Below, in pieces: positions 1-64,000 of a stretch of 64,000 bases of DNA (its first letter is position 1; each line of letters starts with the position of its first letter). This DNA comes from Actinoalloteichus hoggarensis (GTDB lineage: Bacteria > Actinomycetota > Actinomycetes > Mycobacteriales > Pseudonocardiaceae): assembly GCF_002234535.1 (NCBI RefSeq), contig NZ_CP022521.1:5146001-5210000 (forward strand). Direction: 5' to 3'. A model generated the notes under the pieces. That model saw nothing but the letters and a program-made list of their open reading frames with translations, was not told where the DNA came from and made no database searches. A program made the translations under genes and the position numbers.

Positions 1-2
1 CC

Positions 3-137
3 GAACGCATCCGATCCCTCACCCGTAATCGGGACGCGATCAGCGAGTACCTCGACGCCGTGCTGCGCGCCGGCGCGACGGGCACGACGGCTCCGGAGCC
101 GTCCACACGGCCTGCTCCTGAGGCCGAGCCGTCCTGA
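3..137 (+). CDS. C-terminal end of a probable MerR-family regulator (partial)
   Basis: An open frame enters from the left edge and stops with TGA at 135-137. The 44 visible residues begin with a charged helix (ERIRSLTRNRDAISEYLDAV) and end in a Pro/Glu-rich tail. The helix resembles the dimerisation coiled coil at the end of MerR-family proteins, where a short R-x-x-L-x-x-x-R-D helix is usual. The DNA-binding part lies outside the window, so the family call is a weak inference. It converges on the response regulator gene. Confidence 0.4.
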   Translation, partial: ERIRSLTRNRDAISEYLDAVLRAGATGTTAPEPSTRPAPEAEPS

Positions 138-257
138 ACCAGGTCGACGGCGGCAGCGCGTCGCGGCCCGGCCGGCCCCGACGTCCCGAGATCGGCGGTC
201 GCCCCCGGCGGCCACCCGGCCGCGCCGCCCGGACGCCGTGAGCCGTCGACGCCCGCG

Positions 258-923
258 TCACCGGCCCGTCGTCCCGCCGGGGGTGACGAGGCCCCGTTCG
301 TAGGCGTGGATCACCGCCTGCACGCGATCTCGGCAGCCGAGCTTGGTGAGCAGACTGCCGACGTGGGTCTTCACCGTCGACGGGCTCACGACGAGCGTCT
401 CGGCGATCTCCGCGTTGGTCAGTCCCCTGGCGACCAGCAGCAGCGTCTCGTACTCGCGAGTGGTCAGCTCCCTCGGCGGCGCGGCGGGCCGGGGTGCCGG
501 TGCGGACCGCGCGAACTCGGTGATCAGTCTGCGTGTCACCCGCGAGGCCACCAGGCCCTCTCCCGAGGCGACGAGGCGCACCGCCGACACGAGGTCGTCG
601 GGTTCGACGTCCTTGAGGAGGAATCCGCTCGCTCCGGCACGCAGGGCCGCGAACACGTACTCGTCGAGATCGAACGTCGTGACGATCAGGATGGGGACGT
701 CGGTCTCCGCAGCCAGTTCGCGGGTGGCGGAGATCCCGTCGACACGGGGCATGCGCACGTCCATCAGCACCAGGTCGGGTCGCAGCGCCCGCGCGGCCTC
801 GACCGCCTGTCGGCCGTCGCTCGCCTCGCCGACCACGACGAGATCGGGTTCGGCCTCCAGGATCGTGCGGAATCCCGCGCGGACCACCGCCTGGTCGTCG
901 GCCAGCACCACCCGAACGGTCAT
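258..923 (-). CDS. NarL/LuxR-type two-component response regulator
   Basis: 221 residues. The N-terminal receiver domain (about 1-120) has the acidic pair D9/D10, phospho-acceptor D55 in LVLMDVRMP, T82/T83 and K104. A linker leads to a LuxR-type helix-turn-helix (about 152-205, LTTREYETLLLVARGLTNAEIA). It is predicted to bind DNA once phosphorylated by the kinase encoded immediately upstream: the kinase stop (925-927) and this ATG (921-923) are one base apart, so translation is probably coupled. The target genes are not evident; DUF418 lies beyond the kinase on the same strand. The family call is secure, the stimulus unknown. Confidence 0.93.
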   Translation of the reverse strand: MTVRVVLADDQAVVRAGFRTILEAEPDLVVVGEASDGRQAVEAARALRPDLVLMDVRMPRVDGISATRELAAETDVPILIVTTFDLDEYVFAALRAGASGFLLKDVEPDDLVSAVRLVASGEGLVASRVTRRLITEFARSAPAPRPAAPPRELTTREYETLLLVARGLTNAEIAETLVVSPSTVKTHVGSLLTKLGCRDRVQAVIHAYERGLVTPGGTTGR

Positions 924-924
924 G

Positions 925-2190
925 TCACCCCTGAGAGTCGCCGAGCGGAAGACGTGCGTCGATCCGCCATTCTCCGGCCGCCGTCGGCCCCGCCGTCAGA
1001 CTGCCGCCCGCATGCGCCACCCGCTCCCGCATGCCCGCGAGACCGTGCCCGTCACCAGCCGAGGGCAGCACCGCGGGCTCGGCGCCCGCTCCGTTGCGGA
1101 CCATGATGCGCAGTTCGGCCGGGGAGTAGCCGAGCAGTACCGTCACCGGCGCGCCCGGCGCGTGCCGCCGCGCGTTGGTCAACGCCTCCTGCACGAGGCG
1201 GTAGGCGGCCAGGTCGACCACGGTGGCGAGAGGCACGGGCTCGCCCTCGACGGTGAACTCCACCGTCGTCCCGGCCTGCCGAGCGGAGGCGATCAGATCG
1301 GCCAGCCGCGACACGGTCGGCTGCGGGGCGAGTCCCTCTGGGTCATCGGTCTCGTGTCGTCCGTGGGCCCGCATGATGCCCACCAGGCCTCGCAGCGACG
1401 TCAGCGTCTCACGGCCCTGCGCGCGAATCGCCCGGAGCGACTCCCGCGCCGAAGCCGGATCGCGCTCGACGAGTCGATCGGTCGCGCCTGCCTGGACGAC
1501 GATGGCCGACAGATGGTGCGCGGCGACGTCGTGCAGCTCACGGGCGATCCGACGGCGCTCCTGTGCGACCGCCTCCCAGGCTCGCCGCTCCCGTTCCGCA
1601 TCCGCTCGCTCCAGTCTGCTCGCGAGGTCGGCCGTGTGGCGGCGGCGAGCCTGGACGTACAGGCCGAGCAGGCCGGGCAGCCCGTAGGCGGACAGCGAGG
1701 CGAGGACCAGGTTGATCGGGGCGGCCCCGTCGTGGCCGAGGAAGGTCAGCAGCGTCGACAGGTCGCCGCCTCGGTCCGCCGCGAGCACGCCGCCGAGGGC
1801 GTGCAGGAGGCCGAAGGCGACCAGGCTGACGGCCACGCCGTGTCGGGGCAGCATCGTGCCGACGGAGTATGCGCACACCAGTACGCCGACACCGGTCCCG
1901 GTGAAGGAGATCGGCAGCGCCGAACTCGCCAGGACCACGGCCGTCGCCAGGCCCAGCGCGAGGCATGGTGCGCGCCTGCGGACCGCGATCGTCGCCAGGT
2001 CCGCCACCGTCGGGAGGTTCGCCAGGAGGAACAACGACCACGAGCCGGGGAACGCGCCGCCCCCCGTGAACAGGCCGAAAGCGGTGCGCACCGCCAGGAC
2101 CAGCACGATCGCGGCGCAGGCCGCCGCCGTGTCGCGAACCCACGGTGGGCGCGCGTCGAGCGTGGCAGGCAGGCGGAGGAACTCGGTCAT
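925..2190 (-). CDS. Sensor histidine kinase, HisKA_3 type
   Basis: 421 residues from ATG at 2190. A GTG five codons earlier is possible; the open frame continues upstream, but that part is Arg/Pro-rich and non-domain-like. The N-terminal half (about 20-180) has about five to six hydrophobic segments typical of NarX/DesK-like actinobacterial kinases with no large sensor domain. The HisKA_3 dimerisation helix carries the phospho-acceptor H220 (RRIARELHDVAAHHLSA). The HATPase domain shows the N-box (EALTNARRHA, about 345) and G-box (GDGHGLAGMRERV, about 393). It is coupled to the response regulator downstream. The signal sensed cannot be told from sequence. Confidence 0.92.
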   Translation of the reverse strand: MTEFLRLPATLDARPPWVRDTAAACAAIVLVLAVRTAFGLFTGGGAFPGSWSLFLLANLPTVADLATIAVRRRAPCLALGLATAVVLASSALPISFTGTGVGVLVCAYSVGTMLPRHGVAVSLVAFGLLHALGGVLAADRGGDLSTLLTFLGHDGAAPINLVLASLSAYGLPGLLGLYVQARRRHTADLASRLERADAERERRAWEAVAQERRRIARELHDVAAHHLSAIVVQAGATDRLVERDPASARESLRAIRAQGRETLTSLRGLVGIMRAHGRHETDDPEGLAPQPTVSRLADLIASARQAGTTVEFTVEGEPVPLATVVDLAAYRLVQEALTNARRHAPGAPVTVLLGYSPAELRIMVRNGAGAEPAVLPSAGDGHGLAGMRERVAHAGGSLTAGPTAAGEWRIDARLPLGDSQG

Positions 2191-2736
2191 CGACGGCCCG
2201 ATCACTTGGTCCGGGGCCCGCCGCGGCCGGTCATGCGACCCCGACGTGCTCGGCGACGACGTCGACTGCCGCGGGTCGATGCGAGACACGGTGACCACCA
2301 TGCCGCACGCCCGCAGGCGCATCGTCGGGGGTGGGGGCGGCGGGGCGGCCGTCGAGGTCCCGCTCGCCGCCGCAGGCCCACACCCGCCGTCGAGTGCGGT
2401 GCGCGAAGGCCGTGCCCGGCCGCACGTCGGCCGCCCGGCGGCGGCGCGGCCCGAGGCAGCGCCGTACCCGCGCCCCGCCGACTCGGGTCGAGCCGGCCCG
2501 CATCGGATCGCCGAGCCCCGATACCGCCACCTCCGACATCCCCGCCGACTCCGACATTTCCGGCGCCTCCCGCGAACCCGGGAGCCCGGCCGCCGCCGGC
2601 GCTCTCGGCGGCACCGAGGCCCCCGACGGCTCCCCGCCACGGCGGGGGCCCCTCCCGTGACGACCTCCCCCGCGTCTCCCCACGCCGACGGCCCCGGCGC
2701 CGACCCGGCCCGACTGCTCCCACTGGTCCAGGCCGC
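2191..2736. other. 546-bp gap without a credible gene
   Basis: Between the start of the histidine kinase and the end of the DUF418 gene. Open frames exist in several phases because the GC content is extreme, but their products are Arg/Gly/Pro-rich with no domain character. The stretch probably carries the kinase promoter. No clear palindrome or terminator was seen. Confidence 0.4.
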
Positions 2737-3771
2737 TCATGCCACGCGGGCGCCCGGCCGGGTGCTCGCCTCGTCGTCCCGAGCCGGCACGGCCGATCGA
2801 AGGGGCAGCCGCCGCCAGTAGGTGACGCAGCGCCAGACCCACTCCAGCGGCCCGTAGCGGAAGCGACGCAGCCACAGCGGACTCCACGCGGCCTGCACCA
2901 CCAGGATGGCCGCGCCCAGCAGGGCCGCCGTGCCCCAGTCGTCGGAGCCGCGCAGGCCCAGCAGCGCGCCGAAGGTCACGAAGAGCACCGTCGCGGTGAG
3001 ATAGTTGGTGAGCGCGAGCCTGCCGAGCGGCGCGAACAGCCCGGACAGCAGCGCCGCCGCCGGGGTGCGCAGCAGCAGGAGGAACAGCGCGGCGTATCCC
3101 AGGGACATCGTCAGCGAGAACACGAGGCCGAGCCGCTGGGCGACCACGGCGGGCACGACGTCCACGACCAGCCAGTAGGACGCCACCGCGATCAGCGTGA
3201 ACACCGCGACCGCGCCGCCGAGGACACCGGCACGACTCGTCAGCCGTTCGATGACGTCCAGGACGGCCATGGCGTATCCCACCGCGAACAGTCCCGGCAG
3301 CAGGGCCAGTCCGCCGACGCCTGCCAGGAGCCCGGCGGCGGTCAGTATCAACCCTGTGATCAGCGAGGCCCGCGCCGTCGCGAAGCTCAGCGGCAGCAGG
3401 ACCAGCAGCCCGGTGATCGCGAAGGGCAGCAGCACCTCCCCCGGCTGCAACAGGTGATGCGCCGCGCCGAGCACGGCCAGCGCCACGAGGCGACGGACCA
3501 GCAGGATGCGTGGTCGGTCGGTGCGCCGCGCCGCCGAACGGAGGAAGAGGCCGAAGCCGATGCCGAACAACAGGAAGAAGATCGGGTAGAACCGGCCTAG
3601 GACGAAGACGCGCAGTCCCTCGGGCGCGTAGGACAGGTCCGGCAGCATGTCCAGGGTCTGCGGGATGTTGATGAAGATGATCCCGCAGAGCGCGAAGCCC
3701 CGGAGCGCGTCCAGCGCGTCGATGCGGCGGCCGGGCCGCGTGGGGGCGAGCTCGTTCGGCATGGCTGACAT
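2737..3771 (-). CDS. DUF418/YeiB-family multi-pass membrane protein
   Basis: 344 residues if it starts at the internal ATG at 3771 (MSAMPNELAPT); an ATG nine codons upstream is also possible and neither has a strong ribosome-binding site. The start of the mature region (RRIDALDALRGFALCGIIFINI) is the hallmark of the DUF418/YeiB family, related to the acyltransferase-3 membrane proteins. About eight to nine hydrophobic helices follow, and the C-terminal GPLEWVWRCVTYWRRLPLR motif is characteristic of DUF418. The biochemical function of the family is not established. It lies 180 bp downstream of the ABC permease on the same strand, with no overlap, so co-transcription is uncertain. Confidence 0.88.
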   Translation of the reverse strand: MSAMPNELAPTRPGRRIDALDALRGFALCGIIFINIPQTLDMLPDLSYAPEGLRVFVLGRFYPIFFLLFGIGFGLFLRSAARRTDRPRILLVRRLVALAVLGAAHHLLQPGEVLLPFAITGLLVLLPLSFATARASLITGLILTAAGLLAGVGGLALLPGLFAVGYAMAVLDVIERLTSRAGVLGGAVAVFTLIAVASYWLVVDVVPAVVAQRLGLVFSLTMSLGYAALFLLLLRTPAAALLSGLFAPLGRLALTNYLTATVLFVTFGALLGLRGSDDWGTAALLGAAILVVQAAWSPLWLRRFRYGPLEWVWRCVTYWRRLPLRSAVPARDDEASTRPGARVA

Positions 3772-3952
3772 CGTGCCGCCGCCGAACGCGGACCGCATCG
3801 CCCGTGAGTCCAGACTCCGGCCGGGACCTGCGGGGGAGAGGATCGGGGCGTCCTCTCCCTCCGCGGGAGGATCGTCCTCGGCCGCTGGACCGTTCGCCGA
3901 CGACCTCGTGCCCGGCGGTCCCGAGCCGAGACGATCCGGTCGGACGCGCCGC

Positions 3953-4795
3953 TCAGCCGCCGAAGCGCCGGGTGAGTCTGCGCTCCAACAGCCCGACCAG
4001 TGAGTAGAGCAGCCAGCCGATCAGGCACAGCAGGATCAGACAGATCATCACGACCTGGACGTCGTCGTTGTCCTGCGCCTGCTTCTCCAGGTAGCCCAGC
4101 CCCGCCGTGGCGCCGATGAACTCGCCGATGACGGCCGCGGTGACGGCCTGAAGCACGCCGACCCGCAGACCCGCGGCGATCGCGGGGAGGCTGTAGGGCA
4201 GCTCGATGGTCAGCAGACGTCGGGCGCCGCCGATGTCGAGCACGTCGGCGAGGTCGTGCAGGGACTCCGACATGCCCCTGAGCCTGCTCACCATCGTGAT
4301 CAGGATCGGATAGAAGGTCACCAGGGCGATCAGGGTGATCTTCGATCCGATGCCCAGTCCGAGCCACAGCACGATCAGCGGCGCGATGGAGATCTTCGGC
4401 GTCACCTGGACCACGACGATGACGGGCATGAGCAGCCGCTCCACCCACGCCACCCGCACGAAGAGCACGGCGATCAGGACGCCGATCACGCCGCCGATGA
4501 CCACGCCCTGCAGCACCTCGGCCAGCGTCTCCAGCAGGTGGATCGCCAGGCCGCCGGTCTGCCACAGCGAGACGGTCCTCGTCAGCAGCGCGCCGGGCGT
4601 CGGAAGCATGTGATCCGGGACGCCGGAGAACGCGGCGATCAGCCACCACAGCGCGACGCCGCCCGCCAGGGAGAGGGCGCCGACGAGTATCGGCGCGGGT
4701 CCGCCGTGACGATCGGGGCGGGGGCTGCCGCCGCGGCGCGACCCGCCCGCCTGTCTCGTCACCCGGTCGTCGATCCGGTCACTTGTCGATGTCAT
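3953..4795 (-). CDS. ABC importer permease (SsuC/TauC/NMT1-associated type), second copy
   Basis: 280 residues. A cytoplasmic Arg/Gly-rich N-terminus of about 33 residues is followed by six predicted membrane helices. The BPD_transp_1 coupling loop (LADVLDIGGARRLLTIELPYSLPAIAAG) carries the EAA-like segment that contacts the ATPase. Its start overlaps the end of the binding-protein gene by 17 bp, so it is the last gene of a four-gene importer operon: ATPase, permease, binding protein, permease. Two different permease subunits suggest a heterodimeric channel. Context next to orotate-type genes suggests a pyrimidine or related ring compound as substrate (inference). Confidence 0.9.
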   Translation of the reverse strand: MTSTSDRIDDRVTRQAGGSRRGGSPRPDRHGGPAPILVGALSLAGGVALWWLIAAFSGVPDHMLPTPGALLTRTVSLWQTGGLAIHLLETLAEVLQGVVIGGVIGVLIAVLFVRVAWVERLLMPVIVVVQVTPKISIAPLIVLWLGLGIGSKITLIALVTFYPILITMVSRLRGMSESLHDLADVLDIGGARRLLTIELPYSLPAIAAGLRVGVLQAVTAAVIGEFIGATAGLGYLEKQAQDNDDVQVVMICLILLCLIGWLLYSLVGLLERRLTRRFGG

Positions 4796-5819
4796 CTGCG
4801 TTCCTCACCAGGTCGGCGGCGTCGAAGGGCTCCTCGATCAGCCCGAACTCCGCCTGCGAGTCGATGGCGGCCTGCCATCGGTCCAGATCGCCGTGACCGA
4901 AGCCGTGCTCCCTCGTCTCGTCGGACTGCCAGAGCTCGGCGACGAAGACCTCCCGGAGGACGTCGGCGATCTCGGCGTTCTGTCCCTCGAAGGTCGGCGC
5001 GTACTTCTCGATCGCCATGTCGACGGTCTCGTCGACGTTGTCGATGGTGTGCTGGATTCCGGCGTCCAGTGCCCGGGCGAAACCGCCGGCCACCCGCGGT
5101 CGCAGCGCGGCCGTCTCCGGCCCGGTGATCAGGACGTTGCCGAAGGAGGGCAGGTATTCGTCGCTGAGGATCTGCCCGACGTCCACGCCCGCCGTCCGCA
5201 GCGCGAAGTAGCGGAGTCGCGAGAAGACGATCGCGTCGACCTCGCCGTTCTGCAACGCCTGGACGATCGCCCCGGTCCCGATGGTGCGCAGCTCCACGTC
5301 GTCGAGGGTCAGGCCCTCATGAGCGAGCATCGCCTGCAACTGCGCGTAGTTGGGGCTGCCCAGGTCGGTGACCGCCACCGAGCGGCCCGCCAGGTCGGCG
5401 GGCGAGGAGATCCCGCCGGCGTTGTCGAACAGCACGGCGCCGATGCCGCGCTGATAGGTGGTGTGCACGACCGAGGTGCGGACGCCGTTCGCACGGGCCG
5501 TGATCACCGAGTCGGCGTTGGGGAAGCCGAAGTCGACGTTGCCCGCCGCGACGTTCTGCACGATGTCCGCGCCGTTGGCGTAGCTGAACTCGACGTCCAG
5601 CCCCTCGTCGGCGAAGTAGCCCTGTTCGACAGCCGCGTACAACGGGGCGTAGTAGGGCACGGCCGAGCCGTCGATCTGGATCGTGACGGCGGTCGTCTCG
5701 CCCCCGCCCGCCTGCGCGGACTCCCGCATCATCGCGGCGGGGCTGCACGCGCCGACCGTCACCACGGCGGCGACGCCGAGCGCGGCGGCGACGCGGGCGC
5801 CGAGTCGAGGAAGGTGCAT
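4779..5819 (-). CDS. ABC importer substrate-binding lipoprotein, NMT1/THI5 (SsuA/TauA) type
   Basis: 346 residues from the ATG at 5819, chosen because GAAAGGA lies 9-15 bp upstream and a lipoprotein signal (hydrophobic stretch ending VGAC, lipobox Cys about residue 25) follows directly; the longer open frame to 5891 overlaps the upstream permease. The mature part begins VTIQIDGSAVPYYAPLYAA, then EQGYFADEGLDVEF and a GAD/GNVDFGF segment, as in NMT1-type periplasmic-like binding proteins. Such proteins bind pyrimidine precursors, sulfonates, nitrate or nucleobase-like rings. The ligand is unproven; the divergent orotate-type operon makes a pyrimidine plausible. Confidence 0.9.
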   Translation of the reverse strand: MHLPRLGARVAAALGVAAVVTVGACSPAAMMRESAQAGGGETTAVTIQIDGSAVPYYAPLYAAVEQGYFADEGLDVEFSYANGADIVQNVAAGNVDFGFPNADSVITARANGVRTSVVHTTYQRGIGAVLFDNAGGISSPADLAGRSVAVTDLGSPNYAQLQAMLAHEGLTLDDVELRTIGTGAIVQALQNGEVDAIVFSRLRYFALRTAGVDVGQILSDEYLPSFGNVLITGPETAALRPRVAGGFARALDAGIQHTIDNVDETVDMAIEKYAPTFEGQNAEIADVLREVFVAELWQSDETREHGFGHGDLDRWQAAIDSQAEFGLIEEPFDAADLVRNADDIDK

Positions 5820-5860
5820 CGAACGGGTCCTTTCGGCAGATCGCGAGGAGGACGGTGCGG

Positions 5861-6703
5861 TCATCGCCATGGCAGCGCCCGCTTCTCCCACGCCGCCACC
5901 AGGGCGAATCCGGTGAGTCCGACGATCACGGTGAGGACCACCGCCGCGAGGAGCTGAGGGGTGTCGTAGGTGCTGCGGCCCTGCACCATCAGGAAGCCCA
6001 GACCCTGCTGCGCCGAGATGTACTCGGCGAGGAAGGCGCCGGTCATGGCGTCGACGACGGCGATCCGCGCCCCGGAGAACAGGGCGGGCAGGGCGGTGGG
6101 GAGCTGCACGACGGTGAAGAACCGCCGGGGTCCGAGATCGAGCACCCGACCGAGGGCACGCTGCTCGTCGGTGACCTCACCGAGTCCCAGCATCATCGCG
6201 ATCATCATCGGGAAGAAGGCCAGCAGCACGATCAGGGTGAGCTGCGAGCCCAGCCCCAGGCCGAACCAGAGCACCAGCAGCGGCGCCAAGGCGATCTTGG
6301 GCGCGGCCTGCAGGATCACCACGTAGGGCGCGAGCACCATCCGCACGGCGCGGAAGGAGCTGAGCAGCCAGCCCAGCAGTGAGCCGATGACCACGCCCGC
6401 CGTCAGGCCGATCACGATGTTGCGCAGGGTGTAGAGGAGGTGCGGCCACAGCTCCCCGCTCGTCATCAGGCCGCCGATCGAGGCCAGGACGGCGCCCGGG
6501 CCGGGCAGCAGATAGGCGGGCACGTCGGCGAGGGTGACGTAGAGCTGCCAGATGAGCAGCACGGCGGCGAGATACGCGAGGCCGACGACCACTCGGCGCG
6601 CCGGGGACCGCCTGGGCGGCGGACCGGGTCGTCGGACTCGCGTCCTGCGTCGTGGAGCCGCGGCGCGACTCCGCGCCGCGGTGTGCTGTCGGACCTCCGT
6701 CAT
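5861..6703 (-). CDS. ABC importer permease (SsuC/TauC/NMT1-associated type), first copy
   Basis: 280 residues. A basic N-terminus of about 36 residues precedes six predicted helices. The coupling loop (LGRVLDLGPRRFFTVVQLPTALPALFSG) matches the BPD_transp_1 family. Its ATG overlaps the ATPase stop (ATGA, 6700-6703), and the binding-protein gene starts 41 bp after its stop. It is a paralogue of the permease at 3953-4795: both share APLLVLWFGLGLGS-like and PAIA/PALFSG segments, but they differ in the termini. Having two unlike permeases is less common than a homodimer in this family. Confidence 0.9.
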   Translation of the reverse strand: MTEVRQHTAARSRAAAPRRRTRVRRPGPPPRRSPARRVVVGLAYLAAVLLIWQLYVTLADVPAYLLPGPGAVLASIGGLMTSGELWPHLLYTLRNIVIGLTAGVVIGSLLGWLLSSFRAVRMVLAPYVVILQAAPKIALAPLLVLWFGLGLGSQLTLIVLLAFFPMMIAMMLGLGEVTDEQRALGRVLDLGPRRFFTVVQLPTALPALFSGARIAVVDAMTGAFLAEYISAQQGLGFLMVQGRSTYDTPQLLAAVVLTVIVGLTGFALVAAWEKRALPWR

Positions 6704-7497
6704 CGCAGCTCACCTCTGAGCATCCCGACGAAGCGGGCGAACTCCGGCAGCTCACGGGTCGCCGGGGAGCGGTCGCGGTCGAGGGGGACCTGGTGCACCG
6801 CCTGGAGCCTGCCCGGCCGAGGCGACATCACCACGACGCGGTCGGCGAGGTAGGCGGCCTCCTCCACGCTGTGCGTGACGAACACGATCGTCTTCCTGGT
6901 CTCCTCCCAGATCCGCAGGATGTCGTCGTGCAGGCGGTCGCGGGTGATGGCGTCGAGCGCCCCGAAGGGCTCGTCCATCAGCAGGATCCTCGGGTCGTAG
7001 GCCAGGGCCCGCACGATGGCGACCCGCTGGCGCATGCCGCCGGACAGCTCCTTGGGGAAGGACTTCGCGAAGCCGCTGAGCCCGACCAGCTCCAGCAGGG
7101 TGGCGACGCGCTCGTCGGCCCGGTCGAGCCGTTCCTTCTGCACCTCTATGCCGAGCCGCACGTTGCCCTCGACGGTGCGCCACGGCAGCAGCGCGGGCTC
7201 CTGGAACACGAAGCCGATGTCGCGGCCGGGTCGGGGCGGCCGTTCCCAGGCGATCTCACCGTCGTAGTCGTCGTCGAGCCCGGCGATCATGCGCAGCAGC
7301 GTGGACTTGCCGCAGCCCGACGGGCCGATGATCGCGATGATCTCGCCCTCGTCGACGGTGAGGTTGACGTCGTCGAGCGCGTGCACGGTCTCGCCGTGCA
7401 CGCTCGTGTAGTCCTTGCTGACGCCCCGCACCGCCAGCAGGCCACGCCCGGTGTCGGGCGACGAGGACGGTGGACTCGCAGAGGTGTCGTGCTTCAC
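6700..7497 (-). CDS. ABC importer ATPase (SsuB/TauB type)
   Basis: 265 residues. Walker A GPSGCGKST (58-66), Q-loop FVFQEPALLPW (about 96-106), signature LSGGMRQR (151-158), Walker B ILLMDEPFGALD (171-182) and H-loop H209 are all intact. The VTHSVEEAAYLADRVVVMSPRPG segment is typical of the nitrate/sulfonate/NMT1 group. It is the first gene of the importer operon and overlaps the permease start by four bases. It faces the phosphorylase-first operon across a 304-bp shared regulatory region, the layout expected of uptake and use genes under one regulator. Confidence 0.94.
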   Translation of the reverse strand: MKHDTSASPPSSSPDTGRGLLAVRGVSKDYTSVHGETVHALDDVNLTVDEGEIIAIIGPSGCGKSTLLRMIAGLDDDYDGEIAWERPPRPGRDIGFVFQEPALLPWRTVEGNVRLGIEVQKERLDRADERVATLLELVGLSGFAKSFPKELSGGMRQRVAIVRALAYDPRILLMDEPFGALDAITRDRLHDDILRIWEETRKTIVFVTHSVEEAAYLADRVVVMSPRPGRLQAVHQVPLDRDRSPATRELPEFARFVGMLRGELR

Positions 7498-7801
7498 GGT
7501 GCAGCTCCAGGGGATCGTCGCAAAACCTGGTCACGAAATCGCGTTCGGTGCTGAATGAGCGTCGACGATAGGCATTGCTTCCGCGTTACGGAAGTGTTTG
7601 CCCGAAATTCGACGACACGAGCTCCACCGCAGCCTCACCCGGCATGCCCGGGGTCTCGTTTCGGTATCAGACCTGATCAGAGCGGAATGTATGCGATCCG
7701 TCACGGAGAAGAACGAGGTACTGGATGTTGACGAGCGGCCCGAAGGACCCGCAGACTGTGCGATCTGAACAATGCTCTTCCACCTCACGGAAGGATGCCT
7801 G
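7498..7801. promoter_or_regulatory. Divergent control region between importer and orotate-type operon
   Basis: This 304-bp stretch separates two operons that read away from each other. It contains inverted repeats at 7578-7594 (CTTCCG, 5-nt spacer, CGGAAG) and 7697-7707 (TCCG, TCA, CGGA). The phosphorylase ribosome-binding site GGAAGGA is at 7789-7795. It is more AT-rich than the flanking genes. The IclR regulator inside the plus operon is the natural candidate to bind here. No unambiguous -35/-10 pair could be fixed by eye. Confidence 0.55.
7578..7594. promoter_or_regulatory. Inverted repeat, candidate IclR operator
   Basis: CTTCCG-CGTTA-CGGAAG, 6-bp perfect arms with a 5-nt spacer. It sits 81 bp upstream of the ATPase start, inside the divergent control region. 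IclR-family proteins bind short palindromes that often contain TTCC/GGAA half-sites. A related but shorter repeat (TCCG-TCA-CGGA) lies at 7697-7707. Assignment to the IclR gene at 9651-10454 is inference. Confidence 0.4.
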
Positions 7802-8590
7802 ATGGCTCGGAGCGCCGCCGATCCCTGGCTGAACGGCAGGCCCCCGCACCTCCCGATCCCCGAGGGCGAGCGACTGCCCGCGGTCTGTCTGCTGCCGGGC
7901 GACCCGGCCCGGGTGGACCGCGCCGGTGGGGTGCTCGACGACTTCCGGCTGCTCGGTCAGAACCGGGAGTTCCGGCTCGGCGTCGGCCACGTCGGCGGCG
8001 TCGGGGTCGCGGTGTGCTCGACCGGCATCGGCGGGCCCTCGACCGAGATCGCCCTCGTCGAACTCGCCAGGCTGGGCGTCGGCACCGTCATCCGGACCGG
8101 CGGCATGGGGGCTCTCGCCGCGCACATCGCGCCCGGCGACCTGTGCGTGGTGACCACGGCGGCCCGTGAAGGCGGCGCCGCCGCGTGTTACGCCGACCCC
8201 GCCACGCCCGCGCGGTCCTCGACCGACGTGAGCACGGCGCTCCGCACGGCCGCCGCCTCGAACGGGGAGGCCCCGCACGACATCGGCGTGCTCTCCTGCG
8301 ACTCGTACTACGTCGGGGAGGGCAGGCCGGTCCCCGGCCTGGAGGCTCGGGCCGCCGCCCGGCTGGCCGCGATCGAGTCGCGTGCGGTGGACGGCATGGA
8401 CATGGAGTGCGAGACGGTGCTCGTCGTCGGCGCCGCCCTCGGGCTCCGCGTCGGCGGCATCCTCGTGGCCCACGCCTCCCGAGCCACCGACCAGTGGCTG
8501 GAGGACTACGAGCCCGCGCAGCTGCGCATGCTGCGCGTCGCCGCGACCGCGGCGGCCGAACTCGGCCGAGCCTCCACGGAGACCCGGTGA
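7802..8590 (+). CDS. PNP/UDP-family nucleoside phosphorylase (uridine phosphorylase-like)
   Basis: 262 residues from ATG at 7802, chosen for the GGAAGGA Shine-Dalgarno at 7789-7795; an in-frame ATG at 7772 lacks one. Family motifs are visible: GDPAR (33-37), the phosphate-binding STGIGGPST (73-81), RTGGMG (98-103) and the ribose-contacting DMECE (200-204). These enzymes split a nucleoside with phosphate into base and ribose 1-phosphate. The closest pattern is uridine phosphorylase. First gene of an eight-gene plus-strand operon; the next gene starts by GTGA overlap. In an orotate-type cluster the substrate could be uridine or, more speculatively, orotidine. Confidence 0.88.
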   Translation: MARSAADPWLNGRPPHLPIPEGERLPAVCLLPGDPARVDRAGGVLDDFRLLGQNREFRLGVGHVGGVGVAVCSTGIGGPSTEIALVELARLGVGTVIRTGGMGALAAHIAPGDLCVVTTAAREGGAAACYADPATPARSSTDVSTALRTAAASNGEAPHDIGVLSCDSYYVGEGRPVPGLEARAAARLAAIESRAVDGMDMECETVLVVGAALGLRVGGILVAHASRATDQWLEDYEPAQLRMLRVAATAAAELGRASTETR

Positions 8591-9654
8591 GCGCCGCCGC
8601 GCACGCCCCGTCCGATGCCCACGACCTCGCCGGGCCACGCGGCGACGCGCGCGATCGGTTCTTCGCCGACGCCGCCGCGTACGACGTCGACATGTCGGTG
8701 ACCCTCGGCTCGCTGCGGCTACGCAACCCGGTCATGCCCGCGTCGGGCTGCTTCGGACCGGAACTGGCACCGCTGGTCCCGATGCGGGAGGTGGGGGCGA
8801 GCGTCACCAAGACGGTCTTCTCGGGGCGGCGCGGCGGCAACCCGGCCCATCGACTCACCGAGACCAGCACCGGGATGATCAACAGCGTCGGCATCCCCAG
8901 CCTGGGCACCCCGACGTTCCTGCGTGACGTGCTCCCCCGGTACCGCGCGCTCGGCGCTCCGGTCGTCGTCAGCCTCGGCGGTCTGACCGTCGCGGAGTAC
9001 CTGACGGTGGCCGAGGAGCTGACCGGCGCGGAGCTCGCGGAGACGGAGCCCGGAGGGACGGAGATCGCCGGGACGGCGACTACGGAGCCGCCGCGCCGGT
9101 TCGAGGCCGTCGAGGTCAACGTCTCCTGCCCGAACCTGGAGGGCGGCGGCCTGGAGATCGGGACCGATCCGGCGGCGGTCGCCGAGGTGGTCGCCGGGGT
9201 CGCGGCCCGCGTCGACGTGCCCGTGCTGGTGAAGCTGACCCCGATGGTGTCCTCGATCGAGGAGGTGGCCCATGCCGCGGCGGAGGCGGGTGCGGCCGGA
9301 CTGACCGTCGCGAACTCGTTCCCCGGCATGGTCCTGGACCGCGACACCCGGCGCCCCGTGCTCGGAAACCGCGTCGGCGGCGTGTCCGGGCCCGCGGTGA
9401 AGCCGCTCGCCCTCCGCCTCGCCTGGACGGCGGCGCGGGCGGTGGACATCCCGGTCATCGGCTGCGGCGGCATCGAGACCGCCGATGACGCGCTCGACTT
9501 CCTCGCGGCGGGCGCCGCCGCCGTCCAGATCGGCACCGCGCACTTCACGAAGCCCTACATCATGGTGGAGATCATCCGTGAGCTCGCCGCCATGACCAGG
9601 GCGGCGGGCGAGACACGGCTCACCGACTACGTCCAAGGACTGGGGCGCAGATGA
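8587..9654 (+). CDS. pyrD: Dihydroorotate dehydrogenase, class 1B catalytic subunit
   Basis: 355 residues from a GTG that overlaps the phosphorylase stop (GTGA). FMN-dependent TIM-barrel enzyme. Visible are NPVMPASG (47-54), TK at 74-75, the active-site loop NVSCPN (178-183) with catalytic-type C181, VKLTPM, and the FMN-phosphate segment GCGGIETADDALDF. A low-complexity insertion of about 25 residues (about 146-171, Glu/Ala/Thr-rich) precedes the active-site loop. Class 1B enzymes pair with PyrK and exchange electrons with NAD; a PyrK gene is present four genes on. Because that couple is reversible, the enzyme could reduce orotate to dihydroorotate in a degradative role. Confidence 0.88.
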   Translation: MSAAAHAPSDAHDLAGPRGDARDRFFADAAAYDVDMSVTLGSLRLRNPVMPASGCFGPELAPLVPMREVGASVTKTVFSGRRGGNPAHRLTETSTGMINSVGIPSLGTPTFLRDVLPRYRALGAPVVVSLGGLTVAEYLTVAEELTGAELAETEPGGTEIAGTATTEPPRRFEAVEVNVSCPNLEGGGLEIGTDPAAVAEVVAGVAARVDVPVLVKLTPMVSSIEEVAHAAAEAGAAGLTVANSFPGMVLDRDTRRPVLGNRVGGVSGPAVKPLALRLAWTAARAVDIPVIGCGGIETADDALDFLAAGAAAVQIGTAHFTKPYIMVEIIRELAAMTRAAGETRLTDYVQGLGRR

Positions 9655-10454
9655 CCGCCGACAAACCCATGCAGGTCGTCGTGAGAGCACTCGACGTGCT
9701 CACGTCACTCGCGGAATCGGATCAGGGCAGGACCCTCCAAGACCTGCACGAGGAGCTGAACATCCCGCTGGGCAGCCTGCACCGGCTGCTCGCGACCCTG
9801 CTGGACCGGTACTACGTCAGCCGATCACCCGTGAACAAGCGGTACTTCCTCGGCCCGTCCGCCCGGAAGCTGGGCGGCTTCGCCACCAGCGGCGGCAGCA
9901 GTCTGATCGCGCCGCCGCCCGCGCTGGCCGCGGCGGCCGCGGAGAGCGGCGAGACCGTCTTCGCCACGGAGATGATCGGGCGGGAACCGGTGTGCGTCGC
10001 CCTGGTGGAGGCCCGTCACCCGCTCCGGCTGTTCGTCCGCATCGGGCAGGAGATGCCGCTGCACGCGGCGGCGGCGAGCCGGTCGATCCTCGCCTTCCTG
10101 CCGGAGGACGTCGTCCGGCCCTTACTGGAGTCGACCACGCTGACGGGCTTCACCACCGACACCCCGCGCACCGTCGACGACGTGATGGCGCATCTGAAGA
10201 CGGTGCGCGCCCAGGGCTACGACGTCTGCTCCGACGAGCTGGACCGGAACGTGTGGGCGGTGGCCGCCCCGGTGATCGCCGCCGATCAGACGGTCACGTC
10301 CAGCGTCACCCTGGCGGCGGCGTCCTCCCGGATGACCAGTCCGCTGGCCCGGACCCGCGCCATCGAGATCACCCTGCGTACGGCCAGGGAACTGTCGCTC
10401 GGCCTCGGCTGGTCGGACGACGAGTCACCGGTCATGGAGAGAGGACGGCCATGA
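9651..10454 (+). CDS. IclR-family transcriptional regulator
   Basis: 267 residues, starting by ATGA overlap with pyrD. N-terminal winged helix-turn-helix (about 8-70; LQDLHEELNIPLGSLHRLLATL is the recognition part), then the IclR ligand-binding domain (about 85-255) with VRIGQEMPLHAAAASRSILAFLP and GYDVCSDELDRNVWAVAAPV, both typical of the family. IclR proteins commonly control catabolic operons in response to a pathway metabolite. Its place inside the operon suggests feedback on its own operon and the divergent importer. The effector is unknown. Confidence 0.93.
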   Translation: MTADKPMQVVVRALDVLTSLAESDQGRTLQDLHEELNIPLGSLHRLLATLLDRYYVSRSPVNKRYFLGPSARKLGGFATSGGSSLIAPPPALAAAAAESGETVFATEMIGREPVCVALVEARHPLRLFVRIGQEMPLHAAAASRSILAFLPEDVVRPLLESTTLTGFTTDTPRTVDDVMAHLKTVRAQGYDVCSDELDRNVWAVAAPVIAADQTVTSSVTLAAASSRMTSPLARTRAIEITLRTARELSLGLGWSDDESPVMERGRP

Positions 10455-11020
10455 GCACACCGACGACGGAGGCGCCCGCCCGCGCCCGCATGGGGCGCGA
10501 CGGCCCGCGTGACTCGACCGGGCTCGACCTGATGGAACTTCGCGCCGATCTGCTCGCCACCTCCGTCACTCCGGGCGACACCCCGGAGAAGACCCTGGCA
10601 CGCACCCTCGACGATCCCGGCTGGGTGGTCCGGCCGTCGCTGCTGCGGCGCGCCGCCGAGGTGCTGGCCCGCGAGCTGCCCCGTTCGGTCGACCGCCTCA
10701 TCGCGCCGCGGCCCGCGGACACCGCGCTGATCACGGCCGTCTCGCTGCACACCGGGCTTCCCTTCGCGGTGCTGGGCGCCGAGGTGCAGACCGAGCCCGG
10801 CACGTCGGCGGGCGACGGCTCCACGACCGAGTCCCCCGAGGGCTCGTCGACGCCCCCCTCCGACGACCCGCCCGTCGTGCTCCTCGGAGAGGTGCACGGG
10901 CTGGAGACCGTCGCGGTGGTCGGGGCCGTCCCGTTCGAGACGCCCGCGCTGGAGCGGTGGATCGCCGATCGACGACTCGCCGTGGCACGCCGGTCGATCC
11001 TGTCGACCGAGCTGAGCTGA
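10451..11020 (+). CDS. Degenerate phosphoribosyltransferase-like protein, first of a tandem pair
   Basis: 189 residues, ATGA overlap with the IclR gene. The order of elements resembles a type I phosphoribosyltransferase such as orotate phosphoribosyltransferase: an N-terminal helical part, then IAPRPADTALITAVSLHTGLPFAVLG (about 78-103), then a hydrophobic strand. Where the PRPP loop (usually VEDVVTTG-like) should be, it has VVLLGEVHGLETVAVVG, so the acidic pair and Thr-Thr-Gly are missing. It probably does not bind PRPP in the normal way. A Ser/Pro/Glu-rich insertion lies between the two halves. It may be a ligand sensor or a partner of the next protein. The family call is tentative. Confidence 0.55.
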   Translation: MSTPTTEAPARARMGRDGPRDSTGLDLMELRADLLATSVTPGDTPEKTLARTLDDPGWVVRPSLLRRAAEVLARELPRSVDRLIAPRPADTALITAVSLHTGLPFAVLGAEVQTEPGTSAGDGSTTESPEGSSTPPSDDPPVVLLGEVHGLETVAVVGAVPFETPALERWIADRRLAVARRSILSTELS

Positions 11021-11080
11021 CCACGAGAACCACCCGTAGCGCGATCGCCCCGCCGATCGCGCCGCACGAGGGAGAGAACC

Positions 11081-11527
11081 ATGAGCAGTCCGACCCCCCG
11101 AGCCGACGTCGTGGACGCGGCACGCGAACTGATCGACCTCGGCGAGGAGCGGGCCGGCGCCACGCTGGACCTCTCCCGATCGCCCGCGGCGGCCGAACGA
11201 CTGGGCCGGATCGCGGCCGACGAACTCCGCGGCCACGCCGTGGATCTCGTCGTCGCCTGGGACGACGCTCGCGATGCCGTGCTGAGCCACATCGCGGCGC
11301 GGGAACTCGGCGTGGCCCGGGTGACGGTCTACGAGGATCTCGGCCAGCTGATCGTCGCGGCGCACCGCCTTCAGGGAGCCCGGCTCGGCGTGGTGTTCAC
11401 GACCGAGGACGATCGACACGACCCGGGCCCGCTCACGGCGATCACCACGAGGAGCGGCGGCGAGGTCGTCGCCACCGTGGTCGTCGTCCGCGCCGAGGAG
11501 CTGGCCGCGGCATCGGAGGAGTCGTGA
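11081..11527 (+). CDS. Degenerate phosphoribosyltransferase-like protein, second of the pair
   Basis: 148 residues; ATG at 11081 follows GGGAGAGA. The 60-bp gap to the previous gene is the largest inside the operon. The fold pattern again suggests a short type I phosphoribosyltransferase: VDLVVAWDDARDAVLSHIAARELG, then a strand LGVVFTTEDD where the PRPP loop would be, then GPLTAITTRSGGEVVATVVVV. The EDD is in roughly the right place but the TTG is absent. It ends by GTGA overlap with the amidohydrolase gene. The neighbouring pair may form a heteromer. Function unknown; catalysis is doubtful. Confidence 0.5.
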   Translation: MSSPTPRADVVDAARELIDLGEERAGATLDLSRSPAAAERLGRIAADELRGHAVDLVVAWDDARDAVLSHIAARELGVARVTVYEDLGQLIVAAHRLQGARLGVVFTTEDDRHDPGPLTAITTRSGGEVVATVVVVRAEELAAASEES

Positions 11528-12864
11528 GCCCCGCGGGCCCGCCCGCCACGACGGCCGTGGCGGACAGGCCGCACGGGCCCGCCCGCGGCCTGGTTCCCCG
11601 CGCCGGGCGCCTCCGCGCCGATCTGGACCACCTCGCGACGCTGACCGAGCCGGGTCCCGGCGTGACCCGACTCGCCTTCACCGAGCTGGAGCGGGCCGCT
11701 CACCGGTACGCCGCCGAGCAGCTCACGGCACTCGGCGCCCGGGTGCGCACCGACGTCGTCGGCAACACGATCGCCGAGCTGCCCGGGTCCGTCCCGGGGG
11801 CGCCCGCGATCGGCAGCGGGTCTCATCTGGACAGCGTCCCCTCGGGCGGGCGCTTCGACGGGATCGCGGGAGTGGTCGCCGCCGTGGAGGTGGCCAGACT
11901 GCTGACCGAGTCGGGCACCGAGCTCCGCCATCCCTATCGCGTGGTGGTCTTCGCCGCCGAGGAGGGCGCCCGCTTCGGGCAGGCCTGCACGGGCAGCCGG
12001 ATCGTCGCCGGACTGACGGACTCGGCCGACCTCGATCGGCTCACCGATCACGAGGGGACCACGATGGCCGAGGCGATGCGCTCGGTCGGGCTGGCCCCGG
12101 ATCGCGCCGCCGAGGCGCGATGGGACCCCGCCGACTGGCTGGCCTTCCTCGAACTGCACATCGAGCAGGGCAGCGTGCTGGAGTCGTCGGATCTTCCGCT
12201 GGGCGTCGTCGACGTGATCTCCGGCAGCACCCGACTGGAGATCACCCTGAGCGGGGTCGCCTCGCACACCGGCGGCACGCCGATGCATCTGCGGTCGGAC
12301 GCGCTCGCCGCGGCCGCCGAGCTCGTCCTGGCGGCGGAGTCGCTGGCCTGGGACTCCCGGCATCACGGCACCAGGGCCACGGTCGGACGGCTGGAGGTGC
12401 TGCCGGGCGCGCTGACGACCATCCCCGGAACGGTCGTGCTCGGCGTGGACGTCCGCGACGTCGACAGCGCCCGTCAGCGGGCCACCGTCCGCGAGTTCCT
12501 CGACCATGCGGCGGGCGTGGCCGTCCGACGCGGCGTCGGCTTCCGGCATCGGCTGCTCGCCGACACCTCCCCCGTCGTGCTGCCCGCGGCGCTGCGCGCG
12601 CAGCTCGTCGGCGCGGCCGAGCGCAGCGGGACGGCCTACCGGGTCATGCCCAGCGGGGCCAGCCACGACAGTCAGATGGTGAACCGCGTCGTGCCCGCCG
12701 GGATGCTCTTCGTGCCGAGCCGGGACGGACTCAGCCACACGCCCGCCGAGTGGACGTCGGTGGAGCAGATCGCCGAGGGCACCGCCGTCCTCGCCGAGGC
12801 CGTCGTCGGCATGGACGCGGCCGGACGTCTCGGGCCCGAATCGGCCGCGGACGGCGGATCATGA
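11524..12864 (+). CDS. M20-family Zn-dependent N-carbamoyl amidohydrolase (ureidosuccinase candidate)
   Basis: 446 residues from GTG 11524, fixed by the GTGA overlap. Allantoate amidohydrolase/N-carbamoyl-amino-acid hydrolase branch of peptidase M20. Visible metal ligands and catalytic residues are H101 in GSHLDSV, D112 in GGRFDGIAG, E146/E147 in FAAEEGARFG and H212 in LHIEQG; SHTGGTPM (lid domain) and SGASHDSQMV near the end are also family hallmarks. The reaction would be hydrolysis of an N-carbamoyl group to amine, ammonia and CO2. Sitting between pyrD/pyrK and dihydroorotase, the obvious substrate is N-carbamoyl-L-aspartate, giving aspartate. Ureidopropionate or allantoate cannot be excluded by sequence alone. 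Confidence 0.85.
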   Translation: MSPAGPPATTAVADRPHGPARGLVPRAGRLRADLDHLATLTEPGPGVTRLAFTELERAAHRYAAEQLTALGARVRTDVVGNTIAELPGSVPGAPAIGSGSHLDSVPSGGRFDGIAGVVAAVEVARLLTESGTELRHPYRVVVFAAEEGARFGQACTGSRIVAGLTDSADLDRLTDHEGTTMAEAMRSVGLAPDRAAEARWDPADWLAFLELHIEQGSVLESSDLPLGVVDVISGSTRLEITLSGVASHTGGTPMHLRSDALAAAAELVLAAESLAWDSRHHGTRATVGRLEVLPGALTTIPGTVVLGVDVRDVDSARQRATVREFLDHAAGVAVRRGVGFRHRLLADTSPVVLPAALRAQLVGAAERSGTAYRVMPSGASHDSQMVNRVVPAGMLFVPSRDGLSHTPAEWTSVEQIAEGTAVLAEAVVGMDAAGRLGPESAADGGS

Positions 12865-13727
12865 CAGGCGCCGAGACTGACCGCCGGGGAATCGCCGACC
12901 GGATCGCGCCGCTGCCGCGGTCGACGCGGCCCACACCGACCTGGGACGAGTGCGCGGTGCTCGTCCACGAGCCGGTCGGCGACACCCAGCACCGCCTCGT
13001 CCTGCACTCGCCGACCATCGCCGAACGCACCAGCGCGGGTCAGTTCGTGATGGTCACGATCCCGGCCGGGGTGGCGGCCAGGTCGGTGCTGCCCAGGCCG
13101 ATGGCAGTGCACCGCAGGCGGGTCGACGACGGCGCCTTCGAGATCGTCTACCGCGCGGGCGGCGCGGGCACGCAGGCGTTGACCGCCGTGCGGCCCGGCG
13201 AGTCGCTGCTGATCACCGGCCCGCTGGGGCAGGGCTTCACCCTGGCGCCCGCGACGGAGCGACTGCTCGTGGTGGGCCGCGGCATCGGCGTCTGCTCGAT
13301 CATGACGGTGGTCGAGGACGCGGTACGCGCGGCGATCGCGGTGACGGGCGTGCTCAGCGCCAGGACCGAGGCGGCGCTGGTCGGGAGCGCGGACCTGGCC
13401 GAGCTGGGTGTCGGCGAGGGGATCGCCGTGACGGACGAGGCGGGCACCAGCGACGTCGACCGCCTGGCGGCGAGACTGCGCACGCTGCTCGACGATCGCC
13501 CCCCGCAGCAGATCATGGTCTGCGGTTCCGACCGGCTCGCCCGCCTCTGCGGCGATCTGGCGAGCCGCTGGGGCGCGACGGTGCAGGTTTCCGTGGAGGC
13601 ACACATGGCCTGCGGCCTGGGCTACTGCCACGGCTGCGCGAGCGCCGCGGCCACGACCGAGGGCGAGAGCCCGCTCGTCTGCGCCGACGGCCCGGTGTTC
13701 GCCCTGACCGGCGGGGGACGGACATGA
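12861..13727 (+). CDS. pyrK: Dihydroorotate dehydrogenase electron-transfer subunit
   Basis: 288 residues, ATGA overlap at both ends. FAD-binding beta-barrel (about 30-120) with RPMAVHRR and GGAGTQAL, NAD-binding domain (about 125-240; VVGRGIGVCSIM), and a C-terminal [2Fe-2S] site with C251, C256, C259 and C274 in the spacing C-x4-C-x2-C-x14-C, ending CADGPVF as in PyrK. It carries electrons between NAD(H) and the FMN of PyrD. Its presence makes the dehydrogenase NAD-linked and reversible, unlike the quinone-linked class 2 enzyme commonly used for actinobacterial pyrimidine biosynthesis. Confidence 0.9.
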   Translation: MTGAETDRRGIADRIAPLPRSTRPTPTWDECAVLVHEPVGDTQHRLVLHSPTIAERTSAGQFVMVTIPAGVAARSVLPRPMAVHRRRVDDGAFEIVYRAGGAGTQALTAVRPGESLLITGPLGQGFTLAPATERLLVVGRGIGVCSIMTVVEDAVRAAIAVTGVLSARTEAALVGSADLAELGVGEGIAVTDEAGTSDVDRLAARLRTLLDDRPPQQIMVCGSDRLARLCGDLASRWGATVQVSVEAHMACGLGYCHGCASAAATTEGESPLVCADGPVFALTGGGRT

Positions 13728-15034
13728 CGAGTCTGCGACTGCGCCGAGTCCGGCCGTTGGGCGGCCCCGCCGTGGACGTCGAGGTCACCTCGGGGTGGAT
13801 CACCGCGATCGGGGAGCCCGCGACGGGCCCGCCGCGGGCGGGCGAGCTCGACGGTCGGGACGCGGTGCTGCTGCCCGGGCTGGTCGACCTGCACACCCAT
13901 CTGCGGGAGCCGGGCGGCGAGGACGCCGAGACCGTCCGCTCCGGCACGGCGTCGGCGGCGGCGGGCGGATTCACCGACGTGTTCGCCATGGCCAACACCA
14001 CGCCGGCCACCGACACGGTCGATCGAGTCCGACGGCTCGCCGACCTCGCCGACGACGCCTCGACGCGGGTGCACCCGGTCGCCGCCGTGACCGTCGGGCT
14101 GGCGGGCGAGCGGCTCACCGATCTGGAGTCGCTGCGGGCCGCGGGCGTGCGGATGTTCTCCGACGACGGTCGCTGCGTCGACGACGCGCGGCTCGTCGAC
14201 CAAGCCCTGCGCCTGCTCGGCCCGGCGGGCGGCGTCCTCGCCCAGCACGCCCAGAGCGAGGCGCTGGCGGGCGGCGGTCAGATCGACGCGAGCATCGCGG
14301 ACGCGCTCGGACTGACGCCGTGGCCGATGGTCGCCGAGGACGTCGTGGTGGCCAGGGACGTCCTGCTGGCGATGGAACACGACGCGCCGCTGCACGTCTG
14401 CCACGTCTCGTCCCCCGGAACCCTCGCGGTCTTGGACTGGGCCCGGCGGCGCGGCGCGCGGGTCACCGCCGAGGTGACGCCCCACCATCTGCTGCTCGAC
14501 ACCGCCGCCTGCGCCACCGGCGACCCCTCGATGAAGGTCAATCCGCCGCTGCGCCCGCCTGCCGTGCCGCCGCTGCTGCGTCAGGCGCTTCGCGACGGCG
14601 TCATCGACGTCGTCGCCACCGATCACGCGCCGCACCCCGAGCACCGCAAGCGGGGCCCGTGGGCGGCGGCGGCATTCGGGCTGACCGGCCTGGAGACGGC
14701 GTTGGCCGTGGTCGCGGAGGTGTTCACCGACGGGTCGACGGTGGACTGGACGGGCGTCGCCCGGGTGCTGTCCCACCGGCCCGCCGTCATCGGCGACATC
14801 GCCGACCGGGCGGGCCGTCCGCCCGCGGTCGGGGAACCGGCGGACTTCTGTCTGGTCGCCTCGGACACGCCGTGGGAGGTGCGGGCCGACGAGACGCGCA
14901 GCGCCTCGCGGAACTCTCCGTTCGTCGGCCGCCGCTTCACGCATCGGGTGGTCTTGACGGTCTGTTCCGGGCGGGTCACCTGGTCGGCCGACGACCCGCA
15001 CCGCGAGGTCTCGGCCGTCCGGAGCGGACGCTAG
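13724..15034 (+). CDS. pyrC: Dihydroorotase, class I
   Basis: 436 residues, ATGA overlap with pyrK. Amidohydrolase TIM barrel. Metal-site and substrate residues are visible: H57 and H59 with R61 in DLHTHLREPG, N91 in ANTTP, the aspartate motif FSDDG (D147/D148), H175, H227 (CHVSS), and D300-H301 in ATDHAPH. FSDDG and HLREPG are dihydroorotase hallmarks; a dihydropyrimidinase would carry a carboxylated lysine instead and would lack the carboxylate-binding Arg. It interconverts dihydroorotate and N-carbamoyl-L-aspartate. Last gene of the operon, followed by a strong hairpin at 15316. Confidence 0.92.
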   Translation: MTSLRLRRVRPLGGPAVDVEVTSGWITAIGEPATGPPRAGELDGRDAVLLPGLVDLHTHLREPGGEDAETVRSGTASAAAGGFTDVFAMANTTPATDTVDRVRRLADLADDASTRVHPVAAVTVGLAGERLTDLESLRAAGVRMFSDDGRCVDDARLVDQALRLLGPAGGVLAQHAQSEALAGGGQIDASIADALGLTPWPMVAEDVVVARDVLLAMEHDAPLHVCHVSSPGTLAVLDWARRRGARVTAEVTPHHLLLDTAACATGDPSMKVNPPLRPPAVPPLLRQALRDGVIDVVATDHAPHPEHRKRGPWAAAAFGLTGLETALAVVAEVFTDGSTVDWTGVARVLSHRPAVIGDIADRAGRPPAVGEPADFCLVASDTPWEVRADETRSASRNSPFVGRRFTHRVVLTVCSGRVTWSADDPHREVSAVRSGR

Positions 15035-15315
15035 GCCGGGTTCGGAGTCTCGGCGGGGTGTCGGCGGAGCCGTGTTCGCCTCCGACTCGCGAGGCCGCGA
15101 CGCGGGCACCGGGGCGCCGACGCCGTGCGGCCGACGCGCTCGAAGGGGCGGCGTCCTCGATGTCCCACCGGCCGCCGGCCGAGCCGGACCGGCGCGCGGA
15201 GCGGAGACGGCCTTCGAGGGGCGGCTCTTCTCTCGCACGCTGAAGGCGAACCACCGGGCGGCTATGGGCGGCGGCTCGTAGCCCCCGCCTGCCACGGTCA
15301 CCGCCTCAGGTCTCG

Positions 15316-15347
15316 GGGCGCCGGGCACGAGTCGTCACCCGGCGCCC
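15316..15347. terminator. Hairpin between convergent transcription units
   Basis: GGGCGCCGGG (15316-15325) and CCCGGCGCCC (15338-15347) pair perfectly over 10 bp around a 12-nt loop. There is no U-tract, which is usual in high-GC actinomycetes. It lies in the 388-bp gap (15035-15422) between dihydroorotase and the convergent PPE-like gene and could serve both. Nothing else was recognised in that gap. Confidence 0.6.
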
Positions 15348-15422
15348 GTCCGACACTTCGCGGCGACGGCACCCGATCGTCATCGCCGCACGGACACCAT
15401 CGTCGCGGCGTGGCTCGCAGGC

Positions 15423-16853
15423 TCAGGCGCCGAAGACCGGCGGGGCCACCTTGCGGTCGTCGCCGAACACATCGGCGTCCTCCAACAGGAAGTCCGCGCG
15501 CTGGTGCTCCCTGTCCTCCTCCCCGTCACCGCCACGACCGCCCGCGCCGCCACCCGCCACGCCCGCACCGCCTGCCGCACCGCCGGCTGCCGGGCCGAAC
15601 CCGCCGCCGGGCAGTCGGCCTCCCGAGGGACCGGCCGACCCGCCGGGGGCACCGGGCCCGGCTGGACCGCCGGGCCCGAAGCCGCCACCAGGGCCGAAAC
15701 CGCCACCAGGCCCGAAGCCGCCGCTGGGGCCGAAGCCGCCCGGCATCCGTCCGCCGTGGAGACCACCGGGCATCCTGCCGCCAGGGCCGCCTCCCGAACC
15801 GAAGCCCGAACCGCCGCCGGGGCCGAAGCCGCCAGGCCGACCGCCAGGGGGCCCTGCGGTGCCGGGTCCACCCGCTCGTCCGCCACCGGGAACTCCAGGA
15901 CCGCCGAACCCGCCGCCGGGAGCGAACCCGCCTTGACCAGGTTGGGGTCCGCCGGGTGCGTAGCCACCGGGTTGGGGAGTGCCGCCGCCGGGGACGCTCG
16001 GGCTGCCACCGGGTGCGTTCGCATCCGTGCCGATCCCCGGCGCGGGCGCGGGCCCGTATCCGCCGGGCCGTGAGCCGCCGCCGGAACCACCGGGCCCGGA
16101 ACCGGAACCGCCGGAGCCGTCGGAACCGGAACCGGAAGCGCCCCCGGAACCGCCGGGACCATCGGGGCCAGCAGGGAACGCATGGCTCGGCGGCGTCCAG
16201 CCGCCACCCGGCCCGCCGTCGTCCCCACCACCCTCGGGGGAGCCCGGTTTCAGCGACGGATCGCCGCTCGCCAGTGGAGTCGCGATCGCACCACTGCCCA
16301 AGGCGTAGTCGGCGGGTGGCGGCGGAGCGAAGGCCGGGATGCTCCGCAGGCGCGCGTTGGACTCGTCCTGATAGGCGGACATGGCCTGGCGCGCGACCCG
16401 GTTCTCCTCCTCGTAGACGTCGACCCGATCGGAGTGCCCTGTCCATCCGGAGGGAAGGAGATTCTCGAAACCCTCCTTGGCGGGCGGTCCGGCAGCGGGA
16501 TTCTCCGGAGTGTCCCAACGGACGGTCCGATGGGAGAGGCCTTGCACCGAGACGGTGCTGCCGATCGCCAATGCCTGTTCCCTGGCCTGTCGGGCGTACT
16601 CGGCGAGCGGCGTGACCGCGGCCTGCGAGGCGTCGGCGGCCGCACCGACGTGGGCGGCGGCCGCCTTCTTGATCGCCGTGTCGAGGTACTCCCCGATCCG
16701 ATCGAAGTCGGCGGCGACATCGCTCCACTGACGGAACGCCTCGTTGAAATCGCCACCATATCCCTCAGCGTCAAGCTGCGCGCGCAGCTGGTGCGCGGTT
16801 CTGCCCTCGAAGTTCGCGTTCGTCGTCTCCAGACACTCCGTATTTCCATTCAC
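15423..16853 (-). CDS. PPE-like type VII secretion cargo with collagen-like Gly/Pro repeat region
   Basis: 476 residues. The N-terminal helical domain (about 15-180) resembles the PPE/WXG100-like region of actinobacterial ESX substrates (YGGDFNEAFRQWSDVAADFDRIGEYLDTAIKK). From about 190 to 440 it is Gly/Pro-rich with repeated FGPGGG units. The end (HQRADFLLEDADVFG then VAPPVFGA) matches a C-terminal motif common to pseudonocardial PPE-domain proteins. No signal peptide is present, in line with T7SS export. It follows the DUF3558 lipoprotein gene by 12 bp. Secreted or surface role; exact function unknown. Confidence 0.78.
   Translation of the reverse strand: MNGNTECLETTNANFEGRTAHQLRAQLDAEGYGGDFNEAFRQWSDVAADFDRIGEYLDTAIKKAAAAHVGAAADASQAAVTPLAEYARQAREQALAIGSTVSVQGLSHRTVRWDTPENPAAGPPAKEGFENLLPSGWTGHSDRVDVYEEENRVARQAMSAYQDESNARLRSIPAFAPPPPADYALGSGAIATPLASGDPSLKPGSPEGGGDDGGPGGGWTPPSHAFPAGPDGPGGSGGASGSGSDGSGGSGSGPGGSGGGSRPGGYGPAPAPGIGTDANAPGGSPSVPGGGTPQPGGYAPGGPQPGQGGFAPGGGFGGPGVPGGGRAGGPGTAGPPGGRPGGFGPGGGSGFGSGGGPGGRMPGGLHGGRMPGGFGPSGGFGPGGGFGPGGGFGPGGPAGPGAPGGSAGPSGGRLPGGGFGPAAGGAAGGAGVAGGGAGGRGGDGEEDREHQRADFLLEDADVFGDDRKVAPPVFGA
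15663..15745 (-). repeat. Tandem 18-bp coding repeat, GGFGPG units
   Basis: Within the PPE-like gene, units close to CCGAAGCCGCCACCAGGG recur back to back and encode Phe-Gly-Pro-Gly-Gly-Gly steps. They are in frame, differ by single bases, and are coding low complexity rather than a CRISPR-like array. Copy number is likely to vary between strains. Confidence 0.7.
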
Positions 16854-16865
16854 AATTTGCCACCT

Positions 16866-17492
16866 TCACGCTTCCGGAATTCCCGGGACCACAGCCTCAG
16901 CCAAGCGAACTGCTTGTTCGCAGGGATTCGTAGTGTCTGGCTGATCGAGCCCCCGCGACGAACGAAGCGCCAGGTATTGATCATCAGAAAGTCCGATGAA
17001 TATCCCACAGTATCCTTCGCCCCACACGGCGCGCGTCGCCTGCAATGCGGGATGGCCGGCGATCTCGAACTCTCGAAAGTCGGCATACTCATCACGCTGA
17101 CCATAGATGTTCGACAAGCCGCCGCTGATGTCATTTACCTCCACACTGACACCGGCGGTCCGATCTTCTTCGGCAGCCCAGACACAGGCCTCAATGGGTC
17201 CACCGCTGTCCGGCACCCCTTCCGGATCGAAGCCGGCAGCGACGGCGACATCGTGCGGAACCAGCTCACAGATCTCCAGTGTCGTCGCATCCTTCGGATC
17301 GACGACCGAGGGAACCGCCGGGTCATCGCCTGCCGGTGGACTCGGCACACCAGTATCACCTGCGGGTTCGGCTCCAGTCGACGGATGTGCGTCATCGGGC
17401 GATGCCCGCCCGTCGATCTCAGCACTACACGCGGCCGACACCAGGAAAACCAAGGCTGCACCAACCAGGACTCGACCAACGCTGGTCTTCAT
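16866..17492 (-). CDS. DUF3558-family lipoprotein
   Basis: 208 residues. Lipoprotein signal peptide with hydrophobic core and lipobox VSAAC (Cys about residue 22), a Pro/Asp/Ser-rich spacer (about 25-65), then a DUF3558-like domain. That domain holds ICELVPHDVAVAAGF, ACVWAAEEDRTAGVSVEVND, a YADFREFEIAGHPALQ segment and a late CGIFIGL. Paired cysteines suggest disulphides in the exported domain. Middle gene of the cassette, 27 bp after the upstream hypothetical gene and 12 bp before the PPE-like gene. DUF3558 lipoproteins frequently accompany ESX-type cargo in this family of bacteria; their role is not established. Confidence 0.8.
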   Translation of the reverse strand: MKTSVGRVLVGAALVFLVSAACSAEIDGRASPDDAHPSTGAEPAGDTGVPSPPAGDDPAVPSVVDPKDATTLEICELVPHDVAVAAGFDPEGVPDSGGPIEACVWAAEEDRTAGVSVEVNDISGGLSNIYGQRDEYADFREFEIAGHPALQATRAVWGEGYCGIFIGLSDDQYLALRSSRGLDQPDTTNPCEQAVRLAEAVVPGIPEA

Positions 17493-17519
17493 TCATCTTC
17501 CATTCACGGGTAGTGTCGA

Positions 17520-17939
17520 TCATATTGCCGTTGCGCCGCCTGGACTGCGCTGACCGTTTCGCTCGGCTTGGCGCTCCCAATAGTCCACGACCTGGGGCAG
17601 CTCAGCAGCTGGAAGATCGTAGTCGGGAAGCTGGTTGACGTCTTCAAGATGCAGGTAGTCCGCCAACATCCGCTTGAACTTGTCTCGCGTCTCTCCGATG
17701 GCATCGACCAGTTCGCGCTGAGTTTTCGCCAGAGACCCGATCGATTCGTCGATCGCGATGCGGTTGAGTTGCACCGCCGCATTGATGCTCACTTCGTCGG
17801 ATCCATTACCTGGTCTGATCTCCATGAGCCGGCTCACCCGGTTCCGCAGACTCTGCGCCGCCAGATACGCCTCTTCCAGGTCCGCTATCGCCTGGGGCAG
17901 CTTCTCCGGATCGAGCTCATAGGCATCCGCCACGTCCAT
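17520..17939 (-). CDS. Small helical T7SS-associated hypothetical protein
   Basis: 139 residues from ATG 17939 (MDVADAYELDPEKLPQAIAD). The open frame extends upstream but crosses the palindrome at 17975 and looks non-coding. The product is almost all helix: Glu/Leu-rich N-terminus, RNRVSRLMEIRPGNGSDEVS hinge, then two long amphipathic helices. It has no signal peptide or membrane segment. Size and composition resemble WXG100/ESX-associated proteins, though a clear W-x-G was not found. First gene of the cassette with the DUF3558 lipoprotein and PPE-like genes, so probably co-exported or a chaperone. Confidence 0.65.
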   Translation of the reverse strand: MDVADAYELDPEKLPQAIADLEEAYLAAQSLRNRVSRLMEIRPGNGSDEVSINAAVQLNRIAIDESIGSLAKTQRELVDAIGETRDKFKRMLADYLHLEDVNQLPDYDLPAAELPQVVDYWERQAERNGQRSPGGATAI

Positions 17940-18520
17940 CCCCCTGCTGTCGACGGGTCCCACCCCTCCAACTTTACGCTGTGCCACAGCGTAGCCACTG
18001 AGTGCACAGCCGTCTGTGGATCGAGCGAGTGATCCCCAGAACGCAACGAAGATCACTCTCCCTTTCGTCCGGACACCCGCGCCAGAGCCGCGATCAACCG
18101 GTCGCGACGCCGCGACCGACCGTACGACGGGCTCCCACGGCCTCACCATGACGAGCCCGACGACACGGCCAGGTCGAGCACTGGTTCACCAGCCGGCGAC
18201 AGGCGGCCGCGTCAGGGGCCGCCGACGGTGGTCCGATCGCCGCAGACGACCGGCACCCGATGAGACCTGATCACCGTCGTCGTGGGAGCAGGCGACGATC
18301 GCGAAGGCACCGCCACCGCCCGCCGAGCGCCGGGCGATCCAGGCAGCCCTCTACCATCGCAGCCGACCCTTGACCAGCTCGTAGCACCTGCGTGATCATT
18401 GTTCCGCCGAACGGGTGACCGCCGACCGGCAGGCCCGGCCCTGTCTCTCTCGACGATCGTCCGCCGGCCCGGCTCACCGAGCAGTCCGCGCCCATCGCGA
18501 TCGGCTCACGGCTTTCGAGG
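17940..18520. other. 581-bp divergent gap between the T7SS cassette and the helicase gene
   Basis: It contains the palindrome at 17975-17993 and must carry promoters for both directions. The right part (18000-18520) has no domain-like open frame and no further repeat that I could identify. Confidence 0.45.
17975..17993. promoter_or_regulatory. Perfect 19-bp palindrome upstream of the T7SS cassette
   Basis: TACGCTGTG-C-CACAGCGTA has 9-bp perfect arms around one central base. It lies 36 bp upstream of the first cassette gene (start 17939), where a promoter is expected. The TACxCTGT type of arm is common among TetR-family operators (family knowledge; no regulator gene is adjacent). A -10-like TAAAGT on the minus strand directly abuts it. 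Confidence 0.6.
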
Positions 18521-21500
18521 ATGACCTCATTGCTCAATCGACGGAACGACCCTGCCCTGCGCGACAAGGTCTCCCGGCTGATGGCCTTCATGCGTCGTCT
18601 CTCCATCGCCCGATCCCAGCCCGTTCGCCACGTCGATCGTCATCCGAGGCTGCTGTGGCTGGAGCAGATCCGCGCCGTGGACGGTATCGCCGTCGCCGCC
18701 GACGCCGGACCGGGCGGGGTGCTGCTCCGGGTGCCCAACGCTCCACAGCAGCCGGAGCCGCCGACACCCGACGACCTGCAGGGCTGGGTGGACCGACCCG
18801 CTCAGTCCGGGCTGATGCCCGCGGAGCCGACGCTGCACGCCCAGGGACACCCGCCGGGCTCGACCGCCGCCGTGCCGATCTCGCAGGCGCCGGACGTCCC
18901 CTTGAGCTTCGTGAAGTGGCTGGAACGCACCTGGCGGCCGTGGGCGGGCCGGGAGACGATCCGACAGCTCCACATTAGACTGTTCGCGCTGCACCAGCTG
19001 AGCAGCGACCAGCCGGAGTCCGTCGAGCTGGTGCTCGCGGGCGGCCTGCTCCATCTGCCGGGCGTGGACGACGAGCCACCGCTGCACATCCACCTGCTCA
19101 GTCAGCCGGTTCGCATCGAACGCGACCAGGAGACCGGCGACCTGCTGTGCATGCTCGACCTCGAGGCGCCGGTGCGGCTGGAGGCCGATGAGGTCCTGCA
19201 CGGCGAGCGGTGGTTCGACCAGACCGCCGATCCGGTGCTGCGGCATCAGCTCGTCTCGGGTGTCGGCTCGATCCTCGATCCGGCGCTGCCCGAGTTCCTT
19301 CGATCCTGGGCGCGGCAGGCCGCTCAGATCGACGTGGCCGTGTCCGAGAGCTGGGAGCCGCCCACCGGCCAGGCTCCGCTGCTGTCGTTGGCACCCGCGC
19401 TGTTGGCACGCAGGCGTGGCGCGTTCGCGCTTCAGGAGTACTACCACCGCATCACCCAGGCGATAGACGACCCGGCGACGCCGATCCCCCTGGGTCTGGC
19501 GCAGTTGATCGAGCCGATCGAGACCGAGGACCGGGTGACGTGGTTCGGCGAATCCGCCGCACCGGTGTCCGATCCCGTCGAGGAGCCGCTGTTCCCGCTG
19601 CCCGCCAACGCCGAGCAGCGCAAGATCATCGACTGCCTTTCCCGGGACGACGGCGTGGTGGTGGAGGGGCCGCCCGGCACAGGGAAGACGCACACCATCG
19701 CCAACCTGGTGAGCGCGCTGCTCGCCAGGGGTCAGCGGGTTCTGGTCACCAGTGAGAAGAACCAGGCGCTGCGGGTGCTGCGGGACAAGCTGCCGCCGGA
19801 GATCCAGGATCTCTGTGTCGCCCTGACCGGTGACACCGCGCGCGGCGACGCCGCCTTCGACCGCAGTGTCAACACCATCGCCGGGCGCAAGAGCGACCAC
19901 GATCCGCAGGAGTCCGCCCGCGAGATCGAGGAGCTGACCTTCCTCCGTGAGGCGTTACGTCGACACCGCGGCGAGCTGCTCGAACAGATCCGTGCGCTGC
20001 GCGAGTCCGAACTCTTCGACCATCCCGAGGTGGCGCCGGGCTATCGGGGGACGCCCGCGGCCATCGCCAGGGCGCTGGCCGGCGACCCCGAGCGGGTGCG
20101 CTGGGTGCCGGGCCCCGCGGAGGGGCCGCCGCCGTTGAGCACCGGTGAGCTCCGAGAGCTGATCGACCTGATGGCGGGGGCCGACGCGAGCCGGGAGTCG
20201 CGCCGCACCCAGCAGTTCCCGCCCGCGGACATGCTGCCCGCCGACGCGCGGGTGGCCGAGCTGTCCGACCTGATCGAGATCGGCCGAGCCGCCAAGGCGG
20301 GCGAGGCCGGGGCGCTGGTCGAGACACTCGGCACCCTCGACGACGATCGGCTCGACCGACTCGGCCCGGTCTGTCAGCGGGTCATGGACGCCTGGGCGGA
20401 GCTGGACCGGCTGCCCGCCGACCGCGAATGGGCGCTGGAGCAGGTCGACCCGCTGCTCAGCGGAACCTCCCTGCACGGCTGGCAGCGGGCAGCCGAGCGG
20501 CTGGCACTGGTCGAGAAGGCGGAGGAGGCCGAGCGCAGGCTCGACTTCGTGCCCGTGCACGTCGCCGACGGCGTCGACCCGTTCGTCGCGGGACCGGCCT
20601 TCGAACGCTGGGCGGAGCATCTCGGCGCGGGCAACCGTCCCAAGCGGCTGCTGCGCAGCACCGAGCAGCGGACCGTCGAGCAGTACGCCGAGTCGGTCCT
20701 GGTCAAGGGCGTACCGGTGTCCGACGCACGTACCGCGGGCATCGCCGCCGCCTACCTGCGGCTGTTGGCGATCGTGCAGGAGATCACCGCGGCGTTCGTC
20801 CCCATCGGACTCGCGGTCGTCGTGCCCGCCGAGCCCGGCGCCGCCGTGCAGCGGCTGCTGCACCTGCGTACCGCCTGTCTGCGGCTGAGCGCGCTGCTGA
20901 GCGCGAGGAACGACCTCATCGACCTGCTGAGCGGCATCCCGGTCGTCCGACGCCCCCGGCTGGACACCCTCGCCGGGGTTCGACGGACCTGCGACACGGT
21001 GCTGGCGGTGGCCGAGCACCGACGCGGGGCGGCCGCGCGACAGGAGCTGGACGAGGCGGTGGAGCGGCTCGCGGCGGCCGTCCCCGCCGAGCAGCGCCCA
21101 CCGGAGCTGACCATGCTGGGTCGGGCGCTCGCCGACGTCGACGCCGAGGGTTACGCCGCCGCCCGGCGCGCGCTGTCGGCGGCCAGGGAGCAACAGGCCG
21201 CGCAACTCCGCTGCGACCAGCTGTCCCATCGGCTGCGGGACTCCGCCCCCGTGCTCTTCACCCGGCTGCGCGACACGCCCCGCGATCCCGCCTGGACCGA
21301 CCGGCTGTCGAGCTGGGACCACGCCTGGGCTCGGGCGTGCGCGCGGAGCTGGATCGACCGGCAGACCGCCCCAGGCCGAGAGACCGAGTTGGAGAACGGG
21401 CTCACCGCCACCGACCAGGACCTCGCCCTGGTGACCACCCGACTGGTCGCCGCCCGGGCCTGGCAGGCGTGTCTGGGCCGGATGACCGAGCAGCAGGCAC

Positions 21501-23305
21501 AGGCGCTGCGGTCGTACCGCTCGGCGATGGGCAGCGTGGGCCGGGGAACCGGCCGGTACGCCGAGCGGTATCGCCAGTCGGCACGGGAGGCCATGCGGAT
21601 CTCCCAGGCCGCCGTGCCCGCCTGGGTGATGCCGATCCGTCAGATCCTGGACTCGGTGCCCCCGCGGCCGGACTCCTTCGACGTGGTGATCATCGACGAG
21701 GCGAGCCAGGTGAGCATCACCAGCCTCTTCCTACTGTGGCTGGCACCCCGGGTGATCGTGGTCGGCGACGACCGGCAGTGCACGCCGTCGGAGGTGAGCA
21801 GCGGCGCGTTGGACGCGGTCTTCGAACGGCTGGACGCCGAACTGCCGGATCTTCCGCACTACCTTCGGACGGAGTTCACCCCGCGCTCCAGTGCGTTCTC
21901 CCTGTTGCGGACCCGTTTCAGCCAGGTCATCCGGCTGCGGGAGCACTTCCGTTCGATGCCCGAGATCGTCGACTGGTCGTCGAACGAGTTCTATCAGGAC
22001 GCCCCGTTGGAGCCGGTACGACAGTTCGGCGCCGATCGGCTGCCGCCGCTGCGGTCCACCCATGTCGACGGCGGGCAGGTGGAGGGCATCGGCCAACGCC
22101 TGGTGAACCGGCCGGAGGCCGAGGCCGTCGTGAACTCGGTGGTGGCCTGTCTGGCCGATCCGGCCTACGCGGGGCGAACCTTCGGCGTCATCGCGTTGCA
22201 GGGTCAGGCGCAGGCCGAGCTGATCAACACGATGCTGTTGGACCGGGTCGACGCGGAGGACTTCGAGGAACGGCAGCTGCGGGTGGGCACGCCGCCGGAC
22301 TTCCAGGGCGACGAGCGGCATGTCGTCTGGCTGTCGATGGTGGTCGCCCCGGAACAGCGCTTCAAGGCGCTGACCCGCCGGGAGTTCCAGCAGCGCTTCA
22401 ACGTGGCCGCGACGCGGGCCCAGGATCAGCTCTGGCTGTTCCACTCGGTCACCGCGGAACGCCTGCGCGGGGTCGATCTGCGACGTTCCCTGCTGACCTA
22501 CGTCGAGTCGACGGGCTCGGTGCCGCTGCGGGAGATGATCGACGATGTCGATCGGGTCGATCGGCACCGCGCCTTCGACTCGCTGTTCGAGCAGCGGGTG
22601 TACCTGGACATCGCGGCGAGGGGCTTCCACGTCACCCCGCAGGTGGAGAGCAACGGCAGGCGGATCGACCTCGTCGTGACCGGTCGTTCGGGGCGGCTCG
22701 CCGTGGAGTGCGACGGCGACGCCTTCCCGTCGACGCCGGAGCAGCGGCGTTCCGACCTGCACCGCGAGCAGGAGCTGAAGCGCTGCGGCTGGCGGTTCTG
22801 GCGGGTGCGGGAGTCCCACTATCACCTGGACCCGGTGGTCGCCCTGCAACCGTTGTGGGCGTTGCTGGAGCGGTTGGGGATCACCCCGTTCCGGTCGGGG
22901 GACGGCGTCGGGGCGAGCGCCGTATCGGACACCGGCGCGAGCGCCGCATCGGACACCGGCGCGAGCGCCGCATCGAATCCGCACGCAGGCGCCGAATCCG
23001 GTCCCGCCGACGCCGTTCCGCCGGACGCGACCGCCTCCGGCTCCGGCCCCGACGCCGAACCGGACTCCTCCGCTCGCTGGGACGCCGAGACGACGTCCCA
23101 ACACGGAGCCGGCGGCGCGCAGAAGCCCACGTCTGGCATGGGGCCGAGGACGCGAACCGGTCCTGGTGGCACCACGTGGCGACGAGTCCGCGAGCGAGAC
23201 GAGCCGGACGACGTCGGCGTCTGGGAGACCGAGATCGACGAGCCGCCTCGGATCGTGGAGGGACAGGTCGTGGACAGCAGGGTGGTCGGGGTCGTCGAGA
23301 CCTGA
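18521..23305 (+). CDS. SF1 (DNA2/NAM7-like) helicase with C-terminal Vsr/MTES_1575-like nuclease domain
   Basis: 1594 residues; ATG 18521 directly follows GAGG. Residues 1-370 form an uncharacterised N-terminal region. The helicase has Walker A EGPPGTGKTHT (about 384-394), a long coiled-coil-rich insertion (about 480-1030), Walker B IIDEAS (about 1056), VVGDDRQCTPSE (motif III region), a late QGDERHVVWLS and the motif VI-like FNVAATRAQDQLW. Near residues 1360-1450 follow GFHVTPQVESNGRRIDLVV and LAVECDGDAF, the D...E-C-D pattern of a PD-(D/E)XK/Vsr-like nuclease. The last 150 residues are low complexity. Such fusions are often found in phage-defence settings; that role is inferred. Confidence 0.85.
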   Translation: MTSLLNRRNDPALRDKVSRLMAFMRRLSIARSQPVRHVDRHPRLLWLEQIRAVDGIAVAADAGPGGVLLRVPNAPQQPEPPTPDDLQGWVDRPAQSGLMPAEPTLHAQGHPPGSTAAVPISQAPDVPLSFVKWLERTWRPWAGRETIRQLHIRLFALHQLSSDQPESVELVLAGGLLHLPGVDDEPPLHIHLLSQPVRIERDQETGDLLCMLDLEAPVRLEADEVLHGERWFDQTADPVLRHQLVSGVGSILDPALPEFLRSWARQAAQIDVAVSESWEPPTGQAPLLSLAPALLARRRGAFALQEYYHRITQAIDDPATPIPLGLAQLIEPIETEDRVTWFGESAAPVSDPVEEPLFPLPANAEQRKIIDCLSRDDGVVVEGPPGTGKTHTIANLVSALLARGQRVLVTSEKNQALRVLRDKLPPEIQDLCVALTGDTARGDAAFDRSVNTIAGRKSDHDPQESAREIEELTFLREALRRHRGELLEQIRALRESELFDHPEVAPGYRGTPAAIARALAGDPERVRWVPGPAEGPPPLSTGELRELIDLMAGADASRESRRTQQFPPADMLPADARVAELSDLIEIGRAAKAGEAGALVETLGTLDDDRLDRLGPVCQRVMDAWAELDRLPADREWALEQVDPLLSGTSLHGWQRAAERLALVEKAEEAERRLDFVPVHVADGVDPFVAGPAFERWAEHLGAGNRPKRLLRSTEQRTVEQYAESVLVKGVPVSDARTAGIAAAYLRLLAIVQEITAAFVPIGLAVVVPAEPGAAVQRLLHLRTACLRLSALLSARNDLIDLLSGIPVVRRPRLDTLAGVRRTCDTVLAVAEHRRGAAARQELDEAVERLAAAVPAEQRPPELTMLGRALADVDAEGYAAARRALSAAREQQAAQLRCDQLSHRLRDSAPVLFTRLRDTPRDPAWTDRLSSWDHAWARACARSWIDRQTAPGRETELENGLTATDQDLALVTTRLVAARAWQACLGRMTEQQAQALRSYRSAMGSVGRGTGRYAERYRQSAREAMRISQAAVPAWVMPIRQILDSVPPRPDSFDVVIIDEASQVSITSLFLLWLAPRVIVVGDDRQCTPSEVSSGALDAVFERLDAELPDLPHYLRTEFTPRSSAFSLLRTRFSQVIRLREHFRSMPEIVDWSSNEFYQDAPLEPVRQFGADRLPPLRSTHVDGGQVEGIGQRLVNRPEAEAVVNSVVACLADPAYAGRTFGVIALQGQAQAELINTMLLDRVDAEDFEERQLRVGTPPDFQGDERHVVWLSMVVAPEQRFKALTRREFQQRFNVAATRAQDQLWLFHSVTAERLRGVDLRRSLLTYVESTGSVPLREMIDDVDRVDRHRAFDSLFEQRVYLDIAARGFHVTPQVESNGRRIDLVVTGRSGRLAVECDGDAFPSTPEQRRSDLHREQELKRCGWRFWRVRESHYHLDPVVALQPLWALLERLGITPFRSGDGVGASAVSDTGASAASDTGASAASNPHAGAESGPADAVPPDATASGSGPDAEPDSSARWDAETTSQHGAGGAQKPTSGMGPRTRTGPGGTTWRRVRERDEPDDVGVWETEIDEPPRIVEGQVVDSRVVGVVET
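22912..22980 (+). repeat. Short in-frame tandem repeat in helicase tail
   Basis: A 24-bp unit, recurring about three times, encodes GASAxSDT, GASAASDT and GASAASN. It begins the disordered C-terminal tail after the nuclease domain and marks a region likely to vary in length by slippage. Confidence 0.65.
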
Positions 23306-23491
23306 GCCCCGCTCCTCGCCTGTGCACGGCTGTCACCTGAGCACCGCGCCAGCACCGGGCGTCGTCGCGGCGGAGGCAACGGCCGGGCCGCCGAACCACC
23401 CGGCCGCCCGGCTCGCACACGCCCGCCCGCAGCGGAGCGGGCCGGGACCACCGGGGCTGCCCGGGACACGGCACCGTCCCCCCGCCCGCCG

Positions 23492-23968
23492 CTACTCGCC
23501 GTCGACGTCGAGACGACGGGCGGCGGCGATCTCGCCCCCGTGCTGGAAGGCCCAGTCCGCCAGCGCCGACAGCGGGACGAGCAGGGTCCGGCCCAACGGG
23601 GTGAGGCTGTACTCGACGCTCGGCGGCACCGTCGGGGTGACCTCACGATGTACCAGCCCGTCCTGGGCGAGCATCCGCAGCGTCCGGGTCAGCATCCGTT
23701 GGCTGATGCCGTCGATGGCACGGTGCAGCTCGTTGAACCGGCGAGGTCGATCGCCGAGCAGGACGATGACGAGGACGCTCCACTTCTCGCCGATCCGCCG
23801 CAGCACGTCGCCGACCGGACAGACGTCGGCGTCCACCCGAGTCACCGGGACCGTCAGCCCGCCGACCCACGGCAGCGGCGCGCCGCCCGTCGATCCGACC
23901 GGCCCTTCCGTCTGCGCTGCGGGCACCGAATGCCCCGGAGCAGGCACATCAGTGTGCGTAACGGACAT
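23492..23968 (-). CDS. HxlR-family transcriptional regulator
   Basis: 158 residues. A Pro/Gly-rich N-terminal extension of about 45 residues precedes the HxlR winged helix: CPVGDVLRRIGEKWSVLVIVLLGDRPRRFNELHRAI, then ISQRMLTRTLRMLAQDGLVHREV and SVEYSLTPLGRTL. The family cysteine (C50) is present; in some members it senses thiol-reactive compounds such as aldehydes or quinones. An AGAAGG ribosome-binding site precedes the ATG. Divergent from the SDR gene with 73 bp between starts, so it most likely represses that gene and itself. Confidence 0.92.
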   Translation of the reverse strand: MSVTHTDVPAPGHSVPAAQTEGPVGSTGGAPLPWVGGLTVPVTRVDADVCPVGDVLRRIGEKWSVLVIVLLGDRPRRFNELHRAIDGISQRMLTRTLRMLAQDGLVHREVTPTVPPSVEYSLTPLGRTLLVPLSALADWAFQHGGEIAAARRLDVDGE

Positions 23969-23998
23969 GAGACTGCCTTCTTCCCTGATCGGCGCCGG

Positions 23999-24022
23999 CT
24001 GCTGATGATGCGATCACAGCAG
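23999..24022. promoter_or_regulatory. Inverted repeat in the HxlR/SDR divergent promoter
   Basis: CTGCTG (23999-24004) and CAGCAG (24017-24022) flank a 12-bp spacer. It lies between the two divergent starts at 23968 and 24042, only 20 bp before the SDR start and just ahead of its AGGAGG. It is a candidate HxlR site; arms of 6 bp are short, so chance is possible. Confidence 0.35.
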
Positions 24023-24041
24023 AATCTTTCAGGAGGATCTC

Positions 24042-24896
24042 GTGGTCGCACCAACCGGCAAGACCGTCGTCATCAGCGGAGGCACCGATGGGATGGGCCG
24101 GGCCATCGCCCTGAACCGGCTCCGGCGCGGGGACGCCGTGGTGGTGCTGGGCAGCAACGCGGCGAAGGGCCTTGCTCTCGCGGAGACCGCGGGCCGCGAT
24201 GCGGATCGGCTGGACTTCATCAAGGCCGACCTGAGTCTGATCGCCGAGAACCGACGCGTCCTGGCGACCATCGGCGAACGGTATCGGCGAGTCGACGCGC
24301 TGGTCCTGTGCGCGAACCGGCAGAGCCCGAAGCGCAAGGAGACCGCCGAGGGGCTGGAGTTCGTGTTCGCCCTCTACTATCTGAGCCGCCATCTGCTCGT
24401 CCATGGTCTGCGTGAGCAGTTCGAGCAGGCCCCCGATCCGGTGATCATCAGCATCGCGGGAGTCGGGATGAAGGCAGGCTCGATCAACTGGACTGACCTG
24501 CAGCACACCGCGAGGTACAGCCCGGTCAAGGCTCAGTTGCAGGCAGGCCGCGCCAACGATCTGCTGGGCGTCTCCTTCGCCGAGCAGGCCGAGAGCCGCG
24601 CACGCTTCGTCCTGTTCCACCCCGGCTTCACCCGCAGTGGGGACGTCTCGGTGCTGGGGCCGGTGACCAGGACGGCCGTCCGGGTGCTCTCCGCCGTCGC
24701 CGCCCGGTCCGTCGACAAGGCGATCGCCCCGGCGCTGAGCATCCTGGACCAGCCGCCCACCGCGCCGCTCACCGCACGTGACCGGGACAAGACGCTGCCG
24801 CTGACCCTGCCGACTCTCGATCCGGAGCGCGCCCGCAGGCTGGCGGCGCGCACCGAGGAGCTGCTCGCCGAGCACGCGCGTCCGGGCAGGCCCTGA
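24042..24896 (+). CDS. Short-chain dehydrogenase/reductase (SDR)
   Basis: 284 residues from GTG 24042, which has a full AGGAGG six bases upstream. Rossmann motif ISGGTDGMGRAIA (11-23), ADLSLIAENR for cofactor, CANRQSPK in place of NNAG, a serine in IISIAG and catalytic YSPVK (YxxxK, about 166-170). The overall pattern is nearer to the protochlorophyllide-reductase/retinol dehydrogenase-like SDRs with a long C-terminal tail. NAD(P)-dependent oxidoreduction of a small carbonyl or alcohol is expected; substrate unknown. It faces the HxlR gene and is followed by the multicopper oxidase after 138 bp. Confidence 0.87.
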   Translation: MVAPTGKTVVISGGTDGMGRAIALNRLRRGDAVVVLGSNAAKGLALAETAGRDADRLDFIKADLSLIAENRRVLATIGERYRRVDALVLCANRQSPKRKETAEGLEFVFALYYLSRHLLVHGLREQFEQAPDPVIISIAGVGMKAGSINWTDLQHTARYSPVKAQLQAGRANDLLGVSFAEQAESRARFVLFHPGFTRSGDVSVLGPVTRTAVRVLSAVAARSVDKAIAPALSILDQPPTAPLTARDRDKTLPLTLPTLDPERARRLAARTEELLAEHARPGRP

Positions 24897-25034
24897 CGCG
24901 TCGCTCCGCCGTCTCAGGGTCACGGTCAGGGACACTCCCCGTGGCATGCGGTTCGATTCGCCAGCACAATAGTCGAGATCGAACAATCTGCCGCACCCTG
25001 AACCGGAGCGACTTGACGAGATGAAGGCACATCG

Positions 25035-26558
25035 ATGAACGCACGCGCCAGGCGACGTCCCTTTCGGATGCTCAAGATCCTCGTCACATTGAGCCTGGTG
25101 ACCGGGATCGTAGTGGGAGCGGGCGCCCTTTACCTCTGGTCCACGGCCGTGGTCGACACCGCGGACGAGATCGAGTTCGACACCCCGCTGTCGGTGCCGC
25201 CGCTGGCCGAGTCCACGATCGACGGCGAAGGCAGACGGGTATTCGATCTGGAGGTCAGGCAGGGCGAGCACGAGTTCATCGCGGGACAGTCGACGCCGAC
25301 CTGGGGAGTGAACGGCGACTACCTGGGTCCCACCCTGCGGGCGAGCCGCGGCGAGCAAGTGCTCGTCAACGTCACCAACGACGTCGGCGAGACCACGACC
25401 GTGCACTGGCACGGGATGCATCTGCCCGCCCGGATGGACGGCGGGCCGCACCAGATGATCGATCCAGGCGAGACCTGGTCGCGGACCTGGCGAATCGAGC
25501 AGCCCGCCGCCTCCCTCTGGTATCACCCGCATCTGCACGGCAACACGCTGGAGCACGTCTACCGGGGTGTGGCCGGGATGTTCCTGCTCGACGACGAGCG
25601 GTCGGGCCGGGTCGGACTGCCCGGCGAGTACGGCGTCGACGACTTCCCCCTCATCATCCAGGACAAGAAGTTCGCGGCCGACGGCACGCTGGACACCGGC
25701 GAGGGGATGGTCGCGCCGGTCGGGCTCCTCGGCGACACCATCGCGGTGAACGGCACCGTCGGCGGCTATCTCGACGTGACCACGGAGAAGGTGCGGCTGC
25801 GGTTGCTCAACGGCTCCAGCGGCCGGTTCTACGACTTCGGTCTCGCCGACGGCGGCACGATGACCATGGTGGCCTCCGACGGCGGGCTGCTGCCTGCTCC
25901 GCTGGAGATCGATCGCGTGCTGCTCTCCCCCGGTGAACGCGCCGAGGTCGTCATCGAGATGGCACCCGGTGAGGAGAAGGTGCTGCGCAGCCATCCGAAC
26001 GACCTCGGCCTGGGCCCCTGGGACGGCCGCTTCACCGGGGCGCAGGACACGCTCGACCTCGTGCAGCTGCGCGCGGCCGACACGCTGGCGCCCTCGGCGG
26101 AGATCGCCGCCGAGCTGGCGCCTGCGCCGGATCTCCGCGAGGAGGACGCGAGCACGACCCGAGAGTTCCGGATGAGCGGCAACAACATCAACGGGCGACG
26201 AATGGACATGAGCCGGATCGACGAGGTCGTCACGGTCGGCGACACCGAGGTCTGGGAGGTCAGGAACTCCAACGGCGGGACGCCGCACAACTTCCACGTC
26301 CACGACGTGCAGTTCCGGGTGCTCGACCTCGACGGGGCGCCGCCGCCCCCGGAGCTGCGCGGCTGGAAGGACACCGTCTACATCCGCCCCAACACCACGG
26401 TCCGGATCCTGATGCGCTTCGAGGACTACACCGACCCCGACTTCCCGTACATGTTCCACTGCCACCTGCTCCAACACGAGGACCGGGGCATGATGGGCCA
26501 GTTCGTGGTGGTCGAGGAGGGTGGTTCGGCGGGTACGCCGCCCGAGCACGATCACTGA
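25035..26558 (+). CDS. Membrane-anchored multicopper oxidase (CueO/SufI-like)
   Basis: 507 residues. Basic N-terminus then one hydrophobic segment (about 13-37) that anchors or exports it. Three cupredoxin domains. All copper-ligand motifs are present: HWHG (124-127), WYHPHLHG (162-169), HNFHVH (about 422-427) and HCHLLQHEDRGMM (about 478-490) with an axial Met for the type 1 copper. It should oxidise phenolic, metal (Cu+, Mn, Fe) or bilirubin-like substrates with reduction of oxygen to water at the cell surface. No copper chaperone or CopA lies nearby, so the physiological substrate is open. ATG 25035 has AAGG 9 bases upstream. Confidence 0.92.
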   Translation: MNARARRRPFRMLKILVTLSLVTGIVVGAGALYLWSTAVVDTADEIEFDTPLSVPPLAESTIDGEGRRVFDLEVRQGEHEFIAGQSTPTWGVNGDYLGPTLRASRGEQVLVNVTNDVGETTTVHWHGMHLPARMDGGPHQMIDPGETWSRTWRIEQPAASLWYHPHLHGNTLEHVYRGVAGMFLLDDERSGRVGLPGEYGVDDFPLIIQDKKFAADGTLDTGEGMVAPVGLLGDTIAVNGTVGGYLDVTTEKVRLRLLNGSSGRFYDFGLADGGTMTMVASDGGLLPAPLEIDRVLLSPGERAEVVIEMAPGEEKVLRSHPNDLGLGPWDGRFTGAQDTLDLVQLRAADTLAPSAEIAAELAPAPDLREEDASTTREFRMSGNNINGRRMDMSRIDEVVTVGDTEVWEVRNSNGGTPHNFHVHDVQFRVLDLDGAPPPPELRGWKDTVYIRPNTTVRILMRFEDYTDPDFPYMFHCHLLQHEDRGMMGQFVVVEEGGSAGTPPEHDH

Positions 26559-26624
26559 GGCCGGGCAGGGGGCGGGCGACAGCCGCCGGACTCGACGCCG
26601 CGCCGGACTCGACACCGGCGCGCG

Positions 26625-26981
26625 TCACCGGCGCGAGCGGCCCGCCCTGCGTGCCTGCTCGGCCAACGCCGATCCCTCCGCCGCCGTGCGCTCGGCGAGC
26701 TGGAACTCCTCGGGACTCGACGCCGCCGCCAGGATCGCGCCGGTGCTGTGCCACCGTTCCCGCGCCCGCCGGGCCAGGGTCGCCGCCCGCGCGGCCGGGT
26801 CGGCCTCGGTCGTCCCGGCCGCGGGCAGCAGCTCGATCTGGTGTCCGAGCCGTTCGTAGCGTGATCGGGCCCGAGCCTCGGCACCGGCCGTCTGACGACC
26901 GCGCCGCCACCGGCTCGCCACGGGAGCGACCGCGCCGAGCAGCAGCAGGACGCCGCCCGAGACCCACACCAGTGGTTCCAT
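26625..26981 (-). CDS. Small single-pass membrane protein, hypothetical
   Basis: 118 residues. One membrane helix near the N-terminus (LVWVSGGVLLLLGAVAPVA) is followed by an Arg-rich stop-transfer and a soluble Ala/Glu/Arg-rich helical tail. The ATG shares a base with the stop of the preceding gene (TGATG), so it is translated together with it. Last gene of a three-gene operon of membrane proteins. I recognise no family. Confidence 0.7.
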   Translation of the reverse strand: MEPLVWVSGGVLLLLGAVAPVASRWRRGRQTAGAEARARSRYERLGHQIELLPAAGTTEADPAARAATLARRARERWHSTGAILAAASSPEEFQLAERTAAEGSALAEQARRAGRSRR

Positions 26982-27952
26982 CAGTGCCGTCCGCCCCGCC
27001 GTCCGCGGCGCCGCCCACCGGATCGCCGACGTCCCGCCGAGTCGACGCGGGTCTCAGACGCCATCGCCTGTTCCATCCGTGCCAGCATCGTCTCCACCTC
27101 ACGATGGTCGGCCGCGGTGCTCGCCGACTCGAATCTGCCGAGGGTCCGCACGTAGTCCGCCGCGACCTCGGCACGGCGTTCGGCGGCCGAGGCGCTCGGC
27201 CGAGGCGGCTCGGCGGAGACCAGGTCCGCGAGCCGCGCGAGCCGAGTCCGCTGCCGCATCCTGGTCCCGCGCAGCTCGCGCCGTGCCGAGGCGATCGACG
27301 CCAGTCGACCGCCCAGCAGTCGCAGGATCGCGAACCCCGCCACCACCCCGAGAACCAGCCCCGCCGAGCCCAGCGCCACGAGCCACCACTGGGCGGGCGC
27401 GGGCGTGGCGACCCGGCGTTCGACGCCGTCGGCGTAGTGCTTCGCGACGGCGGCGTCGAAGGCGAGGACGAACTCCTCGATCTGCGGGGTGCGGTCCCTG
27501 GCGTCGAGGTCCACCCGGAACTCCGAGGACCGCCGGGCGTAGACGATCAGGGTCTCCAGCCAGTCGCGCGCGCTGAGCCCCTCGGTCGTGGGTTCCGGGA
27601 ACGCCGTGCCCCGGCAGACGGCGGGGCCGCTCGTGCCCTGATAGACGAGCGCGAGGTTCGCCGGATGCCGGTCCACCACCTCGACGCAGAGAGCGTAGGT
27701 GTTCTCCGCGGTGTCCTCGGGGAGCACGGCCACCAGGATCGGGCGGTCACCGACGACCTGCCGGACCCGATCGACGTCCAGGACACCGGGTTCCGCCGGG
27801 TCGACGACGGCGGCGGTGCCGCCGAGCTGCGCCGACGCGCGCCGGAGAGCCTCCGGTGTCGTCCAGTGGTCGAACTGCTGCCAGGCGACGAGGGCGAGGC
27901 CGACCAGCAGGCCGAACCGCAGCCACCAGGGAATCCGTCGACGGATGCTCAT
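26981..27952 (-). CDS. Membrane protein with TPM-like extracytoplasmic module, hypothetical
   Basis: 323 residues. Signal-anchor helix (WWLRFGLLVGLALVAW, about 9-24), an outside domain with PGVLDVDRVRQVVGDRPILVAVLP and a YALCVEVVDRHPANLALVY core, a second helix (WWLVALGSAGLVLGVVAGFAIL, about 190), and a basic cytoplasmic tail ending in an Arg/Gly stretch. The outside domain shares its VxxVxDRPILVAVLP pattern with the repeats of the upstream gene product. ATGA overlap with that gene and TGATG with the next. The module reminds me of TPM/DUF-type domains, but I cannot assign a function. Confidence 0.7.
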   Translation of the reverse strand: MSIRRRIPWWLRFGLLVGLALVAWQQFDHWTTPEALRRASAQLGGTAAVVDPAEPGVLDVDRVRQVVGDRPILVAVLPEDTAENTYALCVEVVDRHPANLALVYQGTSGPAVCRGTAFPEPTTEGLSARDWLETLIVYARRSSEFRVDLDARDRTPQIEEFVLAFDAAVAKHYADGVERRVATPAPAQWWLVALGSAGLVLGVVAGFAILRLLGGRLASIASARRELRGTRMRQRTRLARLADLVSAEPPRPSASAAERRAEVAADYVRTLGRFESASTAADHREVETMLARMEQAMASETRVDSAGRRRSGGRRRGRRGGRH

Positions 27953-29322
27953 CCGCGATCGCTCCCTCGTCGTCGATCGGCGGCGTCGAGGAGACCGTGG
28001 CCGTCGGCCGCGACGGCGAGCACCTCGCGGACCACGTCCGACGAGGTGGTGTCCTCGAGCAGGTCGCGTGCCGTGGCGTGTCGTTCGGCCGCGTCGGCGA
28101 TCCGTCGGGCGGTTCCGTCGGCGTCGCTCGCGGGAACGTCCACGGTGACCAGCCGCGCGCCGAGCCGGGTGATCTCCGCCAACGCCTGTGCGCGCAGGAG
28201 TCGCAGCGCGCTCGCCTCGGCATTACGGCGGCGGGCGACCGATCTCGCCCACCAGAGCAGTGAGCCGCCGCCCACCGCGAGCGCCGTGAGCGAGAAGACC
28301 CACGGGGCGATCCGTTCCCATAACTCCCTGGTCAGGATGGGCTCGACCTGCGGCCTGCCGAACGGTTCCCCGACCCGGAGCTCCCCGAGCCGCAGGAGGA
28401 ACTGGTCGATCAGCGCGCCCATCGGGGCGCCCCAGAAGGCGAACCCGCTCTCCCACAGGCCGAAGGTGTAGAAGCGCGCGGAGTCGATCTGCTGCTGTTC
28501 GGGCCCCGCGGCCTCCAGCCAGCGACCGTGGACGACCACCACCAGATCGTCAGGGAAGACGGCGGCGAGTTCGGGCAGCAGATCCGGCAGGCCGTCCGCC
28601 GCAGGGGACGCGGGCAGTTGCGCGACCCGGATCGTCAGGTCGGGGACCACGGCGGCCCAGTCCTCGCTCGGCCGGATCGGCGCGTCCACGCCGGGTGCGT
28701 GGTAGACCTCGCCGCGCCGCAGGGTGTCGACGATCTCCGTCACCTGCGCCGGATCGGCAGGCACCCGTACTGGCTCGGCGTCGTCGGATTCGGTGGTTCC
28801 GTCCTCCAGGTGTCGCAGGCTGAGCAGCAGCGGCCCGGTGACGTCGTGGTGCGCATAGCGCAGGAGCAGGCCGTCGAGCTCGGTGGCGGCGGCCTTCCCG
28901 CCGTTCGGCATCAGCCGCACGTCCAGGCCGGTGACCAGCACGAGGCGGAGACCCTGATCCGATGCCCAGTCGGACAGCGGCCGCCGCACCTCGTCGTAGT
29001 GCCCTCCCTGTCGGTCCAGGCCGGTGAAGGGGGCGAGGAGGATCCTGGTGTCGGCGTCGAGTCGATCGAGCACTCGGTCCTCGTCGAATCGGGCGATCGA
29101 GCCGGGTGCCCGATAGACCTGCTCGGTCAGCAGCACGCGCTGTGCCTCGGCGAGGTCGAGCGGCGGCGGGTCGACATCCCCGGGTTCCGCGGTCGTTCGA
29201 TCGACTTGCTCGGCGATGGACGGGGCGGCGTGCCCGGCGACGTGCGCGGGCATCAGGAACAGGAGCAGCAGCATGCCGGCCACGAGCAGCGATCCGGCGG
29301 ATCGCCGTAAGGCGCGACGCAT
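27949..29322 (-). CDS. Large membrane protein with two extracytoplasmic repeats, hypothetical
   Basis: 457 residues; a strong AGGAGGTGTT lies just upstream of the ATG. Cleavable-type signal segment (about 9-30). Two related outside modules follow: TEQVYRAPGSIARFDEDRVL with ILLAPFTGLDR, and RRGEVYHAPGVDAPIRPSED with TIRVAQLPA and DLVVVVHGRW. Then a membrane helix (IAPWVFSLTALAVGGGSLLWW, about 335) and a cytoplasmic helical domain. Leader gene of the three-gene operon. The repeated 'VY-APG ... I-VA-LP' core also occurs in the next protein, so together they may form one surface complex. Function unknown. Confidence 0.7.
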   Translation of the reverse strand: MRRALRRSAGSLLVAGMLLLLFLMPAHVAGHAAPSIAEQVDRTTAEPGDVDPPPLDLAEAQRVLLTEQVYRAPGSIARFDEDRVLDRLDADTRILLAPFTGLDRQGGHYDEVRRPLSDWASDQGLRLVLVTGLDVRLMPNGGKAAATELDGLLLRYAHHDVTGPLLLSLRHLEDGTTESDDAEPVRVPADPAQVTEIVDTLRRGEVYHAPGVDAPIRPSEDWAAVVPDLTIRVAQLPASPAADGLPDLLPELAAVFPDDLVVVVHGRWLEAAGPEQQQIDSARFYTFGLWESGFAFWGAPMGALIDQFLLRLGELRVGEPFGRPQVEPILTRELWERIAPWVFSLTALAVGGGSLLWWARSVARRRNAEASALRLLRAQALAEITRLGARLVTVDVPASDADGTARRIADAAERHATARDLLEDTTSSDVVREVLAVAADGHGLLDAADRRRGSDRG

Positions 29323-29931
29323 CGCGGAACACCTCCTTCACCGACAGCGGACTGGAGGCCCGGCTGCCACTGGTCTGAGGAGATTAGGCCTTCGGGCGGG
29401 CGGCCGTGGTGGGCGGTGTCCGAGTCGGGATCCCGCAGGCAGTCGACCTGGCCGGATCGGACTCGGACTGATCGGCCGGATCAGGCTCGGCCGGTCGCAT
29501 GGCGGCACCAGCCGGCCGGGCTCCTCGACGCTGCCGGGAAGGTCGCGCCGGACCGGCGTGGGCCGCCGCGCTGCGGCAGCGGCCGCGCCGAGGAAGGACG
29601 CGACGATCGTGAGCGAGCGGGCCGGTCCCCGACCGGTGGTCATCCGGTCGGGGGTGAAGTTCACCGATTCGTCGGAGGCCTCGTCACGCGGTCCGCGTCG
29701 CCGGGCCGATCGCGCAGCCCGCGAACCGCCCGGCGGCGACAGGCAGCCGCCGAGCGGCAGAGCGTGCCACCGCACCGAAGCACCCGTCTCACCAGCGAAC
29801 ATCTCGACGAACTCCGCCCTGATCCCGGCGGCCGGGCGTGGGGCGGGTCGGCGGCCGCGCGCAAGCCGACGGTGCCTGGCATCCCGGCCGTCCGAGGGGC
29901 GACGGCGGCGACCCGGCACGAGGGTGAACGC
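29323..29931. other. 609-bp divergent gap with one strong inverted repeat
   Basis: It separates the membrane operon (minus) from the secreted-protein gene (plus). Apart from the inverted repeat at 29627-29653, I see only high-GC sequence with shadow frames on both strands. Promoters for both sides must lie here. Confidence 0.45.
29627..29653. repeat. Perfect 10-bp inverted repeat in the divergent gap
   Basis: CCCCGACCGG (29627-29636) and CCGGTCGGGG (29644-29653) with a 7-nt spacer. It is about 280 bp from the plus-strand start and 305 bp from the minus-strand start. It could be a hairpin that insulates the two promoters, a terminator of an unseen transcript, or a protein-binding site. Confidence 0.5.
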
Positions 29932-31035
29932 ATGAGACGACGGTTCCTGCTCGCCGGCATGCTGGTCGCGCTGACGGCCGCCTTCATCCAGATCCCGTCC
30001 GCCCACGGGCAGACCGAGGCGGTGCACTCGGCCGACGTCCGGGTGTCGGCGAGCGGCATCAGCGCGCCCGACACGCTGCCCACCGGCAACGTGACCCTCG
30101 ACATCAGCACGGACGATCCGGCGGGCACCTGGCTCGTCCTCGTCCGGCTCGACCCCGACACGTCGTTGGCGGGCTATCTCGACAACCTGCGGACCGCCTA
30201 CGGCGACGACGAGGAGGCCGCCCTGATCGCCCGGCGCGAGATCGCGGAGACCGTGCGGATGCTGGGCGGTGCGATCCTCTCCGACACCCCGGCGTCGGTC
30301 ACCATGGTCCTGACTCCCGGCGTCCATCACCTGGTCGACATTCAGGACGCCACCGAGCCCGACCTCGCCGAGCGGGTGCGTCCGGTGCGGGTCACGCCGG
30401 TCCGCGCCGACGTCGCCCAGCAGCCCGCCCAGCAGCCGGCTCAGCAGCCGGCTCAGGCACCCGCGCTGCTCACCATGGTCGACACCGAGCACGGCCCGCG
30501 CTATCGCGTGCCGGACCGACTGGTGACGGGCCGTCCGATCGTCATGCTCAACAGAGGCGGCCAGCCCTACGAGGCGATCCTGATGCCCGTCCGTCCCGGA
30601 ACCACCCCCGCCGACCTCGACGAGTTCTTCCAGGGCATCAACGGCGTCCGGCCCGCACAGGCCGCGCCGCCCTTCATCGGCGAGGGCACCGGATCGGCTC
30701 CGTTGTCCCCGGATCGTCTGATGACCTTCGACGCGGACCTGCCGCCAGGCCAGTACGCGATCATCAGCTGGGTGGAGGACCTCGAGACCGGGCGGATCTC
30801 CTCGGCGCTGGGCCTGCACGCGCTGGTCACCCTGGTCGATCCTGCGGAGCCCACCCCAGAGGCCGCGGCGACGCCCGCGGGCGAACCCGTATCTCCGGGC
30901 GTCACCGCGACCTCCTCAGGCCGTCGGGGCCACCTGCGGCACGGGCGTGTCGCCATCCGTTCGAGTGCCCCCGAACGGATCACCGCTGTCGGTGACCAGA
31001 CCTACTCTCGGCCCACATCGACCGCGAGGGTGTGA
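29932..31035 (+). CDS. Secreted hypothetical protein with QQPA repeat linker
   Basis: 367 residues from ATG 29932 with GAGGGTG upstream. Signal peptide about 1-26 (cleavage near AHG-QT). The mature part has a beta-rich domain (ADVRVSASGISAPDTLPTGNVTLDI; about 30-155), a QQPA repeat linker (about 163-175), and a second domain (about 180-300) containing RYRVPDRLVTGRPIVMLNRGG and LPPGQYAIISWVED. Both halves resemble an internally duplicated 'claims-to-bind' beta-sandwich seen in secreted actinobacterial proteins. No anchor or sortase motif was found. Divergent from the membrane operon and 46 bp before the WGR gene. Confidence 0.65.
   Translation: MRRRFLLAGMLVALTAAFIQIPSAHGQTEAVHSADVRVSASGISAPDTLPTGNVTLDISTDDPAGTWLVLVRLDPDTSLAGYLDNLRTAYGDDEEAALIARREIAETVRMLGGAILSDTPASVTMVLTPGVHHLVDIQDATEPDLAERVRPVRVTPVRADVAQQPAQQPAQQPAQAPALLTMVDTEHGPRYRVPDRLVTGRPIVMLNRGGQPYEAILMPVRPGTTPADLDEFFQGINGVRPAQAAPPFIGEGTGSAPLSPDRLMTFDADLPPGQYAIISWVEDLETGRISSALGLHALVTLVDPAEPTPEAAATPAGEPVSPGVTATSSGRRGHLRHGRVAIRSSAPERITAVGDQTYSRPTSTARV
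30420..30458 (+). repeat. 12-bp coding repeat (Gln-Gln-Pro-Ala)
   Basis: About three consecutive copies of a unit close to CAGCAGCCGGCT, giving a flexible linker between the two domains of the secreted protein. Confidence 0.6.
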
Positions 31036-31081
31036 AGCCAGCAGACCTCGCCGGAACGGGATCAGCGAGGGAGCAGCCACC

Positions 31082-32536
31082 ATGTCCGACTACGCCGCGC
31101 AGGCCGACCAGGTCACCTACCTGGAGTTATCCGAGGACGGGGGCGGCGCGCACAAGTTCTACGAGGTCCGAGTCGTGGGCACCGAGGTGACGATCACCTA
31201 CGGACGCATCGGCGACGCGGGCCAGGTCCGGTCCAGCTCCTTCGCCACCCACGAGAAGGCGCTCGCCGCTGCGGACCGCAAGCTGGCCGAGAAGCGGCGG
31301 AAGGGCTACGCCCCCGCCGTGCGCGGCGTCCGCAAGCGGCGCGCGGTCACCCGGCGCGAGATCGTCAGCACCCGATCGTCGGCCAGTCAGGCCCCGGTGC
31401 TGTGGCGGTTCGACTCCGGGGCGGCGGCCTTCGGCATCTACGTCGACGACGATCACGCCTGGGTGGGCAACCAGTCCGGCGACGTCTACACCCTCGCCCA
31501 CGACGGCACCGTGACCGGCCGGTTCGGGCTGCCGGACGGCGTGAGGTGCATCGTCTCCGACGACTTCTGGATCTACGCGGGCTGCGACGACGGCCGTGTC
31601 TACGACCTCGGCGGGAAGATCCCGCACGTCGCCTACGAGATCGCCGACGATGTCGACATCTACTGGCTCGACATCAACGACGGCGTGCTCGGCGTGTCCG
31701 ACGCGCGCGGCGGGATCACCACCGTCGACCACGAGGACGAGTTCCAGTGGCGCCGCAAGAGCCTCGGCGGCGGCGGCTGGATGGTCCGGTGCGACGACGA
31801 CGGCGTCTACCACGGTCATGACCAGGGCGTCACCCGCTACGGATCACGCGACGGCGAGCAGATCTGGCACACCTCGACGGTCGGCCAGGTGCTGTTCGGC
31901 TGGCAGGAGGACAGCGAGGTGTTCGCGGGCACCTCCCGAGGCTGGGTGCACGCCATCGGCAAGCACGACGGCGCCGAGCGGGCCCGCTACCGCTGCGACG
32001 CCGCCGTCTTCTCCTGTGCGACCTCGCCGGACGGCCGTTTCGTCTTCGCGGGCGACAATCACTCCTCCGTCTACTGTTTCGCCGCCGACGGCACTCGGCT
32101 GTGGAAGCTGGGCACCGGCTGCGGGTCGGCGTTCTCCATGCAGTACCACCGGGAGCGGCTCTACGTCGTCACCACCCAAGGCACGCTGGCCTGCATCGAC
32201 GCCGGTGAGAGCGCCGTGCGCGACGCCGAGGAGGGCCGCCTGCCGACGGCCGCCGACGTCAAGGCCACCGGCTGGGAACGGGTCACCCCGACAGCGCGGA
32301 TCGAGACGGTGACCGTGTCCCAGGCAGGCAGCTCGAGCGGTGTCGAGGTCGAATGCGTGCAGGAGAACGGGCGCACCCGCATCCGGGTGACCTCGCCCGG
32401 CTTCGATCCGACGTGGCGGGTGCAGTTCCCCAAGCACATCCGTGTTCCCGGCGCCCGTTACCTGGTCACCGAGGTGCTGCCCTCGGAGCGCGGCGGCTTC
32501 TACCGCGCCAGGGGCGAGATCCGGCGGCTGCTCTGA
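31082..32536 (+). CDS. WGR-domain protein fused to a PQQ/WD40-like beta-propeller
   Basis: 484 residues; GAGGGAG precedes ATG 31082. The N-terminus (about 10-85) is a WGR-like domain: YLELSEDGGGAHKFYEVRV, TITYGRIGDAGQ, and a helix FATHEKALAAADRKLAEKRRKGY, the fold that contacts DNA in PARPs and occurs in MolR-type bacterial proteins. Residues about 105-385 have six or so propeller repeats (FDSGAAAFGIYVDDDHAWVGNQ, GDVYTLAHDGTVTGRFGLPDGV, VFSCATSPDGRFVFAGDNHS). A C-terminal beta module (about 400-484) ends in FYRARGEIRRLL. No signal peptide, so it is cytoplasmic. The role is unknown; a DNA- or protein-binding sensor is possible. Confidence 0.75.
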   Translation: MSDYAAQADQVTYLELSEDGGGAHKFYEVRVVGTEVTITYGRIGDAGQVRSSSFATHEKALAAADRKLAEKRRKGYAPAVRGVRKRRAVTRREIVSTRSSASQAPVLWRFDSGAAAFGIYVDDDHAWVGNQSGDVYTLAHDGTVTGRFGLPDGVRCIVSDDFWIYAGCDDGRVYDLGGKIPHVAYEIADDVDIYWLDINDGVLGVSDARGGITTVDHEDEFQWRRKSLGGGGWMVRCDDDGVYHGHDQGVTRYGSRDGEQIWHTSTVGQVLFGWQEDSEVFAGTSRGWVHAIGKHDGAERARYRCDAAVFSCATSPDGRFVFAGDNHSSVYCFAADGTRLWKLGTGCGSAFSMQYHRERLYVVTTQGTLACIDAGESAVRDAEEGRLPTAADVKATGWERVTPTARIETVTVSQAGSSSGVEVECVQENGRTRIRVTSPGFDPTWRVQFPKHIRVPGARYLVTEVLPSERGGFYRARGEIRRLL

Positions 32537-32540
32537 GCCG

Positions 32541-32574
32541 CGGTGCGGGCACGGATCGTCTCGTGCCCGCACCG
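32541..32574. terminator. Perfect 13-bp hairpin after the WGR gene
   Basis: CGGTGCGGGCACG (32541-32553) pairs with CGTGCCCGCACCG (32562-32574) around an 8-nt loop, starting 5 bp after the WGR stop codon. It is a bidirectional-type terminator between convergent genes. Confidence 0.75.
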
Positions 32575-32589
32575 GGGACCACCGGGCGG

Positions 32590-32621
32590 GTCGACGAGGC
32601 CTCACCACAGGCCTCGTCGAC
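32590..32621. terminator. Second perfect 13-bp hairpin, overlapping the end of the convergent gene
   Basis: GTCGACGAGGCCT (32590-32602) pairs with AGGCCTCGTCGAC (32609-32621) around a 6-nt loop. It contains the stop codon of the minus-strand gene ending at 32602, so it acts on transcripts arriving from the WGR side or folds the 3' end of the opposite mRNA. Together with 32541-32574 it forms a tandem pair. Confidence 0.65.
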
Positions 32622-32967
32622 TGCGCGGCCGATACTGCCTGGGCACGTAGACGCCGTCCTGCACCCGAGCCGCCGGTTGGCGCGGCGCGCCCCTGGTCCG
32701 CGGATCGGGCAGCGAGAGCAGTTCCAGCACGGCGTCTTCGAAAGTGCCGTCGAAACTCCAGATCACCCGTCCGATTCCGCCCTGCGCGGCGTCCTCGGAT
32801 CGCCAGGCGGTGGCATCATCCTCTGATCGGACATGGAGTGCGTCGATATGGCCGGGCCAGCCGAAGGTGGCGACCAATGTGAAGGGAACGGCGGCGTCCC
32901 CCGGTGCCCGCGAGAACTGGAAACCGCGTTTCATGAGTTGATCGAGAAGATCGTCTACCGGAGCCAT
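32602..32967 (-). CDS. Small hypothetical protein
   Basis: 121 residues from ATG 32967, picked because CAGGAG lies six bases upstream; a longer frame to 33111 has no such site. The N-terminal half (VDDLLDQLMKRGFQFSR, then PFTLVATFGWPGHIDALHVRSEDDATAW) looks like a compact alpha/beta domain; a central GRVIWSFDGTFEDAVLELLSLPDP follows, and the last 35 residues are Arg/Pro-rich. No signal or membrane segment. Family not recognised; it converges on the WGR gene. Confidence 0.65.
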   Translation of the reverse strand: MAPVDDLLDQLMKRGFQFSRAPGDAAVPFTLVATFGWPGHIDALHVRSEDDATAWRSEDAAQGGIGRVIWSFDGTFEDAVLELLSLPDPRTRGAPRQPAARVQDGVYVPRQYRPRSRRGLW

Positions 32968-34065
32968 GGGAACTCCTGAATATCGTGGCGCGGGGTCGGA
33001 TAAGCCGCCACGGCCATCGACCGAGTGCGCACACGCGGGCACGATGAATCGCGGCGGGTGCTCCTCGGTGGCCCCGACATCGGCCATCCAGTCGTTTCGA
33101 TACCACATCACCGCAGGTCACAGACGTGACCGACGCGCCGATGAAAGTCAGGGCGACTCGGTCGGGACTACCCCGGAACACTACTCGACGACCGGAGAAG
33201 ACTTTACCGAGAAAACGGCGGCACTCAGCGCCGGAGTACCCGCGACGCTGGCGAGAACGGGGCAGCAAGCAGCGATCCTGGACGAGGGCGGCCGGGCACC
33301 GGGACGTCCGGCCCTCGAGATGCCGACAATGCGGCGGTGTCACAAAGCTGAGGAGGACCTACGACGATCACCCGGCGAGAGACCACTCTCGACGGGATCG
33401 CTCTTCATCGCCACGACGTGCACGCGAGGAAGGGGACACCAGAGAGCGCTCGAAAGTCTGACCGGAAACGAGCACCACGAGTATGCCCTATCAACCGGCC
33501 GGTGGTCTACACCTGCGAAGTGAAATGCACCGAATTCGCGGTTCACCAGCGGATTCTCCCGCCGACGGGAGCAGGCACATCGGCGAAATCGGGGCCTGGA
33601 GCGTTTCCATTGCAATCGCGGAGAGGAGCCTTCGGCCGATTGTCGCGCAGCGGGTGCAGGGCACGCCGATAAGATCACCGAGCCGGCCGGCGGCCGGTCC
33701 CGCACTGGTCACGAAGGCCCTTCACCTGCGAATAACGGTACGTGATCACGTCTGGCGGCTGCTCCTCGAAGCCGCGCTCCAGCGGGTTGCCAGCGCCGTC
33801 GTTCACCGTCGACGTGGTGAACACAATCGCGATCGCGCGTATTCGCATCGGCGGACCGGGGTGGCGGATCGCTGTCCGAGCCCACGCCGTGGGGCCGCGG
33901 CGGCCCGGACGCGGTCCGAGGCCGCCCGCCGGCGTGCAGCGCTCTGGGCCGCTCGACGCGCCGTCTCCGCCGACCGCCGCCGGGCGGGCGGGCCCGGACC
34001 GACGTCGCCCATCGGCCCCCCGCCCGCTCGGCCACCTTGTTCGCCTTGTTCACCTCGTTCGCCGG
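32968..34065. other. 1.1-kb stretch without a credible gene, lower GC
   Basis: Between the small hypothetical gene and the P450 gene. GC by eye is nearer 60% over much of it, against 70% or more around it. Frames on both strands encode Arg/Ser-rich, domain-free products without good ribosome-binding sites. A 12-bp palindrome ACGTGATCACGT is at 33740-33751. It may be a decayed or laterally acquired remnant; no recognisable protein remnant was found. Confidence 0.4.
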
Positions 34066-35376
34066 TCAGTCTCTGGCGACCACTTCGACCGCGATGCCGT
34101 CCCTGGGCCGCAGGGCCGCGAAGCTGACAGGACGCACCCGGCCCGCGACGGGGCGCAGCGTCGTCCTGGCCAGCAGCCGAGCGAGCATGACCGTCAACTC
34201 GGTGGTCGCCATGGTGGAGCCGAGGCAGCGGTGCGCGCCGCCGCCGAACGGCAGGAACTCGTGCGGTCCGGGCTTGCGGTATCCCGGCTCGGCGGGGTCC
34301 CAGCGCTGCGGACGGAAGCTCAGCGGATCGGCCCACACCTCGGGGAGCCGGTGCGTCACATACGGACTGAAGATCATCATCGGACCCGCGGGCACCGTGC
34401 GCCCCGCGAACTCGAAGTCCCGGACGATCTTGCGGGCCGAGATGACGGCGGGCGGCCACAAGCGCAGCGTCTCCTGCACCACGCCGTTGAGGTAGGTCAG
34501 TCGTCGCAGGTCGTCGCGGGTGGCGACGCGGTCGGCGAGCACGGAGCGCACCTCCTCGGCGGCCCGTTCCCAGACACCGGGCACGGTCAGCATGGCGTGC
34601 ACCGCCCAGCCGAACACGCCGCTGGTGGTCTCGTAGCCCGCCACGATCAGCGAGGCCGCCTGATCGCGGATCTCCCGGTCGCTCAGGGCGTCGCCGTCGT
34701 CGTCCCGGCCGTTGACGAGTGCGGCCAGTACGTTGTCGTCGTCGTCGATCTCACCGCGTCGGGTACGGGCGATCTCGGCGTAGACGCGCTCGTCGACCAC
34801 CGCTCGATCACGAACCGCCCGCCGCCAGGCCGCCGTGTCGAACCGCCTGCGGAACTCGAGGACGGTCGGCAGGTCGTTCATGAGAGACAGCAGCGACTGG
34901 AGGTGTCGGCCGAAGAAGTCGGCATCGGCGGCCAGCCTGCGCCCGAACAACGACTCGATCGTGGTCCGTCGGATCGCCGCGCGGAACTCCTGGTAGACGT
35001 CCACGGTCCGACCGGGCCGCCAGGCGTCCAGCGTCGCGTCGGCCTGCGCCGTCATGATCGCCAGGTAGCCGTCGATCTGCCGGTGGTGCAGCGCGGGGGC
35101 CACCAGCCTGCGACGGCGGCGGTGCTCGTCGCCGTCGCTGAGCAGCAGCGCGCTCTCGCCGCTGACGGGCACGAGGACTTCGAACGCCTCCCGGGTGCGG
35201 AACAGCTCCGCGTTGGCGAAGACGAAGGAGTTCGCCGCAGGCCCCATCAGATACACGAAACCCCGACGTCCGAGGCCCGCCCGCATCAGCGGCCCGAAGC
35301 GCCGGTGCATGGCGTACAGCGCGTCCCCCGGTCGATAGCCGATCGCCGGCCCGGCGCCACCCGCGTTCTTCGACAT
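34066..35376 (-). CDS. Cytochrome P450
   Basis: 436 residues from ATG 35376 (GGGGG seven bases upstream; a GTG codon directly before is the alternative). All P450 signatures are present: I-helix AGYETTS (246-252), K-helix ETLR (302-305), FRPQRW (about 353-358) and the heme loop FGGGAHRCLG (376-385) with C383 as iron ligand. It has no N-terminal membrane anchor and is soluble. The sequence type (VYLMGPAANSFVFANAELF, GAHRCLGSTMATTELTVML) is nearer the CYP4/CYP110-like group acting on lipophilic substrates than to polyketide-tailoring P450s. No ferredoxin gene is adjacent. Probably controlled by the TetR gene upstream. Confidence 0.93.
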   Translation of the reverse strand: MSKNAGGAGPAIGYRPGDALYAMHRRFGPLMRAGLGRRGFVYLMGPAANSFVFANAELFRTREAFEVLVPVSGESALLLSDGDEHRRRRRLVAPALHHRQIDGYLAIMTAQADATLDAWRPGRTVDVYQEFRAAIRRTTIESLFGRRLAADADFFGRHLQSLLSLMNDLPTVLEFRRRFDTAAWRRAVRDRAVVDERVYAEIARTRRGEIDDDDNVLAALVNGRDDDGDALSDREIRDQAASLIVAGYETTSGVFGWAVHAMLTVPGVWERAAEEVRSVLADRVATRDDLRRLTYLNGVVQETLRLWPPAVISARKIVRDFEFAGRTVPAGPMMIFSPYVTHRLPEVWADPLSFRPQRWDPAEPGYRKPGPHEFLPFGGGAHRCLGSTMATTELTVMLARLLARTTLRPVAGRVRPVSFAALRPRDGIAVEVVARD

Positions 35377-35399
35377 CACTCATCCCCCAGCTCATATCC

Positions 35400-35413
35400 G
35401 CTACACATGTAGC
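35400..35413. promoter_or_regulatory. 14-bp inverted repeat in front of the P450 gene
   Basis: GCTACA-CA-TGTAGC, 6-bp perfect arms with a 2-nt centre, 24 bp upstream of the P450 ATG and about 12 bp before its ribosome-binding site. This is a normal place for a TetR-type operator overlapping the promoter. The regulator at 35943-36542 is the natural candidate (inference). Confidence 0.5.
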
Positions 35414-35942
35414 AAACACGATACGGGAGAGCCTCCCGACCGGAACGCGAACCCGCGACTCGTCGGCGGCGGAGGGGAACCGGTCGACGCCTGCCCGCCC
35501 GCCCGGCGGCGGGCGCCTCGGCGACCGGTCGCCCCACACGGGTCGTCGGCTACGGCAGGCGGGTCGCTCCCCCGCCCGCCGCACCCGCCGGGCGCCACGC
35601 TCGCGGCGATCGATCGACGCGTGGACCGATCGCTGTGCAGGCCGGCCCAGACCCGACGCGGCGAGACCAGCGGGGATCGGACGGCGGCGGAGCGATCGCC
35701 GCCGCGTGGTCCGCCCAGGTGCGTCGAGCGGCGCCCAGTCGCGTGTGCGCTGGTGACGGCGTCCGCCTCGGCGCGTCATGGCCCGAGGGCGCGCTCGGTA
35801 CCGGTGATCCACGCTGCCGACGGGCAGGGGCCGGGAGCGACACGCCCGCCCGGCCGGAGGCCCGCACCCGACAGGGCACTCCACGACGTGCGCGGTCTCG
35901 CCGAAGGCGACGCCCCGACGCGGACGAAGCCACGAGCCGGAG
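35414..35942. other. Intergenic stretch between P450 and TetR genes
   Basis: About 530 bp; apart from the operator-like repeat at its left edge I see no domain-bearing frame, RNA gene or repeat. Probable P450 promoter and TetR 3' region. Confidence 0.4.
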
Positions 35943-36542
35943 TCAGGGCACGAACCCGCGAAGCATCACCTCCACCGAGCGGCGCAGTCCGGCCCGTTCC
36001 GCGCCGCCCAGGAACGGCCGCGCCAGCGCCGAGTACAGGATTCCGTCCAGGCCCGCGAGCAGCACGCGTGCCGCCTCCTCCGGCTCGGCGACTCCGACCT
36101 CTCGCATGCCCGCGGCGGCGCGGACGACGAAGCGGCGGCTGGCCGCCTCCAGCTCCGGCGCGAGTTCGCTGCGCCGCATAGCGTCCAGATACAGCTCCAT
36201 CCTGGCGAGGGTGCGGGACCGCGCCGGGCCGAGCCAGTGCGCGAGCAGGTCGGTGTAGACGTCGACGATGCGGGCCAGATCCTCGGCCGTGGCGACGCTC
36301 CACCCGGTGGACGGGATCTGGTCGGCCCAGGCCTCGTCCAGTTCGACCAGGCGGTCCAGGACGCCGGACAGCAGGGCGAGTCGGGTGCGGAAGCAGCTGC
36401 TGGTGCTGCCGGGAGGCAGCCCGGCCTTGGCGTCGACCGCCCGGTGCGTCAATCCGCGAAGCCCGTCTTCGGCGATCACCTCGATCGCCGCGTCGGCGGC
36501 CCGCTGTCGTCGTGGTCGCTTCTTGCTCGCAGGGATCGTCAC
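35943..36542 (-). CDS. TetR-family transcriptional regulator
   Basis: 199 residues. N-terminal helix-turn-helix (about 10-55): RQRAADAAIEVIAEDGLRGLTHRAVDAKAGLPPGSTSSCFRT in outline, with the usual two-helix spacing, then an all-helical ligand domain (WADQIPSTGWSVATAEDL, then RARMELYLDAMRRSELAPELEAA). The pattern TSSCFRTRLALL replaces the usual YYHFxSKExL, as in a TetR subgroup related to TetR_C_11-type proteins. It lies upstream of the P450 on the same strand, and downstream of the serine hydrolase gene. Confidence 0.88.
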   Translation of the reverse strand: MTIPASKKRPRRQRAADAAIEVIAEDGLRGLTHRAVDAKAGLPPGSTSSCFRTRLALLSGVLDRLVELDEAWADQIPSTGWSVATAEDLARIVDVYTDLLAHWLGPARSRTLARMELYLDAMRRSELAPELEAASRRFVVRAAAGMREVGVAEPEEAARVLLAGLDGILYSALARPFLGGAERAGLRRSVEVMLRGFVP

Positions 36543-36568
36543 GAGGGATCACGATGCTGCCGGGCACC

Positions 36569-36588
36569 CGTCGGGAGCAAGCCCGACG
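36569..36588. repeat. 7-bp inverted repeat between serine hydrolase and TetR genes
   Basis: CGTCGGG and CCCGACG with a 6-nt spacer, 27 bp upstream of the TetR start and 35 bp after the serine hydrolase stop. Either a weak terminator or a TetR autoregulatory site; it does not resemble the P450 repeat. Confidence 0.35.
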
Positions 36589-36622
36589 CGGCCGCACCGA
36601 CGATCGGCCGAGGCGAGTCCGG

Positions 36623-37873
36623 TCAGTTCAGCGCGGCCAGGACGAGGTTCCTGATCGCCCGATGACACCGGACCTGCACCGGCTCCGACAGGGTGTGGGT
36701 GAAGAAGACCACGCCCAGATCCTCCCGAGGATCGGCCCACCAGGTGGTGCCCGCCGCGCCCGGCCAGCTGACCTCGCCGATCGAGCCGGGGCCCTCGGCG
36801 CCGCCCGAGGAGGTCCGTACCGCCAGCCCCAGGCCGAACCGGTGTCCCGGGCTCCATCCCGGCTGCTGGAGCTGCCCGACGTCGGCCGCCTCGTCGAGCT
36901 GATCGGCGAGCATGTGCTCGACGGTCTTGCGGCCCAGCAGCCGTCGTCCGTCGAGTCGGCCGCCGCCGAGCAGCAGCCGGATGAACCGCAGGTAGTCCTC
37001 GGCGGAGCCGACCAGGCCCGCGCCGCCGGAGTCGAAGCGCGCGATCGTCAGGTCGGGAAGCTCCTGCGGTGCTCCCGTCAGCGGGTCCGTCGGCGCGGCC
37101 GCCGCATAGCGCTCGCCCTGCCCGGCGGGCACGCCGAAGGTCGTCGACCGCATCCCCGACGGCGCCAGGACGCTCTCGTGCAGGTAGGCACCCAGCGACA
37201 TCCCGGTGATCGACTCGATGACGAAGCCCGTCAGGTCGAGCCCCCATCCGTAGTGCCACCGGCTCCCCGGCTCGTGCAGCAGGGGCAGCGCGGCCAGCCG
37301 GCCGGCGAACTCCGCTCCGGTGAGGTCCGTCATCCCGCCGCCCACCGCCTCGGCATAGGCCGCATGCACCGGCGTGTCGCCGAGGAATCCCTCCGGGATT
37401 CCCGCGGTGTGGCGGAGCAGGTCGCGCACGGTCGGCTGTCGGCGGGCCGGGCGGGTCGCGATCCCCGCGACCACGTCGGCGCCGCTCGACGGCGCGGCGA
37501 CGTCGAGGTCGGCGACCCGCCGATCCGCGAATTCAGGCAGATACGCCGCGACCTCGGCGTCCAGGTCGAGCCTGCCCTGCTCGACGAGGGTCAGGGCGGC
37601 CACCGTGGTGAGCGGCTTGGTCATCGAGGCGATCCAGAACAGCGAATCGGTCGTCAGAGGGACGCGCCGGACGGGGTCGCGGTGACCGATCGCCGTGGAG
37701 AAGACCGTCCCGTCGCCGCGGGCGATACCGACGACGGCGCCGGGAATCCGGCCCGCGGCCACCTCGGCGGTCAGGAAGTCCTCGATTCGTCGCAGCCGCG
37801 CAGGGTCGAAGCCCGCCGAGGCCGGGTCGAGCCGGGGAGCGTCGACGGGCGTGCCGCTCGGTCGCGGTGTCAT
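36623..37873 (-). CDS. Serine hydrolase of the class C beta-lactamase/esterase family
   Basis: 416 residues. Nucleophile motif S83-M-T-K86, the tyrosine motif in RWHYGWGLDLTGFVIE (about 207-222; YxN replaced, as in esterase-like members) and the third-box equivalent GEVSWPGAAGT (about 370). No signal peptide, so it is likely a cytoplasmic esterase/amidase (EstB-like) rather than a beta-lactamase or cell-wall enzyme. It faces a LysR gene across 167 bp, a layout in which LysR usually controls the divergent gene. Confidence 0.88.
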   Translation of the reverse strand: MTPRPSGTPVDAPRLDPASAGFDPARLRRIEDFLTAEVAAGRIPGAVVGIARGDGTVFSTAIGHRDPVRRVPLTTDSLFWIASMTKPLTTVAALTLVEQGRLDLDAEVAAYLPEFADRRVADLDVAAPSSGADVVAGIATRPARRQPTVRDLLRHTAGIPEGFLGDTPVHAAYAEAVGGGMTDLTGAEFAGRLAALPLLHEPGSRWHYGWGLDLTGFVIESITGMSLGAYLHESVLAPSGMRSTTFGVPAGQGERYAAAAPTDPLTGAPQELPDLTIARFDSGGAGLVGSAEDYLRFIRLLLGGGRLDGRRLLGRKTVEHMLADQLDEAADVGQLQQPGWSPGHRFGLGLAVRTSSGGAEGPGSIGEVSWPGAAGTTWWADPREDLGVVFFTHTLSEPVQVRCHRAIRNLVLAALN

Positions 37874-38040
37874 GGCCGATCCTCTCGTGGTCGGACGGCG
37901 GCGGACGGGGTCGCCCGCGGGGTCGCCCTGCGGCGACGCCGAATCGCGCCCGGAGTCCGCGCTCCTTCGGCACCCATGCTGCGGCCCGCCGTGGCATCAT
38001 GTCCAACGATGGATGTCGATCGACTGAATCGGGATTTTCG

Positions 38041-38943
38041 ATGGAGACGCGACTGTTGCGCAGCTTCCTCGCCGTCGTCCGCACCGGAGGCATCACGACG
38101 GCGGCCGCCGAGCTGAGCTTCGTGCAGTCCACCGTCACCGCCCATGTGCAGTCGCTGGAACGACTCGTCGGCGTGCCGCTGTTCGAACGTCTCCCCGGCG
38201 GAACGGTGCCGACCGACGCGGGCCGCCGCCTCGCCGGACACGCCGCCGACCTCCTCGATCGCGAGGACCGGATGCTGGCCGAGTTCGGACCCGAGGGGCA
38301 CCGACCCGCCGGGATCGTGCGGCTGCACGCGCCCGAGTCGATCTGCGCCTACTGTCTGCCGCCCGTGCTGCGGCGGCTCGGCAGGCGCCATCCGGACGTC
38401 CGGCTCTCGCTGGTGCCCGCGACCACCAAGGCCGCGTTGACGGCGGTCCTGGACCGCCGCGCCGACCTCGCCCTGATCCTGGAGCCCTCCGTGGCGACGG
38501 CGGGGCTCGACGTCGTCGACCTCGCGCCGCAGCGCCTCTCGGTGGTCGCGCCGCCGGACACCGCCCTGCCGCGGGACCGCGCGCCGACGGTCGCCGAACT
38601 CGCCGCGGCGGGCGTGCTGCTGCTGGAGGACGGCTGCGGATACAGCGACGAACTCGCCGCGCTGCTCGCCGCCGTCGACCCGGCCACCAGCCCACCCCGC
38701 TACGGCAGCGTCGAGACCGTGAAGCGGTGCGTGGAGGCGGGACTGGGGGTGGCCCTGCTGCCCGCCCTCACGGTCGAGGCCGAGGCCGAGCAGGGCAGGC
38801 TCGTCGAGCTGACACCGCCGCCGATGGCGGATCGGCGACTCTGGCTGGTGCGTCAGACGAACCGCTGGGCCTCCCCCGCCGTCGAGGCCGTACGCACCCT
38901 GCTCGTCGCGGAGTGCGGCATCGACGAGACCGCACCGAGCTGA
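38041..38943 (+). CDS. LysR-family transcriptional regulator
   Basis: 300 residues. Winged helix at 1-60 (LRSFLAVVRTGGITTAAAELSFVQSTVTAHVQSLERLVGV in outline), a linker helix, then the two-lobed LysR effector domain (about 90-290) with IVRLHAPESICAYCLPPVLRRL and CVEAGLGVALLPALTV. It reads away from the serine hydrolase gene. A loose T-N11-A element with ATC/GAT ends lies at about 37996-38010, 31 bp upstream of this ATG; I regard it as a possible LysR box only. Effector unknown. Confidence 0.92.
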   Translation: METRLLRSFLAVVRTGGITTAAAELSFVQSTVTAHVQSLERLVGVPLFERLPGGTVPTDAGRRLAGHAADLLDREDRMLAEFGPEGHRPAGIVRLHAPESICAYCLPPVLRRLGRRHPDVRLSLVPATTKAALTAVLDRRADLALILEPSVATAGLDVVDLAPQRLSVVAPPDTALPRDRAPTVAELAAAGVLLLEDGCGYSDELAALLAAVDPATSPPRYGSVETVKRCVEAGLGVALLPALTVEAEAEQGRLVELTPPPMADRRLWLVRQTNRWASPAVEAVRTLLVAECGIDETAPS

Positions 38944-39175
38944 CGGCGCGGCCGGACCGGCGCGGGCACCGGGCGACGGCCGCGATCGGCGGACACCCGG
39001 ACGCGGTCGGCCCCGGTCGAGCAGCCGGGACGTCGTCACCGCGCGCGCCGGACCCGAGACTGACGGCCACCGCCGCTAGGTTCCCCGTGGCGGGCGCGAG
39101 TGCGCCCGCCGCGCCGCCGTGTCCGCGCCCGTCGCCGGGCCGGCGCAGCCGGTGCTCAGGGGAGAGGGGCAACGG

Positions 39176-39925
39176 ATGTCGTTGGAGGACAAGGTCGCCG
39201 CGGTCTACGGCGGCGGGGGCGCGATCGGCGGCGCGGTGGCCCGCGCGTTCGCGCGGCACGGGGCCAGGGTGTTCCTGGCGGGTCGATCCGGCGAGCCGAT
39301 GGAGCGGGTGGTCGCCGAGATCGAGGCGGCGGGCGCCGTGGCCGAGTCGACCGTCCTGGACGCGCTCGACGAGGCCGCGGTCGACGCCTTCGTCGACGAC
39401 GTGGCCGGCAAGGCCGGTCGGATCGACGTGTCCTTCAACCTCATCGGACTGGGCGACGTCCAGCAGCCGCTGACCGAGATCTCGGTGGACGACTTCCTCA
39501 CCCCGATCACCACCGCGATGCGCTCTCACTTCCTCACCACCAGGGCCGCCGCGCGCCACATGATCCCGCAGGGCTCCGGTGTCGTCCTGGCCTTCGGCGG
39601 CTCCGGGCCGCAGACCATGCCCGGCCTCGGCGGTTTCAAGATCGCTCTGGACGCCCTGGAGGGGCTTCGCCGACAGTGGGCCTGCGAACTCGGCGGACAC
39701 GGCATTCGCGTCGTCACCCTGACCACGGGCGGCGTGCCCGAGTCGATCCCCGCCGACTTCGCGACCCGGCAGCAGATCACCGAGGGCATCGCGCGGTCCG
39801 GGCTGCTCGGCCGGGCCGCGACGCTGTCCGACGTCGGCGAGGTCGCCGCCTTCGTCGCCTCCGACGCGGCCAGGACCATCACGTCGGCCGCGGTCAACAT
39901 GTCCTGCGGGGCGATCGTGGACTGA
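39176..39925 (+). CDS. Atypical SDR-fold oxidoreductase lacking the catalytic tyrosine
   Basis: 249 residues from ATG 39176, placed by GGGGAGAGGGG upstream; the longer frame from 39119 is less likely. Rossmann glycine motif YGGGGAIGGAVARAFARHG (10-28) and a C-terminal GEVAAFVASDAARTITSAAVNMSCG as in classical SDRs. The catalytic stretch reads LAFGGSGPQTMPGLGGFKIALDAL in outline: the lysine is present but the tyrosine four residues before it is replaced by leucine. It may be a non-catalytic or altered-mechanism family member. Neighbours are LysR (upstream) and a convergent TspO-like gene. Confidence 0.82.
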   Translation: MSLEDKVAAVYGGGGAIGGAVARAFARHGARVFLAGRSGEPMERVVAEIEAAGAVAESTVLDALDEAAVDAFVDDVAGKAGRIDVSFNLIGLGDVQQPLTEISVDDFLTPITTAMRSHFLTTRAAARHMIPQGSGVVLAFGGSGPQTMPGLGGFKIALDALEGLRRQWACELGGHGIRVVTLTTGGVPESIPADFATRQQITEGIARSGLLGRAATLSDVGEVAAFVASDAARTITSAAVNMSCGAIVD

Positions 39926-40014
39926 CGGCCGCGCGCCGGGGCGGCCGGGTCGGTCGGGCGGCAGAGAGCCGCGCCGGGCTGTCCGCCCCGCGCGGGCGGG
40001 CGGGACCGACGCCG

Positions 40015-40836
40015 TCAGCCCCAGCCCAGTCGCGTGCGTCCCCCGGCCGCGTCGCGATCCCGGCATCGGACGACGGCCGCCGACAGCGTCACCACGATGC
40101 CGAGCAGCGCCGCCACCGCGACCAGCCCGATCGACGTGCCGAGCGCGATCCAGGCCAGCGCCCAGATCACCGAGGTCACGAAGCCGACGATCGCGACGGA
40201 GTTGATCACCACGAGCACGACGACCGCGACGGTCACCAGCACGGCGGCCACCGCCACCGACGCCGTGAGCCCCTCGGACAACCGCAGTCCCAGCGCCGAC
40301 GCCGTGGTGGCGGCCCCCACCACCGTCGCCATCGTCACCCAGCCGGTGTAGAGGGTGACCGGGAGGTACAGCAGCAGTCGGTCGCCCCAGCCCCGCGCCT
40401 GCGTCTCGGCGATCCGGATCCACGCCAGGATCAGGCAACCCAGCAGGGCGAGGATCACGACCTCGGCGAACACGATCCAGCGCTGTCCGAAGACGAGGAC
40501 CCAGCCCGCGTTGAGCACGCCCGCCGCCACCAGCCACCAGCCGGACCGGCGGTGCACCCGCCTGCCGCGTTGCCCCGGCAGCGCCGCCCGCACGGCCAGG
40601 GCCAGGGTCGCGACGTAGATCAGCGACCAGATCGTGAAGGCGCCGCCGCCCGGCAGCAGCGCGGTGGGATAGGAGTTCGCGACCGCGCCGATCCGCTCGC
40701 CCCACAGCCCGATGCCGCCGACCGCCCCGGCCACGATCTGGCCGAGCATCGCGATCAGCAGCGCCACCGTGCGCACCGTGTCCGCCGCCGTGGGCACGGG
40801 GTCGTCGATCGGCCGCGTCGTGCTCGTCTCGCTCAT
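40015..40836 (-). CDS. TspO/MBR-like tryptophan-rich membrane protein
   Basis: 273 residues from ATG 40836, with CAGGAGCG upstream. Eight or so hydrophobic helices. The N-terminal half has FTIWSLIYVATLALAVRAAL and WWLVAAGVLNAGWVLVFGQRW, the W-rich pattern of TspO/MBR relatives (WxxxNxxW). A normal TspO has five helices and about 160 residues, so this is an extended member, perhaps with a duplicated half. Such proteins bind porphyrins or lipids; the substrate here is unknown. Convergent with the SDR gene. Confidence 0.72.
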   Translation of the reverse strand: MSETSTTRPIDDPVPTAADTVRTVALLIAMLGQIVAGAVGGIGLWGERIGAVANSYPTALLPGGGAFTIWSLIYVATLALAVRAALPGQRGRRVHRRSGWWLVAAGVLNAGWVLVFGQRWIVFAEVVILALLGCLILAWIRIAETQARGWGDRLLLYLPVTLYTGWVTMATVVGAATTASALGLRLSEGLTASVAVAAVLVTVAVVVLVVINSVAIVGFVTSVIWALAWIALGTSIGLVAVAALLGIVVTLSAAVVRCRDRDAAGGRTRLGWG

Positions 40837-41100
40837 GAACCGCTCCTGTCGTTCGGCGGGTTCGTCCCGGGTCGGCGGCGGCCCGCTCACGGTCTCGTGC
40901 TTCGTCGGCTCCCCCGACGGAGCCGCCCGGCCCGGCCGGTCGTGGCGACCGTCGGTGCCGGCCGGCTGCCGCGAATCCATCCCCGCCGTCGAGTCCCTCG
41001 GGGCGGGAGACAGCCGCGTCAGGGCGCCGGCTGGACGGGCGCAGGTTCAGGAAGTCGACTCAGGACGACGAATGCCGGCGGCGACCCGTGCTCCGGCAGG

Positions 41101-42079
41101 TCAGGGCTCGACGTCCGCCGCCCGCGCGCAGGACTCCCACAGGCCCCGTCGCCGTGCGGCGTGCTTCCCGCCCTCCATGGCGGCAGCACGGGCGGCCGGG
41201 CCCGCCGGTCGCGCCAGAAGCGACCGACGACCGGCCGGGGTTCCACGGCGGTGATCAAGACCTTCGTGTCGGCGCCCTGCTCGCCGGTGCGCGGCTGCCG
41301 AGCGGCGATCCGGTGGAAGCCCGGCGGTGCCGAGGCGATGCCGGGCGTGTCGACCCGGCCCGGATGCATCGCGTGGCAGGCGATGCCGTCCGGAGCCCGG
41401 CGACGCACCGGCTCCGGCAGCGGAGCGACCTGCATCCGTTTGCCGTGCGCGTAGGCGACGGCTCCCCGATAGCGACCGGAGCGGTACTCCGGGGCCGCCA
41501 CCGGCGGCTGGGCGAACATGCCGCCGCTGGACGCCCGGATCACCCGTGCCGCGCCCGCCGCACGCAACGCGGGCCGCAGTGACTCGGTCATGCGCACCGG
41601 ACCGAGGACACGCATGGCCGGCCTCGACTCACCGCCCCCGGTGGTGGTGCGTCGATGCGCGGCCGGCACGCCCGCGTCACGCACCAGCGCGTCCAGCGTC
41701 GACTCGGCTCGCAGGAACTCGGCGGCGAACCGGCGGACGGCGTCGATCTCGCTGACGTCGCACCGCCGGGCGCGCAACCGGGCGGCGAGGCAGGCGGCGC
41801 GGAGTTCGGCACGGGTCCGTTCTCCCTCGGCCGGGTCCCGGATCACCGGATGCACTCGCGCGCCGAGCCGTGCCAGTCCGGCGGCGACGGCGGACCGGCC
41901 GAGACCGGAGTTCGCCCCGGTGTCGAGCGCGGAGGCCCCCGCCAACGCCTGCGGGGCGGGGTCGGCGGGCCGGCCCGCAGCCTGCCGCGCAGCAGGGGAC
42001 TCCACCAGGGGTACCGGCCGAGAGCGGTCCGGTCCAGCGACGTGTCCAGCAGCAGGCCGCCACGCGCCGCCACGGTCAT
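41101..42079 (-). pseudogene. Frameshifted SDR oxidoreductase
   Basis: The reading starts at ATG 42079 after GAGGGGAGACG, giving LLLDTSLDRTALGRYPWWSPLLRGRLRA, which matches the N-terminus of a known actinobacterial SDR type. Around 41970 the frame must shift to continue GRPADPAPQALAG into the Rossmann motif TGANSGLGRS; the body (RRCDVSEIDAVRRFAAEF, the VRMTESLRPAL region, SSGGMF, YAHGK, HAMHPGRVDTPG, GFHRI) follows in one frame. Near 41175, after FWRDRRARPPVLPPW, a second shift is needed to reach the ancestral end GLWESCARAADVEP with TGA at 41101-41103. Two frame changes plus altered residues (NAG now RDAG) mean it is broken unless the sequence has errors. Confidence 0.72.
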
Positions 42080-42279
42080 CTCGCCGTCTCCCCTCGATCC
42101 GCCCTCCCGGCGCTCCGTCGGAGTCCCGGCCGCCCGTATCGGGGGCAGGGCCGCTTCTGGTCGTGCCCGGCGGCGATCCGGTTCTCCGGTCCCACGGCCG
42201 CCCCGATCTCGGGAGCCGGCCCCCGCGCCGGGGTTCGACGGCGACCGGCGCGACATCGGGAGGGCGCGATGCCGCATCG

Positions 42280-42693
42280 TCACGGCGCCGCGTCGGAATC
42301 CATCGAGGTGACCTCCCACTGGTGGCCGTCGACGTCCTGGAAACGGCGCAGGTACATGGGGTTGGGCTCGGTGAGGTCGGGCTCGGCTCCCCCGCCCGCC
42401 GACAGCGCCGCCTCGACGAGGCGATCCACCCCGGACCGGCCCTCGGCGGTCAACGTCAGGATCACCTCGGTACTCAGGGCGGCGTCCGCGACGGGCTTGC
42501 CGGTGAAGGTCGCGAAGAACGGCTCGACGAGCAGCATCAGGTAGACGGTCTCACTGACGACCATGCAGGAGGCGTTCTCATCGGAGTACCGCGGGTTCTT
42601 GGTGAATCCGAGTGCCTCGTAGAAGGCGGTCGCCCGCCCGAGTTCCTTGACGGGCAGGTTCACGAAGAACAACGGGCTCATGGACAGACTCAT
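42280..42693 (-). CDS. VOC-superfamily (glyoxalase/dioxygenase fold) protein
   Basis: 137 residues. Two beta-alpha-beta-beta-beta modules: FFVNLPVKELGRATAFYEALGF at the start and RRFQDVDGHQWEVTSMD at the end, the usual ends of a VOC domain. The subgroup (ENASCMVVSETVYLMLLVEPFFATFTGK) is the PhnB/lactoylglutathione lyase-like type often annotated as a glyoxalase or antibiotic-resistance relative. The metal-site Glu residues cannot be fixed by eye. ATG at 42693 has a GAGAGAG site. It is downstream of the long gap at 42694-43496, so it has its own promoter. Confidence 0.88.
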   Translation of the reverse strand: MSLSMSPLFFVNLPVKELGRATAFYEALGFTKNPRYSDENASCMVVSETVYLMLLVEPFFATFTGKPVADAALSTEVILTLTAEGRSGVDRLVEAALSAGGGAEPDLTEPNPMYLRRFQDVDGHQWEVTSMDSDAAP

Positions 42694-43496
42694 CTCTCTC
42701 GACCGGCGCGCTCGGACAGGGTGACGGGCGGGATCGGCACGCCTCGCTGCTCACCCTGGCAGCTCCGGGGCACGAAGCCGACGCGACGCGCCTACCCCGG
42801 TGGAGTGCCTTTCTCGGCGGGTCGGTCTGGTGGTTCCGCGGCCTCGGTCGCCGCAGGCACCTCCGCGAGAGCGGGCGCTCGGAGGTCCGCCGCCGCTCAC
42901 GCCGTCAGGCGCGCCGCCCTCTCGGCCGCGTCGCGTCCCGTCCGCCCTTCGGGGCGTGCGTGCCCCCGCTTCCGCCCCGCCCTTCTCGACGCCGGCCGGC
43001 CGGTCGCCGCCTCCCTGAGAGGACCGGATCGGCGGGTCGGCCGGGTGATCCGCAGGGTGCGCGGCGCGGTCATCGTGTCTCCGCCCGCCCCTTCCGCCGC
43101 CGTGACCCCGCCGCCGCGTTCCCGCACCGCCGAGCACGACACCCGGTCGACCATCCGACCGCCGTCGTCACGGCGCCCCGGCCAGGAGCCGCAGCGGGGG
43201 TCCGCCGGGGCGGAGTCAGCGGTCGCCCGGACTCGCTCTCGGCTCCGCCCTCGACCGACGGTGGAGCGGGCACGGGCGGCGGGGCGAGCGGGCCGCCGCG
43301 GCCGGGTCGTCTCCTCCCACCGTGTCCGTCCCTGTCACCAGGTTCGGACGGGCCGGCCGGCCACGACGGCGGGCCGTGCACACACCCCGCGTGCCCGGAC
43401 TCGACCGGCCCGCGGGGAGGACGCCGACGACCGCCGGACACGCCGGGCCGCCGGTGGACACGCGGGACGCCGAGTGCGTCGATCAGCGGCCGCAGG
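42694..43496. other. 803-bp gap without a credible gene
   Basis: Extremely GC-rich. Frames on both strands are Arg/Gly/Pro-rich with no family resemblance. It should hold the VOC promoter; no distinct palindrome or terminator was identified. Confidence 0.4.
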
Positions 43497-44387
43497 TCAG
43501 CCCGCGGCCTTGTCGAACCCCGCCCGGTCGGCGGCGAGGAAGTCGATGATCAGGGCGTTGACCCGCTCCGGTGACTGCCGGTTCACCCAGTGTCCGTTGC
43601 CCTCGAACATCTCCAGCCGCGCGCCCGGAACCTCGGCCGCCGCCGCCACGGTGTGCTTCGGCGCGACGCCCACGTCCTTGTCGCCCTGGATGAAGAGGGT
43701 GGGGCAGGAGATCTCGGCCAGTCTCGGTCGCAGGTCGAGTCTCATCCTCCAGAAGCCGATCGAGCCGTTCTGCCAGTCCGACGCTCCGGCGCCGCCCTCG
43801 TGCACCAGCTGATGCACCTCGTCGACGATCTCCTCGAAGTCGTCCACCGGGCCGGGGACGAGGGTCTTCCTGATCAGTGAGACGACCGCCTCGCGCTTGC
43901 GGAACATCATCGTCGACACACCGGTGGTGAGCCGGGGCATCTTGGCGATCAGCCACAGCAGCTGGTGCACGCCCGGTGGGAACGAGATGATGCCGCCGGG
44001 CGCGATCGGGACGATGTTGCGCACCCGGTCCGGATGCTCGATGGCGTAGGCCAGGGTCATTCCGCCGCCCTGGGACATGCCCACCAGGTTCACCGACTCC
44101 AACCCGAAGTGATCGAGGACGCCGGTGATGCAGCGCAGCATCGTCTGGTGGTCGGCGACGCCTTCCCACTGTCTGCTGCCGCCCTGCTTCGGCCAGTCCA
44201 GGGCGAGGACACGGTGTTCGGCGGCCAGGGCCGGGATGAGGTGCCGCCAGCTGAGCATCGCGTTGTCCATCCCGGCGCCGCTGAGCAGCAGCACCGGCGG
44301 ACCGTGATCGCCCGCCGTGATCACCCGAAGGCGGCCCTCGGGAAACGGCACGTAGGTGCTGTCGTACGGCTCGCGCTTGTCGTTCAT
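43497..44387 (-). CDS. Alpha/beta-fold hydrolase
   Basis: 296 residues, ATGA overlap with the TetR gene. Oxyanion region LLLSGAGMDNAMLSW, nucleophile elbow GMSQGG with S105, acid in LFIQGDKDVGVAP (about D236-D238) and histidine in GNGHWVN (about 268). A lid domain lies between about 125 and 215. Family members are esterases, epoxide hydrolases, haloperoxidases or C-C hydrolases; the substrate cannot be read from sequence. It is co-transcribed with, and so probably a resistance or detoxification target of, the TetR regulator. Confidence 0.9.
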   Translation of the reverse strand: MNDKREPYDSTYVPFPEGRLRVITAGDHGPPVLLLSGAGMDNAMLSWRHLIPALAAEHRVLALDWPKQGGSRQWEGVADHQTMLRCITGVLDHFGLESVNLVGMSQGGGMTLAYAIEHPDRVRNIVPIAPGGIISFPPGVHQLLWLIAKMPRLTTGVSTMMFRKREAVVSLIRKTLVPGPVDDFEEIVDEVHQLVHEGGAGASDWQNGSIGFWRMRLDLRPRLAEISCPTLFIQGDKDVGVAPKHTVAAAAEVPGARLEMFEGNGHWVNRQSPERVNALIIDFLAADRAGFDKAAG

Positions 44388-45082
44388 GTCGATCCCTTCT
44401 CTGCTGTCCGCAACTGGGTCTCCACCCGATCGAGCAGCCGCAGCTGCGCGGTGCGCGCCTCCGTGTCGTCCGAGTCCTCCGTGTCGCCCGCGGGCCGGTC
44501 AAGCCCTCGCCCGACCAGTTCGACGATGACGTCGAGCGCGCCGTCGAGCCGCCGCTGCTCCAGTCCGCCGACCATGGGGCCGACGGAGAGCAGACCGACG
44601 GTCACGGCGCTGAGGGCGAGGCCGACGGCGTCGGCGTCGACGTCGGGGCGGATCGCCCCCGCCCGCTGCAGCTCCGCGACGTAGTCGGTGACCCAGGCCA
44701 GGCGCTGGGCATAGCGGTCGTCGGTGCGGTCGCGGGCGTAGGAGCCCAGGACGTCGGTGGTGCCGTAGAGGAAGGCGTGGACGAGCGGCTCGCCGCGCAG
44801 CGCCTCGATGCCGTACCGGTACACGGCGGCCAGGCCCATCGGCTCGGCGCCCTGCTCGACCCGGGTGCGGACGTCGGCGATGAGCCTGCGGAGACCGCGG
44901 ATCAGCAGCGCGTCGAGCACCGCCTCCTTGCTCGGGTACTCCCGATACATCGCTCCCTTCGCGATCCCCGCGCGCTCGGCGATGTCGGCGACCGTCGTCC
45001 GGTCGTAGCCGCGAGTGCGGATCAACTCCTCGGCGGTGTCGAGGATGACGGCGGAACGGTTCGGAATCAGCGGCCTCGGCAT
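44384..45082 (-). CDS. TetR-family repressor, autoregulated operon leader
   Basis: 232 residues. Helix-turn-helix (about 10-55) with AEELIRTRGYDRTTVADIAERAGIAKGAMYREYPSKEAVLDALL, in outline the canonical TetR pattern. The ligand domain is helical with a long Asp/Glu/Arg-rich tail. A perfect long palindrome (45097-45128) starts 15 bp upstream of the ATG, which strongly implies self-repression. It is followed by the hydrolase gene in an ATGA overlap. The inducer is likely the substrate or product of that hydrolase (inference). Confidence 0.93.
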   Translation of the reverse strand: MPRPLIPNRSAVILDTAEELIRTRGYDRTTVADIAERAGIAKGAMYREYPSKEAVLDALLIRGLRRLIADVRTRVEQGAEPMGLAAVYRYGIEALRGEPLVHAFLYGTTDVLGSYARDRTDDRYAQRLAWVTDYVAELQRAGAIRPDVDADAVGLALSAVTVGLLSVGPMVGGLEQRRLDGALDVIVELVGRGLDRPAGDTEDSDDTEARTAQLRLLDRVETQLRTAEKGST

Positions 45083-45096
45083 CGGCGCCCCCTTTC

Positions 45097-45128
45097 GTAG
45101 TGACCAGATTAGCTTATCTGGTCACTAC
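45097..45128. promoter_or_regulatory. Perfect 32-bp palindromic operator of the TetR/hydrolase operon
   Basis: GTAGTGACCAGAT (45097-45109) and ATCTGGTCACTAC (45116-45128) form 13-bp perfect arms around a 6-nt spacer (TAGCTT). Located 15-46 bp upstream of the TetR ATG at 45082, over the expected promoter. The TGACCAGAT/ATCTGGTCA core is typical of TetR dimers. It could also act on the divergent oxidoreductase gene, which starts at 45354. Confidence 0.85.
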
Positions 45129-45353
45129 AGTGTCCATGCCGGCCGTCACACCTGGTCAGCGGGCCGGTTTTCGCCGCGGCCGACTCGGGCACTCCTGCCC
45201 TGTGCGGGGCGACGGCGCCTTGATCGCGGCTCGCCCGCAGGTGAGCCCACTCCGCCGCTCGACCTCCCGCCGCACCACCCGGCGGCCGGCGCACACCGTC
45301 CGAGGCCGCGGGCGACGAACCAGGACACGAGACGGACCGAGGAGGAGGCGGCG

Positions 45354-45782
45354 ATGACCACGATGACCACCGCGGAGTACGAGAACTTCATCCAGGAGGG
45401 CACCCGGACGGCGAAGATCGCCACGGTGCGCGCGGACGGTCGCCCGCACGTCACCCCAGTGTGGTTCGTGCTGGACGACTCGGACCTGGTGTTCACCACG
45501 AGCGCGCACTCCGCGAAGGGCCACGACCTGCTGCGCACCGGGCAGGCGGCCGTGTGCGTCGAGGATGACGAGCCCCCGTTCTCCTTCGCCGTCGTGGAGG
45601 GCACCGTCACCACCAACGCCGAGCCCGGCGACGTCCTGCACTGGTCGACGCGCAACGCCGCCCGGTACATGGGCGAGGAGCTCGCCGACCAGTACGGCAG
45701 GCTGAACGCGGGCGAGGGAATGATGACCGTGCGCCTCACTCCCACCAAGATCATCGCCGAGAAGGACCTGACGAACGTCTGA
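45354..45782 (+). CDS. PPOX-class split-barrel oxidoreductase (F420/FMN-binding)
   Basis: 142 residues; ATG 45354 follows GAGGAGGAGG. The pattern TRTAKIATVRADGRPHVTPVWFV, LVFTTSAHSAKGHDLLR, EDDEPPFSFAVVEG and the late GMMTVRLTPTKI is that of the pyridoxamine-5'-phosphate-oxidase-like family, more exactly the actinobacterial F420-dependent group. These enzymes reduce small substrates such as quinones, biliverdin or coumarin-like compounds with reduced F420. The exact cofactor needs testing. Divergent from the TetR/hydrolase operon. Confidence 0.9.
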   Translation: MTTMTTAEYENFIQEGTRTAKIATVRADGRPHVTPVWFVLDDSDLVFTTSAHSAKGHDLLRTGQAAVCVEDDEPPFSFAVVEGTVTTNAEPGDVLHWSTRNAARYMGEELADQYGRLNAGEGMMTVRLTPTKIIAEKDLTNV

Positions 45783-45959
45783 GCGGGCGGCGCGCCGGTC
45801 GCCGATCCGGGGCGGAGACCGACGCCGTCGGCGGCCTGGGCCGTCCCCTCGCCGACGCCGTGCCCGGCGATCTCGCGGCAGCGCCCGTCGGCGCAGGTCG
45901 GCGCCGTTCGCGCGCCCGACCGGCGAGGAGATTCCGACCGGCGGGCCGGGCCGCTTACA

Positions 45960-47021
45960 GTGTTCGACGGCGACGATGCCGGCGGCGAAGGGACGGATCG
46001 GTTGGTCGAGGGCGTACGGCGGGTGTCGATGGCCGACGTCGCGCGGCTGGCGGGCGTGTCCTCGCAGACCGTGTCGAGAGTGTCCAACGGACACCCCAGT
46101 GTCACGGAGTCGACGCGACGCCAGGTGGTACGAGCGATGCAGGAGCTGGGCTATCGGCCCAACAGCGCCGCCCGTGCCCTCAAGCGCGGCGAGTTCCGCA
46201 CGATCGGGGTCATCCTCTTCACGCTGTCCAGCACCGGCAACGTCCGCACGCTGGAGGCGATCTCGGCGTCCGCCGCGCAGGAGGGCTACGCCGTCACCCT
46301 CCTGCCGGTGAGCGTGCCGACGCAGGCCGGGATGCACGGGGCCTTCACCCGCCTCGGTGAGCTGGCGGTGGACGCGATCATCGTCATCATGGAGGTCCAC
46401 CTGCTGGACGCGGCGACGGTGGACCTGCCACGCGACGTGCCGATCGTGGTCGCCCAGTCGGGCGAGGACGACCTCTACCGCATCGTCGACACCGACCAGG
46501 TCGGCGGGACACGAGACGCGGTACACCACCTGCTCGACCTGGGTCACCGCACCGTCTGGCATCTCGCCGGGCCCGACGAGTCCTTCGCGGCGCGCCGCCG
46601 GGCCTCGGCCTGGGAACAGGCGCTGCGTGAAGAGGACCGCGCCGTCCCGCCGCTGGTCCGAGGCGACTGGACGGCCGACTCCGGCTATCGGGCCGGGCTG
46701 CGGCTGGCGGCGGAACCCGACTGCACCGCGATCTTCGCCGCCAACGATCAGATGGCGCTCGGTCTGCTCCGCGCTCTGCACGAGGCCGGGCGGCCGGTGC
46801 CCGCGGCGGTCAGCGTCGTCGGCTTCGACGACATCCCCGACGCCGGCTCCTTCCTCCCGCCGCTGACCACGATCCACCAGGACTTCACCGAGGTCGGCCG
46901 CAGGCTCGTCACGGACGCGCTGCGTCAGATGCGCGGCGAGCCCGTCGCGCACAGCAGGACACTGGTGCCCACCCGTCTCGTGCTGCGTCAAAGCACCGCG
47001 CCGCCCGCCGGTCAGTCCTGA
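45960..47021 (+). CDS. LacI-family transcriptional regulator
   Basis: 353 residues from GTG 45960. A TTG at 46002 (AAGGGA eight bases upstream) or the ATG at 46029 would still keep the whole DNA-binding domain. Helix-turn-helix MADVARLAGVSSQTVSRVSNG followed by hinge ALKRGEFRTIGVILF, then a periplasmic-binding-protein-like domain (about 85-345) with IFAANDQMALGLLRAL and VVGFDDIPDAGSFLPPLTTI. It is a sugar-responsive regulator. Neither sugar locus is directly attached; it ends 250 bp from, and converges on, the DeoR/LacI hybrid gene. Its targets may be the heparinase or galactan genes or lie elsewhere. Confidence 0.9.
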   Translation: MFDGDDAGGEGTDRLVEGVRRVSMADVARLAGVSSQTVSRVSNGHPSVTESTRRQVVRAMQELGYRPNSAARALKRGEFRTIGVILFTLSSTGNVRTLEAISASAAQEGYAVTLLPVSVPTQAGMHGAFTRLGELAVDAIIVIMEVHLLDAATVDLPRDVPIVVAQSGEDDLYRIVDTDQVGGTRDAVHHLLDLGHRTVWHLAGPDESFAARRRASAWEQALREEDRAVPPLVRGDWTADSGYRAGLRLAAEPDCTAIFAANDQMALGLLRALHEAGRPVPAAVSVVGFDDIPDAGSFLPPLTTIHQDFTEVGRRLVTDALRQMRGEPVAHSRTLVPTRLVLRQSTAPPAGQS

Positions 47022-47200
47022 TCGGAGCCGTGACCGCGGGCGGCGGGCACGATCTCGACGCCCAGGCAGACACGCGCCCCTCGGGCCGAGACGCCGCTCG
47101 ACGACCATCGGCGGAGGTGCCCGCCCCGGATCCTCGTCGCAGCGCCGTCCCCTCCCGGCCGGGACACACCGCGGCCGAGTGCGGCGCGCGGCAGGCCGGC

Positions 47201-47226
47201 GGGCGCCACGGTCGGTGCCGGCGCCC
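47201..47226. terminator. Hairpin between the two convergent regulators
   Basis: GGGCGCC (47201-47207) and GGCGCCC (47220-47226) around a 12-nt loop, in the 250-bp gap between LacI and the hybrid regulator. 7-bp arms only; a modest candidate for a shared terminator. Confidence 0.35.
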
Positions 47227-47271
47227 CCGCGGCAGGACCGGGTGACGTCTTCGTTCCCGCCGACGGCATAC

Positions 47272-48363
47272 CTAGGGTGCCCGTCCCCCGCAGGACTCCC
47301 GCACCTCCAACGTGGGCCACAGCTCCACCCGGTGCACCGGGCGCATCGCACCCTCGGCCGCCCGCGCCAGCGCCAGTTCGGCGGCGAGCCTGCCGAGACG
47401 ATGCTTCTGCGGCCGGACCGCCGTCAGCGGCGGGTCGGACGCGGCGGCCACCTCGTCGTCATAGGACACCACCGCGAGTTCACCGGGCACGTCGATGCCC
47501 AGGAAACGAGCGCGTTCCAGCATTCCGACCGCCTCACGATCGGAGTGCACGAGCATGGCGCGGACGTCGTCGCGACGGCAGCCGCGCAACACGTCGTCGT
47601 AGGTGGCGGGCCAGCCGGGCGTGCCGTACGCGGGAACCTCGACGTCGATCGACTCCGCGCAGGGCAGCCCGAGTTCGGCCGTGGTGTCCCGCCAGCCGGT
47701 GCGCAGCGCACGACTGGTGGGGCTCGACCGAGAGGTCACCAGCGCCACGGAGCGATGTCCGAGGGTCACCAGATGTCGGACGGCGAGCCCCGCGCCCATG
47801 GCATGCGCGGTCGTGGCGGCGTCGAGCGCCAGCGTCGGCAGCTCCGGGGGCGGGCGGCGCTCGACCAGCACGATCGACGCGGCCAGCCCGCCCAGCCAGC
47901 GCAGCAGCTCCCGCCCGGCGTCGCCGGAGACGACCGGGGCGACCAGCAGCGTCTTCACCCCTCGGTCCAGCAGGTCGGCGATCTGCCTGCGGTCCTCGCC
48001 GGGCTGGTAGTGGGTCACCCGCATCACCAGCCTGCCGTCGGCGGCGGCGACGGCGGCCTGTGCGCCCTGGATGACGTGCGGCCAGTAGTACTCCACCGAG
48101 GGCACGACCATCCCCACGGCGGTCCGGAGCACCGTGCCGCCGAAGACCGAGCCGCGATGTCCGCTGTCCTGGCTGCCGCGCCGAGGCAGGGTGATCCCGC
48201 CGTGCACCCGGACCACCAGACCGCGATCGGCCAGGGCGGTGACGTCGCGCCGCACCGTGACGGCGGAGACGCCCAGCAGGGTGACGAGCTCGGCCAGGCG
48301 GGCCCCGCCCCGGCGGCGGACGAAGGCGAGGACGGCGTCCTGCCGCTGAGCCGCCAACGTCAT
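47272..48363 (-). CDS. Hybrid regulator: DeoR-type helix-turn-helix with LacI-type sugar-binding domain
   Basis: 363 residues from ATG 48363, set by the ATGA overlap with the heparinase gene. The N-terminus (QRQDAVLAFVRRRGGARLAEL, then LLGVSAVTVRRDVTALADRGLVVRVHGG) is a DeoR-type winged helix, not the LacI helix-turn-helix. From about residue 80 it is a LacI/GalR-type periplasmic-binding domain (GMVVPSVEYYWPHVIQGAQ, MLVHSDREAVGMLERARFLGI, VVSYDDEVAAASDPPLTAVRP). It probably binds a sugar or oligosaccharide released by the heparinase locus and controls that locus, being its last minus-strand gene. Confidence 0.88.
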   Translation of the reverse strand: MTLAAQRQDAVLAFVRRRGGARLAELVTLLGVSAVTVRRDVTALADRGLVVRVHGGITLPRRGSQDSGHRGSVFGGTVLRTAVGMVVPSVEYYWPHVIQGAQAAVAAADGRLVMRVTHYQPGEDRRQIADLLDRGVKTLLVAPVVSGDAGRELLRWLGGLAASIVLVERRPPPELPTLALDAATTAHAMGAGLAVRHLVTLGHRSVALVTSRSSPTSRALRTGWRDTTAELGLPCAESIDVEVPAYGTPGWPATYDDVLRGCRRDDVRAMLVHSDREAVGMLERARFLGIDVPGELAVVSYDDEVAAASDPPLTAVRPQKHRLGRLAAELALARAAEGAMRPVHRVELWPTLEVRESCGGRAP

Positions 48364-50687
48364 GACGCCGCCGCCAGCCGAACACGCGCGGCGGTCACCG
48401 TCGAGGAGACCGCGCCCAGCGTCAGTCTGGTGAGCTGTGCACCCCACGAGGCACGCAGCAGCGGATCGTCCAGCGGCCTGCGCTCCACCTCGGCGACCAG
48501 CAGCGTCGGGTCCCAGCTCACCAGCAGCGCCCGCCCCGAGGCCGGCGTCACGATCGCCCGCCCGGAGGCGAGCTCGACGGTCCCCGCGAGGACGTGCCGC
48601 AGCAGCACCGGGGCGCCCGCCGCCGACTCCCAGGAATCGTCGATCACCACGTGGGCCTCTTCCCGACCGGTCGCCCGAATCAGCCGGATCGACCGCGACC
48701 AGCGGGCGAGCAGTCCGGCGGGATAGACGCCCGCCAGTTCGGCGTGCAGCGCGGTGGTCCGCTCGGTCCGCTCGACGGCGACGTCGCGCGCCGCGTGCTC
48801 GGCCCCGGCCGGCTGGGCGGCACCGGGCTCGGGGACGTTGTGCCATTCGCTGCGCAGGGGCCAGGCGTCGTAGCGGTTCGCGCCGAAGCTGCCCGCGGTG
48901 TAGGTGGGCTGCCCGACGTCCACGATCAGCGGCGTTCCGTCGAGCGCGACCCAGTACGACCCGACGTCGAGGTGGTTGTGCCGTTCGCCGTTGTGGCCCG
49001 CCTTCGCGGCCAGCGTCAGGCCGCGGGTGGTACCCGCCGTCTCGCGGGCGACGAGCACCTGCACCCGGGGCAGCCAGTCGTCTCGGCTCAGCCAGGAGCC
49101 CCGATCGCCGTCTGGGTCGGGTCCAGGGAGGTTCGACGCCGGAAGATCCCGACCTGCGGCGGAGTCGAGCCCTGAGAGATCGACCCCTGGAAGGTGCGGC
49201 TCCGCGAGATCCGTCCCCCGGTGATCCGCACCGGCGAGATCGGTCCGGGTGGCGCCGACGGCGTCATGGCCGGCACTCGGCCGTCTCACGTCCGCGCCGC
49301 CCACCCCGGCCGCGCCCGGCCCTGCCACCTCAGGCGCCACCACATCAGGCCCTATCGCATCAGGTCCCCACGCCCCCGGCTCCGATCGACTCACAGGCGT
49401 TCGGTCCGCCTCGCCGGGCTGTACTGCCCGGCGACTCGGTTCCACCGGGCCCGCGGTCGCCCGCGCGGCCGTGTGCGCCGCCCGCCACTCCTCGTCGACG
49501 AGCCCGACCAGCGCGCTGCCCAGACCCGCCTCCGGACGGACCGCGAGCGGGTCCCGACCGCCTCGGGCCGCCGCGTGGTCCCGGACGGCTGCGTCGGACA
49601 GCGTCCGCCCCCATCGGTGGGCGAGATGCCAGGGCTGTGTCCCGGACAGCAGCGCCGGCCCGTCCCCGGCGTTGACGTACCAGAGCCCGCCGAGATGCAT
49701 GCGATGCGGGAACCGAGCGAGCCGCCCCAGGATCGGCAGCCTCCTGGCGTCCAACGTCGGACCGCCCACCGCGGCGAGCAGTTCGAGCGACTCCCACAGT
49801 CGCCCCGCCCCGTGCCACCAGTACGCCACGCCCTCGTCGATCCCGCCGTCGTCCGGCAGCGCGGCGAGGAACCGGTCGAGTCCGGACAGGACGAGCCGCA
49901 GCACGGCGGCCTGCTCGCCGGGATCGTCGATCACCGTGACGGCGGCGATCACCACGGCGCTGTGAATCCAGGCGTTCCAGTTGTCGGCGGGTCGGTCCAG
50001 TCCCAGCCACGGCCAGTCCCGCCTGGTCGTGAAGGGTGTCAGGAGCCGCGACCGCACCTCGCGGCGGATGCGGCGACGCAGGCCCGGCACGCGGACGTCG
50101 AGGTGCGGGCCGAGGACGTGATCCGCCCAGGCGAGGAGGCCGCCGACCTCGGCGGCACCGAGATCGAGGTACGGGTCGTCCGGGTCGGGCAGCACCTCCC
50201 GGCGGGCCGCGGTGTGCGCGTCGTGCGGCGCCCAGCACCACGTGCTCATCTCGCACAGGGCCGTGATCCCGTCCGCCGCGGCATCGAGGTCGGGGACGGC
50301 GTCGGGCGGCGCGTCGGCCGCGGCGTGCTCGCCGGAGAGCACGGCTGCCAGCGTGACCGCCGCCGTCCTCGTCCGCAGCTCCCGTGCCGCGTCCTCATGC
50401 GCCGTGCGGTTGCCGTCGCGGAACGATCGGGCCCAGTCGGAGGCGCGCAGCACCGGGGCAGGCCGGGCGCGCCACCGGGCCGCGAGCCGCAGCAGGCCGT
50501 CCCGGGTCCGCGCGTCGACGGCGTCCCAGACGCCGCGATCGGTGACCGGCGGAACGGGCAGCCGGGCCTTGGCGTCGCGCAGCACCAGGGCGACGGGGTC
50601 GGGACCATCCCCGACCGCCTGCCCGCGGCCGTCGTCGACGGCCGCCGCCGCGCCGGTGAGCAACCCGGTGAGAGGGCCTTCGGTCAC
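48360..50687 (-). CDS. Heparinase II/III-family polysaccharide lyase
   Basis: 775 residues from GTG 50687, chosen because AGGAG lies six bases upstream; an ATG at 50726 has no such site. N-terminal (alpha/alpha) toroid domain (about 30-400) with YWWHGAGRLWESLELL, WNAWIHSAVV and LWYVNAGDGPALLSG. A beta-sandwich domain follows with the family hallmark HNGERHNHLDVGSYWV (about 590-605) and TYTAGSFGANRYDAWPLR. A Gly/Asp/Ala-rich segment of about 110 residues (about 440-555) is inserted between them. No signal peptide, so it would act on imported oligosaccharides, cleaving uronate-type glycosidic bonds by beta-elimination. Substrate unproven. Confidence 0.85.
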   Translation of the reverse strand: MTEGPLTGLLTGAAAAVDDGRGQAVGDGPDPVALVLRDAKARLPVPPVTDRGVWDAVDARTRDGLLRLAARWRARPAPVLRASDWARSFRDGNRTAHEDAARELRTRTAAVTLAAVLSGEHAAADAPPDAVPDLDAAADGITALCEMSTWCWAPHDAHTAARREVLPDPDDPYLDLGAAEVGGLLAWADHVLGPHLDVRVPGLRRRIRREVRSRLLTPFTTRRDWPWLGLDRPADNWNAWIHSAVVIAAVTVIDDPGEQAAVLRLVLSGLDRFLAALPDDGGIDEGVAYWWHGAGRLWESLELLAAVGGPTLDARRLPILGRLARFPHRMHLGGLWYVNAGDGPALLSGTQPWHLAHRWGRTLSDAAVRDHAAARGGRDPLAVRPEAGLGSALVGLVDEEWRAAHTAARATAGPVEPSRRAVQPGEADRTPVSRSEPGAWGPDAIGPDVVAPEVAGPGAAGVGGADVRRPSAGHDAVGATRTDLAGADHRGTDLAEPHLPGVDLSGLDSAAGRDLPASNLPGPDPDGDRGSWLSRDDWLPRVQVLVARETAGTTRGLTLAAKAGHNGERHNHLDVGSYWVALDGTPLIVDVGQPTYTAGSFGANRYDAWPLRSEWHNVPEPGAAQPAGAEHAARDVAVERTERTTALHAELAGVYPAGLLARWSRSIRLIRATGREEAHVVIDDSWESAAGAPVLLRHVLAGTVELASGRAIVTPASGRALLVSWDPTLLVAEVERRPLDDPLLRASWGAQLTRLTLGAVSSTVTAARVRLAAAS

Positions 50688-50696
50688 TTTCGCTCC

Positions 50697-50731
50697 TGAT
50701 CGATCGTGATCGGTTCTGGCCACCATGATTG
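50697..50731. promoter_or_regulatory. TGATCG direct repeats in the heparinase/binding-protein control region
   Basis: TGATCG at 50697-50702 and 50707-50712, ten base pairs apart, with TGATTG at 50726-50731. They lie between the divergent starts at 50687 and 50790. One helical turn spacing suits a DeoR-type regulator, which frequently binds direct repeats. Low information content, so treat as a candidate only. Confidence 0.3.
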
Positions 50732-50789
50732 ACCGCGAACGATTTCACACGATGAGGTGACGCAGGTAACTGCCAGAAGGGAATCAGCA

Positions 50790-52115
50790 ATGGGGCTTGA
50801 TACCGGCTGGTCGCGCCGCGCCTTCCTCCGCGCCTCGGCCCGCACCGCCGTCGCCGTCTCGGGCGGGTCACTGCTCGCGGGCTGCGCCACCTCGACGAGC
50901 GCGCCGCCCGGAGCCACCACCGTGCGGCTGTGGTCCTGGTTGACCGGGATGGACCGCTACGTCGCGGCGTTCAACGCCGCCCAGCGCGAGGTGCACGTGG
51001 AGCTGAGCGTGCTGGCCGCGGGCCTGTCCGGCGGGTACGCGCAACAGACGAACGCCATCCGAGCGCACAACGCGCCCGACATCCTGCATGTCGAATACCA
51101 GGGTTTGATCCAGATCCTGGCTACCGGCGGCCTGCGCGACATCACCGAGGACGTCGCCGACCTCGCCGACGGCTACTCGTCCGCCGCCTGGCAGGCCGTG
51201 CGGCCCGACGGCCGGACCTGGGCGGTGCCGATGGACATGGCCCCGATGGCCTTCTACTACCGCAAGGACCTCTTCGACGAGGCCGGTCTGCCCGTGCCGC
51301 GCACCTGGGAGGAGTTCCGGGACGCCGCCGAGGCGATCCGCGCGCTCGACCCCGCCGCACGCATCACGACGTTCCCGCTCAACGACGGCTCCTTCTTCGC
51401 CGGGATGTCCTGGCAGGCGGGCGACCCGTGGTGGTCGATCGACGGCGACACCTGGGTGGTCGACGTCGCGGGCGAGGGGACGCTGCGCACCGGGGCGTAC
51501 TGGCAGGACCTCATCACCGCCGACCTGGTGGGCAGCGGGGCGACCGGCACCCAGGACTGGATCGCGGCCATGCACGAGGGACGGCTCTGGGGTCTGCTCG
51601 GCGCGTCCTGGAGCGTCGGCACGCTGCAGAAGTCCATCCCCGACGATCGCGGACGCTGGGCCGTGACCACCATGCCCACCTGGGGCGACGACCTCGCCAA
51701 CGGCATCCAGGGCGGCACGGCGTTCGGCGTCTCCCGCGAGAGCGCGGTGCCGGAGGCGGCGATGACGTTCCTGCGGTGGCTGAGCACCGACCCCGAGGTG
51801 CCGCGCATCGGGTCCGAGTTCACCTCGCCGTTCCCCGCCTACCTGCCCAACCGCGAGGTGGCCAGGGGCTTGGCACCCGGCGACTACTTCGTCGGCGACC
51901 CGGTGTACGACGTGCTGGACGAGGCCGACTCCCGCGTGCCCGACTGGACGTGGGGCCCGAACGCCCTCGGTCTCTTCTCGACGGTGGCCGACGCCTTCGG
52001 CGGAGTCACCACCGGACGCACCACCATCCCCGAGGCGTTGGCGGGCGTGCAGGCCGCCGCCGTGGCGGGCATGCGCGACCGGGGCCTGTCGGTCCGCGAG
52101 CGGGGGCGGTCATGA
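50790..52115 (+). CDS. Carbohydrate ABC importer substrate-binding lipoprotein with Tat signal
   Basis: 441 residues from ATG 50790 (AGAAGGGA upstream). Twin-arginine motif SRRAFLR at about 8-14 and lipobox LLAGCA (Cys about 34). Family-1 extracellular binding protein: TTVRLWSWLTGMDRYVAAFNAAQREVHVEL in outline, MDMAPMAFYYRKDLFDEAGLPVPRTWEEF, and a late FTSPFPAYLPN. Tat export suggests folding before secretion. First gene of the plus-strand transport operon; ends by ATGA overlap with the first permease. It probably binds an uronate-containing oligosaccharide made by an extracellular lyase. Confidence 0.92.
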   Translation: MGLDTGWSRRAFLRASARTAVAVSGGSLLAGCATSTSAPPGATTVRLWSWLTGMDRYVAAFNAAQREVHVELSVLAAGLSGGYAQQTNAIRAHNAPDILHVEYQGLIQILATGGLRDITEDVADLADGYSSAAWQAVRPDGRTWAVPMDMAPMAFYYRKDLFDEAGLPVPRTWEEFRDAAEAIRALDPAARITTFPLNDGSFFAGMSWQAGDPWWSIDGDTWVVDVAGEGTLRTGAYWQDLITADLVGSGATGTQDWIAAMHEGRLWGLLGASWSVGTLQKSIPDDRGRWAVTTMPTWGDDLANGIQGGTAFGVSRESAVPEAAMTFLRWLSTDPEVPRIGSEFTSPFPAYLPNREVARGLAPGDYFVGDPVYDVLDEADSRVPDWTWGPNALGLFSTVADAFGGVTTGRTTIPEALAGVQAAAVAGMRDRGLSVRERGRS

Positions 52116-53032
52116 CCGTGCTCGCCAAGTCCGAGACGTCCGCCGAGCCGCGACCACCCGGCCCACGACGCCGACGGCTGCGGACGGCGCCGCTGGTGCT
52201 GGCCGCGCCGTTCGCGCTGCTGCTCACGGGAACCGTCCTCATCCCGATCGGCTACGCCCTCTATCTGAGCCTGTTCACCGAGCGCCTCACCGGCCTGGGC
52301 TTCGCGGGCCCCGAGGACGTCTTCGTCTGGCTGGCCAACTACGCCGAGGTCCTCGGCGACCCGGCGTTCCGGACGAGCCTGGTCAACGTCGGGCTCTACG
52401 CTCTGATCCACGTGCCCCTGATGCTGGGCGCCGCGCTGGTCCTCGCGCTGCTGTTGGACGGGGCGGTGCTGCGGCTGCGGCAGATGTGGTCGCTGATGGT
52501 GTTCCTGCCGTATGCCGTGCCCGGTGTGATCGCGGGGCTCATCTGGTCGTACCTGTTCAGCCCCGGCATCGGACCGCTGAACGACGTCCTGCCCTGGAAC
52601 CCGCTCGGCGCCGACGGCGTTCTGCCCTCCATCGTCGTGATGGCCACCTGGCAGTGGATGGGCTACAACATGATCATCTTCTACACGGCGTTGCAGACCG
52701 TGCCCCGCGACGTGCTGGAGGCGGCCAGGGTCGACGGCGCCGGACCGATCCGCACCGCGTTGTCGATCAAGACGCCGATGATTCGGCCGACGATCTTCGT
52801 CGCGCTGGTCTTCACCGTCATCGGCTCCCTCCAGCTGTTCACCGAGCCGCTCGTCCTCAGCTCGTTCACCAACTCCGTGACCAGCACCTGGACCCCGAGC
52901 CTCTACGTGTACGAGTCGGCGTTCATCAGCAACGACTACGGCAAGGCCGCCGCGGCCTCCCTCGTGCTGGCCGTCGCCTCGGCGATCCTGTCGGCGCTGG
53001 TCATGCGACTGTCCACCCGGAGGTCTCGATGA
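52112..53032 (+). CDS. Carbohydrate ABC permease, MalF/UgpA type
   Basis: 306 residues, ATGA overlap on the left and four-base overlap on the right. Six predicted membrane helices after a basic N-terminus. The coupling loop EAARVDGAGPIRTALSIKTPMIRPTIF carries the EAA motif for the ATPase. The segment FTEPLVLSSFTNSVTSTWTPSLYVY is typical of CUT1 permeases. It forms the channel with the following permease. No ATPase gene is in this locus. Confidence 0.93.
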   Translation: MTVLAKSETSAEPRPPGPRRRRLRTAPLVLAAPFALLLTGTVLIPIGYALYLSLFTERLTGLGFAGPEDVFVWLANYAEVLGDPAFRTSLVNVGLYALIHVPLMLGAALVLALLLDGAVLRLRQMWSLMVFLPYAVPGVIAGLIWSYLFSPGIGPLNDVLPWNPLGADGVLPSIVVMATWQWMGYNMIIFYTALQTVPRDVLEAARVDGAGPIRTALSIKTPMIRPTIFVALVFTVIGSLQLFTEPLVLSSFTNSVTSTWTPSLYVYESAFISNDYGKAAAASLVLAVASAILSALVMRLSTRRSR

Positions 53033-53883
53033 CCACGACCAGACAGACCTCCCGCTGGACCTCGCGGGGCGCCGTCCACGCGCTGCTGCTGCTGGCCGCC
53101 CTGTACAGCGTGCTGCCGCTGGTGTGGCTGTTCACCTCGGCCACCAAGAACGTCGGCGACTTCTCCACCACCAGCGCGTTCGAACTAGGCGAGTGGAACC
53201 TCGCGGGCAATCTGCGCGACCTCTTCACCGAGGAGGGCGGCATCTTCCTGGACTGGGCACGCAACTCGCTGCTCTACGCCGGGGCGGGCGCGCTGCTGGG
53301 CGCGTTGATCTGCACGGCCTGCGGCTACGCGATCGCCCGGCTGGACTTCCCCGGTCGCAGGCTGCTGTTCGCCGTCACCCTGGCGGGCGTCCTGGTCCCC
53401 ACCACCGCGCTGGCCCTGCCGCTCTACCTGCTGGCCACGGAACTGCGCATCGTCGACACGTTCTGGGCGGTCTTCATCCCGCTGCTCACCAATCCGTTCG
53501 GCGTCTACCTCGCGCGGGCCTACGCCGAGGCGGCCGTGCCGAACGAGCTGCTGGAGGCCGCGCGCATCGACGGCGCGGGCGAGCTGCGGACCTTCGTCAC
53601 CGTCGCGCTGCCGCTGCTGCGGCCGGGGGTGGTCACCATCCTGCTGTTCCAGTTCGTCGGCATCTGGAACAACTTCTTCCTGCCGCTGGTCATGCTCACC
53701 GACCCGAAGCTGTTCCCCGTCACCCTCGGCCTCTTCCAATGGAGTTCCCGCGTGTCGCAGTTCCCCCACTACAACCCGCTGGTCATCACCGGGTCCCTCT
53801 TGGCCGTGGTGCCTCTGGTGCTCGCGTTCATCGTGCTGCAACGGCAGTGGCGCTCCGGTCTGGCCGCGGGGAGCGTGAAATGA
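53029..53883 (+). CDS. Carbohydrate ABC permease, MalG/UgpE type
   Basis: 284 residues. Six helices; coupling loop EAARIDGAGELRTFVTVALPLLRPGVVT and the C-terminal tail LQRQWRSGLAAGSVK, a CUT1 hallmark. Starts by four-base overlap with the MalF-type gene and ends by ATGA overlap with the dehydrogenase. Same tail as the partial permease at the window's right edge, so the two systems are paralogous. Confidence 0.93.
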   Translation: MTTTRQTSRWTSRGAVHALLLLAALYSVLPLVWLFTSATKNVGDFSTTSAFELGEWNLAGNLRDLFTEEGGIFLDWARNSLLYAGAGALLGALICTACGYAIARLDFPGRRLLFAVTLAGVLVPTTALALPLYLLATELRIVDTFWAVFIPLLTNPFGVYLARAYAEAAVPNELLEAARIDGAGELRTFVTVALPLLRPGVVTILLFQFVGIWNNFFLPLVMLTDPKLFPVTLGLFQWSSRVSQFPHYNPLVITGSLLAVVPLVLAFIVLQRQWRSGLAAGSVK

Positions 53884-54896
53884 CGCCACGCAGGCCCGAG
53901 ACGATGCTCGTGATGAGCGCCGAGGCGTTCGCCGACCAGTTCGGCCCCGCCGAGCACGAGCGACTCCGCACGCTGGCCCGCCTCGGAGATCCGGTGCACA
54001 CCGACGAGCTGGCCTCGCCTGCCGTCCGACGCCGACTCGCCGAGGTCGAGGTGCTGATCACCTCGTGGGGTGCGCCGCCGCTGGACGCCGACGTGCTGGC
54101 GGCCGCGCCAGGGCTGCGGGCCGTCCTGCACGCGGCGGGCAGCGTCCGGGGCCATGTCGGCGACGCGGTCTTCGAACGCGACATCCTGGTGACCACGGCC
54201 GCCGCGGCCAACGCCGAGCCGGTCGCCCAGTTCACCCTGGCCTCGGTGCTGTGGGCGTTCAAGAAGGTGCCGTTCCTCGCCGCCGACGCCCGCGTGCACC
54301 GCGCCGACTGGAGCTACCGGTCGGGGCGCGGGGCGCTGTCGGGCCGCGACCGGACGGTGGTGGTCGTCGGGTACTCCCGCGTCGGACGTCGCGTCGTCGA
54401 CCTGCTGGTGTCGCTGGCCGCGGCGCGAGTCCTCGTGGTGGACCCGGTGGTCGACCCGTCCGTGATCACCGCCGCCGGGGCCGAGCCCGCGAGCCTGGCC
54501 GAGGCGCTGCCGCGGGCCGACGTGCTCAGCCTGCACGCGCCGTCGCTCCCGGAGACCCGCAGGCTGATCGGCGCCGAGGAACTGGCGGCGCTGCCACCGG
54601 GCTCGGTGCTGATCAACACCGCCCGCGGCGCGCTGGTCGACACCGCCGCCCTCACCGCTGCCTGCGAACGGGACGGTCTGCATGCGATCCTGGACGTCAC
54701 CGAGCCGGAGCCGCTGCCCGCCGACTCCCCGCTCTACGATCTGCCGAACGTCGTGATCACTCCCCACATCGCCGGCTCGCTCGACTCCGAGACGCGGCTG
54801 CTCACGGCGGCGGCGCTCACCGAACTGGAACGCCTCGGCGCGGGTCTGCCCGCGCTGGACCAGGTCACCCGCGAGACCAGGGCGGCCCAGGCATGA
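53880..54896 (+). CDS. D-isomer-specific 2-hydroxyacid dehydrogenase
   Basis: 338 residues, ATGA overlaps at both ends. NAD-binding Rossmann motif VVVVGYSRVGRRVV (GxxxVG, about 160-173), catalytic Arg in NTARGALVD (about 243-251), Glu in DVTEPEPLPADSPL and His in VITPHIAGSLDSE. The catalytic triad is complete. In a lyase/ABC operon it probably reduces or oxidises a 2-keto or 2-hydroxy acid derived from the sugar. It is similar to glyoxylate/hydroxypyruvate reductase-like members found in other pectin and uronate loci. Confidence 0.9.
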   Translation: MTPRRPETMLVMSAEAFADQFGPAEHERLRTLARLGDPVHTDELASPAVRRRLAEVEVLITSWGAPPLDADVLAAAPGLRAVLHAAGSVRGHVGDAVFERDILVTTAAAANAEPVAQFTLASVLWAFKKVPFLAADARVHRADWSYRSGRGALSGRDRTVVVVGYSRVGRRVVDLLVSLAAARVLVVDPVVDPSVITAAGAEPASLAEALPRADVLSLHAPSLPETRRLIGAEELAALPPGSVLINTARGALVDTAALTAACERDGLHAILDVTEPEPLPADSPLYDLPNVVITPHIAGSLDSETRLLTAAALTELERLGAGLPALDQVTRETRAAQA

Positions 54897-57070
54897 GCCC
54901 GCCGCCGGATCGCGGGCTGTCCCCGTACACGGGCTGGACCCGTGCGCACTGGACCGACCTCGCCGACTCGATGCTGGCCGCCGTGGACCGACACCGCTCT
55001 CCGCTCGGCGCCCGATACGACCTGCCCGGGCCCGCCAGCCGCAACGGCCGGATCTCCGACGGGCTGGAGGGCTTCGCCAGGACGTTCCTGCTGGCCGGAT
55101 TCCGGATCGCGGGCGACCGCGGCGCCGACCCGACGGGACTGCTGGACCGCTACGCCGAGGGCCTGCGCGCGGGCACCGACCCCGCCTCGCCGGAGTACTG
55201 GCCGCGACCCGACGAACTCGGTCAGGCCAAGGTCGAGGCCGCCTCGATCGCGCTGATCCTCCAGCTCACCAGGCCGTGGCTGTGGGATCGGCTGGACGAC
55301 GCCGTACGCGAACGCACGCTGGACTGGCTGGCCGGGGTGATCGGGCAGCCGTATCCGCCGATCAACTGGGTGTGGTTCCGGATCATCGTCGAGTCGTTCC
55401 TCCGGGAGGCGGGCGGCCCGTGGTCGGCTGAGGACGTCGAGCAGGACCTCGCCGTGCACGCCGCGCTGCGCCGACCCGGCGGCTGGCTGTCCGACGGCGC
55501 CGACGAACGGGCCTACGACCACTACACCGGCTGGGCGCTGCACGTCTATCCGCTGCTGTGGACCGAGTGGTTCGACGTGACGGGGACGCTGTGTCCGGCC
55601 GAGCTGCGCACGCGGTGGGCCGAGGACCTGTCACGCTATCTGGCCGACGCCCTCGCGCTGACCGGGGCGGACGGGTCGCCGCTGATGCAGGGACGGAGCC
55701 TGATCTACCGTTTCGCCGCCGCCGCTCCACTCTGGACCGGCGCCGTCACGGGCGTGGGCGGGCTGCCGCCGGGACAGGTGCGGCGCGCGGCGAGCGGCAT
55801 CCTCGCCCACTTCGTCGACCGCGGCGCCCGTGCCGGCGACGGACTGCTGACCCTCGGCTGGCACGGGCCCTGGCCCGCCATGCGACAGGACTACTCCGGC
55901 CCGGCATCGCCGTACTGGGCGGCCAAGGGGATGCTCGGCCTGGCGCTGCCCGCCGACCATCCGGTGTGGACCAGCCGGGAGGTCGGCCTGCCGGTGGAGA
56001 CCGGGGACGTGTCCCGGGTGATCACGGCACCGGGCTGGCTGGTCTCGGCGCGTCGTCGCGACGGCGTCGCCGTGGTGCTCAACCACGGCACCGACCATGC
56101 CCGGCCGGGTGCGCGACTCACCGACTCGCCGTTGTACGCCCGCCTCGGCTACTCCACCGCCACCGTCCCGCCGCTGATCGGTTCGGGCGTGACCGATCCG
56201 CTGGACAACGCCGTGGTGCTGCTGGACGCCGAGGGCCGGGCGACCCACCGCAGCGGCTTCACCACCCTGTTCACCCGTCCACTGTCGGACGGGGTGCTCG
56301 CCGGAGCCTCCACCGGGCGGGTGCACTGGATCGACGCGGGCTCCGACCGATCGGCCGACCACGGCTCCGGCCGCAGCGGGACGGTGGTCGAAGGGCCGAC
56401 GGTCACCGTGGCCTCGGTGATCCGCGACGGCGTGGAGGTGCGGATCGCGCGGATCGAGCCCGCGGCCGATGCGAACCGCGGCCCGACGCGGGCCCGCACG
56501 CTGCGGCTGGGCGGCTGGCCGCTGTCGGCGGCCGAGCGGCCGCGCCTCGGTCCCGGCGCCTGCGCCTCGACGGGCGGGCTGCGCTCCTCCCTGCGGGCGG
56601 TCTCGGTGGCGGTCGGCGGCTCGGCTGCCGGTGTGGACGGCGGCGCGGGGGTGGGGACGGCGGCTGCGGCTGCGGCGGTCCCGGCTGCGGGGAGCTCGGC
56701 TGCTGGAGTCCCGGCTGCGCGGGTGGACACGCGGCTGCGGCCCGCCGCCGAGGACGTCACCGTGGAGCAAGGCGTGAGTCCACTGGGCACCTGGACGGCG
56801 ACTCCCTGGCTGGCCTTCGACCTCTCCCCCGCCACGGGCGGCCGGGACGGGTCCGGCGACCCGGCGGCATCCGAGGGCGCCGCGACACCGGTACACGATC
56901 GAGCGGTGCCCGATCAGCCGGTGCTGGTGGCCGCGGTGGTGCGGCTCGACGACGGCACCGAGGATCTCGGCGTCGATCCGACGCTGACCGTGGCGGGCAC
57001 CCGGCTCGTCGTCCACTGGCCCGACGGGCTGGAGACCGGCCTGGACCTGCGCACACCACCGGGCGGCTGA
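54893..57070 (+). CDS. DUF2264 protein, polysaccharide-associated (alpha/alpha toroid)
   Basis: 725 residues, ATGA overlap with the dehydrogenase. DUF2264 signature: an (alpha/alpha)-type N-terminal domain with GLEGFARTFLLAGFRIAG, QPYPPINWVWFRIIVESFLREAGG, GGWLSDGADERAYDHYTGWALHVYPLLW and GPWPAMRQDYSGPASPYWAAKG. Beyond about 400 is a beta-sandwich-like region with an Ala/Gly-rich insertion (about 580-620). DUF2264 genes recur in lyase and rhamnogalacturonan-type loci; the enzymatic activity is unsettled. No signal peptide, so it should act on imported material. Last gene of the operon, followed by a hairpin at 57076. Confidence 0.85.
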   Translation: MSPPPDRGLSPYTGWTRAHWTDLADSMLAAVDRHRSPLGARYDLPGPASRNGRISDGLEGFARTFLLAGFRIAGDRGADPTGLLDRYAEGLRAGTDPASPEYWPRPDELGQAKVEAASIALILQLTRPWLWDRLDDAVRERTLDWLAGVIGQPYPPINWVWFRIIVESFLREAGGPWSAEDVEQDLAVHAALRRPGGWLSDGADERAYDHYTGWALHVYPLLWTEWFDVTGTLCPAELRTRWAEDLSRYLADALALTGADGSPLMQGRSLIYRFAAAAPLWTGAVTGVGGLPPGQVRRAASGILAHFVDRGARAGDGLLTLGWHGPWPAMRQDYSGPASPYWAAKGMLGLALPADHPVWTSREVGLPVETGDVSRVITAPGWLVSARRRDGVAVVLNHGTDHARPGARLTDSPLYARLGYSTATVPPLIGSGVTDPLDNAVVLLDAEGRATHRSGFTTLFTRPLSDGVLAGASTGRVHWIDAGSDRSADHGSGRSGTVVEGPTVTVASVIRDGVEVRIARIEPAADANRGPTRARTLRLGGWPLSAAERPRLGPGACASTGGLRSSLRAVSVAVGGSAAGVDGGAGVGTAAAAAAVPAAGSSAAGVPAARVDTRLRPAAEDVTVEQGVSPLGTWTATPWLAFDLSPATGGRDGSGDPAASEGAATPVHDRAVPDQPVLVAAVVRLDDGTEDLGVDPTLTVAGTRLVVHWPDGLETGLDLRTPPGG

Positions 57071-57075
57071 GTCCG

Positions 57076-57118
57076 CGCCCTGCCCTGCCCGCCGAGGGTG
57101 CGGACGACAGGCAGGGCG
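57076..57118. terminator. Hairpin after the DUF2264 gene
   Basis: CGCCCTGCC (57076-57084) pairs with GGCAGGGCG (57110-57118) over 9 bp with a 25-nt loop that itself holds GTCCGC/GCGGAC matches just outside and inside. It starts six bases after the stop codon. No T-run. Confidence 0.4.
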
Positions 57119-57842
57119 GCGTCGGGCGTCGGGCGGGACGGCGGCATCACGACGTGGCCAGGCCGAGAACGCCACGGCGCGGCCAGGCGACACGGGCGAG
57201 CCAGGCGCCCCGGCGCGGCCGGGGCCGAGCACCGCGGTCCTCGTTCGAGGTGATCCCGCACCGCCTGCCTGCTCCGGCACAGCTCGGGGAGCCCGCCCCG
57301 CGCCGAGCCCGCCTGTGTCCCGCGCCGGTCCGGCCCGCGGGAGGGGTCGGATCAGACAGCGGCCCAGCCCGATCGGACGGACGGCGGACGGCGGGCGGAC
57401 CCGGCCGCATCCGACCGGGCGAGGACGCACCGGACGACGCCGGAGCGGGCGGGAGACGACAGGCCCTGGCTCGATCCGGCCGAGAACGAGCAGGCAGGGC
57501 ACGAACAAGCAGGGAGAGCCCGACCGAACCGGTCCGCCCCCGGCCCGCCGGCGGCGGCGGTGTTCCCCGCAGGACCACTCCGCCGAACGAGCACCGGAGC
57601 ACGAACGCCGGAGCACGAGTCGACACCGCCGACCGTGCAGGCAGCGCCGGATAGACAGCGCCGAACCGACACCGCCGCGCAGACAGCACACCACCCGGAC
57701 GCCCCGCCCGACCTGAGAACACCGGGACGAACACGCGCCCCACGAACACCGCCCACCGATCCGACGAGACCCCGAGCGGGCACCGCCCCATGAAGGCCGA
57801 TGCCCGCCCGGATCGAACACGGTCGACGCTCGAACTAGGACA
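57119..57842. other. Gap between convergent sugar loci, no credible gene
   Basis: About 720 bp separating the DUF2264 operon and the GH30 gene. Frames here encode Arg/Pro/Gly-rich products with no signal, domain or ribosome-binding site. It is rich in short repeats of the ACCGGAGCACGA type. I see no regulatory palindrome. Confidence 0.4.
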
Positions 57843-59894
57843 TCACGGGCCCGCCTGCTCGGACTCGTCGACGACCTGCCAACGCTGGTGCGCGCCGGAG
57901 TTGGGCGTCCAGACCGAGACCTCGGCGCCGTCGTGCGTCGCCTCGCCGCTCACCTCCAGGAGCAGGCCTGCGTCGGCGTTGACCAGCGTCCAGGTCCCGT
58001 CACCGGTGGTGGAGCCGATCCACTGCGCGGCGGGATCGGCCGGGCCGTCGACGTCCTCCAGGACCGCGCGGTCCGCGCGCAGCGCAAGCCGTCGGTCGCC
58101 GTCGGCCGTGGTCACGACGTACCGCGTCCGGTTGTCGAACTCCCGGGCGCCCTCGGCGACCCTGGTCAGCCGCCACGTCTGCGCGGCGTCGTCGGAGGAG
58201 CCGCGGATCTCGGCTCCTCCGCCGTCGGCGGCCGCCGTCAGGGACCGGCCGCTGCCGGCCCCGATGAGCCGGTAGTCCCGGCCGTCTCGGATCGTCGCGG
58301 CGTCCTCGGCCGCCCCGGAGACGCCGTCCACCACGAGGGTCACGACCGAGTGGGCAGGCACCGTCACCGAGGCCGTGCCCGTGGCGGCGGCCACCGGCGG
58401 CTGCGGCACCAGCCCGCCGTCCGCGCTGGTCACCACCGGAGTCACCGTGGCATCGGCGGCGACCTCGGCGAACTTCGACAGGTCGACGGTGATGGTCCTC
58501 GCCTCGGCGGCGTCGTTGACGTGGACGATCGTCGCGCCCTCGCCGTCGGCCGCGATCGCCGCGACGCTGGACGGCTCCGCCACCTGCACGAGCCGGTCGC
58601 CCGGCCGGATGTGGTGGGTGAAGTTCCGCGCCGTGTCGAACTTGGTGTTCATGCGGATCGGGCACGTCCGCAGCGTGTCCTCGGCGGTGCAGTCGAAGGG
58701 CAGCTGGATGCTCCCCCAGTTGCCGCCCTTGTCCGACTCCCCGCCCGGCTTCATGTTGTCGTAGTCCTCGACGGGCTGCCAGAACACCCAGGCCGACGGT
58801 TCGAGGTCGCGCAGGTCGCCGATGATGTGCCGGGCCAGGCCCAGCCCCGGCCGGATGTCCTCGAAGTCCTGGCCGTCACCCCAGTCACCTTCCACCTCGC
58901 TCATCCACAGCGGCTTGTCGGCGCCCTTGGCGAGGTCTCGGACGGTGGTGCGGCCGCCGGTCCCGTAACTGTGCACGTTGAGCTGTCCGACCGCGGCCCG
59001 TGCCGCCGGGGAGTAGGCGTTCCAATTGGCGGCGAAGGTGGTCGGGTTGGTCTCGTCCATCGCGGCGATCACCGTGTCGACGTCGGACTCGGCCAGCCGA
59101 CGGTCCACCGCCGCGATGACCTCCTGTTGGCGTCCAGGCCCGACGTGCGCCCCCTCCTGCCTGCCGCCGATCGGGTCGCCGTCCGGGCCGAGCGTGGTGC
59201 TCCAGTAGTCGGTGTTCGGCTCGTTGAACGGGTCGAGGGTGTCGAAGCGGATGCCGTGGGCTGTCTCCAGCCGCTCCACCGCGCCCACCAGGTAGGCAGC
59301 GAAGTCCTCGACGTCGTCGGCCTTGAGCTGTTCCTCGCGCGCGTCGAAGCCGCCGGAGACGTACCCGCTCTCGGTCATGAACCACGGCGGCGAGTTGCTG
59401 AACGCCTCCCAGTGGTCGACCTGTCCCTTGATCCGGTCGATCCACCATCGTTGGGTCCGGTCCGCGTCCGGATTCCAGTGCGCCGGCTCGTCCGCCGACC
59501 ACCAGTCGACGTCGTCGCGGGTCGTGCCCTCGGGGGCCTGCCACCAGCCCTGCACGGCCGCGCCCGCCCGCAGGTAGTCCGGCACGTCGGGGGCGTTCCC
59601 GCCGCCGATGTTGTACCGGGCGATGTTCAGGCGCAGGCCGTCGGCGCCGAATACCAGCTCGGCGAGCTCCTCCCGGATCTCGTCGGGATAGTCCCCGGTG
59701 GCGTTGGCGAACCAGACGAGGCTGGTGCCCCAGCCCTCGAACTCCTGCCCCTGATACGACGGGTCGGGGGTGATGGTGACCGCCGAGGTCGGCTCTTCCG
59801 CGACGGCCGGACCGGCCCCCGCCGAGGCGGCACCCGCCGCCATCGCGACGACGCCCAGTCCGGCGACCAGACGATGTCGGTGTGATCGTCTCAT
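57843..59894 (-). CDS. Secreted GH30 glycoside hydrolase with C-terminal ricin-type lectin (endo-beta-1,6-galactanase-like)
   Basis: 683 residues from ATG 59894 with GAGAGGA upstream. Signal peptide about 1-32 (AVAEE cleavage). GH30 catalytic barrel (about 35-400): FEGWGTSLVWFA, GLRLNIARYNIGGG, acid/base E225 in FNEPNTDYW and nucleophile E333 in MSEVEGDWG, with SNSPPWFMTESG. Then a beta-sandwich (about 400-520) and a ricin-B-like beta-trefoil (about 530-680) with GSGRSLTAA and SVWTPNSGAHQRWQVV. The pattern is that of GH30 beta-1,6-galactanases acting on arabinogalactan side chains. It is the downstream gene of the GH42/GH30/ABC locus and is expected outside the cell. Confidence 0.88.
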   Translation of the reverse strand: MRRSHRHRLVAGLGVVAMAAGAASAGAGPAVAEEPTSAVTITPDPSYQGQEFEGWGTSLVWFANATGDYPDEIREELAELVFGADGLRLNIARYNIGGGNAPDVPDYLRAGAAVQGWWQAPEGTTRDDVDWWSADEPAHWNPDADRTQRWWIDRIKGQVDHWEAFSNSPPWFMTESGYVSGGFDAREEQLKADDVEDFAAYLVGAVERLETAHGIRFDTLDPFNEPNTDYWSTTLGPDGDPIGGRQEGAHVGPGRQQEVIAAVDRRLAESDVDTVIAAMDETNPTTFAANWNAYSPAARAAVGQLNVHSYGTGGRTTVRDLAKGADKPLWMSEVEGDWGDGQDFEDIRPGLGLARHIIGDLRDLEPSAWVFWQPVEDYDNMKPGGESDKGGNWGSIQLPFDCTAEDTLRTCPIRMNTKFDTARNFTHHIRPGDRLVQVAEPSSVAAIAADGEGATIVHVNDAAEARTITVDLSKFAEVAADATVTPVVTSADGGLVPQPPVAAATGTASVTVPAHSVVTLVVDGVSGAAEDAATIRDGRDYRLIGAGSGRSLTAAADGGGAEIRGSSDDAAQTWRLTRVAEGAREFDNRTRYVVTTADGDRRLALRADRAVLEDVDGPADPAAQWIGSTTGDGTWTLVNADAGLLLEVSGEATHDGAEVSVWTPNSGAHQRWQVVDESEQAGP

Positions 59895-59991
59895 TCCGAT
59901 GTCCTCTCTGTCCTGACCTGCGGTGCGGAGATGAACCTCGTGGCCGAGACGACCTCGGCGGGCGGCGCCGGGCCTCGGCGGTCGATCCTGA

Positions 59992-62076
59992 TCAGCCGGT
60001 GTGGTCGGCGGCCTCCTCCGGGGCGCGACGCAGCACCAGCACGTCCCTCGGTCCCAGGGCCGGCGGCTCCGACTCGGGCCGTCCCTCGGCAGGCGGCGTC
60101 CCGGTCCCGGCCAACACCACGCCGAGGTCACCGGGGAGTTCCACGGTCTCGTCGGTGCGGTTGATCAGGAACCAGTAGACGGCGTCCTCGGCACGCCGCA
60201 CCGTCAGCTCGACGCGACCTCGGGCCGTCTCGGGCAGCTCACCGGCCACCCCCGCCGCGTCGAGGAACCGGGCCAGCACGCCGCGCAGGCCGTCGGGGCC
60301 CAGCCGGGTCGACACGTAGGACGCCGAGCCCGCCCCCACCGGGCGGCGGGTCACGGCGGGCAGACCCGCCAGGTCGCCCTCCGCGTAACGGGACAGCACG
60401 TCCACGTCCGGCTCGACCGTGTCGATGCGGTCGGACCACAGGGTGCCGACGGCGCCGTCGTCCAGCACGGCCTGCTGCCCCTCCAACAGCGGCACGAACT
60501 CCTCGATGCGGATGCCGAGCAGCTCGCGCAGCGCGCCGGGGTAGCCGCCCAGCCAGGCGTGGTCGTTCTCGTCGACGATGCCGGAGAAGTAGGTGGTGAC
60601 CAGGTGCCCGCCTGCCTCGACGTAGTCGGTCAGCCGGTCCCGCAGCTCCGCGGTGACGATGTGCAGCACGGGTGCGATGACGACGTCATAGCCGCTCAGC
60701 TCGGCGGCCACCGGGACGACGTCGACCCGCACGCCCTCGGCGAGGAAGGCCGAGTACCAGTCGAGCGCCTCCCGGTGATACCGCAGCAGTGACGTCGGGT
60801 GGGAGTCCTGCTCGCTGGCCCACCACGAGTGCCAGTCGAAGACGATGGCCGCGCGGGCCGGTTCGCGGGCCGACCCCGCGATCGGGGCCAGGTCACGCAG
60901 CAGGGCGCCCAGCCGCGTCACCGAGCGGAACACCGCGCTGTCCGCCCCGGCATGCGGCACCATCGCCGAGTGGTACTTCTCGGCGCCCGCCGCCGACTGC
61001 CGCCACTGGAAGTAGCAGACCGCGTCGGCCCCGTGGGCGACGTGCAGCAGCGAGTCCCTGGCCAGTTCGCCCGGCCGCTTGGCCACGTTCACCGGCTGCC
61101 AGTTCACCGCGCTCGTCGAGTGCTCCATGAGGAACCACGGGCTGCCGCCCGCGATGCCGCTGGTGAGGTTCGCCGAGAAGGACAGCTCGTCGCGGGCCTG
61201 CGGGCCGGGGATGACGTAGTGGTCGTTGGAGACGAAGTCGACCTCGCTCGCCCAGTCCGCGTAGTCCATGCGCTTCGTGCCGCCCATCACCATGAAGTTC
61301 GTGGTGACCGGCACCTCGGGGGTGATGCGCCGCAGGATCTCCCGCTCGGCGATCAGGTAGTCCTTGAGCGCATCGGAGGAGAAGCGGGCGAAGTCCAGCT
61401 GCTGGGTCGGGTTGGGGTGCGAGGCCGCCAGTCGGGGCGGCAGGATCTGGTCCCACTCGGAGTACCGCTGCGACCAGAAGGCCGTCCCCCAGGCGTGGTT
61501 GAGCCCGTCGAGCGTGGTGTACCGGGCCTGAAGCCACCGTCGGAAGGCGCGGGCGGCGTCGTCGGAGTAGTCGTAGACGTTGTGGCAGCCCAGCTCGTTG
61601 GACACGTGCCACGCGGCCAGCGCCGGGTGGTCCCGATACCGCTCGGCCAGCGCGGTCACCAGCCGCAGGGCGTGTTCCCGGAACACCGGTGACGTGGGCC
61701 GCCAGTGCTGACGCGCCCCCGGCGAGAGGACCTCGCCGGTGCGGGTGACGGGCAGGATCTCGGGGTGCTCGGCGGCCAGCCACGGCGGCGGCGACGCGGT
61801 GGCCGTGGCCAGGTCGACGGCGATCCCGTTGGCGTGCAGCAGGTCCATCGACTCGTCGAGCCAGGCGAAGTCCCACTCGTCGCGGCGCGGCTGGATGCGT
61901 GCCCAGGAGAAGATGCCGAGCGACACGATCGTGACGCCCGCCTCCAGCATGAGGGCGACATCGGAGTCCCAGACCTCACGCGGCCACTGTTCCGGGTTGT
62001 AGTCGGCCCCGAAGGCCAGCCCCTGCGGGGAGCCGGTCGGCGTCCGCAGCCAGCGCGGGGAGGTGGGGGAAGGCAT
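59992..62076 (-). CDS. GH42 beta-galactosidase
   Basis: 694 residues, no signal peptide, so intracellular. GH42 barrel start GLAFGADYNPEQWPREVWDSDV, acid/base E161 in WHVSNELGCHN, nucleophile E318 in WFLMEHSTSAVNWQP, then the trimerisation/beta-sandwich domains (HSWWASEQDSHP, SYVSTRLGPDGLRGVL). It should release galactose from beta-galacto-oligosaccharides taken up by the ABC system after GH30 cleavage. It is in the same orientation as the binding protein (306-bp gap) and GH30 (97-bp gap). Confidence 0.93.
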   Translation of the reverse strand: MPSPTSPRWLRTPTGSPQGLAFGADYNPEQWPREVWDSDVALMLEAGVTIVSLGIFSWARIQPRRDEWDFAWLDESMDLLHANGIAVDLATATASPPPWLAAEHPEILPVTRTGEVLSPGARQHWRPTSPVFREHALRLVTALAERYRDHPALAAWHVSNELGCHNVYDYSDDAARAFRRWLQARYTTLDGLNHAWGTAFWSQRYSEWDQILPPRLAASHPNPTQQLDFARFSSDALKDYLIAEREILRRITPEVPVTTNFMVMGGTKRMDYADWASEVDFVSNDHYVIPGPQARDELSFSANLTSGIAGGSPWFLMEHSTSAVNWQPVNVAKRPGELARDSLLHVAHGADAVCYFQWRQSAAGAEKYHSAMVPHAGADSAVFRSVTRLGALLRDLAPIAGSAREPARAAIVFDWHSWWASEQDSHPTSLLRYHREALDWYSAFLAEGVRVDVVPVAAELSGYDVVIAPVLHIVTAELRDRLTDYVEAGGHLVTTYFSGIVDENDHAWLGGYPGALRELLGIRIEEFVPLLEGQQAVLDDGAVGTLWSDRIDTVEPDVDVLSRYAEGDLAGLPAVTRRPVGAGSASYVSTRLGPDGLRGVLARFLDAAGVAGELPETARGRVELTVRRAEDAVYWFLINRTDETVELPGDLGVVLAGTGTPPAEGRPESEPPALGPRDVLVLRRAPEEAADHTG

Positions 62077-62382
62077 GTCGATCCTCTCGATACCGGGTGT
62101 CAGGTCGGTCGCGGGCCGGATGTCGTCGTCTCGGATGTCCGGCGGCGGCGGCGGTCTGCCGCGTCACCGGGCGGGCGACGGGCTTCTCGGGGCCGGGTTC
62201 ACGGTGTCGGTTTCACGGTCGGTCCGGGTGCACGGCGGCTCCGGGTCGGCTGGGCGGGCGTCTCGGGCGGCCTTCTCGACGGGCGTCTCGGGCAGGCCCC
62301 GCGGTGGCCGCGCCGCACCGCCCGTCGGGCTCGGGACTCGGTCACGCTCAGCACTCCCTTCGGACTCGGCACCCCGCCACGC
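62077..62382. other. 306-bp gap before GH42, no gene
   Basis: Between the end of the binding-protein gene and the start of GH42. A 13-bp direct repeat GGGCGTCTCGGGC occurs at 62256-62268 and 62281-62293. It may carry a secondary promoter for the two hydrolase genes. No clear operator palindrome. Confidence 0.35.
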
Positions 62383-63714
62383 TCAGTCGACGTCGAAGCC
62401 CTGATCGACGCCGTAGGACCTGAGCCCGTCCTCCCACCGGCCCAGGGCATCGGTCAGCGGCAGGTCGGAGACGTAGGCCTGGCCGACGGTGTCGTTGAAG
62501 ATCGAGTTCGCGTACGCCTGGTACGGCAGGTAGGACCAGTCGTCGGCCACGCCCGCCGCCGCGTCGGCGAAGACCTGGTTGGCCTGCTGACCGCCGAAGT
62601 ACGGCAGCTCGGTGGAGAGGAACTCCTCGGACTCCAGATCCGCGACGGTCGCCGGGAACGCCCCCGCGTCCAGGCGGGTGCCCACGCCCTCGCCGGTCGT
62701 CACGTAGTCGATGAAGGCGTAGGCGAGCAGCTTGTCGCCACTGGCGGTCGGCACGGCCAGTCCGCTGCCGCCGTTCTCCGCCTCGGCCGTCTCGCCCTCC
62801 GCCCACTGCGGCAGCGGCGCCACCCGCCACGCGCCCTCGCCGGAGGGGACCCCGGAGGACAAATTGGCGGGCATCCACGCCCCGGTGGCGAGGCTGGCGA
62901 TGCGACCGTCGGCCATGCCCTGGTACCACTCGTCGGTCCAGGACGTGATGGGCGAGAGCAGGTCCTCGTCGAGCAGCTGCTGCCAGATCTCGAGGTAACG
63001 AGTGGTGCCCTCGTCGGAGAAGTCGATTCCCACGCTCGTGCCGTCCACGCTGAACGGCCGCCCGCCCGCCTGCCAGACGAGGCTGGTCATCAGCCCGGCG
63101 TCGCCGTTGTCGCTGGTGATGTAGACGTCCGGGTCGGCGGCCTGCAGGGCCCGCGCCGCGTCGAGATACTCGTCCCAGGTGGTGGGCACCTCGATGCCGT
63201 GCTCGTCGAAGAGGTCCTGGTTGTAGAAGAAGGCCATCGGCCCGGAGTCCATCGGCAGCGCGTGGACTTCCCCGCCACCGGCCACCGCGTTCCACGGGCC
63301 GGGCGAGAACAGGTCTTCGAGCTCGCTCGCGCCGAAGCCGGACAGGTCCGACACCGCTCCGGAGACGGAGAACTGGCCGAGCGCGAAGTACTCGATCTGA
63401 GCGACGTCGGGACCGCCGCTGCCCGCCGAGTGCGCGTTCTGCAACGCCGAGTACTGGTCGTCGCCGGTGCCCACGTTGACGAGTTCGACCTCCACGGCGG
63501 GGTGCAGCTCCTGGAAGTCGGCGACCGTCTGCGCCAGGGTCGGCTCCCACGCCCAGACGGTGATCGAGCCGCCCTCCTCCAGCGCGGCGCGGATCTCCTC
63601 GGGCGAGGCCGAATCGGGGCTGTCCTCGCCGCCGGAGCCGCAGGCGGTCAGGCCGAGGGCGACGACGAGCGCGATTCCGATGCCGCGGGTGAGGCGGCGG
63701 GGCGTGGTGTTCAT
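62383..63714 (-). CDS. Carbohydrate ABC importer substrate-binding lipoprotein
   Basis: 443 residues from ATG 63714; a longer frame exists but the signal peptide starts here (MNTTPRRLTRGIGIALVVAL, lipobox LTAC with Cys about 25). Family-1 binding protein: GSITVWAWEPTLAQTVADFQELHPAVEVEL in outline, ALPMDSGPMAFFYNQDLFDEHGIEVPTTWDEY, ATGAWMPANLS and ELPYFGGQQANQVF. It lies between a permease (upstream) and GH42/GH30, so beta-1,6-galacto-oligosaccharides are the likely ligands. It differs from the Tat-type binding protein at 50790 by having a Sec-type signal. Confidence 0.92.
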   Translation of the reverse strand: MNTTPRRLTRGIGIALVVALGLTACGSGGEDSPDSASPEEIRAALEEGGSITVWAWEPTLAQTVADFQELHPAVEVELVNVGTGDDQYSALQNAHSAGSGGPDVAQIEYFALGQFSVSGAVSDLSGFGASELEDLFSPGPWNAVAGGGEVHALPMDSGPMAFFYNQDLFDEHGIEVPTTWDEYLDAARALQAADPDVYITSDNGDAGLMTSLVWQAGGRPFSVDGTSVGIDFSDEGTTRYLEIWQQLLDEDLLSPITSWTDEWYQGMADGRIASLATGAWMPANLSSGVPSGEGAWRVAPLPQWAEGETAEAENGGSGLAVPTASGDKLLAYAFIDYVTTGEGVGTRLDAGAFPATVADLESEEFLSTELPYFGGQQANQVFADAAAGVADDWSYLPYQAYANSIFNDTVGQAYVSDLPLTDALGRWEDGLRSYGVDQGFDVD

Positions 63715-63785
63715 GATCGACTCAGCTCGCTTCAACTGTCGGTGTCGAACGCGGACGAGGGCAGGCCTCGGGTCAGCGGGTGTGC

Positions 63786-64000
63786 TCACTCCTTGACGCT
63801 CCCCGCCGCCAGGCCCGACTGCCAGTAGCGCTGCAACAGCAGGAAGGCCGCGATCAACGGCAGGATGGTGATCAACGAGCCGGTGATCACGAGGTGGAAG
63901 ACCACCTCGCCGCCCGCCGTGGCCGCCTGGGCGTTCCAGGCGTTGAGGCCGAGGGTGAGCGGGAACCAGTCGGGGTCCCGGATCATGATCAACGGCAGGA
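63786..64000 (-). CDS. C-terminal part of a carbohydrate ABC permease (partial)
   Basis: The frame runs off the right edge of the window; the visible 70 residues are LPLIMIRDPDWFPLTLGLNAW, a last membrane helix (GEVVFHLVITGSLITILPLIAAFLLLQ) and the CUT1 tail RYWQSGLAAGSVKE. That is the end of a MalG-type permease. It precedes the binding-protein gene by 71 bp, an unusual order (permeases before binding protein). No in-window start: it begins beyond 64000. Confidence 0.9.
   Translation of the reverse strand, partial: LPLIMIRDPDWFPLTLGLNAWNAQAATAGGEVVFHLVITGSLITILPLIAAFLLLQRYWQSGLAAGSVKE

Follow-up and report, generated by a model that had tools for sequence, protein, structure and literature searches.

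A putative IclR-controlled gene cluster for orotate catabolism in Actinoalloteichus hoggarensis and other Pseudonocardiaceae

Orotate degradation and related systems

The fermentation of orotate by Clostridium (Zymobacterium) oroticum proceeds through an NAD-linked dihydroorotate dehydrogenase (DHODH), a dihydroorotase and the hydrolysis of N-carbamoyl-aspartate to aspartate, a route that was defined by enzymology. The DHODH of this organism belongs to class 1B (PMC10395836). The gene cluster described here would follow the same route, with a class 1B DHODH, a dihydroorotase and N-carbamoyl-aspartate hydrolysis, in this case deduced from genes alone; on the other hand, its host is a probable aerobe, and the cluster is a single regulated one that also includes an importer, a phosphorylase and proteins related to orotate phosphoribosyltransferase (OPRT).

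Several other systems resemble this cluster in part. The PydABC and PreTA systems for uracil degradation likewise use a reductase, a cyclic amidohydrolase and a carbamoyl amidohydrolase in sequence; however, the signatures in our cluster are those of DHODH and dihydroorotase and not those of DPD and dihydropyrimidinase. ErtD-ErtE (ergothioneine/hydantoin-5-propionate) also combines a cyclic amidohydrolase with an M20 N-carbamyl-acidic-amino-acid hydrolase, but its substrate is one carbon longer; to our knowledge, PyrDK is not part of that system. The de novo pyr operons share the PyrD and PyrK families, although they are CarB-linked and their PyrK proteins reach at most 126.3 bits against the profile of the cluster. 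Among the YgeY-type selenium-linked clusters, locus L031 of a member of the Spirochaetaceae has a hydrolase of the M20 superfamily encoded after a DHODH-like gene; nevertheless, this hydrolase is a YgeY equivalog (443.6 versus a cut-off of 321) from another M20 branch, and the DHODH-like protein falls below all listed cut-offs over the scanned stretch.

The open-licence literature showed no report of a gene cluster that degrades orotate. Orotic acid in aerobic bacteria was reportedly studied in 1955 by Reynolds, Lieberman and Kornberg; if so, aerobic degradation itself is not new. The chemistry is old; within the open-licence literature, what looks new is the gene set, together with a candidate gene for ureidosuccinase and the partners that resemble OPRT. 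We consider it probable (roughly 0.8) that the two divergent units described below form one IclR-controlled catabolic module that converts orotate into aspartate and ammonia.

Organization and regulation of the locus

The host, A. hoggarensis, is a soil actinomycete, and the stretch of 64,000 nucleotides of its genome that was analysed is referred to here as the window. The original prediction of eight overlapping plus-strand genes and a divergent importer was borne out, since all twelve genes lie where they were placed, four ABC-importer genes on the minus strand and eight genes on the plus strand, with a 4-bp overlap at six of the seven plus-strand junctions and a 60-bp gap at the remaining one. 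The importer comprises a permease of the NitT/TauT/SsuC type (3953–4795), an SsuA-like substrate-binding protein (4779–5891), and a second permease (5861–6703) and an ATPase (6700–7497) that were both recognized by family scan; all four are found beside the same operon in the genome G076 and in A. caeruleus. This grouping is not due to chance, given that neighbourhoods of the same composition recur across other genera.

The third gene of the plus-strand unit encodes an IclR-family regulator (9651–10454; PF01614 and PF09339), and the divergent gap contains the inverted repeat CTTCCG-N5-CGGAAG (7578–7594), a candidate IclR operator. This repeat is also present in G076, and A. caeruleus keeps its arms with a different spacer. 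It is the sole exact site in the genome; nevertheless, the same pattern reversed, used as a control, is likewise found once on each strand, and uniqueness taken alone is weak evidence. When one mismatch was allowed, two sites were found in the window against 0.21 expected, and at least two were obtained in just one of 100 shuffles. A second repeat, CTTCC-N7-GGAAG (7777–7793), overlaps what is probably the ribosome-binding site of the gene that opens the operon; it is present in G076 and, as read by eye, in imperfect form in A. caeruleus. Most relatives also have inverted repeats of the IclR type, with the pattern TGGAAA-N4-TTTCCA in type 2 clusters, and both patterns are absent from the type 1b and mixed clusters. 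These repeats would be the binding sites of the IclR regulator.

Enzymes of the proposed pathway

PyrD (8587–9654, plus strand) scores above the DHODH equivalog NF005574 (306.6 versus 269) and slightly below TIGR01037 (268.4 versus 270), and in an alignment with 1ep1 it keeps the Lys, Asn and SCPN positions. Its presumed partner, PyrK (12861–13727, plus strand), contains the DHODB Fe-S domain PF10418 (38.6 versus 23.9), and its four cysteines align with those of 1ep1; it remains below the cut-off of every listed PyrK equivalog in NCBIfam, the best being 101.5 versus 314. Judged by these features, the pair would be an NAD-linked class 1B DHODH with FAD and [2Fe-2S], as had been proposed.

The dihydroorotase (13724–15034, plus strand), of bacterial type I, passes TIGR00857 (331.5 versus 279.05) and falls below NF006836 (484.5 versus 538). 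The motifs HTHLREPG, MAN, FSDDG and DHAPH are present, which agrees with the earlier assignment from FSDDG and HLREPG. The substrate residues of dihydroorotase are Arg60, Asn89, His306 and Asp302 (PMC12809426). When these residues were mapped by motif, the substrate-carboxylate motifs proved to be conserved in all 17 cluster enzymes inspected (6/6 and 11/11), a set that leaves out those of G076 and G061 and in which even amidohydrolases of another branch retain them.

The M20 protein (11524–12864, plus strand) belongs to the carbamoyl-amino-acid amidohydrolases, with scores above TIGR01879 (377.6 versus 204) and NF006771 (418.4 versus 399). Its top score is to an allantoate amidohydrolase subfamily, above the cut-off, rather than to a named ureidosuccinase; the second-best match is the N-carbamyl-L-glutamate amidohydrolase ErtE (408.9, with a cut-off of 520). 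The M20 proteins of the clusters share a Thr (8/8 and 11/11) at a position where the five PDB chains compared, which represent about three distinct enzymes, and the one other paralogue of the genome have Asn. We infer that its substrate may be N-carbamoyl-L-aspartate, and this would make it a candidate ureidosuccinase. That the pathway ends in aspartate is supported by all three type 1b clusters, in which a gene for aspartate ammonia-lyase comes directly after the dihydroorotase (PyrC) gene, and in just these three of the 20 clusters. The three lyases exceed NF008909 (719.1, 718.1 and 721.1; cut-off 510) and lie below TIGR00839 (640.8, 637.7 and 641.9 versus 681.2).

The first gene of the unit encodes a nucleoside phosphorylase similar to uridine phosphorylase (7772–8590, plus strand; Pfam, NCBIfam and motif positions), whose true start is probably the ATG at 7802, as judged from the ribosome-binding site. 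The protein is far below the uridine phosphorylase cut-off (TIGR01718, 147.7 versus 280.3). Uracil is contacted in uridine phosphorylase by Gln166 and Arg168 (PMC5238616); mapping by motif showed that in three of three proteins the Gln is replaced by Glu and the Arg is kept, and therefore neither uridine nor orotidine is assured as the substrate. The orotidine step is the weakest part of the degradative reading. The substrate-binding protein of the importer reaches 73.7 bits with TIGR01728, below the cut-off of 163.5, and orotate is its suggested ligand.

The PRT1 and PRT2 proteins

Two small genes, PRT1 and PRT2, were counted among the eight of the original prediction and not described there. 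One of the two OPRT-related genes was found in 19 of the 20 clusters. PRT1 (10451–11020, plus strand) has no Pfam match and shows weak NCBIfam matches to adenine phosphoribosyltransferases (E 0.0016 and 0.0072), as well as 41% over 87 aa to the OPRT-like protein of the G1389 cluster, for which the best family is pyrE, below the cut-off; its fold model has a pLDDT of 35. For PRT2 (11081–11527, plus strand), a profile search of 396 genomes of the phylum, in which up to 10 candidates per genome were scored, gave besides the window three weak matches (L033, L034 and L035). The first (23.2 bits, E 5.7e-5) is a true PyrE (TIGR01367, 190.2 versus 150.25). A two-sequence AlphaFold model of PRT2 has a pLDDT of 80.7 (five models, 49.7–80.7), and Foldseek returned 56 matches with E ≤ 0.001, with phosphoribosyltransferases and PurR at the top, so that a phosphoribosyltransferase fold is predicted for PRT2.

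The PRPP-binding motif was sought as [DE]D-x(2,3)-[ST]-G, because a stricter PROSITE-like pattern missed even the PyrE of the genome itself. The motif was detected in the three positive controls (the genome's own PyrE and PyrR, and the L033 PyrE) and was absent from 8/8 PRT2 and 3/3 PRT1 proteins, and from a further 11/11 PRT2 and 3/4 PRT1-like proteins, the fourth of these, the OPRT-like protein of G1389 (L103), having retained it. Thus, both proteins resemble PyrE in weak sequence kinship and, for PRT2, in the modelled fold, but differ from it in the PRPP motif, missing from all those tested except the G1389 copy. Without the PRPP loop, PRT1 and PRT2 are therefore probably not transferases; their likeliest role would be that of a sensor or subunit that binds orotate or a partner enzyme.

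Distribution of the cluster

A PyrK of this type is present in 20 of 390 Pseudonocardiaceae genomes, including that of the window, and in 9 of 46 genera; of the 20 neighbourhoods, 18 are clusters of the module type, one is a mixed form and one a broken remnant. The neighbourhood search proposed with the original prediction was borne out, with the same gene make-up recurring in other genera. The profile was built from eight of the 20 proteins, and 11 others outside it score 340–457 bits; cluster members as a whole, with the eight profile rows, range from 295 to 478 bits, in contrast to the ceiling given above for CarB-linked proteins. Among the best 29 loci of the 136 other genomes of the class that matched, CarB lies within about 1.5 kb in 28, none of which has the M20 gene, and the 29th (L051) is truncated. 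Elsewhere in the class PyrK thus appears to be mostly biosynthetic. The module is absent from G043, a genome of the same genus. A search for loci with the window PyrD gave one informative relative, A. caeruleus, and the window-type M20 was not found in the three other such loci, L031 included.

Alternative substrates and functions

The composition of the other clusters bears on the nature of the substrate. It is rather improbable, albeit the best of the alternatives, that a module of the same design serves another C6-carboxylated or N-carbamoyl compound, such as 5-carboxymethylhydantoin or a modified pyrimidine nucleoside, orotate being a poor substrate. The altered base contact of the phosphorylase and the distinct M20 subgroup would fit this idea, as would an importer that differs between cluster types and the OCD- and PrpD-like genes of 10 of 11 type 2 clusters, which are superfluous to the orotate scheme. 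However, the signatures of class 1B DHODH and dihydroorotase are ordinary, and orotate chemistry alone suffices for the minimal set of G1354 (amidohydrolase, PyrD, MFS, PRT2, M20, PyrK and IclR).

Slightly less probable still is a reductive catabolism of uracil or uridine, in which uracil released by the phosphorylase would be converted to beta-alanine, PyrDK taking the part of dihydropyrimidine dehydrogenase, the amidohydrolase that of dihydropyrimidinase and the M20 protein that of beta-ureidopropionase. The order of the chemistry is identical, a uridine-phosphorylase-like gene is present, PreA and DPD are homologous to PyrD, and beta-alanine synthases (1r3n, 2v8g and 8c46) are among the structural matches of the M20 protein. 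Nevertheless, PyrD passes NF005574 and fails PreA (NF006183, 113.2 versus 335), and the amidohydrolase is below the dihydropyrimidinase cut-off (TIGR02033, 118.7 versus 393.25). The dihydroorotate-type motifs of all 17 enzymes inspected, the aspartate ammonia-lyase of three clusters and the OPRT relatives in the operon also argue against it, and no phosphorylase homologue was found in the examined stretches of the other cluster types.

A complete de novo pyrimidine pathway, sought as a check on the original prediction, is encoded elsewhere in the genome (one contig, rated complete), with 8/8 proteins above an NCBIfam cut-off. Of the genomes in which the module was initially detected, 9/9 have a PyrB above its cut-off; a class 2 PyrD likewise passes in the genome of the window and in the eight others. 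As had been claimed for PyrB, CarAB and PyrF, these proteins, together with a motif-bearing PyrE, are absent from the window cluster according to ORFs, Pfam, NCBIfam and motif searches; given the separate pathway, synthesis is not the function of the cluster. It is very improbable that the cluster is a reserve set for biosynthesis or regulation, with an NAD-linked DHODH for pyrimidine synthesis under limited respiration and an M20 enzyme draining surplus carbamoyl-aspartate: PyrDK is biosynthetic in many actinobacteria, as the CarB-linked loci illustrate, but the window cluster lacks those enzymes, has an importer and an IclR regulator, and synthesis would be futile if an M20 hydrolase were made from the same operon as PyrC.

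Proposed pathway and implications

The orotate reading is supported by the separate biosynthesis, the recurring clusters, the dihydroorotase motifs, the shared Thr of the M20 proteins, the OPRT relatives and the aspartate ammonia-lyase of three genomes, and the reactions would run in the direction of degradation. The only MFS carrier scanned, that of G053, also speaks for it, being nearest to the aromatic acid/H+ symport family (316.6 versus a cut-off of 418.55). Points against it are the best family matches of M20, the low PyrK equivalog scores, the Glu of the phosphorylase, the additional genes of type 2 clusters, the small number of clusters with the lyase, the lack of both operator patterns in the type 1b and mixed clusters, and the absence of the module from G043. 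The ABC importer would take up orotate or orotidine, and the phosphorylase would cleave any orotidine to orotate and ribose-1-phosphate. The PyrD/PyrK pair, working backwards with NADH, would reduce orotate to L-dihydroorotate, whose ring would be opened by the dihydroorotase to give N-carbamoyl-L-aspartate. The M20 enzyme would then strip the carbamoyl group, as ammonia and CO2, leaving L-aspartate as a carbon and nitrogen source; since this step would be in effect irreversible, it would pull the reversible ones toward breakdown. A bolder and rather doubtful extension is that, in this aerobic Pseudonocardiaceae system, M20 is the ureidosuccinase gene and the PyrE-derived, PRPP-blind pair either senses orotate or is a partner that M20 or PyrD cannot do without, sparing the orotate meant for synthesis.

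If the orotate reading is correct, it would provide genes for a pathway known mainly from the enzymology of an anaerobe, and would name a candidate gene for the hydrolysis of N-carbamoyl-L-aspartate. The proteins derived from OPRT that lack the PRPP motif raise the question of what binds orotate that is not destined for a nucleotide. The system would also show how one cell can make and degrade the same intermediates in parallel.

Gene set and separate biosynthesis

The gene set claimed in the original prediction was borne out: an ABC importer is encoded on the minus strand (3953-7497), and eight genes on the plus strand (7772-15034) encode a nucleoside phosphorylase, PyrD, IclR, PRT1, PRT2, an M20 enzyme, PyrK and a dihydroorotase (PyrC). 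Neighbouring plus-strand genes overlap by 4 bp at six of the seven junctions, and 60 bp separate PRT1 from PRT2. Actinoalloteichus caeruleus DSM 43889, the only informative named relative, has 12 matching genes in unchanged order. Just downstream, outside the module, the ORFs at 15423-17492 (-) resemble, by eye, genes for a lipoprotein and for a secretion-associated protein that has an extended Gly/Pro-rich tract; 18521-23305 (+) is a large helicase-like ORF (1594 aa, Walker motif GPPGTGKT), nuclease-like by eye in its C-terminal region.

The main test proposed for a degradative role, a separate biosynthetic pathway, gave a positive result in this genome, a 6,606,717-base single contig rated 100% complete, in which the window occupies 5,146,001-5,210,000. 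The genes pyrR-pyrB-pyrC-orf-carA-carB-pyrF lie at ~2.616-2.625 Mb (loci L008 and L027), with class 2 PyrD (L007) mapping to 6.233 Mb and PyrE (L069) to 6.416 Mb; all eight proteins (PyrR, PyrB, PyrC, CarA, CarB, PyrF, class 2 PyrD and PyrE) pass at least one NCBIfam cut-off each. Among the genomes first found with the module, PyrB is over its cut-off in 9/9 and class 2 PyrD in the 8/8 others.

Distribution and layouts of the cluster

A profile made from eight cluster rows of PyrK, used at E<=1e-45 in the family search, detected module-type PyrK in 20 of 390 genomes, including the window's own, and in 9 of 46 genera. The PyrK profile matched 4/397 genomes of the order sample, every one from the same family. 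At the looser E<=1e-25, 137/394 genomes of the class sample matched, with the window at 461 bits and the next best at 126.3; when 29 of these matches were made into loci, CarB was present within ~1.5 kb in 28 and M20 in none, the last being a truncated locus.

The surroundings of PyrK were inspected in all 20 matching genomes. Four have the layout of the window, type 1a (G000, G076, G023 and G061, where the contig stops within PRT1), and three have type 1b, PyrD-MFS-IclR-PRT1-PRT2-M20-PyrK-PyrC-AspA (G1306, G1270, G1310). Type 2, with IclR divergent from OCD-amidohydrolase-PrpD-PyrD-MFS-PRT2-M20-PyrK, accounts for eleven (G053, G074, G095, G132, G1331, G1411, G1379, G1381, G1369, G1418 and G1354); the amidohydrolase and OCD genes of G1379 and PyrD of G1369 are apparently split. 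G1354 has neither OCD nor PrpD, and for this minimal cluster orotate chemistry suffices and nothing further is needed. The one mixed cluster (G1389, L103:3675-12015) carries a type 2 amidohydrolase, PrpD, an OPRT-like gene with a PRPP motif, M20 and OCD, facing PyrK-PRT2-PRT1-IclR; PyrD was not found on its 17 kb stretch, and it may be an ancestral or recombined form. G105 has a broken type 2 remnant (L026:8985-11004), with M20 and PyrK matches spread over several frames; neither PRT2 nor the upstream genes were found.

The OCD (ornithine cyclodeaminase/mu-crystallin family) and MmgE/PrpD family genes occur in 10/11 type 2 clusters (L023:1701-5466, L022, L024, L025, L093-L095, L099-L101). The OCD-family gene falls under the cut-off to the iminosuccinate reductase BhcD, and iminodisuccinate epimerase defined the fold of the MmgE/PrpD family (reference in PMC12290011). 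These two proteins might act on the stereochemistry of aspartate or N-carbamoyl-aspartate.

Enzymes of the module

Several features point to orotate as the probable substrate. PyrD clears NF005574, a DHODH model, narrowly misses TIGR01037 and does not reach PreA; ranked by score, the solved structures closest to it are the B-type DHODH chains 5ue9, 5ksw and 1ep1. The DHODH of Clostridium oroticum is class 1B according to PMC10395836. Type 1 and type 2 amidohydrolases belong to different branches, type 2 showing ~28% identity to that of the window; type 1 has FSDDG, with Asp as in bacterial type I, and type 2 has VKLFWGY, with Lys in place of Asp. Common to both are HxHxR[E/D]PG, M[P/A]N and DHAPH, in 17/17 cluster enzymes inspected (6/6 and 11/11; G076 and G061 left out). 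By motif mapping, these were assigned to Arg60, Asn89, Asp302 and His306 of the Methanococcus dihydroorotase, which contact carbamoyl-aspartate according to PMC12809426. An aspartate ammonia-lyase gene comes next after PyrC in three genomes, its products passing NF008909 (719.1, 718.1 and 721.1 bits, cut-off 510) and falling below TIGR00839 (640.8, 637.7 and 641.9, cut-off 681.2); this enzyme would convert aspartate to fumarate and ammonia.

The M20 enzyme of the window belongs to the hydantoinase/carbamoylase family. The cluster enzymes have Thr (L/I/M-TT-I/V-P/A-G) in 8/8 and 11/11 cases, with a stop inside the matched stretch of the G1389 copy. This position, which we take to be a substrate contact, is Asn in the genome's one other paralogue and in 5/5 printed PDB chains, partly redundant since 4pxe and 4pxb are one enzyme and 5i4m and 5thw close kin. 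The Thr is a mark of an M20 subgroup, not proof of specificity. Besides the cluster gene, the genome has a single M20 gene of the TIGR01879 type (L076:137-2763). It lies beside an amidohydrolase-family gene that by eye resembles formiminoglutamate deiminase, HutF, and probably serves histidine degradation. Another pairing of a DHODH-like gene with an M20-superfamily enzyme was seen in a Spirochaetaceae MAG (L031:9995-12336), where the gene after the DHODH-like one encodes a selenium-linked hydrolase of the YgeY family (NF009555, 443.6 vs 321).

The phosphorylase is a weak point of the scheme: it was seen in type 1a only (three genomes; the G061 contig begins after its place). By motif mapping, the base contact Gln166 (E. 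coli numbering, PMC5238616) is replaced by Glu, and Arg168 is kept, in 3/3. Orotidine is a plausible candidate substrate.

PRT1 and PRT2

The eight-gene set stood as predicted; PRT1 and PRT2, left undescribed there, appear to be diverged relatives of OPRT. The window PRT2 has neither a Pfam nor an NCBIfam match; its profile matched a true PyrE weakly (23.2 bits, E 5.7e-5), and the PyrE family of this match was confirmed. A PRT2 structure model from two sequences reached pLDDT 80.7 (other models, 49.7-74.6), and the predicted fold matched PRTs and PurR, with 56 matches at E<=0.001. PRT1 gave weak adenine-PRT matches and is 41% identical over 87 aa to the OPRT-like protein of the G1389 cluster, which keeps EDVVVTG and whose nearest family is pyrE, under the cut-off (82.5 vs 106.8). 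The PRPP motif, searched as [DE]D-x(2,3)-[ST]-G, was absent from 19/19 PRT2 (8 and 11) and from six PRT1-like proteins (three, then L096, L097 and the second L103 copy; L098 and the G061 PRT1 left out). In each of the 18 clusters of types 1 and 2, PRT2 sits immediately ahead of M20, an order that suggests a PRT2-M20 partnership.

Regulation

The repeat CTTCCG-N5-CGGAAG at 7578-7594 is also found in G076 and, with an altered spacer, in A. caeruleus; another copy overlaps the 5' end of the plus-strand operon. TGGAAA-N4-TTTCCA is present in 11/11 type 2 clusters, a count of presence only; in ten it lies in the gap beside IclR, and G1379 (L095) has it solely in front of PyrD. Type 1b and mixed clusters have neither pattern. 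We infer that these are candidate operators bound by IclR.

Relation to known orotate degradation

An orotate degradation pathway is known in Clostridium oroticum, and the route proposed for the cluster is the same. Among the papers listed in our literature searches, none describes genes for orotate degradation; as far as searched, the finding is new at the level of the genes, and the chemistry is not new. The cluster is real, and its prediction as a catabolic module is well supported.
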